From Leptolyngbya sp. FACHB-321 (lineage in GTDB: Bacteria > Cyanobacteriota > Cyanobacteriia > Leptolyngbyales > Leptolyngbyaceae), in contig NZ_JACJPI010000023.1 of the NCBI RefSeq assembly GCF_014695975.1, positions 1 through 36,127 on the forward strand: DNA of 36,127 nucleotides. Direction: 5' to 3'. Of this stretch, positions 1-36,127 are shown piece after piece (within the stretch, counting starts at the first letter, position 1; every line of letters begins with the position of its first letter). Position numbers and translations under genes: made by a program. A model generated the notes under the pieces. That model did not search any database. It had not been told where the DNA came from and saw only the letters and a list, made by a program, of their open reading frames with translations.

Positions 1-112
1 GTACAAAGTCTGGGCTGACAGCAAAGCGGTGGGCTAATTGACGAATTGAGCCTTCACCTTGATTGTAAAGACTGACAATCTTTTGGCGCAAGTCGCAGGA
101 GTAAGGTCGCAT
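1..112 (-). CDS. IS630-type transposase, N-terminal part only (cut by window edge)
   Basis: Reading the minus strand from the ATG at 110-112 gives MRPYSCDLRQKIVSLYNQG followed by EGSIRQLAHRFAVSPDFV. This is the typical helix-turn-helix start of IS630-family transposases (RxYSxDLRxKIV... SxRxxAxxFxVS), which in a whole protein precedes a DDE catalytic domain. The gene runs off the left edge, so its integrity cannot be judged. It abuts a remnant of a DUF1016 gene (172-445) on the same strand, so this element probably inserted into that gene. I see the N-terminal domain directly; the family assignment is from known family resemblance. Confidence 0.75.
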   Translation of the reverse strand, partial: MRPYSCDLRQKIVSLYNQGEGSIRQLAHRFAVSPDFV

Positions 113-171
113 CGAAAGAGAGAAAATCGGTTTATTCTGTTCCCTATCAGTGTACTGAGCAAACTTGCACA

Positions 172-445
172 CTGCTATAAGTTTCTCAAGAAGGGCAATA
201 TTGTGCCGCCACGGCAGTTGTGCAACGTAGCGTTGCACAACCGTCTTATCTGGATATGCTTCAGCAAAGGTTCTTATGTATTTGAGGTTGTGTGCTGAGA
301 AGCCAGTTAGTCCTGGAAACTCCTTTTTAAGGTCCTTAGCAAGCTGGTCAACAACCTTAGTGTCGTAACTCTGCTGCTTTTACCGATCGAGAATTTCTTG
401 ACCAATTTCCCAATACAGCGTGATCATCTCTTCGTTGACTGCTGT
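172..445 (-). pseudogene. DUF1016/YhcG-type nuclease N-terminal domain, broken remnant
   Basis: The minus-strand translation contains AVNEEMITLYWEIGQEILDR, a stop codon (TAA, fwd 380-382), then KQQSYDTKVVDQLAKDLKKE, FPGLTGFSAHNLKYIRTFAE and VAQLPWRHNIALLEKL. These match the hallmark blocks of the DUF1016 N-terminal domain (LYWxIGxxI, LSxDLxxEFPxxxGFSxRNLxYMRxFxE, QLPWGHNxxLLxK). In intact proteins this domain is followed by a PD-(D/E)XK nuclease domain. Only about 90 codons remain: an in-frame stop interrupts them, the 3' side ends at the IS630-type gene, and the 5' side ends exactly at the inverted-repeat element starting at 442. It is clearly non-functional. Confidence 0.72.
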
Positions 446-661
446 GAATGAGCAAGAGATTTAGCGTGATTCGCAAATGAGTGGTGCAATCAGTCAACAT
501 GCCTCCAGGCTAACGTTCTGGGCGCTGATCACCTGAGATGAACTGTGTTGATGCAGCAGTGATTAGAAGTAAGCCAAGAGCCTAAAACGCTGACAGATTC
601 TAGTTTTGCAGGTTTGCGCCACTTATTTGCGAATTGCGCCATATTTTCTGCTCATTCACAG
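442..661. mobile_element. 220-bp MITE-like element with about 50-bp terminal inverted repeats
   Basis: The left end (442-491) and the reverse complement of the right end (612-661) align over 50 positions with 40 identities. Both begin CTGTGAATGAGCA and both contain ATTCGCAAAT(G/A)AGTGG. The right arm also holds the heptamer GGCGCAA twice (on the minus strand). The 120-bp interior has no credible coding sequence. The left end coincides with the point where the DUF1016 remnant stops, which suggests insertion there. I could not identify a convincing target-site duplication, nor an autonomous partner element in this window. The family is unknown; it could also be a pair of recombinase-binding ends. 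Confidence 0.6.
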
Positions 662-1139
662 TTGGGTTGCTTCCTTTCACGGGTTAATATGATCGCAAGT
701 TGGCTCTAACGGCTTAGTTGGTATGTGATGAGTGTAGCGACAACTGCTTGGGTTCTTATGTGACGGCTGCGGCTACTACTGCCTGCATAGTGTTTTGGCT
801 CCTTCGCTACTACTGCTTTCATGATGTTTTCGTCAATCCTTACTTTGCACTCAGTTGATGTGTTCCTACAGCGGCTTTCCAGGTGTGACCAAGGACTTTG
901 GTGGCTGAGTTGGGAGCGGTGCGAGCGGGTGTGAAGGAACGGCAAGGGCAGGGCTTGGGAGCAAGGAAAGGGGAGAGCAAAAGGAAGGGTCTTGTCCTGA
1001 ACAAAAGGTGCTGTGCGTCACTCCCATTGGTGGTCAAACACTCTCCATCGCTCCACTGCTCACATGCACTTAGGTTTGTCGCTTAAATACCCCAACTGTT
1101 GGTGGTGCAACAGACTACCGCTCGCTGTCAGCTATGATT
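662..1139. other. Non-coding stretch, nothing recognised
   Basis: This 478-bp stretch lies between the inverted-repeat element and the broken PD-(D/E)XK gene. Short open frames exist on both strands, but none has a recognisable domain, a ribosome binding site or HIP1-rich codon usage like the real genes. It contains an imperfect direct repeat of GCAGTAGTAGC (minus strand, near 760-825). It is probably decayed mobile or accessory DNA. Confidence 0.4.
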
Positions 1140-1748
1140 TTACCCCTCCTGCATGATCCACACCAGAAATTCCAACAGTTGGTCAATCGGCGGGAGCGGG
1201 TAGCCCACCAGATCCAGAGTGACGGTACGGTCTTGCAAGTTCAGAAAGCGCCACTGAGTGTCGTTACTGACCACACCATAGACTACTGGTATGGCTTTGC
1301 CGTTTAGTTGGTTGAACAGTTGAGCTGCCACTATTTCAGCCACACACTGACCGAGACCAGTCGCAAGGTCTGCTTTCTTCGCCTCGACAATCACGGTAGC
1401 GGGAACCTCAAGCGTGCTAACAGGGGGGAACGACCAAGCAAGAAGTCCACCAGTCCACTCAAGCCTCGTGTTTCGTCTACCGTGAAGTCTTCTCCTGAGA
1501 ATACAGCCACTTTGGCGCTTGAGGTAGCGTCTGACCTCCACTAGCAATGGGTAAATTAACCCCTCGGAGCGAACTTTTTCACTCCCAGTCGCTGCTAAAA
1601 GCAAAGTCTCTTCCAAATAGCTCTGGAGCATAGCCGAAGGTGACAGAGGTGGCACGCCAGGCAAGAAACGGTGCTCTTGCAGCGTCAGGTCAAAGGCTTT
1701 TAAGGCTTTGACCTGATTCGTGAATTGACTATAGATAAAGCTCCATAG
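1140..1748 (-). pseudogene. PD-(D/E)XK-like cyanobacterial protein with two compensating frameshifts and no start codon
   Basis: The protein can be followed from WSFIYSQFTNQVKALKAFDL through LPGVPPLSPSAMLQSYLEET and SEKVRSEGLIYPLLVEVRRY. The frame then changes near 1510: the expected continuation KVAVFSGEDFTVDETRGL, SGLVDFLLGRSPL lies in another frame. It returns near the six-base G-run at 1422-1427 to give VPATVIVEAKKADLATGLGQ and GVVSNDTQWRFLNL. The Asp of GLVDFLL and the EAKK motif form a D...ExK arrangement typical of PD-(D/E)XK nucleases. In the continuous frame, the segment carrying the Asp is replaced by unrelated sequence. Upstream, a TAA (about 1749) is reached before any normal start codon. 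It resembles cyanobacterial hypothetical proteins of about 200 residues. It is either decayed or carries two indel errors. Confidence 0.65.
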
Positions 1749-1766
1749 TTACGTCGATCGTACACT

Positions 1767-2735
1767 CTACTCCACTGCCGCAGTCAACATATGTTGATCC
1801 ACTCCCACGGCTAAAAGCACGTGAGATTCAGGTCGCAAGCAGCAATGGCAGGCAAAGCCTGTCTGATATCTCCTACTGGCATTCAGGGCGCGCCACCAAC
1901 GTGTTCCTATAGTGAGTGATTCCAACACATAACCATAATGCGAACACGTTTTGGAACTTGGGAAACAGCAGTCTACATAGACAACCTGTTCTTCTTTCTT
2001 TTTGGCAATCCATTCGAGAATCTGCAAAAGCTCCTCAATGCCAAATCGTTGATCTTGCGTCTCTAAAGCCGTTGTATTCCTTTCAGGTTCAGCATCTCGA
2101 AGCACAACACATCAAATTGATCAGTGAGTTTGTGAGCTAGTTTCCAAAACCAATCCGAGTAACGATTCACAATATCCTCGTGCTTACGAGCTAGATTCAG
2201 CCGTGCTTGCTCTCGGTTATGAGAACCTTTCACTTTCCTGGAATGCTCACGACTAACCTTCCTAAAAACATTCAGCGCTTGTTTAAAGAACTCCGGTGCT
2301 TCAATACTGAACCTTTAGAACACGTCAGGAATGTTTTCAATTCGTAATCAAAACCAGCGACTTTACTCGACTCAGCTTTGACTTGTGGGACTGCAACAGG
2401 CTCAACAACCATCGCCATAAACATACTCGCCTAATGGAGTGCGTTTAATAGTGACAGTCTTAACGGTGCCTTCGATGGGTCTGAAGTTCCAGAATTGATA
2501 CACTCGCTTGCCAATCTTGATGCAGTTGCCACCCAGAAACTTGTAGCCAGCTTGCTTTAGTATGAACGATTTATACTTCTTGACTTTCTGAAAACTGGGT
2601 AGTCTGACTCCTTGCTTGTGATGTTTGAAAAACAGTTGATAGGCTTTCTCAATGCGTTGGCAAATGTCTTGCACAGCCTGAGAGCTAACCTGCTGCCAGA
2701 ACTTGATTCTCTTGCGTTTTTTAGCAATATGAGCC
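1767..2735 (-). pseudogene. IS200/IS605-type TnpB (OrfB) RNA-guided nuclease, decayed
   Basis: Minus-strand frames pieced together give a nearly whole TnpB. The N-terminal half includes DICQRIEKAYQLFFKHHKQG, KKYKSFILKQAGYKFLGG and VKTVTIKRTPLGE. A middle part reads VKAESSKVAGFDYELKTFLT, then KVSREHSRKVKGSHNREQAR, RYSDWFWKLAHKLTDQFDVL and CFEMLNLKGIQRL. The C-terminal zinc-finger region begins VDCCFPSSKTCSHYGYVLES. Several frameshifts and stops separate these blocks. In the zinc finger, the expected second Cys of CSxCG is Tyr. The residue aligned with the RuvC Asp is present (GFDYxLKTF), but the frame is destroyed. Roughly the first 70 residues are missing and are replaced by group II intron sequence on the opposite strand. 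Confidence 0.78.
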
Positions 2736-2740
2736 TGAAC

Positions 2741-2930
2741 CCTCGCACACCCTGGAAGTCCATTATATGGATGGAAACCACAAAACCATAAAAGGGAGAA
2801 TCTGGCGTTATTACATCAGCATTGCTACGACCAAGTTCATTCAGGTGTGCATGACAAGCATCCAGTTGTTGAGAAGCCGTGTGAGGCGACAAGTCTCATG
2901 CACGGTTTTGCAGACCAGCGGAGTGGGTGA
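2741..2930 (+). pseudogene. C-terminal HNH end of a group II intron reverse transcriptase/maturase, remnant
   Basis: A plus-strand frame reads AHPGSPLYGWKPQNHKRENL, ALLHQHCYDQVHSGVHDKHP and VVEKPCEATSLMHGF, ending at TGA 2928-2930. The block LALLHxHCxDxVH...HDK...EEPDE resembles the HNH endonuclease tail of group II intron-encoded proteins. That tail commonly runs into domain V of its own intron, as it does here (domain V-like fold at 2871-2910). No reverse transcriptase domain precedes it; the upstream sequence belongs to the minus-strand tnpB remnant. This is a 3'-end fragment and not a working gene. The identification rests on pattern memory, so confidence is moderate. Confidence 0.5.
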
Positions 2931-3008
2931 CTGCTCCGCTGAGTTTAACCCGACCCAAGTAACGGTGAGTCCAGTCCTGAAGGTGGGTTTTCCACCGTAG
3001 GGAACTGG
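2871..3008 (+). ncRNA. Group II intron 3'-end RNA (domain V/VI-like), remnant
   Basis: At 2871-2910 the sequence folds into CCGTG/TGAG paired with CTCA/CACGG, with a two-base bulge (TG) on the 3' strand and an AGC in the lower stem. These are domain V features, although the terminal loop is GACAA and not a GNRA tetraloop. At 2917-2940 AGCGGAG pairs with CTCCGCT, as expected for domain VI. A further hairpin follows at 2971-3008 (CCAGT...ACTGG enclosing GGTGG/CCACC). The alternative is an IscB/IsrB-associated HEARO-type RNA, but no IscB reading frame follows on this strand. Confidence 0.5.
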
Positions 3009-3310
3009 CGAACCCGAAGGGCATACCCACTACGCATAGCTCCTATCCATCTGCTCTCCTACCCAATCTGTTAGCATCTCACTGGAATATGTTTAGCAAT
3101 GGGCTGCACAAAGTCTTGAAGCGCTGCAAACCCCTCCTTCACCCAACTTCGCAATCGAATGAAAAACGGCACCAAGCTATTCTAATGCTGAAGCGGAGGC
3201 TCAAAAGCTTGCCATTGACTAGTTTTTGCGAGCTACCATTTTCGGGCTGCTCAAAATTCTGGATCACCGAAACCTGGAAAGAACCGTTGATTCGATAATC
3301 GACACTAGAT
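3009..3310. other. Non-coding stretch downstream of the lanthipeptide operon
   Basis: No supported gene. A 61-codon minus-strand frame (3139-3324) overlaps the end of the HlyD-like gene by 14 bp but has no recognisable motif or cysteine pattern. A stop-interrupted minus-strand segment (about 3060-3160) reads RSWVKEGFAALQDFVQPIAK and could be a gene scrap. No clear terminator hairpin was seen after the operon. Confidence 0.35.
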
Positions 3311-3904
3311 TCAGGACCACCCATTTCTGTGCATCACATATTCTAGAATTGTTGCTTCACGAGCTAGAATGCTCGCTTTTACCTTCATGCCTGCTCGGAT
3401 TGGACAAGCGCGACTAGCACCTTGTGTGGCTTCGAGTGAGCTGCGCCGCGTCAAAGAAGTCGTCTTCGGTTGAATCATGACTTCAAAATATTTAGATTGA
3501 GCGGTTTCTTCAGCATTGCGCAGTGCGATCGAAACTTCATCAGATGATAGCGATTGAACTGTTCCTTGTAGCATTCCATAGTTGGAGTAAGGACAGGCAT
3601 TCACCCGCAATTGCACCGCCTGACCCACCGCCACGCTATAGCGATCTTGGGCTGCAATATAAGCTTTGATTCTTAAAGAAGAAGGTATCTGACCTGCGCT
3701 ACGCGTTTTCTGCTGGACAACTGCTCCCTCAGCTTTGATCGTGACGCTGTACTTAACAGTTGCCGCTAGAGCAAACGCAACACTTAAAAGTCCCAGCAAT
3801 ATGAATCCACCGAATTTCAGCGATCGTGCAATGGGAGGAAGAAATTCATCACTGTAAGCAGGTCGCAACCCATTGTATTCTCCATTCAATTGCTCCTGGG
3901 TCAT
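3311..3904 (-). CDS. Short HlyD-family membrane fusion-like protein lacking the hairpin
   Basis: The 197-residue product has one membrane segment (about 31-50, FILLGLLSVAFALAATV). It then passes almost directly into the C-terminal beta-barrel part of HlyD-type adaptors (SLRIKAYIAAQDRYSVAVGQ, AVQLRVNACPYSNYGMLQGT, then FEVMIQP and AGMKVKASILARE). Typical family members are about 400-500 residues with two lipoyl halves and a long coiled-coil hairpin between these blocks. Here residues 62-76 are all that stands in their place. The start codon overlaps the stop of the exporter gene (ATGA, 3901-3904), so the two are translationally coupled. The protein could be a deletion derivative that cannot bridge to an outer-membrane channel, or a genuine mini-adaptor. 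The Cys at 104 (NACPYSNYG) is typical of cyanobacterial members. Confidence 0.72.
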   Translation of the reverse strand: MTQEQLNGEYNGLRPAYSDEFLPPIARSLKFGGFILLGLLSVAFALAATVKYSVTIKAEGAVVQQKTRSAGQIPSSLRIKAYIAAQDRYSVAVGQAVQLRVNACPYSNYGMLQGTVQSLSSDEVSIALRNAEETAQSKYFEVMIQPKTTSLTRRSSLEATQGASRACPIRAGMKVKASILAREATILEYVMHRNGWS

Positions 3905-6084
3905 CGGAGTACTCCATTCATCAACTCAATATTTTTTTCGGCGGAAGGCAAGAATTCTAAATGACTTCCTGGTGTAGAGCGCAAGCGATTGAGTGAGCCT
4001 TGCAGTTTGAGCTTGCCTTGTTCTAAAAACACAATCCACGTTGCGCGATCGATGACTTTGGAACGATGGCTAATTAAGATAGTCGTCTTGCCAGCCCGAT
4101 ATAGCAGGAGACGATCTAGTATTTGCGATTCACTAACTGGATCGAGTCCAGAGGTTGATTCATCTAGAATCAAAATCGGCGGATCACCTAATAAGGCACG
4201 TGCGATCGCGAGTCGTTGCCGTTGCCCTCCAGAAAGATTGGCACCAAACTCACCCAACACTGTTTGGTATTTATCTGGGAGTAGACTGATAAATTGATCG
4301 GCTTCGGTAATGCGGCAAGCTTGCACAATCTGCTCAAAGGTTGCCTGGGGAGCCGTAAGACGAAAGTTTTCTAAGATGGAGCGACTCCAGAAATGGGCAT
4401 CCTGGGGTACTAAGACAACCTGTTGCCGCACACATGAGAGCGGTAGATCTTGCAGATTGTATAAGCCAATCTGTAAGTTGCCCGATTCCACTGGGTAGAG
4501 CCCAGCAATCAGTTTTGCAAGCGTACTCTTGCCGCAGCCTGATTTGCCGATGAGCGCAATCGTTTGCCCGCCTGGGATGGTCAATGAGAAATCTTCTAAT
4601 AGCTCTAGTCGACCTGGATAGTTAAATGTGAGATGGTTACAAACAATATCTGCTGTGGGCGAGAGTGTTACAGAAGGCTTTTTAGAGGCATTGAAATCTT
4701 CAGGAGTGGCTGCAATGACTTCGCTTAAACGCTGCACACCTGTTTGTGCCTGAACCAAAGCATGAATGACTCCAAGTAATGCAGCAATAAATGCGAGAAA
4801 ATTAGTATTCATACTATTAAAAGCGATGAGTTGCCCAATGGTTAGTTCATTCGCAATTACAAATGAACTGCCAAACCAGAGTAAGATGATGCTACTTACA
4901 GCAGAGACTAAACTAGAGAGTGTGCGATTAATTATTCCAATTTGAAGCGTCCGAAATGTTAGATGTGCGAGTCGCCCAAATCGGCTTTGCAATTCATCCC
5001 AAAATTGAGGAGCAGCATTGAGCGTTCTCAGGGTCAGTGCTCCTTTGAACGTTTCGACAAGAACCCCTTGATTTTCTGCTTCCAGCACTAGTAAACTGCG
5101 CGTTTTCTCCTGTAGCAGTGGAACTAGCATGACCGTTGAAAGAATCATGATTACTGCAAGTCCCAAGGCAACTGCTGTCAGTTTTGCACTATAGAGCAAC
5201 ATTAATCCCAGAGCGACGATCGCAATAAATAACTGGCTTGGCAACCCCACAACAATTTGACCAACGAGTTGATTAATTTCCTGAATATCACGCAAGCGGC
5301 TCACAATTTCTCCACTGCGCCGAGTTTCAAAATACTGCAAAGGTAACCGCAACAGTTGCCGACTAAAATCTAGCACTAGCCCCAGTTCTAGACGCTGAGT
5401 AAAGTGGGCAATGAGCAAGGACTGAATGTATCCTAAACTGCTGCTAATGCAGTTCAAAACAATAACCGCGATTGCGACGATCGCGAGCAGCTTCAAGTCT
5501 CCTCGCAGCAACACATCATCGGTGAGAATCTGCACTAGGAACGGAGCCGATAGCGAGAGAATGCCTAAAAAGAGATTCATCACTAGCACTGTTGCAATCA
5601 ACTGGCGATGTTCCCAAGTATTTTTAAGAAAACGATTCCAGCCCCCTGTTGCATCATCGGACTGCGCCAAGAAAAGTTTTAGATCTGGCTCTAGCAGTAA
5701 CATTACTCCATCAGTCCAGCCAGATCTGAGTTCGGGTTGGGAAAGATGGCGAATGCCCACCGCAGGATCGCCAATGACAAATCGCCTGCCGCGCTGCTGG
5801 TACAGCACTACCCAATGGCACCCTTTCCAATGCACGATCGCAGGCAATGGAAATGTTCCGATCGAGCGGAGCGATTCGGGTTGGACTTGAACAGCTCGTG
5901 CTTTGAATCCTAGCGTTTCAGCGCCTCGTTTTAAACCCAAGAGCGTTGTTCCCAACTGTCCTGTCCCAACCACTTCCCGCACATGTGCCAGGGTGAAAGT
6001 TTTGCCGTAAGCTTTGGCGATCGAGGCAAGACAAGCGGCTCCACAGTCTTCCTGGCTATGCTGACGAACGTTGTAGTATTTCAT
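3901..6084 (-). CDS. lanT: Bacteriocin-type ABC exporter with N-terminal C39 peptidase
   Basis: The 727-residue protein starts at MKYYNVRQ (ATG 6082-6084); the frame is open further, but the upstream gene ends at 6095, leaving about 10 bp between them. The C39 peptidase has Gln8, Cys14 (EDCGAAC), His90 (GCHWVVL) and Asp106 (IGDPAVG), a complete catalytic set for cutting after double-glycine leaders. A six-helix transmembrane domain follows (about 150-450). The ATPase has Walker A GKSGCGKST (about 515), signature LSGGQRQRLAIARA (about 615), Walker B ILILDEST (about 637) and switch His LISHRS (about 671). It should cleave the Nif11-type leader at VAGG of the precursor encoded at 7233-7538 and export the core across the inner membrane. 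The downstream HlyD-like gene overlaps it by 4 bp. Confidence 0.93.
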   Translation of the reverse strand: MKYYNVRQHSQEDCGAACLASIAKAYGKTFTLAHVREVVGTGQLGTTLLGLKRGAETLGFKARAVQVQPESLRSIGTFPLPAIVHWKGCHWVVLYQQRGRRFVIGDPAVGIRHLSQPELRSGWTDGVMLLLEPDLKLFLAQSDDATGGWNRFLKNTWEHRQLIATVLVMNLFLGILSLSAPFLVQILTDDVLLRGDLKLLAIVAIAVIVLNCISSSLGYIQSLLIAHFTQRLELGLVLDFSRQLLRLPLQYFETRRSGEIVSRLRDIQEINQLVGQIVVGLPSQLFIAIVALGLMLLYSAKLTAVALGLAVIMILSTVMLVPLLQEKTRSLLVLEAENQGVLVETFKGALTLRTLNAAPQFWDELQSRFGRLAHLTFRTLQIGIINRTLSSLVSAVSSIILLWFGSSFVIANELTIGQLIAFNSMNTNFLAFIAALLGVIHALVQAQTGVQRLSEVIAATPEDFNASKKPSVTLSPTADIVCNHLTFNYPGRLELLEDFSLTIPGGQTIALIGKSGCGKSTLAKLIAGLYPVESGNLQIGLYNLQDLPLSCVRQQVVLVPQDAHFWSRSILENFRLTAPQATFEQIVQACRITEADQFISLLPDKYQTVLGEFGANLSGGQRQRLAIARALLGDPPILILDESTSGLDPVSESQILDRLLLYRAGKTTILISHRSKVIDRATWIVFLEQGKLKLQGSLNRLRSTPGSHLEFLPSAEKNIELMNGVLR

Positions 6085-6094
6085 AGGTTGAAGC

Positions 6095-7138
6095 TCAGGC
6101 GGAAAGGGGGACGTTAGCATCGAACCAATTGTGACCAAAAGCAAGATATGCCTTGGCATCTATCGGATGCTCGGGGTGATAGCTCAATTTAATGTGACTA
6201 ACGCTTCGCCAGAAAATGCTGTGTGCTTTACCCCGCAAGAATAAATCTCCCCACATAAGGTTGTTGGGTGCAGCATCGTTCTGAGGAATGTTTTGAGAGA
6301 AACCAGACCATTGTGCGATCGCAGCTTGTTTCTCCGAGGTGCATAATCCTTGTCCAACAAGATAGTCTAAAAATCGTGGCTGTCTGGGTTGCGGCGAAGG
6401 TTGACGATTAAAACACTCAATGCCAATTTTGGGCAAGATTTGCTCACCGACATCAAGATCAAGAATTGCAATAGAATCGACTTGTTCTAATAGATTTGAA
6501 ATTAATGCTGTAAGGCGATTGGTAGAATCGTGCCAGCCAATCTCGGTGAGATACTCTGGGATTTGGTGAAGCCGAATTCCGCTCACAACAACGCGAATTG
6601 CCTGATTGGGGCGAGATAACATCGCTCCTAAATGTTCAATCCGGGCATTGGTGGGCAAGGCATGGGCACACTGGGTAAGATTTGCCGTAATGCTGGTGGA
6701 AATGGTGTGTTCTGGAAGGCGGTGAGCTAACTCAACGAGCGATCGCGCATCTTGAACGTTATCGCTAAACGATAGAAATAAGCAGGGAATGGGGACTGAT
6801 GCTGGAGGGCGATCGAGATCAAATTCTAACCAAATGTGTTGCAGTTGATCGTAGAGTTCAGAGGTGGGTTGCACCCAGTCTCGACAGAGATTGTGCAGCG
6901 ATCGCCAAGCAGAATGGGCTAGAAACGCTTGCGGTAGCGGCAACTTCGATCGAGGAAATCTGACCAGTAGATCTACAACAGGTTGGGCAGTTCCTAAGCG
7001 TGACTCAAATCCTGCCAGGGAAAAGGGTGGCAGTACTTTGGATAATGCTCGAATATTAGAGAGTGCTGAAGCAGAAACTAACTCCGACGGGAGATAGGGA
7101 ACAACAACATTCAAATAGTCTTCCATAGAGCAGGGCAT
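6095..7138 (-). CDS. Unknown 347-residue protein of the lanthipeptide operon
   Basis: I do not recognise a domain. The protein is soluble-looking, without a signal peptide, membrane segment or cysteine motif. It has a repeated leucine-rich helical character at the N-terminus (LSNIRALSKVLPPFSLAGF) and Pro/Arg-rich patches near residue 260 (QPSPQPRQPRF). The first ATG (7138) is preceded by AAGGGAA at a suitable distance; a second Met (MEDYLNVV, 7126) is an alternative. It lies between the precursor gene (94 bp upstream) and the C39 exporter (about 10 bp downstream), so it is almost certainly transcribed with them. By position it could be a leader-recognition, maturation or self-protection factor, but nothing in its sequence decides this. 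Confidence 0.8.
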   Translation of the reverse strand: MPCSMEDYLNVVVPYLPSELVSASALSNIRALSKVLPPFSLAGFESRLGTAQPVVDLLVRFPRSKLPLPQAFLAHSAWRSLHNLCRDWVQPTSELYDQLQHIWLEFDLDRPPASVPIPCLFLSFSDNVQDARSLVELAHRLPEHTISTSITANLTQCAHALPTNARIEHLGAMLSRPNQAIRVVVSGIRLHQIPEYLTEIGWHDSTNRLTALISNLLEQVDSIAILDLDVGEQILPKIGIECFNRQPSPQPRQPRFLDYLVGQGLCTSEKQAAIAQWSGFSQNIPQNDAAPNNLMWGDLFLRGKAHSIFWRSVSHIKLSYHPEHPIDAKAYLAFGHNWFDANVPLSA

Positions 7139-7232
7139 AGGTCAGATTCCCTTCGATTAAGTGTTCAATAAAGAGGCAGGTTTCTTAAAAAGGAGAGATC
7201 GAGGGATTATCTACTCCTCAATCTCCGCTCAA

Positions 7233-7538
7233 CTAGTTTTCGCGGCACGGTCCAAACACAGTCGTCCAAGTAGTCCCAATTGTGCCAATGACATTTGCAC
7301 CTTGCGCTCCTCCCGCAACTGCTTCTAGCTCCTCGTCGCAAAGATCTCGCACTTCTACCGCTTGACCCACAGAAAGCTGCTCTTCTACATCAGCAGTGGT
7401 GAAGCTGTATCCCTTTTCTGCTCCTAGCTCAACCATGAGTTTTGCAAACCCTACCTGGTCAGTCGAAACCTTGAGTTGCTCTTGAATCGTCGAATCGCGC
7501 AGAATGACTTGATTGAATTGTTCTAGGGTCTTTGCCAT
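7233..7538 (-). CDS. Lanthipeptide precursor with Nif11-type leader and double-Gly site
   Basis: The start is the ATG at 7536-7538 (MAKTLEQFNQVILRD), preceded by AAGGAG about 8 bp upstream; the longer open frame to 7643 lacks such a site. The 101-residue peptide has a Nif11-like leader (residues 1-77, TLEQFNQVIL...LVELGAEKGYSFT...) ending in the double-Gly motif ELEAVAGG. The predicted 24-residue core (78-101) is AQGANVIGTIGTTWTTVFGP followed by CREN. It has five Thr (core positions 9, 12, 13, 15, 16), one Cys (core 21) and no Ser, so at most one methyllanthionine ring can form. The leader also has one Cys (67). The modifying enzyme is LanM at 7795-11076; the C39 exporter should cut after Gly77. 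Only one precursor is seen. Confidence 0.88.
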   Translation of the reverse strand: MAKTLEQFNQVILRDSTIQEQLKVSTDQVGFAKLMVELGAEKGYSFTTADVEEQLSVGQAVEVRDLCDEELEAVAGGAQGANVIGTIGTTWTTVFGPCREN

Positions 7539-7734
7539 GATGAAACTCCTTGTACAGAATGTGTGTAAGTGAATATCGAAACGTTTGAGTTGCAAATAGT
7601 TTTTGTCTGTTGCATAACCTCTTGGCTTCGATGCTTTTAACAATAGAGAAGGAAAGGGAAGAACTAGAGGAGATGATTCAGTTAAAAAGAGTAGTTCTAG
7701 GGGGAGGCAATAGGCTACAAAAGCGCTGCTACAA

Positions 7735-7772
7735 TAGAAAACCCGAATAGCGTTGCTATTCGGGTCATTTTA
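7735..7772 (-). terminator. Terminator hairpin after lanM
   Basis: Read on the minus strand, ACCCGAATAGC pairs perfectly with GCTATTCGGGT (11 bp, loop AAC, 7741-7765) and is followed by a short T-run (TTTTC). It lies 30-50 bp past the lanM stop codon (7795). The precursor gene downstream therefore probably has its own promoter or depends on read-through. The plus-strand reading is also followed by CATTTT, so it may act in both directions. Confidence 0.7.
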
Positions 7773-7794
7773 AGAAATGCTATCTTGATTGAGT

Positions 7795-10700
7795 TCACTG
7801 CCACAGTAGCACTGATGGTAATGCTTCTGGATTTACTAAGCGCAACATCTGGTAGCCAATCCCAGCCGTTCCCTGGAAGAAGCCAGGATTAAACATCGTT
7901 GGCAAATCTAAAAATAGTTGATAGCCACCAGCTTGCTCTGATTTTGAGATTGTCCAAGCTGCCTGTTGTTTAGCTTTCTCTTTCCAGTTCGATCGAACAT
8001 TGAGTTGTTCAGCTAGCAATAGTGCTTCAATTCGACCAAAATTGCCACAGCAAAGGTGATCAATTTCCTGTAGATAGTTCATTGTCGTTTCTAGTGCAAT
8101 GCTAATCTCTTGCTGTGCCTCATCCCGTTCTAAATCGGTTTCTAGCATCAATAAGCTTCCCATTCGAGCCAATCCAATTCCAGGAGCGCCATGACACCAA
8201 CTCGTCATGAAGCTGGGCTGATTATGCCGTAGATCTGCCCAGTTTCCCACCTGTGTGGAGAAGTGATGCCGCTCGTATGCTATCCCTTCTTGGGCAGCCT
8301 CAAAATAGCAACGATTTTGAGTGACGCGATAAAGCCTTAGCAGAGCATAGGTAATGCCTGCCGCTCCATGAGAAAAGCCAGTCAACGGTGTTTCACTAAT
8401 TGTTTTCCAGCTTTTAGGCAAACCATTGATGCTAACTTGATGTATGAGTAGATGCTGACCACAGTCTTTTGCTACTGCTAAAACTTTCGGATCGCTATTG
8501 GCCTCATATAGTGTGAGCAATCCCAGAATTGCGCCAGCCGCACCTCCAAGGATGTCTAGTTGATGATCCGTTGCGATTAGTTCTGGAGTGATATAGCCCG
8601 CAATCCGCTCTGCATCTTCTAATAGCGTCGGTTCTTGCAAGAATTGGCTGATCCGAACCAAGGCGTAAATCAAAGACCCTAAACCCGTTGCGCCGCCTAT
8701 CCCTAAGCTGTTTGCAACTCTTTGAGAAAGCTCAATATCGGAATGATGCACCCACGATCGCAAAGATCCTAGTGCGCCGAGTGCCAAAGAACGATACTGG
8801 GACCGTCCTGTGATTAAACTCATTGCTGCCAAAAATAGGGCAATTCCGCTCCTGCCATCGTACAGCGTGTCCCCTAGGGGACGGAACTGAAATCGCTCGA
8901 CTTCAGGCAAATAGGTCAGAGCAATCCAACCTGCACTGCCATCCGGTTCGAGCAGAGCTGCGTTCTCGATTTTCGCTGCGATCGCTTCTGCCTCACGTAA
9001 AAACAATTCAGCCGTAGGCGGTGCGATAGTGTCGATCGTCTGGATTGGGGACGTGAGAGCGCGATTCGGAACACGGGCAATTCGTGCACAAAAGGTACCC
9101 TGAATCAATGTCACTTGTCGCGCCAGATCAATCTCACTAAGTTGCTGAAACTGCGCTTCTACCCCGCTAAAGCTGGAATGCTGAAAGTAGCGTTCCACAA
9201 TGGTTTGCGAACCCGATATTAACGCAATGTCTGCTGCTTCTACTTCAAAATGAGGAATATCAAGCTGTTCTAATGATTGTCTTTCTGCCTGTAGAATTGC
9301 CCATGCTTTTGGCTTAGTCGGTGATACTAAAAAAGCTCGGCTGAGAACATCTAGTTCAATACTGCGATCGATGCCGTTACGGAGAAACTGAGGAGACAGC
9401 GACTTTTGCTTAATTGCATCGTAGATTTGAGTCGCACGGAAGACGAATCTTACCCGTTGGTGTTTTAAGTTGATCAAAGGCGAACCACTATCGAGCAATG
9501 CACCTCGATGCCGTAGCAAGAAACGATACATTTTCTCAAACCCTTCGAGCAATTGGGGAAGATAATCGTTAGGGGAGAGCGGTGTCCCATTTAAGACTGG
9601 CACATTTGCTTCTAGCGGCAAGGTAACAGATTCATACACTAGCCGCATATCATCGGTATTAATTGCCTTCCAGCAAGGCATCTTTCGCGGTGCCTGTTGG
9701 GGGTCAACGCTTCCCAAACCGCTAATATCAAAAGCAACTCGATTTTGCTTATTGAGTTCCCATTGAGGCAGGAGTCCTGTTCGCAGCACCGAATCCCAAA
9801 ACTGTTGATGACTAGCATTCTGAACATTAGTTGAGTCCCAGCCTTCAACCAAGGGATCGGCAGTAGGATGCATCAATGCTTCCATATCAACTAAAACGAG
9901 ATGTTCTCCACTCGCGATCAAGTTGCCGTAATGACAATCGGTCGTTCGTAAGACATAGAGCAAACAGAGCAACATTCCTGATCGCTGATAAAACCGCTCG
10001 GCAGCAAATTCGTCTTGGCACGGTAACTGCTCTACATATTCGACCCAACCATGCGTTTTGCGATCGAGAACGCGCAGCACTTTAAACGGAAGCAATTCGC
10101 TCTGTTCATTGCACCAGACGAGAAGGTGTTGATAGGCAACTTCCAATCCTAAATCTCTGGGTTTATAGATTAGTTTTAATCCTGAATCAAACGTTAGTGC
10201 GATCACTGTTCGCATTTGATGGTGGGCATCAGAAAGCGACAGTTCCACTTGCGTCACTTGTTTAAGGGGTACCGAATCTGCAAAGGTATGTTGCAAATCA
10301 GCCAGATCGGTATTGAGATGCTGAAGAAAATCCGCGATCGCACCCACCCAAAAATCAACCGTCGTCGCAACCAATCTTCCTAGGACTGGGTAGGTTTGGA
10401 ACAGGGTAAACAGCCCATCCGATAACTGTTTTTCAATGAATGCGCGGTAATAAGTTGTACTGGGTTGTTCTGGAAGCGTGATGAATCGATTTAGTAAGGT
10501 CTGTCCGAGTGGGCGAAAGCGAGAAAACTCAGCATCCAAGGTAGGAGTGCAAAGTGCGATCAGTTGTTGCAAAAATTGGCGTTCTATCTGGAGATAAGCA
10601 TTTTCAGATAAGACCTGCACATCGGTTGGGTTCAACTGTGCCCATAGCTTTTGACGAGCAACTAAAAGAACAGGTAGCAAAAGATCTTCAAACGGGAGCG

Positions 10701-11076
10701 GTTTTTCTGGCTCTATAGGAAGTGCAACGGTTTTACGATCGTTCAAGCTTTGTTCTAAAGCCATTTGGATGATTGCTTGGAATGTTTCTATCCAAGCCGG
10801 AAGGCACTCAGGTAATAGGCTTACTGGATCACCCGTTGGAGTGCTTGTGGATGCTGCCAAAACAGCCTTTACAGTTGCGCTGTCTAAGCCATCCCATGCT
10901 AACCGTTTCTCAAATTTTTCCCAGTTTCCTTGAGCGGCGGTTTCACACCACCGTTGTAAAATTGCATTGGACTGCTGAGCATGATGTTCTAGGGGAGGCT
11001 GCCCCCAAGAATGATTGAGTTGCTCCCATAAAGAACTTGCCTGAAACGCAATTTGCATTAAGTCAGCATGATTCAC
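7795..11076 (-). CDS. lanM: Class II lanthipeptide synthetase LanM, ProcM-like CCG type
   Basis: The 1093-residue bifunctional enzyme has a DUF4135 dehydratase half with kinase-like residues: KPRDLGLE (about 307), TDCHYGNL (about 380) and LVLVDMEALMHP. Its C-terminal LanC-like cyclase half has GFSHGAAGI (about 902), SWCHGAPGIG (about 960) and LCCGNFGR (about 1009). The last motif replaces the usual Cys-His-Gly zinc ligand motif with Cys-Cys-Gly, giving three Cys ligands as described for ProcM and relatives. The start is GTG (11074-11076), chosen because AAGGAG lies 7 bp upstream. It should phosphorylate and eliminate Thr of the core, then add the Cys thiol. It is followed by a terminator (7741-7765), then the precursor, all in the same direction. 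Length and motifs are normal. Confidence 0.95.
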   Translation of the reverse strand: MNHADLMQIAFQASSLWEQLNHSWGQPPLEHHAQQSNAILQRWCETAAQGNWEKFEKRLAWDGLDSATVKAVLAASTSTPTGDPVSLLPECLPAWIETFQAIIQMALEQSLNDRKTVALPIEPEKPLPFEDLLLPVLLVARQKLWAQLNPTDVQVLSENAYLQIERQFLQQLIALCTPTLDAEFSRFRPLGQTLLNRFITLPEQPSTTYYRAFIEKQLSDGLFTLFQTYPVLGRLVATTVDFWVGAIADFLQHLNTDLADLQHTFADSVPLKQVTQVELSLSDAHHQMRTVIALTFDSGLKLIYKPRDLGLEVAYQHLLVWCNEQSELLPFKVLRVLDRKTHGWVEYVEQLPCQDEFAAERFYQRSGMLLCLLYVLRTTDCHYGNLIASGEHLVLVDMEALMHPTADPLVEGWDSTNVQNASHQQFWDSVLRTGLLPQWELNKQNRVAFDISGLGSVDPQQAPRKMPCWKAINTDDMRLVYESVTLPLEANVPVLNGTPLSPNDYLPQLLEGFEKMYRFLLRHRGALLDSGSPLINLKHQRVRFVFRATQIYDAIKQKSLSPQFLRNGIDRSIELDVLSRAFLVSPTKPKAWAILQAERQSLEQLDIPHFEVEAADIALISGSQTIVERYFQHSSFSGVEAQFQQLSEIDLARQVTLIQGTFCARIARVPNRALTSPIQTIDTIAPPTAELFLREAEAIAAKIENAALLEPDGSAGWIALTYLPEVERFQFRPLGDTLYDGRSGIALFLAAMSLITGRSQYRSLALGALGSLRSWVHHSDIELSQRVANSLGIGGATGLGSLIYALVRISQFLQEPTLLEDAERIAGYITPELIATDHQLDILGGAAGAILGLLTLYEANSDPKVLAVAKDCGQHLLIHQVSINGLPKSWKTISETPLTGFSHGAAGITYALLRLYRVTQNRCYFEAAQEGIAYERHHFSTQVGNWADLRHNQPSFMTSWCHGAPGIGLARMGSLLMLETDLERDEAQQEISIALETTMNYLQEIDHLCCGNFGRIEALLLAEQLNVRSNWKEKAKQQAAWTISKSEQAGGYQLFLDLPTMFNPGFFQGTAGIGYQMLRLVNPEALPSVLLWQ

Positions 11077-11401
11077 TACGGTACTCCTTGGAGAAAATGA
11101 ATGCTGACAGATTAGCGCTAGATCAGGGAAAAGTCGGGGTGATTGATTAGGGTGGAATCAGAGTTTAGATGTCACTCAATGTTTCGCCAGCAGGAAAAAA
11201 CTTGGAAAGAGCCATTACTTTTCGTTTTCTCAAATTAATTTTCGTGCTGTTTGAGAAGCTAAAAGCTGCGTTTATTTTTTAGGTAAAAGTGATACAGATG
11301 GATTCAGCAGATCTAAAGATCTCAAATTAGCTTCCGTAAATTTTCAGTTATTTGTCTCAAATATCGCTTTAAAGGGGCGATGATCGTTCCGTTCAAACTA
11401 C
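11077..11401. promoter_or_regulatory. Intergenic region upstream of lanM, probable promoter region
   Basis: This 325-bp AT-rich gap separates lanM from the upstream CheY-like gene and must hold the lanM promoter if the two are not cotranscribed. I see the ribosome binding site AAGGAG next to the GTG start. A pair of AGATCT palindromes two bases apart (11309-11322) could be a protein site. AAGTCGGGG (near 11130) recurs near 11945 and, inverted, near 13562. No unambiguous -35/-10 pair stands out. Confidence 0.4.
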
Positions 11402-11776
11402 TTAATGCCAAGTCAAAGCATCAATAATCTGTTGGGCAAGGGTAAGCGGACGAAAGGGTTTCGTGAAAACTGCTGCAACGTCTAAATCATGAAAATTGTA
11501 CTGCTCTGACGCTTGCACTTTAGCAGTCATCAGAATTACGGGAATCGATCGAGTTTCAGGTTGTTGCTTGAGATGTTGTAAAGTAGCACGACCATCCATG
11601 TTCGGCATCATCAGATCGAGCAGAATCGCATCGGGGTGATATTGAGCGGCGATCGCAATTCCTTCCGCTCCAGAACTAGCCGTGAGAACCTCCCAACCCG
11701 CTCCCATCTGTAGACCGAGAGTTGCGATCGCTCGTACATCTTCTTCGTCATCCACAATCAAAATTTGCTTCAGCAT
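11402..11776 (-). CDS. CheY-like single-domain response regulator
   Basis: The 124-residue receiver domain has the acidic pair Asp9/Asp10 (ILIVDDEEDV), the phosphoacceptor Asp54 (AILLDLMMPNMDG), the conserved Thr (ILMTAK) and the KPF Lys near the end. There is no output domain, so it must act through protein contacts. It lies 190 bp downstream of the REC-PAS histidine kinase gene on the same strand, which makes that kinase its likely partner. The start ATG is the first in the frame and matches the family start (MxKxILIVDDE). Confidence 0.9.
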   Translation of the reverse strand: MLKQILIVDDEEDVRAIATLGLQMGAGWEVLTASSGAEGIAIAAQYHPDAILLDLMMPNMDGRATLQHLKQQPETRSIPVILMTAKVQASEQYNFHDLDVAAVFTKPFRPLTLAQQIIDALTWH

Positions 11777-11966
11777 CGCAATTCGCTTAAGACCTAATAA
11801 GTAGGAAGCCCTAATCTCATGTCAGCAGGAGTCGGAGGCGTTACCTTCAGGCAAGGGTTACCTTTTTCACCCCCAGGCAACTATCTTCAGTTTAATTCAG
11901 TTCCTCTCCTTAACTGACAGGGTAGCGTTGAATCGGGGAGAAGTCGGGGAAACACGGTTGAGTGAA

Positions 11967-13445
11967 TTAAGTGTTAAGCGGCAATTCAATATAGAATGTG
12001 CTGCCCTGCTTGACGGTGCTTTCTACCCAAATTCTGCCACCATGTTGTTCGATAATGTTACGACAAATGCTTAGTCCCAATCCGGTTCCGCCTTTTTGGC
12101 GGGCATCAGAGGTATCTACCTGTTGAAATCGCTCAAAGATAGTCTGGATCTGATGAGAGGGAATACCTCGCCCTTGGTCGCACACACTAATACAGACACT
12201 TGAAGTCTGACCTGAACTGCAAGCCTGCATTTGAACGGTTGTTTGAGCGGGTGAGAACTTAATGGCATTACTTAGAAGATTGGTCAAGGCTTGCATAATG
12301 CGATCGGGATCAGCATTGAGCAAAATTGATACTGGTTCTGTACTCAATTGAATTTCGGAGCGATCAGCCATTGCTTGCATTTCTTCAGTTGCCTGAATCA
12401 TCAAGTCAGCAAGATTGCACGATCGCCGATTCATTGTAATTTTGCCAGAGCGAATCCGTTCGAGGTCGAGAATGTCATTGATTAGACGGATCAAGCGTTC
12501 TGCATTTTTTACGCCGATACTAAGAACTTGCTGCCCTTGCTCAGTTAAGCTGCCTAACTGCCCACTGCTGAGTAAATCAAGCGATCCCATCATTGAGGTT
12601 AAAGGCGTGCGTAGCTCGTGACTGACTAAGGAAATAAATTCGTTCTCAAGACGTTTACGCTCAGTAATGTCGTTTGCAATTAGTAAAGCGTAAGTTGTTC
12701 CGTTCAGCTCAATACGATCGAAGGATAGCAAAATACTTTTGACACTGCCGGAGTGGGTGAGCAGTTCAAATTCTAAGTTATGGAAGGTTTCAGTTGTTTG
12801 AAGACGACGCAGAAAAGTCGCTGAATCGTGACCCAGATGTAGCTGTGTAATGGAATTGCCGATAACTTGATCTCGTGTGTAACCACTAATGCTGAGAAAA
12901 CTAGGATTGACTTCCATTAATTGCCCTTCGGAAACGGTCACGATCGCAATGGGATTAGGGCTATGTTGAAAAATGGTTGCAAATTTCTCCTCTGCGTGTT
13001 TGCGTTCACGAATTTCTTGCTGAAGTTGTTCGTTTTGCAATTGCAGTTGGCTCTGGAGCCGTCTCAACGTGAGATGAGTTTCAATTCGAGCCAGAACCTC
13101 TTCGATCTGAAATGGCTTTGTAATGTAATCGACACCGCCTGCTTGAAATGCCTTTACTTTGTCGCTCACTGCTTCTAAAGCACTGATAAAAATGATGGGA
13201 ATCTCACGGGTGCGATCGTCAGCTTTAAGATGGTGGCAAACCTCGTAGCCGCTCATCTGCGGCATATTGACATCGAGCAGGATTAAATCCGGCGGCATCA
13301 CTTGGGCACCTCGAATGCCTGTCGAACCCTTCGTAACGCTGCGAACCTTGTAGCCGTGTTTAATGAGCAGGACCGATAGTAGATTGAGATTTTCCGGCGT
13401 ATCGTCAATAACCAGGATGTCGGCTTTTGGTGTAGGCTCAGGCAT
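11967..13445 (-). CDS. Hybrid REC-PAS sensor histidine kinase
   Basis: The 492-residue soluble protein has an N-terminal receiver domain (about 8-125; VIDDTPENL, phospho-Asp in LILLDVNMPQMSG, ITKPF), a short coiled coil (about 128-155), a PAS domain (about 158-270), and a HisKA domain with the phospho-His in SLVSHELRTP (about 276). A HATPase_c domain follows, with the N-box LTNLLSNAIKFSP and the G2 box GTGLGLSI. There is no membrane segment, so it senses an internal signal or takes phosphate through its own receiver. The downstream CheY-like gene is the likely target. The genes lie just upstream of lanM in the same direction, but a regulatory link is only positional. Confidence 0.93.
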   Translation of the reverse strand: MPEPTPKADILVIDDTPENLNLLSVLLIKHGYKVRSVTKGSTGIRGAQVMPPDLILLDVNMPQMSGYEVCHHLKADDRTREIPIIFISALEAVSDKVKAFQAGGVDYITKPFQIEEVLARIETHLTLRRLQSQLQLQNEQLQQEIRERKHAEEKFATIFQHSPNPIAIVTVSEGQLMEVNPSFLSISGYTRDQVIGNSITQLHLGHDSATFLRRLQTTETFHNLEFELLTHSGSVKSILLSFDRIELNGTTYALLIANDITERKRLENEFISLVSHELRTPLTSMMGSLDLLSSGQLGSLTEQGQQVLSIGVKNAERLIRLINDILDLERIRSGKITMNRRSCNLADLMIQATEEMQAMADRSEIQLSTEPVSILLNADPDRIMQALTNLLSNAIKFSPAQTTVQMQACSSGQTSSVCISVCDQGRGIPSHQIQTIFERFQQVDTSDARQKGGTGLGLSICRNIIEQHGGRIWVESTVKQGSTFYIELPLNT

Positions 13446-13624
13446 TGCAGAATTTCATGGGAACTCTCACCAGATTTTAAGACGATATCACCAGTATTTA
13501 AAGTAACCTCAGCAAAAAAAGGATTTCCCCGATTGATGAGCGAAACGGGTTTGGAACTCCCCGACTTCTCCTCGATCGTTGCCTACTGTAAGGGACATCA
13601 GTTAACCAGGAATGAGAAGTTACT

Positions 13625-14098
13625 ATGTTTCATCACCTTTCAGTCGCCGTGGATCACCCGCTGCATGTTGCTAATGTTCTGGCAGAAGTGTTGCAGGGCT
13701 GTTGCTTTCCCTTTCCTCCCCACGAAGGAAGTTATATCGTCATCGTTGATGATGACTTTGGAACCGGGATCGAGCTTTATCCGGCTGATACTCAGTTGAT
13801 TCCAGGGCTAGATCAAGTCGGCTTTTCTTCAGGAAATACTCCAACGTTTACGTCTGTTCATGCTGCGCTCTCGGTTACAGTCACGCAAGAACAAATTGTA
13901 CAAATTGCTGATCGTGAGGGATGGCTGGTGCGATTGTGCGATCGCGGTCCCTTTAAAGTGATCGAATTTTGGGTGGAAAACAAATTCATGCTCGAATTGC
14001 TCACCCCCGCTATGGCAAAGGAATACCTACAATTCGCTCAGCCTGGTAGCTATGAAGCGTTCCTGAATCAGGCTGCTCCTCAACTTGTTGAAGCTTAA
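13625..14098 (+). CDS. VOC/glyoxalase-like small cyanobacterial protein, function unknown
   Basis: The 157-residue protein begins MFHHLSVAVDHPLHVANVLA, a pattern like the first beta-alpha unit of the vicinal oxygen chelate fold. It continues with FPPHEGSYIVIVDDDFGTGI and a C-terminal half with WVENKFMLELLTP. I do not see a full set of metal ligands, so enzymatic activity is uncertain. The ATG at 13625 has purine-rich sequence (AGGAATGAGAAG) upstream. The gene lies 24 bp before the methyltransferase start, on the same strand, so the two are probably cotranscribed. VOC membership is an inference from the N-terminus only. Confidence 0.75.
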   Translation: MFHHLSVAVDHPLHVANVLAEVLQGCCFPFPPHEGSYIVIVDDDFGTGIELYPADTQLIPGLDQVGFSSGNTPTFTSVHAALSVTVTQEQIVQIADREGWLVRLCDRGPFKVIEFWVENKFMLELLTPAMAKEYLQFAQPGSYEAFLNQAAPQLVEA

Positions 14099-14122
14099 AA
14101 ATTAACTGGAGTGAAAAGAATC

Positions 14123-15127
14123 ATGATGACGATGGAAAGATTAGAAGTTGCTCCCCAAGAGACGATGCTGAGTTTGATTGGTGGCTTTTGGATTGCTCGA
14201 TCGATTTATCTAGCAGCTCAATTAGGCGTTGCTGATTTGTTTGACGATCAACCGAAAACAATTGCCCAACTTGCAAGCGAAACCAACACCGATCCGCGAT
14301 CGCTCTATCGGCTCCTACGCGCCTTGGGCAGTGTCGGCATCTTTACGGAAGTCTCAGATCAATGTTTTGCCCTGACTCCGTTGGGTGTAACGCTTAAGAG
14401 CGATAGTCCTGGTTCAATGCGCTATGCGGCGATGGCGCAAATCGGAGACGACCATTCGCTGGGTTGGAGCAACGGGTTGCACAGCCTAAAAACTGGTGAA
14501 ATTGCGTTTGATACCGCAGCAGGAATGCCGCTTTGGGATTACTATGCTCAACATCCTGAAGCGGGGAAGGTGTTCTCACAATCGATGACCAGTATGGGAA
14601 CTGCGATCGCACAAGCAGTCGCTGCTAGCTATGACTTTTCTGAGTTTAATACGATCGTGGATGTGGGTGGAGCGCAAGGAAGCTTAATTTCTACAATTTT
14701 GCAGGCAAATCCCCATCTCAACGGCATTTTGTTTGACTTACCTGAAATCATTGCCAATGTCCAGGTTGATCAGAAGATTCAATCTGTTGCCGGAAATTTC
14801 TTTGAGTCTGTGCCAACGGGCGGCGATGCTTACTTGATGCGATGGATTATTCATGATTGGGATGATGAAAAGTCCTCGATCATACTAAGAAATTGCCATC
14901 AAGCAATGCCTGAGCACGGCAAGCTGCTGTTGATCGAAAGCATTATTCCACCCGGAAATGAACCCTCTCCAGCAAAGTTCATTGATGTTATTATGCTATT
15001 GATGACAGGCGGACGAGAACGTACTGAGGAAGAGTATCGATCGTTATTGCGATCGAATGGGTTTAAACTGACGCGCGTGGTTTCGACACCGTCCATGCTC
15101 AGCGTTATTGAAGCTGTAAAACTCTAA
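14123..15127 (+). CDS. SAM-dependent O-methyltransferase (hydroxyneurosporene/ASMT type)
   Basis: The 334-residue protein has an N-terminal helical dimerisation domain (IGGFWIARSIYLAAQLGVAD) with a winged-helix segment (IAQLASETNTDPRSLYRLLR). The Rossmann domain has motif I VDVGGAQGSLI (about 180), DLPEII (acidic loop) and RWIIHDWDDEKS with the His used as general base in plant-type O-methyltransferases. The start is the ATG at 14123, with TGGAG about 11 bp upstream; a GTG at 14111 in the same frame lies inside that site. It would transfer a methyl group from SAM to a hydroxyl of a small molecule; the substrate cannot be read from the sequence. It follows the VOC-like gene closely. Confidence 0.9.
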   Translation: MMTMERLEVAPQETMLSLIGGFWIARSIYLAAQLGVADLFDDQPKTIAQLASETNTDPRSLYRLLRALGSVGIFTEVSDQCFALTPLGVTLKSDSPGSMRYAAMAQIGDDHSLGWSNGLHSLKTGEIAFDTAAGMPLWDYYAQHPEAGKVFSQSMTSMGTAIAQAVAASYDFSEFNTIVDVGGAQGSLISTILQANPHLNGILFDLPEIIANVQVDQKIQSVAGNFFESVPTGGDAYLMRWIIHDWDDEKSSIILRNCHQAMPEHGKLLLIESIIPPGNEPSPAKFIDVIMLLMTGGRERTEEEYRSLLRSNGFKLTRVVSTPSMLSVIEAVKL

Positions 15128-15155
15128 TCTTTTGCATTCATCTGAAAAAAGAGCT

Positions 15156-16322
15156 ATGAACTTGTATCGCTCTCTGATGTTATTGACTGTCACACTCGGT
15201 TTAGGACTGAGTGTGTCTCCAACCATTCCTGTTTCCGCCCAATCTTCTCAAGGCGAAGCACAAAAGATTGAGCAATCTGTGGAACCCCTGCCAAATGTAG
15301 GTAGGATTCGTTTTCGCAACTTAACTTTCAAACGCTCAGAAACGCGATCGCTGCTGTCGTTAGCAGCAGCGATTCGTCGAGAGTTCCCAACAGGTAAGAC
15401 CCGCTATCTATACAATCGGATTGATTTAGATGGCGATGGACGCGAGGACGTAGTTGCCTATCTCACTTCCTCATGTGGCACAGGTGGCTGTTCGATGCTC
15501 ATTTTGAGAGCGATGGGCAATGGTTACAGTTTGATTTCGCGACATACAATCGTCAATAATCCAGTCGTCGTTAGCACCACTAAAACAAATGGTTGGCGAG
15601 ACATTGTTCTATATGTTGCGGGTGGAGGTACGAAGCCCAGTTACAACATTCTAAAATTTGATGGCTCTGCCTATCCGCCCAATCCTTCAACGGCTCCAGA
15701 ATTACCGCCTGGAACAATCGTGAGCGGAACTGCGATCATCGCAGATAAAATCTCTCCAGAAGTCGGCATTGTGCTTGATGCGTCTACTAAAAACCAGACT
15801 GGCGGTTTAAGTCCAAGCCAGCAAGCAACGCTAAAATCTTTGGGAATTGCTATCGCAGTTCCAACCGTTCCAGCCGGTTACACGGTCAGTAAAGTCGAGG
15901 TGAAGCCTTGTCCTGCGAACGCACCTCGATCAGAAAAGGGTGTATGTCGATTTGGTCCACAATATGGCATTGTTTATCGCGATGTTAAGCAAGATCGTTG
16001 TTTTGCGATCGAGGCGACGGGCGGCGGTGTGGGTGGAGTCCCAGCCGAGTATGAATCGAAAATTAACATTCCTCTACTTGGTGAAACGTCGATGCTGTTT
16101 GGTTCACAGAATGGCGAATTCAAAACCCCTTCTGCCCAGCAGCTTAACTCGCCCCAGCCGAATTTAATTTCAGATTGGGCAGGAGTCAGCCCATTTTATC
16201 ACATCGTTGGAGCAGATTTCGTGCGGCAGACTTACTATAAAGGTAACCCAAATTACTGCCACAATACAATTACGCCAAATCAAGCTATTCAGATTGTACA
16301 ATCCCTTTCCTGGCTCCAATAG
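15156..16322 (+). CDS. Secreted protein with signal peptide and Ca-binding-like loop
   Basis: From the ATG at 15156 (AAAGAG 3-8 bp upstream) the 388-residue product starts with a clear signal peptide (MNLYRSLMLLTVTLGLGLSV...VSAQ, cleavage near 29). An EF-hand/FG-GAP-like loop DLDGDGREDVVAY lies near residue 95, followed by SSCGTGGCSMLIL. The middle has a hydrophobic, Pro-rich linker, and the C-terminal half has paired Cys (CPANAPRSEKGVCRFG). No catalytic motif was recognised; it is probably a periplasmic or secreted cyanobacterial protein of unknown role. It starts 29 bp after the methyltransferase and so may be the last gene of that operon. A TTG start at 15132 is possible but has no binding site. 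Confidence 0.8.
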   Translation: MNLYRSLMLLTVTLGLGLSVSPTIPVSAQSSQGEAQKIEQSVEPLPNVGRIRFRNLTFKRSETRSLLSLAAAIRREFPTGKTRYLYNRIDLDGDGREDVVAYLTSSCGTGGCSMLILRAMGNGYSLISRHTIVNNPVVVSTTKTNGWRDIVLYVAGGGTKPSYNILKFDGSAYPPNPSTAPELPPGTIVSGTAIIADKISPEVGIVLDASTKNQTGGLSPSQQATLKSLGIAIAVPTVPAGYTVSKVEVKPCPANAPRSEKGVCRFGPQYGIVYRDVKQDRCFAIEATGGGVGGVPAEYESKINIPLLGETSMLFGSQNGEFKTPSAQQLNSPQPNLISDWAGVSPFYHIVGADFVRQTYYKGNPNYCHNTITPNQAIQIVQSLSWLQ

Positions 16323-16352
16323 AGGCTGGTAAAAGGGTTGAGCATATCAATC

Positions 16353-19300
16353 TTAATAAGAAAGCTCTGCAATTTCGTCAAAACAGAATCTGTGAACTAA
16401 GTCTGTCAATGCTGTTGCTAGATTCGCATCCGGAATCTGTTGAATCAATTGCAAGATACGATCTCGATCAACCGCAAGTGAAGCTTGATGCAATTCTGCA
16501 ATCCACTCTAACGGCATCGTTTCTAAACTAGAGCGACTTAGCTCAAGGGGTGAATCATTCTGCTGTTCGATCGCTTCTTCATAGAGATAGTTCACCCCAA
16601 GATGTTCAGCGAGTTTCTCAAATAAGTGAGACTCTCGAAAGGGCTTTGCCAAAAAATCATCGCAGCCCGCTGCCAGAATTGAAGCGCGTTGTTCGTCAAA
16701 GGCACTGGCGGTTAATGCCAAAATCTTTGATCGAGTCTGTTCCGATTCCATTGCTCGAATTTGCCGAGTTGCCTCATAGCCGTTCATCACAGGCATTCGC
16801 ATATCCATCAAAATGAGGTGTGGTTGCCATTGCCGCCACTGCGCGATCGCATCTGCTCCATCCACGGCTGATTGCGTTTCAAATCCCACCATTGTTAACA
16901 ATTGCTCTATAAAACCTCGATTCTCAACGCGATCGTCAACGACTAAAATTCGATAGGTCGGTTGCTGCGGTGTTAGTTGCAACACTCGTTTTGCAGGTGA
17001 GGTGGGTGCGACCTCTGCCGGATTTGCGATCGCGATTTGAATCTCAAAGGAAAACGTTGACCCTTGTCCCACAGTGGATTCAATGTGCATCTCTCCACCC
17101 ATCAAGCGCACAAAACGGCGACTAATGGTTAAACCCAACCCTGTGCCTTCTCGCAGTTGAGAACCGCTACTGGTTTGGATAAACGGGCGAAATAGCTGCT
17201 CAAATTCTTCTGGAGCAATTCCCTGTCCTGTATCTTGGACTTTGAATTGCAGCATTAATCCTGACTTCACCATTGCTTCTAGCGTGATGCTGCCACTGTC
17301 TGTAAATTTCATGGCATTGCTCAGCAAATTGATCAAGACTTGGCGTAGCTTGTTTTCATCAGTTTGAATGTACTGAGGTAGATTGGGTGCAATTTCAAAG
17401 TTCAACGCGAGTTGCTTTGCATTTGCTCGAATCAAGAACATCTCTTGTAGCGTTTGTAAAAGATGATGCAGATCAAAAGAAACCACATTCAAGGTCGTTC
17501 GTCCTGCTTCAATCTTTGACATCTCTAACACATCATTGATTAAATTCAGCAAGTGTTCACCGCTACGATTGATAATGGCAAGGGAGTCTCGTTGACGATC
17601 AGGAAGGGCAGCATCACGTTCTATCAATTGCGAAAAACCTAGAATGGCATTCAAGGGGGTGCGTAACTCATGGCTCATGTTGGCGAGAAATGTACTCTTG
17701 GCTAGATTTGCTGCCTCAGCCGCTTCTTTGGCAATGCGTAAGTCGGCTTCGGCTTTATGTCTTGCTCGTCCGATCGCAATCAGTTCGCTCACTAGCTTGA
17801 GACAGTTGACATCTTCTTGGCTCCAGTCTTTCTGAAAATGAACCGTGTCTAGGCTCAAAAATCCAGTCACTTGCCCTTGATAGATTACTGGAACACCGAG
17901 TACCGATTGAATTGACTGACGGGTAAATAGCTGGCGCTCGGGACCTTCTGGCATCGTCTGAACATCAACCGTTTGCAGGGCTTGTCTTGATAAAAACTGT
18001 TGATGCAAATGGGGATGCTCAAAAACGCTTGCCCCTCGCGCTTCAGGTGTGAGAGAGGCAATGCCATCACCACACCATTCATAAACTAATTGGCATCTTG
18101 TCCGGTCAGCATCATACTCGAAGATTGTGCCTCGTTCTGCGCCAATATGATGGGCGATCGATTCTAGAGCACTATGAATTGCGGTTTCTGCATCCTGGTC
18201 AATAAATTGCCGAGACAGAGAGCTGAGTAAATGATCTAACCTGGCTCGACGTTGCAGAACTTTTTCGGCTGCTTTGCGATCGCTAATATCTCGCACCATC
18301 GCCAAAACATGCGGCTTGCCGTTGTAAAAACAGGTGGTTCCTTTGACTTCAACATCAACCAAGCTGCCATCCTTACGAACATCAACCGCTTCACCACAGA
18401 ACGGCTGTTTGAAGGTCATGGCTTCGACAAAGCTATGAAACACCGATATGCTGTCCGGATGAATATACTTCGATGGATGTAAAGTTAAAAACTCCTCGTA
18501 AGAGTACCCATGCATTTGACAAGTAGCAGGGTTCACTTCGACCACAGTGGTTGTGTCTAGATCCAGGATAAACAAGGCATCAGTAATTGCCTCAAAGATC
18601 GTGCGATACTGGGCTTCTTTTTCTTGCAAAGCTTGTTGTTGAGCTTGCAATAGTGCATTTTGATGCAGCAACATTGCTCCAGCTTGTTTTTGTTCGGTGA
18701 TGTCGGTCTGGGTACCAATCCATTCTTGGATGTTGCCTTGTTCATCAAGGATGGGCACGCCACGCACTGCAAACAGCCGGTACTCGCCAGATGCCACTTG
18801 GACGCGCTGCTCTACTTCGTAGACTTTCCCAGCGTGAACCGCTTCTAACCAAACTTCTGCGGTCACAGATCGATCGTCGGGGTGAACGCTCTCAAGCCAT
18901 CCCCAACCTTTGGCGCTTTCTTCGCTCCGTCCGGTTAACGCACACCAAAGTGGGATGTCTTCGACCACTTCACCCGCTGCGTTGGTCATCCAAACCGCTT
19001 GAGCCGTGGCATTCACAAAAGCCCGATAGCGTGCTTCACTCAGACGCAGTGCTTCTTCGGCTAATTTACGATCGTGGATGTCTCGCGCTACGCCAATGAT
19101 TTGTAATTCTCCGTTCACCCCCAGAGTAGCCGAAACGTTAACGACTTGCCACCGAAAGCTACCGTTTTTGTAGCGCGATCGACATTCAAGTCCAGCCTGC
19201 GGTTCACGGGTCTCGACAATCCGTTGGTTTAGCTTAAAACACATCTCAGCATCGTCAGGATGTAGAAACTGAGGAAATGGTTTACCAATCATTTCTTCGG

Positions 19301-20216
19301 GCAGGTAACCCATGACGTTAGTGACGTTTGGCGAAACGTAGCTAAAAATCCCCTCTGGTGTATTGACAAACAAAACATCATTGGCGTTTTCTACAATGTT
19401 GCGAAAGTGTTGTTCGCTGCGTTGTAAGGCGGCCTCGGTTCGCTTGCGATCGCTAATATCTCGAAAGAATGTAATGCGCCCATAGTACTCGCCAGTAGGA
19501 GATTTGACCGCTTTACTATGACGCTCGATCGTCCGACCATCTTTCAACGAAAGCTCATCGTGAAAAACTTCGTTCAAGTTTCGATAAAGCGCTTCGATGC
19601 TTGCTAAAAAGGCTTCTGGATCTTCCAGTTGATCTGCAACCATCTCAGCAATCTGACGTGAGTTGCGTGCGGGCAGAATCTCAGGCAGTCGCCAGATATC
19701 GCAGAACTTTTGATTGTAATCCACAATATTGCGATGTTCATCTGCTACTAAGATGCCATCGATTAACGCTTCTTGTTGGGCTTTCAGTAGGGCATTACTA
19801 CGACGAAGTTGCTCTTCAAAAGCCTTTTGCTCGGTAATATCTCGCATGATCGTGGAGATAAATTTGAGCGATCCATCTGGGTTTTTATGCGCGACGATGA
19901 TTTGAGAAGCTGAAATTTCTCGTTTATCTCTTGTGATAACAGCCGTTTCTCCAATCCAGATTCCGTCTCGAAGCGCGATCGGAACAGCTTCTTCAAACAA
20001 AGTTTTAGCTGCTTCAGGCGGATGATATTCTGAAATGGGTTTTTGTAATAGGTCTTCAGTATCGCCAAAGCCTAAAGTTCGGCGTGTAGCTTGATTGGCA
20101 TAGAGGGTTTGTCCGGTTGCATCGGCAATGCCGATTAAGTCCACAGCGGATTCTAAAACCGAAATCAAATCTTCCCGTTGCAGTTGTTGAGTTTGAGGGG
20201 TTAGTGCTTCACTCAT
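16353..20216 (-). CDS. Multi-PAS/GAF hybrid sensor histidine kinase
   Basis: This 1287-residue soluble kinase has five PAS/PAC units in series (about 13-125, 145-255, 265-385, 390-515, 540-655; each ends in an I(T/S/H)(E/D)xK-type PAC tail such as DITEQK or DISDRK). A GAF domain (about 670-820) precedes HisKA with the phospho-His in NMSHELRTPLN (about 848). HATPase_c follows (LINLLSNAMKFTD, GTGLGLTI), then a C-terminal receiver (ILVVDDRVEN, LILMDMRMPVMNG, LAKPF). A 60-residue helical tail ends the protein. The start ATG has AAGGAT 7 bp upstream and overlaps the end of the five-domain regulator gene by 8 bp, so the two form one phosphorelay operon. The regulator's Hpt domain is the plausible bridge between this receiver and its DNA-binding receiver. 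Confidence 0.95.
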   Translation of the reverse strand: MSEALTPQTQQLQREDLISVLESAVDLIGIADATGQTLYANQATRRTLGFGDTEDLLQKPISEYHPPEAAKTLFEEAVPIALRDGIWIGETAVITRDKREISASQIIVAHKNPDGSLKFISTIMRDITEQKAFEEQLRRSNALLKAQQEALIDGILVADEHRNIVDYNQKFCDIWRLPEILPARNSRQIAEMVADQLEDPEAFLASIEALYRNLNEVFHDELSLKDGRTIERHSKAVKSPTGEYYGRITFFRDISDRKRTEAALQRSEQHFRNIVENANDVLFVNTPEGIFSYVSPNVTNVMGYLPEEMIGKPFPQFLHPDDAEMCFKLNQRIVETREPQAGLECRSRYKNGSFRWQVVNVSATLGVNGELQIIGVARDIHDRKLAEEALRLSEARYRAFVNATAQAVWMTNAAGEVVEDIPLWCALTGRSEESAKGWGWLESVHPDDRSVTAEVWLEAVHAGKVYEVEQRVQVASGEYRLFAVRGVPILDEQGNIQEWIGTQTDITEQKQAGAMLLHQNALLQAQQQALQEKEAQYRTIFEAITDALFILDLDTTTVVEVNPATCQMHGYSYEEFLTLHPSKYIHPDSISVFHSFVEAMTFKQPFCGEAVDVRKDGSLVDVEVKGTTCFYNGKPHVLAMVRDISDRKAAEKVLQRRARLDHLLSSLSRQFIDQDAETAIHSALESIAHHIGAERGTIFEYDADRTRCQLVYEWCGDGIASLTPEARGASVFEHPHLHQQFLSRQALQTVDVQTMPEGPERQLFTRQSIQSVLGVPVIYQGQVTGFLSLDTVHFQKDWSQEDVNCLKLVSELIAIGRARHKAEADLRIAKEAAEAANLAKSTFLANMSHELRTPLNAILGFSQLIERDAALPDRQRDSLAIINRSGEHLLNLINDVLEMSKIEAGRTTLNVVSFDLHHLLQTLQEMFLIRANAKQLALNFEIAPNLPQYIQTDENKLRQVLINLLSNAMKFTDSGSITLEAMVKSGLMLQFKVQDTGQGIAPEEFEQLFRPFIQTSSGSQLREGTGLGLTISRRFVRLMGGEMHIESTVGQGSTFSFEIQIAIANPAEVAPTSPAKRVLQLTPQQPTYRILVVDDRVENRGFIEQLLTMVGFETQSAVDGADAIAQWRQWQPHLILMDMRMPVMNGYEATRQIRAMESEQTRSKILALTASAFDEQRASILAAGCDDFLAKPFRESHLFEKLAEHLGVNYLYEEAIEQQNDSPLELSRSSLETMPLEWIAELHQASLAVDRDRILQLIQQIPDANLATALTDLVHRFCFDEIAELSY

Positions 20217-22122
20217 GGATTGATCCTTCTAAGCAGAGACTTGCAGTTTGATAGAGCGATCGTAGCGTTAGTCCATCGGTTGGATAATTGACTACAGCAA
20301 AATAATAAATCAGATTTGGAGTTTCCAACTGTTGTCGTTGCAGCATGGCGACTACTTCTGATAACTGCTGCTGAAACATAGCTCTTGTTGTTTGAGAACT
20401 GGCAATGATAAACTCACCATTTCCCCAATAGCCAAGAGTTTCATTGTTGGAGAAATGAGATTGCAAACAATGTCCAGTTTGTTTGAGAATCTGATTCCCA
20501 ATCAGGTGACCCTGCTGAATATTGATTTGTCTCAGCGTTGGAATGTAGAGGATTGCCAGGTCGGTTATTTGATGATTGTGGAGCTGAGCTTCGATCGCTT
20601 GACTCGAATAGAACTGGTTTGCAAGTCCGGTAATTGAGTCTTTGGTGCTCAACGTTTGTAACAGTCGCAATCGCTCCAACCGTTGTGTAAGCCGTGAAAG
20701 TAATTCCTGCCCAACAATTGGTTTTACAACATAGTCATCGGCTCCGGCTGCAAAGATTTGTTGAACGGTTGCAGTATCTTGATGAGCAGTGAGAAAGACG
20801 ATCGGTAGACTTTGCCAGGTTGGGTTTGCTCGAATCGCCTGACAGAGGGCAACTCCATTCATATGCGGCATTTCGACATCCAGAATCAGCAGGTCGGGAT
20901 TGATCGTTGTTAAAGCGGTCCAAAATTGCAGCGGATCATCGATTCCCGTTAGGCACATTCCCCAAGGTTGAAGTAGCTGTTTCAAGGTGGCAAGAATGAT
21001 TGGATCATCATCGACTGCTAGCACTGTCCAAGAACGGAGAGATTGTCTAGCATCTCTGTCCGTGTAAAGGACTTCAGATTCAGAATTCCGCATTTCTGGA
21101 AGATTTAGGGAGTTTGCGCCCGTTTCAACCGGAGTCGAAAGATTCAGAATATCGCCCAAGCGTCGAACCAGCGATCGTACTTCTTCCGCTGATAATTCGG
21201 CTTGTTCTTCAAACTGTTTTTCAAGCTGCCGAGCAATCTGTGTTCCTTCATCGCGATCGAACATGCCTAAAACACCTGCTAACTTATGAGCAGCGCTTGC
21301 TGCTGCTGCTCGCAGTTCAATCGACAAGGGGTAAGTATGGGCTGCTTGTTGCAGCACCGCAAATCGTTCTTCCATTAGCCCACGATACTGTTTCCAAAGC
21401 TGTGCAAGCCGGTCGTCATAGGTCTGCATGGATTGCTCCGGATTGGCTTCAATTCCTTCGCGCAGTCGATAGCCCAACCCATACACGTTCTCAATCCAAT
21501 TGGCTGCACCTCCTGCTTTTAGCTTCTGCCGCAATCCTTTGATGTGAGATTTGACGCTCTCTTCTTGGGGCGGATCGTCAAACGTCCAAAGGTGCTCGAT
21601 GATGTCTCCACAACTAAAAACACGAGCTGGGTGGCGTAGAAACAATTCGAGCAAACTGTACTCTTTTGGGGTCAGCGGCAGTAGTTTCTCAGCACAGGTT
21701 ACCTGGCATGATCGCGGATCGAGCCGTAATTTGCCGACCGTCAAAACTGGGCTTGCTGCTACCGTTCCCCGCCTCAACAAAGCTCTAACTCGTGCTTGAA
21801 GCTCTTCTAAGTCAAACGGCTTTGCTAAATAGTCGTCGGCTCCCGAATCTAATCCTCGAATACGATAGGTGGTGTCATCTTTGGCAGTCATTAACAAGAT
21901 TGGGGTTCCACAACCGCGATCGCGAATTCTCTGGCAGAGCGTAATCCCATCCAATTTAGGTAATCCTACGTCAATCAAAATCAGGTCATAAGTTGTGCTC
22001 TCGACACATTCCCACCCGATCGCACCATCCTCTGCTGTGTCTACTGCGTAATGATTTTCGCTTAGCGACCGTGAGATCGCCTCTGTCACGATCAAATCAT
22101 CTTCAACCACTAAAACCCGCAT
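20209..22122 (-). CDS. Five-domain response regulator: REC, winged helix, Hpt, REC, degenerate GGDEF
   Basis: The 637-residue protein starts with a receiver (VVEDDLIV, phospho-Asp in LILIDVGLPKLDG, LAKPF). An OmpR/PhoB-type winged helix follows (about 130-225; LTPKEYSLLELFLRHP, GLGYRL). The Hpt domain has the phospho-His in AASAAHKLAGVLGMF (about 285). A second receiver (VDDDPIIL, LLILDVEMPHMNG, VVKPI) precedes a GGDEF-like domain (about 490-637). Its signature is WGNGEF in place of GGDEF, so diguanylate cyclase activity is doubtful. It is first in an operon with the 1287-residue hybrid kinase (8-bp overlap). DNA binding plus an internal Hpt makes it both a relay hub and a transcription factor. 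Similar architectures are common in cyanobacteria. Confidence 0.93.
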   Translation of the reverse strand: MRVLVVEDDLIVTEAISRSLSENHYAVDTAEDGAIGWECVESTTYDLILIDVGLPKLDGITLCQRIRDRGCGTPILLMTAKDDTTYRIRGLDSGADDYLAKPFDLEELQARVRALLRRGTVAASPVLTVGKLRLDPRSCQVTCAEKLLPLTPKEYSLLELFLRHPARVFSCGDIIEHLWTFDDPPQEESVKSHIKGLRQKLKAGGAANWIENVYGLGYRLREGIEANPEQSMQTYDDRLAQLWKQYRGLMEERFAVLQQAAHTYPLSIELRAAAASAAHKLAGVLGMFDRDEGTQIARQLEKQFEEQAELSAEEVRSLVRRLGDILNLSTPVETGANSLNLPEMRNSESEVLYTDRDARQSLRSWTVLAVDDDPIILATLKQLLQPWGMCLTGIDDPLQFWTALTTINPDLLILDVEMPHMNGVALCQAIRANPTWQSLPIVFLTAHQDTATVQQIFAAGADDYVVKPIVGQELLSRLTQRLERLRLLQTLSTKDSITGLANQFYSSQAIEAQLHNHQITDLAILYIPTLRQINIQQGHLIGNQILKQTGHCLQSHFSNNETLGYWGNGEFIIASSQTTRAMFQQQLSEVVAMLQRQQLETPNLIYYFAVVNYPTDGLTLRSLYQTASLCLEGSIHE

Positions 22123-22131
22123 ATCTATCGC

Positions 22132-22365
22132 TCACCTAGCCTTAAAGTGATTGTAAGATAGGTCATCCCACGTCTTGAAGCATTCATGTTGGTTTAGTGG
22201 ATGCAGGAGGATGAAATAGGGGTGGAGTCGCTTCGTAGCGATCAGGACATCGTACCAGAGCAGATAATCAGCCTCTAGCTTGTCCTCCAGGCGTTGTGCC
22301 AATCGTCGCTCCTCAGGAGCCATGCGCTGGGTACAGGTGCTAAAGGCAGGAATCAAGGTTGCCAT
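22132..22365 (-). pseudogene. NERD-domain nuclease, truncated N-terminal fragment
   Basis: From the ATG at 22363-22365 the product reads MATLIPAFSTCTQRMAPEER, RLAQRLEDKLEADYLLWYDV, then LHPYFILLHPLN. This is the start of a NERD (nuclease-related) domain as found in front of UvrD-like helicases in cyanobacteria, where the pattern is LHPDFIxLHP...LEVKDW. Here the catalytic Asp is Tyr (HPYF). Homology stops right after LHPL, before the ExK motif and any helicase part; about 20 unrelated codons lead to the stop. It is a dead fragment. A longer in-frame start (22413) adds 16 unrelated residues. Confidence 0.62.
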
Positions 22366-22505
22366 TACTGTCTGCCAAGTCTTTGGTTTACTGTGCGTAT
22401 GCCCAAAGCGCACGAATGAATATAGGCAGGCAGTGACGGCAATACTTCTACGCCAGAAGCGCTCGCTACGGGTGGTTTAGATTAGAGGCAGTCTTCGTTC
22501 GTTTT

Positions 22506-22694
22506 ATGTCAAATTTACCCTTCAATCCCACACTCTACCTGCTGTTCAACCTGCACTGTCTACTCGGCGGTATGGCAGCTGTCGTCGCTGCATGGAAGGG
22601 GTACAGTCTCGGTCGGTGGCTAATCTGGGGGTTGCTCGGTGGTACAGGGGCCCTGATTATCTCAGTGGTTATGCCGCGCCAAGCAAAGCAATGA
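22506..22694 (+). CDS. Small membrane protein, unknown
   Basis: The 62-residue product has two hydrophobic segments (about 9-29, LYLLFNLHCLLGGMAAVVAAW, and 38-56, LIWGLLGGTGALIISVVM) with Gly-rich faces and a positively charged tail (RQAKQ). No family was recognised. It is the first of three tightly packed plus-strand genes: its stop overlaps the next start (ATGA, 22691-22694), which supports real translation. Confidence 0.6.
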   Translation: MSNLPFNPTLYLLFNLHCLLGGMAAVVAAWKGYSLGRWLIWGLLGGTGALIISVVMPRQAKQ

Positions 22695-22930
22695 ACCAAC
22701 CCCCTACCTTTCGCAAGCTGCCAGAGTGCGATCGCTGCTTGTTCTATACCAGCGCTCCTCAGTTATGCTGTGCTGTTCACCCAGAGGGCGCTAAAGCTGA
22801 TCGCTGCCTTGATTTTCGGGAAGACACGACAGCAGCGCACCGTTGGAGCCAGTTTTTGGGCTTGCAGTGGGTGAGCGGCGAGGATCTCATGGACTTTGCG
22901 CTCCGTTATGAGCATCCCTTCGATGACTGA
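22691..22930 (+). CDS. Small Cys-rich protein, unknown
   Basis: The 79-residue product starts MNQPPTFRKLPECDRCLFYT and has five Cys (CxxC at 13-16, CC near 26, one near 39), with CAVHPEGAKADRCLDF in the middle. The pattern could bind a metal, as in cyanobacterial proteins with C-x2-C-LFY...CAVHP. No defined family was assigned. Its start overlaps the previous stop by 4 bp and its stop overlaps the next start by 8 bp, so the three genes are coupled. Confidence 0.6.
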   Translation: MNQPPTFRKLPECDRCLFYTSAPQLCCAVHPEGAKADRCLDFREDTTAAHRWSQFLGLQWVSGEDLMDFALRYEHPFDD

Positions 22931-23273
22931 AACTCCTGGCTCCTATGCAGGCGAAAACATTCCTCAACCGTCTCACCGTCTCAGCCGGGTGGAACAGATG
23001 TCACTGCTCATGTGGCATCTGTTGTTTACGGGCAAATGTCCTCGTTGTGGGGAGGCGATGCTTAGGCTAATGTCTCTCCTCAACAGCAGCATTGTAGGAG
23101 CTGTGAAACGGATGCTGCTAGATAGCCAAAGCAAGCGACATAGGGTCAATCTCTGGGTCTACAGTGAAGTGACCCTACAAGCTGACCTCCGTCGCGTTGC
23201 GGCATCCGGTCACCGCGATCTAGATGAAGAAGCACGTCAGGCTGATTCCCGCATGGCTGCTGAAGCTCAGTGA
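22923..23273 (+). CDS. Small protein with a CPRCG motif, unknown
   Basis: Starting at the ATG at 22923 (overlapping the previous gene by 8 bp), the 116-residue product begins MTETPGSYAGENIPQPS. It has one zinc-knuckle-like CPRCG motif near residue 39, and a charged C-terminal region (DLDEEARQADSRMAAEAQ). A single CxxC can bind a metal only together with a partner. No family was recognised. It converges with the VWA gene on the other strand (70-bp gap); no strong terminator was seen between them. Confidence 0.55.
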   Translation: MTETPGSYAGENIPQPSHRLSRVEQMSLLMWHLLFTGKCPRCGEAMLRLMSLLNSSIVGAVKRMLLDSQSKRHRVNLWVYSEVTLQADLRRVAASGHRDLDEEARQADSRMAAEAQ

Positions 23274-23342
23274 CTTCAGCAGCACCTCGTCACACAAGAG
23301 TTAGCTTGATGGTTCAGCCTCCTTCACAGCATCGCAGTGAAA

Positions 23343-24512
23343 CTAAGTGAGCCGCTGTGCTGCCCACTGGTTGAGATCTTGACGGTTGATGGCGGCTGCC
23401 ATCAGATCGGGGAAGCGATCAGGTGTACAAGCAAACGCAGGGATACCCAGAGATGTCATGAATTGAGTGTTGCTATGGTCATAGCAGGGTGCGCCATCAT
23501 CATTAAGTGCCAGCAGGGTGATGAATTGAATTCCTGAAGCAACGAGGCTACTGATGCGCTTTCGCATTTCATCCTGATTACCCCCTTCATACAGGTCACT
23601 AATCAACACCAGAATCGTATCCTGTGGTTGACGAATCAGCCCTTGGCAGTAAGCTAATGCCTGATTAATGTCAGTGCCGCCTCCTAGCTGAGTTCCAAAT
23701 AAAACCTCAACGGGATCTTGCAGCAAGTCAGTCAGGTCAACCACTACCGTGTCAAACACAACCATGTGGGTTTGCACTGCCGGAAGCGACGCCAAGACGG
23801 CACTAAAAATTCCGGCATAAACAACGGAGGTTGCCATTGAACCACTCTGATCCACGCAGAGAATGATGTTTCGCAGGGCAGAACGTTTGCGTCCAAAGCC
23901 GATCCGAGTTTCGGGAATGATGGTGCGGTATTGAGGCTGATAGTGTTTCAGGTTAGCGCGAATCGTGCGATGCCAATCAATTTCATGATGGCGGGGACGA
24001 CGATTCCGAATAGAACGATTGAGGCTACCCAGGATTGCTTGTCGAGTTGGATTTTCAAGTTTACGGATCAGATCTTCAACAACTCGTCTGACCACAATCC
24101 GAGCGGTTTCTTTTGTCTTACCGGGCATTACCCCACTCAGAGACATCAGGTTGGAGACCAGATGCACATCGGGTTCCACTGCCTCTAGCAGTTCTGGTTC
24201 CAATAACATTTGGCGCAGGTTCAGCCGATTCAAGGCATCCTGCTGCATCACTTTTACAACCGAAGTGGGAAAGTAGGTGCGAATGTCACCCAACCAACGC
24301 GCTACTTTAGGAGAGGAAGCCCCCAGTCCACCTTGACGATCGCTATCGTAAAGCGCACTCAACGTCTGGTCGATCGCTTGATCTGCCCCTCCTAAACTAA
24401 AGCCGTCACCTTCCATACCATTGCCGTTGGTTGAACCGCAAATGCCATCCGCTGCCCCACCGAGGATGAGCCGCCAGCGTCTCAATCGTTCTGTTGAAGA
24501 AGAGTCTGTCAT
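23343..24512 (-). CDS. VWA domain protein (CoxE/MoxR-associated type)
   Basis: The 389-residue protein has a helical N-terminal half (RSALRNII precedes the fold) and a von Willebrand A domain. The domain has a complete MIDAS: DQSGS at 221-225, Thr280/Asp281 (GGGTDIN) and Asp306 (LISDLYEGG). VWA proteins of this kind pair with MoxR AAA ATPases to remodel or activate a target protein. It is the last gene of a five-gene minus-strand operon; its ATG overlaps the stop of the DUF5682 gene by 4 bp. The N-terminus has a Gly/Ser-rich loop (GGAADGICGSTNGNGMEGDG). Confidence 0.9.
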   Translation of the reverse strand: MTDSSSTERLRRWRLILGGAADGICGSTNGNGMEGDGFSLGGADQAIDQTLSALYDSDRQGGLGASSPKVARWLGDIRTYFPTSVVKVMQQDALNRLNLRQMLLEPELLEAVEPDVHLVSNLMSLSGVMPGKTKETARIVVRRVVEDLIRKLENPTRQAILGSLNRSIRNRRPRHHEIDWHRTIRANLKHYQPQYRTIIPETRIGFGRKRSALRNIILCVDQSGSMATSVVYAGIFSAVLASLPAVQTHMVVFDTVVVDLTDLLQDPVEVLFGTQLGGGTDINQALAYCQGLIRQPQDTILVLISDLYEGGNQDEMRKRISSLVASGIQFITLLALNDDGAPCYDHSNTQFMTSLGIPAFACTPDRFPDLMAAAINRQDLNQWAAQRLT

Positions 24513-26902
24513 GGTGCAATACCAAGTAATTGAGCAACAAGCGGGAGAACGGTATCGGCGCGATCGCTATCAAACGAACCCGCTTTGACGAATACAGGGG
24601 TATGACTATTTCCCTGCCGAACTCGCTCTCCCATCTGGCGGCGTTCAGGGGTAGCAAAGGTAGAAAAGGTGCGACGCAACAGCGGCAAAATTGCAGTAAA
24701 CGTCTCACTCGATAGCTGCGTCACCCAGTCGTCTAAAACTTGCCAAAGCGTTGGATTGTGGAGCAGCAACAACCCACTGCCTGCCAAAAATCCTTCAATC
24801 CAGGCGGCAGCTTGAGCAGGTTCGCTGGCAGTTGAGAGTGCCAATCCCAGTCGTCGTGCCGTATCTTCTGGCTCAAAGACTCCGGATTCAAAGAGTAGGC
24901 GACAGCAGCGCCCTGCCACCAGCCCATGTAACCCCTGCTGGTCTACCAGTTGAAGGAGAACCTGTTGCCACATTTCTAAAACATCAGATTGTTGGAGAAT
25001 CGCGATCGCTCCATTCACGTCGTTTACCTGCTGATGCATTTGAGTTGCGGCATCATCATCCAGAGAAGCCGCAGCAATCGGTAGACCAATGCAAACGCGA
25101 GTGATCAGCCCGTTAACGACATGCCCTACCGTTGTCGTTTCAAACTGACGCACTGTACCGTAGCGCATCACATTCACTAGAGGAGGCAAAGCATTCATCA
25201 GATGTGCCATATCGCTTGCCAGAGCAGCTTCTGATTCTAGACATTTCATCAGGTGAACGATCGCTTGGGAGAGGTTTGCCAGCAGGGTTTGATCAATCAG
25301 CTTGGTGAGGTCAGGTAGGTTGGCTTGATTGGCACGATCGCACGTCCAGGTCGTGGCAGCCGTCTCAATCGTATTGCCCCAGATTCCTGCCTCAATCAGG
25401 TGAATGGCAAACTCTGGTTGCCACTGGAGCCGCCAAGATTCGCGGAAGGTACCTTTCGTGTTACCTGTATACTGTTGCCGTCCCCAAGGGACCTCCAATA
25501 GGTTTAGCCGATGTAACAGGTGCGATCGCTCTAAATCTAGAGGTTTACGAAGATCGAGATCTAGAGTTGTTTCTGTTGCTGCTGGTTTAAGCCGCAGTCG
25601 CTTCTGCTGTCGCTGTAAATCCTGTTGTAGGGGAATCATTGGGGTTTCGGCAGGAACCTTACCCAATCGTTCACCTACGATGAGCTGATGATGAATCAAC
25701 TGCATTGGCAGTGAATCACCAAAACAAAGAACCGTCTGGGTCGCTTCATTTAATTCAGGCAGACCCGGAAGGGGACGATCGCGCAACGCTGCTAGTGTTT
25801 CAGCTAATCGAACCGCTTCAATGACGCTGGCGGAAGAGGCATCCAGGTCTTGTTTTCGCAGCAGTCGAGCAACTTTCGTCATCCAGCGAATCGAGGTGTG
25901 GGAGGGAGTGGGGGTTGGGGAGTGGGGGCTAGGAGTTGGATTAGCTGATGAGTCTGTTTCCCTTAGCCTATCCCCTGTCCCCCATCCCCTATCCCCTATT
26001 CCCCTATTCCCCACCTCCCACAAATGCTGATACCAACCAGGAGATTCAATGCCTGCTCCGTAGCCACTGCTAATCGTCAATCGTCCATATGTCCAGGGAA
26101 CCCAGGTCGCTTCAACCTTAAGTTTTGGGAGTCCCTTTAGCAGGGCAACATCTTCTTTGGCAGGTGGCATCGTTGCTAAAGCAGGCGCGTGCCATGCGCC
26201 ACAGACAACGGCAATTCGTTGAAACCCTTGCTTTTCTGCTTCGCGGATGGTCTTCCGCATGTAGGCTTCCCGATGGGGTTCTAGTGGGGAGTGGAGGTTA
26301 GGAGGTGGGGAGTGGGGGTTGGTTTCAATGTGCGATCGCAGCACAGTCATCGCTTCTAAAATGGCAGCAAACAACTCTGTGCTATCCTGCCGTTGTTCGA
26401 CTAGATGTTCCCACCAACGTTCACCATCGCTGTATCCTGCTGCTTGGGCAAGAAGGCATAAGGGATCATCATAGGGATTAGGAGCGAGGGGTTGGGGGAG
26501 TGCTTCTAATGATTCTGTTTCGGTCTCTCCATCCTCCGGCGGCTGTTCTTGATTCGCGAATTCCTGTTCCTTATCTTTCCTTCCCATTGCAAACCGGTGA
26601 GTTTGGGGTAAATCCATGAACCGGACAGGAATCTGCTGAGTCAACCCATAGTGAATGGCTTGCCATTCTGGAGAAAACACTGCAAAGGGGTAATACGCTG
26701 CCTGCTGAGGGTTTTCGGGTGAGTAAACCAGCAATGCGACAGGTGGGCGCATTTGAGGATCAATCAGCAGAGGTAAAACTGCCTCTGCATCGGGCGGTCC
26801 TTCCACCAGTACAATATCTGGCTGAAGTTGCGTTAACGCCTGACAAAGACTGCGAGCAGAGCCAGGTCCATGATGACGAATTCCAAAAACGTGGATTGAC
26901 AT
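24509..26902 (-). CDS. DUF5682 family protein
   Basis: The 797-residue protein begins MSIHVFGIRHHGPGSARSLC, with LQPDIVLVEGPPDAEAVLPL. This opening resembles TraB/EreA-like folds with His-rich HHGPG and EGPPD loops, and is the signature of DUF5682 proteins that accompany MoxR/VWA pairs. No enzymatic function is established from the sequence. Two low-complexity Pro/Ser/Thr-rich inserts (about residues 192-207 and 294-336) are encoded by G-rich repeat DNA on the plus strand and probably sit in surface loops. It lies 11 bp after the MoxR gene and overlaps the VWA gene by 4 bp. Its large size suggests it is a core component or substrate-binding part of the complex. Confidence 0.85.
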   Translation of the reverse strand: MSIHVFGIRHHGPGSARSLCQALTQLQPDIVLVEGPPDAEAVLPLLIDPQMRPPVALLVYSPENPQQAAYYPFAVFSPEWQAIHYGLTQQIPVRFMDLPQTHRFAMGRKDKEQEFANQEQPPEDGETETESLEALPQPLAPNPYDDPLCLLAQAAGYSDGERWWEHLVEQRQDSTELFAAILEAMTVLRSHIETNPHSPPPNLHSPLEPHREAYMRKTIREAEKQGFQRIAVVCGAWHAPALATMPPAKEDVALLKGLPKLKVEATWVPWTYGRLTISSGYGAGIESPGWYQHLWEVGNRGIGDRGWGTGDRLRETDSSANPTPSPHSPTPTPSHTSIRWMTKVARLLRKQDLDASSASVIEAVRLAETLAALRDRPLPGLPELNEATQTVLCFGDSLPMQLIHHQLIVGERLGKVPAETPMIPLQQDLQRQQKRLRLKPAATETTLDLDLRKPLDLERSHLLHRLNLLEVPWGRQQYTGNTKGTFRESWRLQWQPEFAIHLIEAGIWGNTIETAATTWTCDRANQANLPDLTKLIDQTLLANLSQAIVHLMKCLESEAALASDMAHLMNALPPLVNVMRYGTVRQFETTTVGHVVNGLITRVCIGLPIAAASLDDDAATQMHQQVNDVNGAIAILQQSDVLEMWQQVLLQLVDQQGLHGLVAGRCCRLLFESGVFEPEDTARRLGLALSTASEPAQAAAWIEGFLAGSGLLLLHNPTLWQVLDDWVTQLSSETFTAILPLLRRTFSTFATPERRQMGERVRQGNSHTPVFVKAGSFDSDRADTVLPLVAQLLGIAP
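25896..26022. repeat. G-rich/C-rich short tandem repeats inserted in the DUF5682 gene
   Basis: The plus strand shows GGGAGTGGGGGTTGGGGAGT runs at the left side and CCCCTATCCCCTATTCCCCT runs at the right side. Together they form a potential hairpin-like block typical of short repeats dispersed in cyanobacterial genomes. It stays in frame and encodes a Pro/Ser/Thr/Gly-rich loop. A smaller copy lies at 26280-26325 and another in the MoxR gene at 27990-28036. Confidence 0.7.
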
Positions 26903-26913
26903 GGGGAGTGCCT

Positions 26914-28065
26914 CTAGAGCATCGCACGGCTAGCGCGATACAAATCTTTCCAACCGTCTCGCTCTTTGACAACGGTTTCCAGATACTCCTTCCAGACAAC
27001 CTGATCCTGTACAGGGTCTTTTACAACAGCTCCCACTAAGCCAGACATCAGATCACTAGCCGTTAGAGAACCATCCCCAAAATGAGCCGAGAGGGACATT
27101 CCACTGTTCACAACTGAGATTGCTTCGGCTGGGCTGAGTGTTCCTGTGGGAGATTTGAGTTTTGTTTTGCCATCAATGGTGATTCCATCTCGCAATTCTC
27201 GGAAGATAGTAACTACTCGCTGAATTTCTTCCAGAGCCGGCACCTCGGCAGGCAGTTCTAATGCGCGTCCCAGGCTTGTCACTCGTTGTTGGACGATGCT
27301 GACTTCTTCTTCGATCGTGTTGGGAACGGGTAGAATCACTGTATTAAACCGGCGTTTAAGGGCACTGGAAAGTTCATTGACACCACGATCGCGATTATTA
27401 GCTGTGGCAATTACGCTAAACCCTTTGGTTGCCTGCACTTCTGTATTCAGTTCAGAAATCGGTAATGTCTTTTCAGACAAAACGGTAATCAGCGTATCCT
27501 GCACATCAGAAGGAATGCGCGTCAGTTCTTCCACACGAGCGATTTTTCCGTCTGCCATTGCCCGCATCATGGGACTAGCAACTAACGCCTCCATTGAAGG
27601 ACCGTCTGCCAGCAACCTAGCATAGTTCCAGCCATACCGAATGGCTTCTTCACTCGTGCCAGCCGTTCCCTGAATCAGCATGGTGGAATCACCGGAAACT
27701 GCTGCTGCCAAATGTTCAGAAACCCAGGACTTGGCTGTACCTGGAACGCCATACAGCAGTAAGGCGCGATCGGTGGCAAGGGTTGCGATCGCCACTTCCA
27801 TCAAACGACGATTGCCAATGTACTTGGGAATTACTTCAAAACCATTGTCCAGTTTGCCTCCCAGCAAGTAGATTGCTACTGCCCAAGGGGAAAGCTTCCA
27901 ATTTGGCGGACGTTGGCGTGTATCGACTTTTGCCAGTTCTTCGAGTTCGTGAGCAAATTGCTGTTCGGCGTGTTCGCGGAGGAGAGAGGAATTGGGAAGT
28001 GGGGGTTGGGAAGTGGGAGTTGGGAAGTGGGAGTTAGAGGATTGAGATTTAGATTTTGTTGCCAT
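26914..28065 (-). CDS. MoxR-type AAA+ ATPase
   Basis: The 383-residue ATPase has Walker A GVPGTAKS (106-113), a Walker B-like IARVEELTR (175-183; the usual DE pair reads VEE), sensor 1 ATANNRD (219-225) and an arginine-finger region LKRRFN (235-240). It matches MoxR/CbbQ-like proteins that act as chaperones with a VWA partner. The N-terminus (about 10-28, SNSHFPTPTSQPPLPNSSLL) is low-complexity and encoded by a G-rich repeat block; the conserved part starts near residue 35. It is the third gene of the operon, 65 bp after DUF5691 and 11 bp before DUF5682. It probably hexamerises and drives the system with ATP. Confidence 0.9.
   Translation of the reverse strand: MATKSKSQSSNSHFPTPTSQPPLPNSSLLREHAEQQFAHELEELAKVDTRQRPPNWKLSPWAVAIYLLGGKLDNGFEVIPKYIGNRRLMEVAIATLATDRALLLYGVPGTAKSWVSEHLAAAVSGDSTMLIQGTAGTSEEAIRYGWNYARLLADGPSMEALVASPMMRAMADGKIARVEELTRIPSDVQDTLITVLSEKTLPISELNTEVQATKGFSVIATANNRDRGVNELSSALKRRFNTVILPVPNTIEEEVSIVQQRVTSLGRALELPAEVPALEEIQRVVTIFRELRDGITIDGKTKLKSPTGTLSPAEAISVVNSGMSLSAHFGDGSLTASDLMSGLVGAVVKDPVQDQVVWKEYLETVVKERDGWKDLYRASRAML
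27990..28036. repeat. G-rich heptad-like tandem repeat at the start of the MoxR gene
   Basis: The plus strand carries TTGGGAAGTGGGGGTTGGGAAG followed by near-copies of GTGGGAGTTGGGAA. On the coding strand it yields the Pro/Thr/Ser-rich N-terminal stretch of the ATPase. The same repeat type occurs twice in the next gene and as short traces at 28110-28140. Confidence 0.65.
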
Positions 28066-28130
28066 GATAATTGCTCTACCGTTGATTTGTTCTGGTTGAT
28101 TGTGTTGCCGACCGATTGACTTCCTACTCC

Positions 28131-29696
28131 CTAATTCCCTGTTTCAAATGCTTGAGATATTTCTTTGCGAAATTCTAGTAACGCTATTAGATCATTCATG
28201 CTGTTCATCCAATGAGAATCATTAGCTAGCCTTGCACGTAACTGAATGACTTCTGAAGTGAGGCTAACTGGAATAAAACGAGCAAATTCTTTGAGAGCAG
28301 ATCTGAGTTCCCAATCAGAATTTGAAAAAGTTTTGTTGTTGTTCAAATGTTCCTCTAATCCATCCAAAACGAGACGAGCTAAGTCAAAGCTCCACGGTTG
28401 GGAACTAGAACGAAGCGACCAAATGACTAAAGAATCATTGATGCTTCTATGAAAAACCTGGAACAGATCAATTAAAAGAGCATCACGTTGATCGGCAGAC
28501 AGCGCATCAATCAAGGCTTCAGTACCAAGGTCAACGAGCACCACATCTCTACTAATTGATGTTTGTCCGGTAAACCAAACTCTAATCACTTCCTCCAACC
28601 ATTCATGGTTTCCCTGACGCTTGGCTGCTAATGCAAATCCATCAAGCAAAACATTCTGCCATTCATGGGATTGGGCTAGCTTGACGATTTGCTGTGGTGA
28701 CATCTGCCATTGCTCAGTCCAGGTGCTCAGAGGGGTTGCACTAAGCATTTGCAAGAGCCACCAACCTTTTTCCCCGACCTTATTATTTACGGAGGACAAT
28801 GGTTTTAGTTCAAACCCAAATTGAATCAGCGTTTCATCTAAATAATCGGGTAGTTGCACATGTAAAGACGGCATCTCGCGCTCAAGTGAGAGATAGCGAC
28901 AAGTATGTTTCGTTACCTGGTGACACAGGCGAGAATCGGGCAGACTCGCGAGTAAATCCACCGCAACTCGTCGAACTTCTTTACTACGATCACCCAATCC
29001 ATCTTCTAAAAATGGCTCATCTGCCATGCTTAATCCAACATGGAGGGCTTCCAGAAATTTGGCACGATCGCTTGCTGTTTCTTGCTTCCAGGTTGATTGC
29101 AGCAACTCTCTGACGCGATCAGGATTGTGCGATCGCAGATTTTGCAAATAGAGTAATCGGGCTGATGGAGTTCCTGTTTCCCAGTCTGCTTCTGTGGTTA
29201 AAGCTACTGCATAGTTCCAATTAGGATTCTGTGCTGCTAGCCACCGTCCTCGTTGTCCTAAAACAGACAGAATCGCTGATCGCAATTCTCGTTGCTGTCG
29301 TCCTTTGTCTAACAAAGATGGAAGCAGCATTTCAGGCACACGCTGTCCAGCGATCGCAGCTTTCTCTAACCACTCGCTCAACAAATGCGGAAACTGTCCC
29401 TCAAGGATTTGCTGCAAATGACGCGCAGCACGAGGACTGCACCGGGGAAAATCGTCTGATGAACAAGATTTTACTTGAGTCACCGATCTCACTTCGGGAA
29501 GCCATCCAACGCGCTGATGTATTGAGACAATGCCAATTGCAGAAAGAAGTGCCGATTCGTTGGAGCAATTGCCCAGTTGAGACAAGCAGGTTCCTAAATC
29601 ACCAGAGATGCTCGGTATCTGAAACGGTTGCCGTTCTGTACCCAGCAGGGCAGCAGCAGCGATCGTCTGCCAGGGAGAATCAGTTGCCAAAACCAT
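28131..29696 (-). CDS. DUF5691 family protein (helical repeat-like)
   Basis: The 521-residue protein begins MVLATDSPWQTIAAAALLGT followed by ERQPF, the characteristic opening of DUF5691 proteins. It continues as a mostly helical protein with short repeated units (RAKFLEALHVGLSMADEPFLE, SKEVRRVAVDLLASLPDSRL), reminiscent of HEAT-like repeats. No catalytic motif was seen, so a scaffold or substrate-recognition role is inferred only from its fold-like pattern. Its start overlaps the end of the SWIM gene by 17 bp, and the MoxR gene follows after 65 bp, so it is part of the same transcript. Confidence 0.85.
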   Translation of the reverse strand: MVLATDSPWQTIAAAALLGTERQPFQIPSISGDLGTCLSQLGNCSNESALLSAIGIVSIHQRVGWLPEVRSVTQVKSCSSDDFPRCSPRAARHLQQILEGQFPHLLSEWLEKAAIAGQRVPEMLLPSLLDKGRQQRELRSAILSVLGQRGRWLAAQNPNWNYAVALTTEADWETGTPSARLLYLQNLRSHNPDRVRELLQSTWKQETASDRAKFLEALHVGLSMADEPFLEDGLGDRSKEVRRVAVDLLASLPDSRLCHQVTKHTCRYLSLEREMPSLHVQLPDYLDETLIQFGFELKPLSSVNNKVGEKGWWLLQMLSATPLSTWTEQWQMSPQQIVKLAQSHEWQNVLLDGFALAAKRQGNHEWLEEVIRVWFTGQTSISRDVVLVDLGTEALIDALSADQRDALLIDLFQVFHRSINDSLVIWSLRSSSQPWSFDLARLVLDGLEEHLNNNKTFSNSDWELRSALKEFARFIPVSLTSEVIQLRARLANDSHWMNSMNDLIALLEFRKEISQAFETGN

Positions 29697-31014
29697 AGTA
29701 AGAATCCTCTACCCAAATGCTCAATACAGTTAGAAACGCCCCATCCCACTCACCAAACACCGAGAGGGGATATCCTCCACTTAGGGCTAGGAGTTGCCAT
29801 GCTTGAGTTGCTTCCATTCGGCGTGAGAGGGACAACACGACACCCTGTTGATCTTGCAGCAGCCAGCCCTTCTCCTCCCGCCGTGGAATCACATCTTGCA
29901 GCAATAGCGGGAACCGTTCTAGCCAAGGACAATTTGCCAATGCCTGACTGTAAGTGGCGATCGCCTCTGCAATCGACTCCATACCGGGTGGGGGTTTTGG
30001 GAGAGCAGCCGCTTCTTGACGAGTTTTGATTAGCGCCCGCAAAGGATATGCACTGGGATAAAATACCAACTCCGCTTCCAGACACGTTCCTGGTAAAAGG
30101 CTTTGCTCAAGCGGCTGCTGACTGTGGGCAAAATCCAGCAATAGGGCAAAGGTATGAGTGGCAATTCCGTAGAGCCAGGTTCGCCGTGCCCGCAACCGTT
30201 CCTCCTCCTCGGTGCGTTGCCCAACTACTAGCCACAGATCTGCCTGAGCCTGCCCAGCCAAGACCTCCTCTTGATTAAGTGACCAGCCAATTTGAGTCCG
30301 CAGATCGGCTTGTACGGCAGCAGGCAGGGTTTCAATCCGCTCAAAGCCTTCGATCAGCAGATACAGCCGCCCCAATCGCTCCAGCACGAGATCGCTCCAA
30401 TCTGCACCCGTGTGAACAATTCCAGCCAGTTCTCGTAACTGTCGTGCCAGACCGGGAGCCTGAGCATCGACCATTCGGGCAGTGATCGTATCCCACATCT
30501 GATAAGATTCCTGCGGCAGCGTTGCCAATCCCTGCCGCACTCGATCGTCTAACCATAGGCGCAATTCTTGGATGCCTGCACTCACCTTACGCTGCCGTTC
30601 TGCTGCCCGCTTGGTTTGTGCGATCGGATCGGCTGCCTGTTCCTGCCGTTTCGTCTGCTTTTCCGCTTGTTTCTCCGCCCGCTGTGATCGGCTGGCTAAC
30701 CATTCTGCAACCCAGGCAGGGGGATCTGTCTCAACCATCTCCCCCGGTTGCTCTGCTAACAACAGGAACAGTCCCAACCCATGCTTGCAGGGAAATTTAC
30801 GGCTGGGGCAGCTACAACGAAACGCAGGTTCGCTCAGATCAATCTGTGTCTGATATGGATTTTTGCCACTTCCCTGACACTCACCCCAAATCACAGACTG
30901 CTGCTGACCTAAAGAAATCCACTTTTGACGAGTTGCCAACCCACGCCCACTTTTTGCAGAAGCTGCATCTGGTGCCAGCGCTAATACCTGATCTGCTGTC
31001 CATTGGGCAGGCAT
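29680..31014 (-). CDS. SWIM zinc finger protein
   Basis: The 444-residue protein has a SWIM motif FRCSCPSRKFPCKHGLGL, with Cys67, Cys69, Cys76 and His78 (CxCxnCxH), near the N-terminus. A charged, coiled-coil-prone Arg/Lys/Gln-rich linker follows (about 110-145, RAEKQAEKQTKRQEQAADPI), then a large helical domain. SWIM fingers bind nucleic acids or proteins. The ATG at 31014 has GGGGAG about 6 bp upstream and is the first gene of the five-gene operon, so the promoter should lie at 31015-31300. The rest of the protein carries no further recognised domain. Confidence 0.88.
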   Translation of the reverse strand: MPAQWTADQVLALAPDAASAKSGRGLATRQKWISLGQQQSVIWGECQGSGKNPYQTQIDLSEPAFRCSCPSRKFPCKHGLGLFLLLAEQPGEMVETDPPAWVAEWLASRSQRAEKQAEKQTKRQEQAADPIAQTKRAAERQRKVSAGIQELRLWLDDRVRQGLATLPQESYQMWDTITARMVDAQAPGLARQLRELAGIVHTGADWSDLVLERLGRLYLLIEGFERIETLPAAVQADLRTQIGWSLNQEEVLAGQAQADLWLVVGQRTEEEERLRARRTWLYGIATHTFALLLDFAHSQQPLEQSLLPGTCLEAELVFYPSAYPLRALIKTRQEAAALPKPPPGMESIAEAIATYSQALANCPWLERFPLLLQDVIPRREEKGWLLQDQQGVVLSLSRRMEATQAWQLLALSGGYPLSVFGEWDGAFLTVLSIWVEDSYYGFGN

Positions 31015-31364
31015 AGAAACTCCCCGTCAAACTCATGCAATATCCCAACGCCTTCGTAACGTTTTCGGCTGAGGTGTGTCATCCGTATTCTTACGAAGTA
31101 TCTGGTTCAAATGTACTATATAATATTACAAGAGTAAATTGCTGGAATTTCCGCCTTATGTCATTAGATAGGATTCCGGATGCTACGACTTGTTAAATGT
31201 CGCTTTTGGTTTTGAAGGAGAACGGCAAAGCAGTTTCCCTCTAGAGGAGATCCCCATAGCTTGTGCCGCTTGTTTCTCAAATGGGGAGAGATACAATAAT
31301 CTACGCCTGCTTATTTAGTTATCAAACGAGTAAGCGTTAACGAGCGAAAGAGGCAATCAAATCA
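31015..31364. promoter_or_regulatory. Divergent intergenic region between the SWIM operon and the cupin gene
   Basis: This 350-bp gap separates two divergent transcription units, so it should hold both promoters. An AT-rich core (TACTATATAATATTACAAGA, near 31116-31135) is the best -10-like zone for either direction, but I cannot assign a clear -35 partner. No gene or structured RNA is evident in the rest. Confidence 0.4.
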
Positions 31365-31763
31365 ATGAGTGAAGAGATTCTAAAGAACATTAACTCAACC
31401 TATGTTGTCCTTAATGCTGGCAATGCCATTCCAGTTACGGTAAGTGATCGTTTCTACCAAGATTTGGAACAACAATTTGGAGACTTTAAGGGAAAGCGAT
31501 TGGTCTCACACCACATCTTTGAGCAAGACTGGAATAGCTGGGAAATGCATCCAGCCGGAGAGGAATTTGTGTGCCTGTTATTCGGACAGGTTGATTTTGT
31601 TTTAGAGCAAGACGGAAGTGAAAGAATAGTCTCTCTCAATGCTCCTGGTGACTACATTCTCGTGCCGTCTGGGACACGGCACACTGCTAAAGTTTATACA
31701 CGAAGTTCTGTGTTGTTTATTACGCCTGGCGAAGGAACTCAGCATCGATCTCACACAATATAG
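31365..31763 (+). CDS. Cupin-domain protein
   Basis: The 132-residue protein has a single conserved beta-barrel. Cupin motif 1 is near residues 60-75 (WEMHPAGEEFVCLLFGQ, with His and Glu in place of the usual HxHxxxE). Motif 2 is SLNAPGDYILVPSGTRHTA (PxG...H). The metal set may be incomplete, so it could be a sugar-binding, sensor or enzyme-type cupin. The ATG has AAAGAGG about 12 bp upstream. No clear partner; it is divergent from the SWIM operon. Confidence 0.85.
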   Translation: MSEEILKNINSTYVVLNAGNAIPVTVSDRFYQDLEQQFGDFKGKRLVSHHIFEQDWNSWEMHPAGEEFVCLLFGQVDFVLEQDGSERIVSLNAPGDYILVPSGTRHTAKVYTRSSVLFITPGEGTQHRSHTI

Positions 31764-31891
31764 CGAACACAGATTTGCATTCTCCATTTAACATTCAGAG
31801 GCAGGTGCAGATTGACTTGATGGCGGTCTCTCCGCAGGGAGAAGGATGCGAGATTCTGTTTGAAGACTTCAAGCTGGTGCTGCCGGGCTAA
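31757..31891 (+). other. Possible coding scrap after the cupin gene
   Basis: A plus-strand frame without a start codon reads FNIQRQVQIDLMAVSPQGEG followed by CEILFEDFKLVLPG and a stop. It looks like the last strands of a beta-rich protein. It overlaps the end of the convergent deaminase gene by about 20 bp. I do not recognise a family, and it may be chance. Confidence 0.25.
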
Positions 31892-32927
31892 AGTTGCTGA
31901 GATGATTGGTCAGAAAGGCTTGCCACTCCTGATGATAAGTCTTCTTCTCTGATTCAGGCAAAAAACTTGCTTCTAGCGTGTTCAAGTTTAGCTGCCAGAG
32001 TTCGTCCCAGGAGAATCCTTGTTCAGCCAGCGTGAGATACTCATGCACCAGATTCGTTTTGAACATCGGCGGATCATCTGAGTTCAACGTGCAATACAAC
32101 CCTGCATCTACCAGTTGCCGAATTGGATGAGGTTGATGGCGTTCGACAATGCCTAAACAGTAATTGCTTTGTGGGGATACCTCTAATGGGATTTGTAGAT
32201 CGCGCAGTTTCTGTACCAACGCATCGTCCTCTAAACAGCGAACGCCATGTCCAAGCCGCTCAGCCTTCAAATGGTCCAAAGCAGCCCAAATACTCTCGGC
32301 TCCAACTGCTTCCCCAGCGTGGGCAACCACTCTCAATCCTTGCCGCCTTGCCTCTGCAAACGTTTCAGCAAACGCTTCAGGTGCGTAACCTTTCTCCTGC
32401 CCAGCCAATCCTAAACCAACAACAAGTCCCATGTCCTGTCCCTGTAAGGCGCATTCTAGGGTTTGCCTCTGCGAATCTGGACTATGACGGACGATCGCCG
32501 CAATAAATTTCACTCGACTACCATATTTCGCTTCACCATTGGTTGCCCCCAGGCTCAAGGCTTCGAGCAACTCGGTATCTGTCAAACCATCAGAAGCCAA
32601 AGCAGTGCCAAAATGAACTTCACTGTAACGAATATTCTGTTCAGCCTGGTGTTGCAGAAATTGCTCCACTAGAAAAACATAATCGTCTGGCGTTTGCACA
32701 CATTGACGAGCAATGGAATACACCTCAATAAAGTGAGTGAAGTCTCGAAACTCATAAAACAATTTCCACTCCCTTAGAGAACTCACTGGTAATGCTATCC
32801 GGTTGCGTTGAGCGATTCGATAAATGGTTTCTGCATCAGCTGTACCAATTAAATGAGTATGAATTTCAACCTTCGGCATCGCGCGCAGGCGTTTGGACAT
32901 TTGGTTCATTTCGTAATTCATTCGCAT
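31869..32927 (-). CDS. Adenosine deaminase family protein
   Basis: The 352-residue protein has the amidohydrolase zinc motif HTH (His23, His25; KVEIHTHLIGTADAETI). It also has the catalytic block VVAHAGEAVGAES (about 201), LGHGVRCLEDD (about 225) and LNSDDPPMF (about 285, the Asp pair), and a full-length TIM-barrel. It should hydrolytically deaminate adenosine or a related purine nucleoside (adenine or modified adenosines are alternatives). The start at 32927 has AGGGA about 4 bp upstream; Met at residue 10 or 17 is also possible, since conserved sequence begins at MPKVEIH. An IS1-type transposase scrap lies immediately upstream. Confidence 0.9.
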   Translation of the reverse strand: MRMNYEMNQMSKRLRAMPKVEIHTHLIGTADAETIYRIAQRNRIALPVSSLREWKLFYEFRDFTHFIEVYSIARQCVQTPDDYVFLVEQFLQHQAEQNIRYSEVHFGTALASDGLTDTELLEALSLGATNGEAKYGSRVKFIAAIVRHSPDSQRQTLECALQGQDMGLVVGLGLAGQEKGYAPEAFAETFAEARRQGLRVVAHAGEAVGAESIWAALDHLKAERLGHGVRCLEDDALVQKLRDLQIPLEVSPQSNYCLGIVERHQPHPIRQLVDAGLYCTLNSDDPPMFKTNLVHEYLTLAEQGFSWDELWQLNLNTLEASFLPESEKKTYHQEWQAFLTNHLSNFSPAAPA

Positions 32928-32934
32928 GAGTTCC

Positions 32935-33045
32935 CTAATTAGTGCGCTCTAGAAGCTGTTTGCCATAATCCTTACAAAGATAGCGTTGCTTGTTGTAGCG
33001 ATGCCCGTTCTTCGACAAGCAGTAACGAAAGTCATGACATTTCAT
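32935..33045 (-). pseudogene. IS1-type InsA zinc-finger remnant
   Basis: The 36-codon frame MKCHDFRYCLSKNGHRYNKQ RYLCKDYGKQLLE resembles the N-terminal zinc finger of IS1 InsA-type transposases (MKCPxCxSxxxxKNGxxxGKQRYxCKxCGxQF). Two of the expected Cys are changed (His-Asp for PxC, Tyr for the last Cys). The DDE part is missing. Its first codons are inside the perfect inverted repeat at 33019-33060, which probably generated or rearranged this end. Confidence 0.5.
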
Positions 33046-33060
33046 GACTTTCGTTACTGC
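33019..33060. repeat. Perfect 19-bp inverted repeat with a 4-base loop
   Basis: GCAGTAACGAAAGTCATGA (33019-33037) is followed by CATT and its exact reverse complement (33042-33060). There is no T-run on either side, so it is unlikely to be a simple terminator. It sits at the junction between the TetR remnant and the IS1-type remnant, on the same reading frame, and looks like the scar of an inverted duplication. Confidence 0.85.
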
Positions 33061-33290
33061 TTCATCCATTAACTTTGGCTCTACATAGGGTGCTAGATAG
33101 ATGACTAGTAAAGCTTTGAGTTCTTCGTAGCGCGATCGCCGTTTACGCTCCTTTCCCCATTAAGGCTTGGAGGAGTAGGGCATTGTAACACTGATGCACC
33201 GTTTCGGCGAGGTGTTCACTTTTCTCAACGGATAAAGCTGGATTCCACTGCCGCAAGAAAGCTGCATATTGCTCCATCAACTGACGATTG
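33061..33290 (-). pseudogene. TetR-family C-terminal domain remnant, frameshifted
   Basis: The minus strand reads FNRQLMEQYAAFLRQWNPAL, SVEKSEHLAETVHQCYNALL and LQALMGKG, then shifts frame (near 33165) to RKRRSRYEELKALLVIYLAP and YVEP. The pattern resembles the ligand-binding C-terminal half of TetR/AcrR regulators (terminal ELKxLLxxYLxPY). There is no helix-turn-helix part: the 5' side is cut off where the Uma2 remnant begins on the other strand. It is dead. The TetR assignment is moderate. Confidence 0.45.
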
Positions 33291-33569
33291 AAGATCACCA
33301 GCAATTGGCGTGACGACTATGAGCGCAAGCTGCCAGATTACGAAGAAATGGGCATCGCTGAATACTGGATTGTCGATTATCTCGCGCTCGGAGCCAGTCG
33401 TCACATCGGTTCTCCGAAGCAGCCGTTAATCACCGTGTACCAGTTGCTTGATGGCGAGTATCAGTTCATGCAGTTTCGTGGTACTGAGCCAGTACGATCG
33501 CAGGTGTTTCCAAACTTGAGCTTGTCGGTTGACGACATTATTGCAGCCTTGCAGCCGCGCCAAAAGTAA
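33288..33569 (+). pseudogene. Uma2-family endonuclease-like protein, C-terminal half only
   Basis: The 93-residue frame reads KITSNWRDDYERKLPDYEEM, GIAEYWIVDYLALGASRHIG, SPKQPLITVYQLLDGEYQF and ends FPNLSLSVDDIIAALQPRQK. This is the second half of a Uma2 (DUF820) protein, a PD-(D/E)XK-like family abundant in cyanobacteria. Around 100 N-terminal residues, which carry the catalytic Asp and part of the motif, are missing. It abuts the TetR remnant in opposite orientation, so a rearrangement removed both ends. The frame opens with TTG and has no ribosome binding site. Confidence 0.7.
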
Positions 33570-33776
33570 CGAAGTGCTGACTTGCTGACTCCTTTGAGTG
33601 TCCGACCAGCTTTCAATCGCTTAGTGATTGAGTACCCCAGGGGCTTTGTCTTAGAAATTTAAAGCAGTATGTTGAAGATCGAGGCAGTAGCACATAGGTT
33701 AACAACTCGAATAGAGCAGATTTATGAGATTAGTTATGAATGATGAAGGATGCTTCATAGCGGCTCGTTTGGAACG

Positions 33777-34319
33777 TTATGTGCCAAGATTAGACGGCAA
33801 ATACTGAAAATCGAGGAATTCGGTATGAATGGTAAGTGTCTTTGCGGTGCAATCACTGTCCTAACGCCAGACAAAAAGAACATAGATGCTTGTCATTGCG
33901 GGATGTGTCGGCGATGGGGAGGCGGACCAGCATTAGGTGTAGCTTGTGGCTCAGATGTGCAAATAGACGGCGTTGATAAACTGAAAGTGTACAAGTCCTC
34001 AGAATGGGCTGAAAGAGCGTTCTGTGGTGAATGCGGTACGCATATTTTTTACAGGTTGCTGGCTACTAATGAATATTTTGTCCCAGCAGGCCTTTTTCAA
34101 AATGAAATTGAGTTTGAGTTTAAGGAGCAAATCTTTATAGACGTGAAACCTGGTTACTATGAATTTGCCAATCAAACCTTAAATATGACAGAAGCAGAAG
34201 TATTTGCTAAGTTTGCGTCAAGTGAGAATATTGAAGGCACATAACAATGGCGCTGCACCGGAACCCCCTATTCAGTTGACTAAGTAGCAAAGATTATCTG
34301 CATTCAGTGAGCGCGGACG
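33777..34319 (+). mobile_element. Integron-type gene cassette carrying a GFA-family gene
   Basis: The left boundary is G^TTATGTGCC (crossover between 33776 and 33777) and the right boundary is G^TTAGGC (between 34319 and 34320). The ten bases GTTATGTGCC at the left are exactly complementary to GGCACATAAC (34236-34245) at the start of the attC-like site. This is expected, because R' and R'' of one cassette rejoin in the circular form. The 543-bp cassette contains one gene in the usual orientation with its stop overlapping attC. No integrase gene or attI was found in this window. Confidence 0.62.
33825..34244 (+). CDS. GFA family (glutathione-dependent formaldehyde-activating-like) protein
   Basis: From the ATG at 33825 (AGGA 7 bp upstream) the 139-residue protein has the zinc-binding pattern of the GFA fold: GKCLCGAITV near the start, CHCGMCRR near 25 and FCGECGTHIF near 70. 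It then has the WxxL-like barrel and PAGLFQNE region. The name reflects a family whose founding member is proposed to condense glutathione with formaldehyde; most members are uncharacterised. It is the only gene of the cassette and its stop codon TAA (34242-34244) lies inside the attC-like site. A further in-frame Met 25 codons upstream is less likely. Confidence 0.88.
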   Translation: MNGKCLCGAITVLTPDKKNIDACHCGMCRRWGGGPALGVACGSDVQIDGVDKLKVYKSSEWAERAFCGECGTHIFYRLLATNEYFVPAGLFQNEIEFEFKEQIFIDVKPGYYEFANQTLNMTEAEVFAKFASSENIEGT

Positions 34320-34325
34320 TTAGGC
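34236..34325 (+). other. attC-like recombination site of an integron cassette
   Basis: R'' GGCACATAAC, L'' GGCGCTGCAC, and on the right L' GTGAGCGC followed by GGACGTTAGGC. The reverse complement of the right arm (TAACGTCCGCGCTCAC) matches the left arm (TAACAATGGCGCTGCAC) over TAAC, GCGCT and CAC. The left arm carries one extra G, the extrahelical base seen in true attC sites. GTTAGGC fits GTTRRRY. Total length 90 bp with a poorly conserved middle. Confidence 0.65.
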
Positions 34326-34351
34326 ATGATAAATTGTATGCTTAGAAACTG

Positions 34352-34615
34352 TATGGCAATCAGAAAATCATAGCCCTACAAAGTATTTTCAGTTCCAGAC
34401 TCGACACGCTGAGTCATCTCTTAGAGGTTTCAGAGGCCCTTTCCGCAGACAACTTAGAGGTTCTATTGCATTGCCGCATCGCTCCCGATATGTTTCCTTT
34501 CAGCACACAGATAGCGTTTGGTTGCAATCAGCCCTGTAACTTCGCCTTGTGCTTAGGACAATCGGCAAATAAGCCTCTTCGACCGGAACTTGGCATATTG
34601 TCACTGTCTATATAG
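34352..34615 (+). pseudogene. DUF1993 protein, start-less fragment
   Basis: A frame open between two stops reads LQSIFSSRLDTLSHLLEVSE, ALSADNLEVLLHCRIAPDMF, PFSTQIAFGCNQPCNFALCL and stops at TAG 34613-34615. The block RLAPDMFPFxxQI is the signature of DUF1993, a family of about 170 residues. No ATG or GTG precedes the conserved part and the last third is missing. It lies directly after the attC-like site, so it probably belonged to the next cassette. Confidence 0.6.
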
Positions 34616-34664
34616 GTCTGTGGCTTAAACATTGGTAAATTCTGAAGCGATCGTAAGTTGAGCA

Positions 34665-35048
34665 ATGAAAGTTCGATCTGCCACTCCTGATGATGTATCT
34701 CTGATTTTCTCGTTCATCCAGAAGAAATCAGAATTTGACCGTAACATTGGTGCATTCTCTGGTGTGCTGCAAGTATCCGAAGACAAAATACACAAGACAC
34801 TTTTCGGAGCAATGCCCTTTTCTTACATTTTGTTTGCAGAGTTTTCAGTGCATGAGGTTGGTTTTGCTTTATATGGTTTCAGGTACTCATCCTTTGCCGG
34901 TCAGCCGAGCCTTTGGCTTGATGATCTGTACGTAGATGACAAGATGAGAAGTCAGGGTGCAGAAGTTACGGAGCAGCATGGTAACCAATGTTTTTTGAGG
35001 TGGGTTCCGTGGGCAGATATACAGCTAGTCGATAAAGCGGACGGTTGA
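34665..35048 (+). pseudogene. GNAT-type N-acetyltransferase with an internal deletion
   Basis: The 127-residue frame starts MKVRSATPDDVSLIFSFIQK and has the GNAT middle strands with WLDDLYVDDKMRSQGA. The Q/RxxGxG/A motif should then be followed by a helix and two more strands. Instead the sequence jumps directly to EVTEQHGNQCFLRWVP, which looks like the very end of the same protein type. About 35 residues are missing, so acetyl-CoA binding is probably lost. It may belong to the cassette that begins at 34320; no second attC was found behind it. Confidence 0.65.
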
Positions 35049-35295
35049 GAGGTCTTGGTGGAGTTGTCAAAGTTATCTACCGCCACTTATTGGGGCCGTT
35101 ACGCCGCTGAGTTAGCTTGGGACGCGCTCCAACCTGAGCTAAGCTGATTGTTTTTCGCCCTCTGGATCAATAAGAGTGACAACGGGCTGTTGACCAGGTG
35201 AAAGCGCTCGGCTGTAGCAAAAGAATGAAGGATGAATCGAAGCCCTAGCTCAAAGGAAGTTTCAAGGTTTATGTCTGTCTTAACGTTGTCTTTGA

Positions 35296-35388
35296 CTGCT
35301 ATATGAGCCTGAAAATTCCTGCAATCCCTACTGGGACAAAAATGAGGTCACCGTTGCAGACCTGGATGGTTACCGAGTCGTTTTATAG
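35296..35388 (+). pseudogene. VOC/glyoxalase-family C-terminal scrap
   Basis: The frame EPENSCNPYWDKNEVTVADL followed by DGYRVVL and a stop is the usual C-terminal end of VOC-fold proteins (NPYWxxxGxTxxDPDGYRVVL). A stop codon (TGA 35293-35295) cuts it from any upstream sequence. The remaining DNA from 35049 to 35295 carries no gene I can support, apart from a small inverted repeat near 35110-35140 (TTAGCT...AGCTAA). Confidence 0.5.
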
Positions 35389-35516
35389 AAGGCTGAGTGG
35401 AGCTTGTAGCAGCGCGATCGCAAAGCTAGAACCGAGTCGCAGCGCCTTAGAAAGCTGGCACTACATCACTCTGCGCCTGTTCTTACCAAGTTTCTTCAAA
35501 AAGATCGCTGGCTCCC

Positions 35517-35573
35517 TTGACCGAAAAACCGTCCAGACAGTATAGTAAAACTGTTGGTGTACCGTCTAGACGG
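35517..35573 (+). promoter_or_regulatory. Promoter with operator-like palindromes upstream of the TetR gene
   Basis: TTGACC (35517-35522) and TATAGT (35541-35546) are separated by 18 bp, a good sigma-70-type pair. The perfect 12-bp palindrome CCGTCTAGACGG (35562-35573) lies just after the -10 box, and a related site CCGTCCAGACAG (35529-35540) lies between the boxes. Both positions suit repression, so the encoded TetR protein probably regulates itself. Confidence 0.65.
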
Positions 35574-35600
35574 CTTTAGAAAACTACTGCTGGTGTTCCT

Positions 35601-36127
35601 GTGGTTCCGATCAAAAAGTCACAAGTGCGGTCGCTTACCCATAGCACCTTGCTGCGTGCTGCTGCTCAGGTCATTCTCGACAAAGGTGTGGAGGCACTGA
35701 CGCTCGATGCAGTGGCGCATCAAGCTGGAGTTAGTAAAGGCGGCTTGCTCTACCATTTCCCCAATAAGAATGCCTTAGTGGTGGGCTTAGGTGAGCAACT
35801 AATTCAAGATTTTGAAGCGGCGCTACAAGCGGAGTTTGACCAAGATGATGCACCGGGCACTCCAGGGCAGTGGGTCAGGGCGTATATTCGCTCGACGTTG
35901 CGGATGAGCAAACAGTCATTAGCGTTGATTGCCCGTTTGACATCGCTGATTGTAGAGATGCCGCCTGAGCTACTGCAGTTTGCTGAGGCGTATGAACAGC
36001 GCTGTCGGCAACGACTCGAAACTGATGGACTTGACCCAACCCAAGCAACCATTATTCAGTTGGCGATCGATGGCTTGTGGTTTTCGGAAGTGTTCCAACT
36101 GGGCGCACCCGATGAACCTCGTCGCGC
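35601..36127 (+). CDS. TetR/AcrR-family regulator, 3' end beyond window
   Basis: From the GTG at 35601 (first possible start after the stop near 35576) the protein reads IKKSQVRSLTHSTLLRAAAQ, VILDKGVEALTLDAVAHQAG and VSKGGLLYHFPNKNALVVGL. This is a complete TetR helix-turn-helix domain (about residues 14-60). A helical C-terminal ligand-binding domain follows and runs off the window without a stop. The promoter just upstream has two operator-like palindromes, so auto-repression is likely. The ligand cannot be read from the sequence. No ribosome binding site is evident before the GTG. Confidence 0.85.
   Translation, partial: MVPIKKSQVRSLTHSTLLRAAAQVILDKGVEALTLDAVAHQAGVSKGGLLYHFPNKNALVVGLGEQLIQDFEAALQAEFDQDDAPGTPGQWVRAYIRSTLRMSKQSLALIARLTSLIVEMPPELLQFAEAYEQRCRQRLETDGLDPTQATIIQLAIDGLWFSEVFQLGAPDEPRR

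Follow-up and report, generated by a model that had tools for sequence, protein, structure and literature searches.

The window analysed here, a stretch of 36,127 nucleotides from Leptolyngbya sp. FACHB-321, carries a lanthipeptide synthetase gene (lanM) next to a small gene for a Nif11-leader precursor, which raises the question of whether this pair belongs to a ProcM-like system serving many substrates, as the initial annotation suggested, or to a pathway dedicated to a single peptide. From sequence comparisons, we consider it probable that the locus running from position 11076 down to 3311 makes a prenylated class II lanthipeptide, which would be leader-guided, Trp-prenylated, closed by one ring and matured by a C39 peptidase (Table 1).

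The LanM starts at a GTG codon preceded by AAGGAG and scored 984 bits against TIGR03897 (cut-off 304) in an NCBIfam scan. It combines a DUF4135 dehydratase and a LanC-like cyclase domain on a single chain, as expected of a class II synthetase. Residue mapping found 10 out of 10 dehydratase-domain residues intact (D283, H285, K305, D380, H382, N385, D397, E399, R547 and T549), together with the cyclase residue H903; the roles of these residues and the CylM numbering are assumed here. The LCCGNFGR motif, which had been read as giving three Cys zinc ligands, indeed does so in the complete protein (C961, C1009 and C1010). The precursor ORF as listed opens at TTG 7643, while its likely start is the ATG at 7538, preceded by AAGGAG. 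Its 77-aa leader matched TIGR03798 (31.8 bits, E 1.3e-7; cut-off 32.3) and Pfam Nif11 (PF07862; 22.3 bits, E 1.6e-4; cut-off 23.8) with significant E-values and scores slightly below both family cut-offs, and it ends in a double-Gly site (VAGG) ahead of a short 24-aa core with five Thr, one Cys and one Trp (Trp91). The gene is real because three near copies exist in two relatives (loci L007 and L046), and chance is no serious explanation for the LanM and its precursor. The description of a Nif11-type leader ending in VAGG beside the LanM was supported, the leader being a near-threshold match to that family, and this peptide was the sole substrate candidate found near the enzyme.

Table 1. Positions of the features of the locus within the window.
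Feature	Position	Strand	Basis or detail
Short HlyD-type adaptor, 197 aa	3311..3904	(-)	Start overlaps exporter stop; TIGR01843 60.7 bits, positions 283-408 of 422 only
C39 peptidase-ABC exporter	3901..6084	(-)	ORF opens at 6159, start 6084 proposed; Peptidase_C39 120 bits, ABC domains
Putative MppC-family peptide prenyltransferase, P0001, 347 aa	6095..7138	(-)	Homology to ORF of apparent mpp cluster
W296-GDL-F300 of P0001	6239..6253	(-)	Aligns with residues 336 and 340 of apparent MppC; candidate counterpart of published W336/F340
Precursor peptide gene, 101 aa	7233..7538	(-)	TIGR03798 and Pfam Nif11 just below cut-off; AAGGAG before ATG; orthologues in L007, L046
Core peptide AQGANVIGTIGTTWTTVFGPCREN, 24 aa	7236..7307	(-)	Trp91 at 7266-7268, Cys98 at 7245-7247
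Nif11-type leader, 77 aa, with L66(X)4L71, ending VAGG (residues 74-77)	7308..7538	(-)	
Terminator-like hairpin between LanM and precursor genes	7740..7766	(-)	12 pairs, 6 GC, then TTCTATT; no regional excess of such hairpins over chance (8 hits, 8.5 expected)
LanM, class II lanthipeptide synthetase, CCG type, 1093 aa	7795..11076	(-)	TIGR03897, DUF4135, LANC_like, active-site residues
LanC-like cyclase domain (LANC_like), LanM residues 733-1091	7804..8880	(-)	Pfam 215 bits
LCCGNFGR with zinc ligands C1009 and C1010	8032..8055	(-)	Residue mapping
Zinc ligand 1, C961, in SWCHGAPG	8194..8196	(-)	Residue mapping
DUF4135 dehydratase domain, LanM residues 229-612	9241..10392	(-)	Pfam 451 bits

The initial annotation had also expected further precursors elsewhere in the genome and proposed a genome-wide search for Nif11 leaders ending in a double-Gly. 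Two such searches yielded no further Nif11 match with a double-Gly core: the genome (97% complete) contains one LanM and two Nif11-leader matches, only one of which, the window precursor, has such a core. The second match above the cut-off (contig C71) was rejected as a precursor, since this 77-aa ORF has no double-Gly core. A search of the genome for a divergent second copy, with the precursor itself (P0003) as query at E <= 10, returned only the query and a chance match with stops. By comparison, 21-53 Nif11-leader matches per genome (E <= 0.001) were present in seven picocyanobacteria-like genomes of family f19, which served as ProcM-type stand-ins on account of their genome size, CCG enzymes and many precursors, ProcM itself being absent from the set. 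The many-substrate signature is absent from this genome, and a ProcM-like combinatorial system was rejected because the whole-genome searches gave no more precursors or LanMs.

The phylogeny of the synthetase separates two parts of the ProcM comparison. We built a tree of 45 LanMs (quick mode, LG+G4) from ORFs of at least 800 aa in the fetched loci, with identical ones removed and LanM places outside fetched loci mostly absent; five of its rows came from the f19 genomes, and the long branches of L108 and L109 are unreliable. Thirty-five rows, 26 labelled CCG and nine with changed ligands, shared one side of a branch with an SH-aLRT of 100, and because the window enzyme is among them, the grouping outside the CCG clade that had been named beforehand as a possible refutation was not seen. 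The ligand labels derive from a text pattern; by residue mapping, L109, labelled as lacking zinc ligands, actually has C, C and H, and L064, labelled CCG, is without the first Cys. Membership of the CCG superclade thus stood, but closeness to ProcM and broad substrate tolerance were not supported. The f19 enzymes formed a branch of their own (length 0.99) and were 32-35% identical to the window LanM, whose nearest studied relative found was an apparent MppM (52% identity). Prochlorosins and their synthetases ProcM/SyncM from picocyanobacteria resemble the window system in the CCG zinc motif and the Nif11-type precursor leaders, and differ from it in the LanM branch, in having tens of precursors rather than one, and in the prenyltransferase-family gene of the window operon.

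That gene, which adjoins those for the LanM and the Nif11 precursor, encodes the 347-aa protein P0001. The initial annotation was silent on it, as it was on the C39 transporter and the short HlyD of the same operon. P0001 is 32% identical over 348 aligned columns (178 bits, E 5e-57) to an ORF in another genome (G398, locus L101), where the homologue lies with a Nif11 precursor ending in VAGG-ACWRWSG, the published MppE core. This cluster also contains a CCG LanM, a Trp halogenase, an ORF whose domain resembles squalene-hopene cyclase, and two UPF0489 ORFs, which can be read as the published mpp arginases, so that its predicted content, from precursor and LanM to UPF0489, halogenase and cyclase-like ORF, fits the published mpp gene list. 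Because of this content, we took the P0001 homologue as MppC. Five other ORFs of L101 were discarded for this role on their domains (UPF0489 in two, amine oxidase/squalene cyclase, Trp halogenase and DUF6445), and a 356-aa ORF without a Pfam match was set aside with Pro336 and Val340. Counted from its GTG, the apparent MppC has Phe340, as does published MppC, and Leu rather than Trp at 336; a start six codons further upstream, which would shift the numbering, is not available in frame.

MppC, published in December 2025, is a lanthipeptide tryptophan prenyltransferase that prefers GPP and holds the leader through the pair W336/F340. It is leader-dependent, the one enzyme of that type characterised in this publication, whereas cyanobactin prenyltransferases act without a leader, and it geranylates only Trp82 of MppE, the His and Tyr replacements of which are not geranylated (PMC12715784). 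In our 20-row family alignment, Phe occupied the 340 column in 8 of 20 rows, and Trp336-type and Phe340-type residues occurred together in three. P0001 retains all 14 positions invariant among 18 other family members and deviates at 2 of the 31 positions common to at least 17 of them. By homology to the apparent MppC it is a member of that family; prenylation is most likely its reaction, with Trp91 as the probable target. When P0001 and its family profiles were compared with Pfam, NCBIfam and the PDB, no above-chance match pointed to a prenyltransferase; PDB searches with profiles of 6 and of 20 family members returned chance matches only, and the viral collection contained no relatives of P0001. 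As no Pfam or NCBIfam entry matched, domain-based mining would overlook P0001 and its relatives. An AlphaFold model built from two sequences (mean pLDDT 35, no strands) was of no confidence and uninformative on an alpha-beta-beta-alpha barrel; five helix-helix-strand-strand repeats were a guess by eye and given no weight as evidence.

Across 386 cyanobacterial genomes, P0001 relatives occurred in 16, LanMs (E <= 1e-30) in 37 and both in 11 (Fisher p 4e-9, or 3e-8 without the window genome, ignoring kinship among genomes and assuming the same 386 for both searches). In 9 of these 11, the two genes lay at most 20 kb apart. This bears on the reading of the locus as an ordinary, promiscuous ProcM-like cluster with scattered extra precursors and an unrelated P0001, which would accommodate the CCG motif and superclade, the Nif11 leader and a core that differs strongly between the window and its relatives. 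We consider that reading highly improbable, since it sits poorly not only with the single LanM and single double-Gly precursor and with the separate f19 branch, but also with a P0001 gene that separates precursor from exporter here as well as in both relatives and belongs to a family that tracks LanM across the phylum.

The window precursor was not matched in 9 of the 16 loci around P0001 relatives. Among 24 precursor ORFs listed beside such relatives, which were chosen by eye with script-cut cores and include near copies but omit at least two further Nif11-like ORFs (one each in L088 and L095), the core contained Trp in 18 and Trp or Tyr in 23. Neighbouring modification enzymes are mixed: L047 is a putative azole cluster with YcaO and SagB genes, L086 encodes a radical SAM/SPASM maturase with the core GNGICWKSR, and in L088 and L091 the LanMs have lost cyclase ligands while the cores are free of Cys and end in KW. 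ORFs of about 600 aa beside the relatives in L049, L088, L090, L091 and L115 were considered as terpene cyclases, which is a guess; they had no Pfam match, and the three scanned had no NCBIfam match. Another P0001 relative was seen on an Azospirillum plasmid.

Some relatives adjoin cores that have Tyr and no Trp (L047, L048 and L095), so Trp need not be the target in every case. P0001 might accordingly keep the family fold but modify a different residue or substrate, as in O-prenylation, or serve mainly as a leader-binding partner, and its two deviations at near-invariant positions would be compatible with this. We regard it as unlikely, given that the 14 invariant positions are kept, that MppE is geranylated only at Trp82 and not at His or Tyr replacements (PMC12715784), and that Trp91 is conserved in four out of four window-lineage cores while neighbouring residues vary.

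These lineage cores come from comparison with the two closest loci. Both (L007 and L046) keep the order LanM, precursor, P0001, C39-ABC and HlyD; their precursors are 76-80% identical to that of the window and the other proteins of the set 81-94%, and their HlyD adaptors are equally short (196-197 aa). The exporter carries the C39 motifs in which the Cys, His and Asp are expected, the roles of these residues being presumed. Between the window and these relatives, core dN was 0.52-0.58 versus 0.05-0.08 for the leader (FACHB-63: about 0.58 and 0.05), and the L007/L046 core reads LQA[SA]YTGGCDGRGWTSLFGWCREN, with two Cys in both relatives, which may allow a second ring, versus one in the window; it also has a second Trp. 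A frameshift was rejected as the origin of the altered core, as codon comparison revealed substitutions, equal lengths and no indel. Fragments of TnpB-type genes (Pfam, NCBIfam) lie near the cluster end. The single Cys, the core divergence and these fragments could indicate a decaying precursor that has lost its first Cys and one ring and yields no active product. We give this little credence: none of the five ORFs is interrupted, the C-terminal WTxxFGxCREN block persists, and the leader and P0001, for which dN/dS was computed (about 0.11-0.20 and 0.10-0.15, respectively), look to be under purifying selection.

In the prenylated-lanthipeptide pathway that we favour, the LanM would bind the 77-aa Nif11 leader, dehydrate a subset of the five Thr residues in the core, and close one methyllanthionine ring from Cys98 to Thr92 or Thr93. 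P0001 would bind the same leader via its structured part and L66(X)4L71, and would prenylate the core, most likely at the sole Trp, Trp91, beside the predicted ring; the window ORFs that were scanned gave no terpene-cyclase match, so the prenyl chain is expected to be linear. Judging from domain content, the C39 domain would then cut after Gly77 and the ABC/HlyD system would export the product. This enzyme set would serve one precursor rather than the many of a ProcM-like system.

A close published parallel to this arrangement is the mpp cluster of Moorena producens (MppE, MppM and MppC; Saha 2025, Wakeel 2025), which shares the 77-aa Nif11 leader with L66/L71, the CCG LanM, the MppC-family enzyme and a Trp-bearing core. 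It differs in a core of 7 instead of 24 aa, in a ring between Cys79 and Ser83 where the window ring is predicted to join Thr and Cys, and in a halogenase, arginases and a terpene-cyclase-like gene, none of which was matched among the window neighbour ORFs scanned; the window operon also has its own C39 exporter, whereas the published mpp transporters are without a peptidase domain. NctPC (Hubrich 2024) is described in passages of a review (PMC13290415) as an alpha-beta-beta-alpha prenyltransferase with low similarity to cyanobactin enzymes that acts on Trp. According to these passages, a terpene cyclase domain forms part of the same fusion protein, which attaches a C20 group in cyclised form, whereas P0001 is a single-domain protein. 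Cyanobactin prenyltransferases (PagF, KgpF and others) likewise prenylate peptides and are said to share a fold family with MppC (PMC12715784), but P0001 has no sequence match to a solved prenyltransferase or Pfam family and is expected to be leader-dependent.

The occurrence in 16 of 386 cyanobacterial genomes, the mixed modification neighbours and the Azospirillum plasmid relative suggest that the family is wider than a lanthipeptide label. We tentatively propose, at slightly less than even confidence, that it comprises general Nif11-leader-guided prenyltransferases working across RiPP chemistries (lanthipeptide, azole, radical SAM and ligand-lost LanM), and that the window lineage, with leader, Trp and C-terminal ring fixed and the first core half free between close species, may combine lipid attachment and diversity generation on one scaffold. 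If the favoured reading of the locus is correct, the cluster would be an added member of the lipidated lanthipeptide group first described in 2024-2025, and a second compact test case for leader-dependent prenylation, whose core differs from that of MppE, whose operon is intact and whose substrate has natural sequence variants.

The Nif11-type precursor encoded beside the LanM in Leptolyngbya sp. FACHB-321 consists of a 77-residue leader with VAGG at its end, followed by a 24-residue core, AQGANVIGTIGTTWTTVFGPCREN, that contains five Thr, one Trp and one Cys. Even though the leader scores slightly below curated cut-offs, we consider the gene real because three near copies exist in two relatives, which upholds the LanM-precursor pairing described in the initial annotation. 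The genes for a 347-aa protein (P0001), a C39 exporter and an HlyD-type adaptor lie 3' of the precursor on the same strand, with short or overlapping junctions among these three. A terminator-like hairpin sits between the LanM and precursor genes, so the precursor may be transcribed on its own; promoter-like matches in the region were below chance (2 vs. 10.8 expected), both on the opposite strand. This gene order is repeated in FACHB-63 (locus L007, genome G021) and in genome G020 (locus L046), with identities of 87–89% for the LanM, 90–93% for the 347-aa protein and 90–94% for the exporter; G020 carries a tandem pair of precursor genes with identical cores. At E ≤ 1e-10, precursor matches occurred in 4 of 388 genomes drawn from the class (the window genome, G020, G021 and, as a distant match, G083); the drawn set also included six further congeners of the window genome, none of them with a match.

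Genes of the lanthipeptide cluster in the window
Feature	Position	Strand	Remarks
HlyD-type adaptor, 197 aa	3311-3904	-	
C39 peptidase-ABC exporter	3901 to about 6084	-	
347-aa protein (P0001)	6095-7138	-	no Pfam or NCBIfam match
Nif11-leader precursor	start most likely ATG 7538	-	
LanM	7795-11076	-	complete; TIGR03897 984 bits

The adaptor aligns to only the last third of its family model and is equally short in both close relatives, vs. 494–498 aa in the more distant clusters L050 and L051. TnpB-type gene fragments lie close to the cluster end (1767-2892). Upstream of the LanM, at 11967-15127, are a response-regulator/histidine-kinase hybrid and a divergent O-methyltransferase; start-matched ORFs, judged by eye, occur at the counterpart in L046, so the cluster site seems common to two genera. 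A row of VWA/CoxE, DUF5682, AAA_5 ATPase and DUF5691 genes (23343-29696) is likely a MoxR-VWA type system unrelated to the lanthipeptide cluster.

Relatives of the 347-aa protein were found in 6 of 42 genomes of the order and 16 of 386 of the phylum. The cluster of one of them, in genome G398, also encodes a Nif11 precursor with C-terminal VAGG-ACWRWSG, whose core is identical letter by letter to that of MppE (ACWRWSG) and whose 77-aa leader equals that of MppE in length, as given in PMC11791876. Also in this cluster are a CCG LanM, a tryptophan halogenase, an ORF whose domain resembles squalene-hopene cyclase, and two UPF0489 ORFs that we read as the published mpp arginases; for these genes, the content agrees with the published mpp list. 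MppC, an alpha-beta-beta-alpha prenyltransferase, depends on the leader when it geranylates MppE at Trp82 (PMC12715784), and from the cluster content the G398 relative is most likely MppC itself. P0001 shares 32% identity with this protein (111/348 aligned positions, 178 bits, E = 5e-57) and retains all 14 positions invariant across 18 other members, as well as 29 of the 31 conserved in at least 17 of these. Residue 340 of the G398 ORF is Phe as in MppC, and residue 336 is Leu vs. Trp in MppC; W296 and F300 of the window protein align to residues 336 and 340 of the G398 ORF, a Trp/Phe pair present in 3 of 20 family rows.

A LanM was present in 11 of the 16 genomes with P0001 relatives vs. 37 of 386 overall (Fisher p 4e-9, a value that ignores kinship of the genomes and treats P0001 and LanM draws as the same 386 genomes), and in 9 of these 11 the two genes were at most 20 kb apart (exceptions G183 and G238). 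Other relatives have different neighbors. At L047 (G015; 8685-15164), a relative and a Nif11 precursor accompany azole-forming genes: YcaO (361 bits), SagB (186 bits) and a methyltransferase. At L086:7207-10066 (G083), the relative (45%) is flanked on one side by a Nif11 precursor whose core is GNGICWKSR and on the other by an ORF resembling radical SAM/SPASM peptide maturases (best NCBIfam match 139 bits, under its cut-off), and the product possibly combines a radical-made crosslink with prenylation. Relatives at L049 and L088-L091 lie beside 2OG-oxygenase and ~600-aa ORFs without catalogued family. The family extends beyond cyanobacteria to an alphaproteobacterium: plasmid pAB510a of Azospirillum sp. 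B510 (L115:7148-16631) carries a relative, a LanM at most 4 kb away (TIGR03897 402 bits, cyclase half weak) and an adjoining 597-aa ORF, likewise without catalogued family, with 42% identity to its L049 counterpart. The window precursor was unmatched at 9 of the 16 fetched loci around P0001 relatives, and a core Trp occurs in 18 of 24 listed precursors (12 ending in KW; the other six belong to L086, mpp and the window lineage). In NctPC, according to the review PMC13290415, a prenyltransferase and a cyclase domain are joined and geranylgeranyl is placed on Trp. The P0001 relative on plasmid pMB07 of Acaryochloris sp. 'Moss Beach' (L116) is broken across several reading frames; next to it are a Nif11 precursor, a methyltransferase and a gene annotated as a radical SAM C-methyltransferase.

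Cyclase zinc ligands were lost in five LanMs, those of L027 (G207), L033 (G406), L035 (G159), L102 (G071) and L091:14413-17811 (G149), where the first Cys is changed and LCWG replaces LCCG; dehydratase residues were intact in the four that were aligned, and all five genomes contain P0001 relatives. The 11 listed Nif11 cores of G159 and G149 terminate in KW and are Cys-free; the G406 cores contain a Cys. The LanMs of L032 (G183) and L034 (G131) retain the CCG ligands and have several mapped dehydratase residues altered. L008:8408-13249 (UBA11371) holds a CCG LanM (43%) and, beside it, an ORF of 288 aa that has two stretches resembling nitrile hydratase and a tail rich in Pro and containing Cys; the locus also has a Transglut_core3 ORF of the kind known from McjB of lasso peptides.

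The three-Cys zinc site attributed to the window LanM is present as C961, C1009 and C1010, within SWCHGAPG and LCCGNFGR, and the ten dehydratase-domain positions mapped from CylM by alignment, as well as the cyclase His, are all kept. Its assignment to the CCG clade also held: in a 45-LanM tree, a branch with SH-aLRT 100 separates 26 CCG-labelled and nine changed-ligand rows from ten mostly CHG rows. ProcM and SyncM belong to marine picocyanobacteria, and as stand-ins for ProcM, itself outside the tree set, we used LanMs of the f19 genomes (2.5–3.0 Mb, taken as marine picocyanobacteria). Inside the CCG side, five f19 LanMs group apart with a single Mycetohabitans enzyme (branch 0.99), and the window LanM falls elsewhere, in a 14-row set holding the apparent MppM, which speaks against the proposed likeness to ProcM. 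Nor did the further Nif11 precursors suspected elsewhere in the genome emerge: TIGR03798 matches (E ≤ 0.001) numbered 2 in the window genome, 4 in G020, 2 in G021 and 2–8 in six other searched genomes, vs. 21, 22, 29, 38, 38, 38 and 53 in seven f19 genomes. In a survey of marine Synechococcus clusters, every LanM found is reported to have CCG (PMC10783134). Taken with the tree placement and precursor counts, this means that CCG alone is no proof of a prochlorosin-like system, and the sequence data lend no support to broad substrate tolerance of the window LanM.

Between the window and FACHB-63 precursors, 7 of 77 leader and 13 of 24 core residues differ, the core changes affecting 10 of 13 N-terminal vs. 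3 of 11 C-terminal residues. By rough values from few sites, the core had a dN of 0.58 and a dS of 0.70, the leader a dN of 0.046 and a dS of 0.42; against the two G020 copies, dN was 0.52 in the core and 0.07–0.08 in the leader, and core dN between FACHB-63 and G020 was 0.06. W-T-x-x-F-G-x-C-R-E-N is invariant in the cores of the window and its relatives. In the relatives, the variable half of the core carries Ser/Thr residues and a further Cys, so two rings would be possible there, vs. one in the window peptide.

Gene content, homology and residue conservation are consistent with a pathway in which the LanM would bind the leader, dehydrate Thr and form a Thr92/93-Cys98 ring, as its intact active-site residues suggest. 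The MppC-type enzyme would recognize the same leader via its structured part and L66/L71 and transfer a prenyl group to Trp91, and the C39 exporter would cleave at Gly77 and then export the product. Among the texts searched, only PMC12715784 brings together prenylated lanthipeptides and Nif11, and those on lanthipeptide prenylation, Leptolyngbya lanthipeptides and mpp genes yielded no description of this cluster. We place the window cluster, as a probable member, with the prenylated lanthipeptides, a kind already known but very young.
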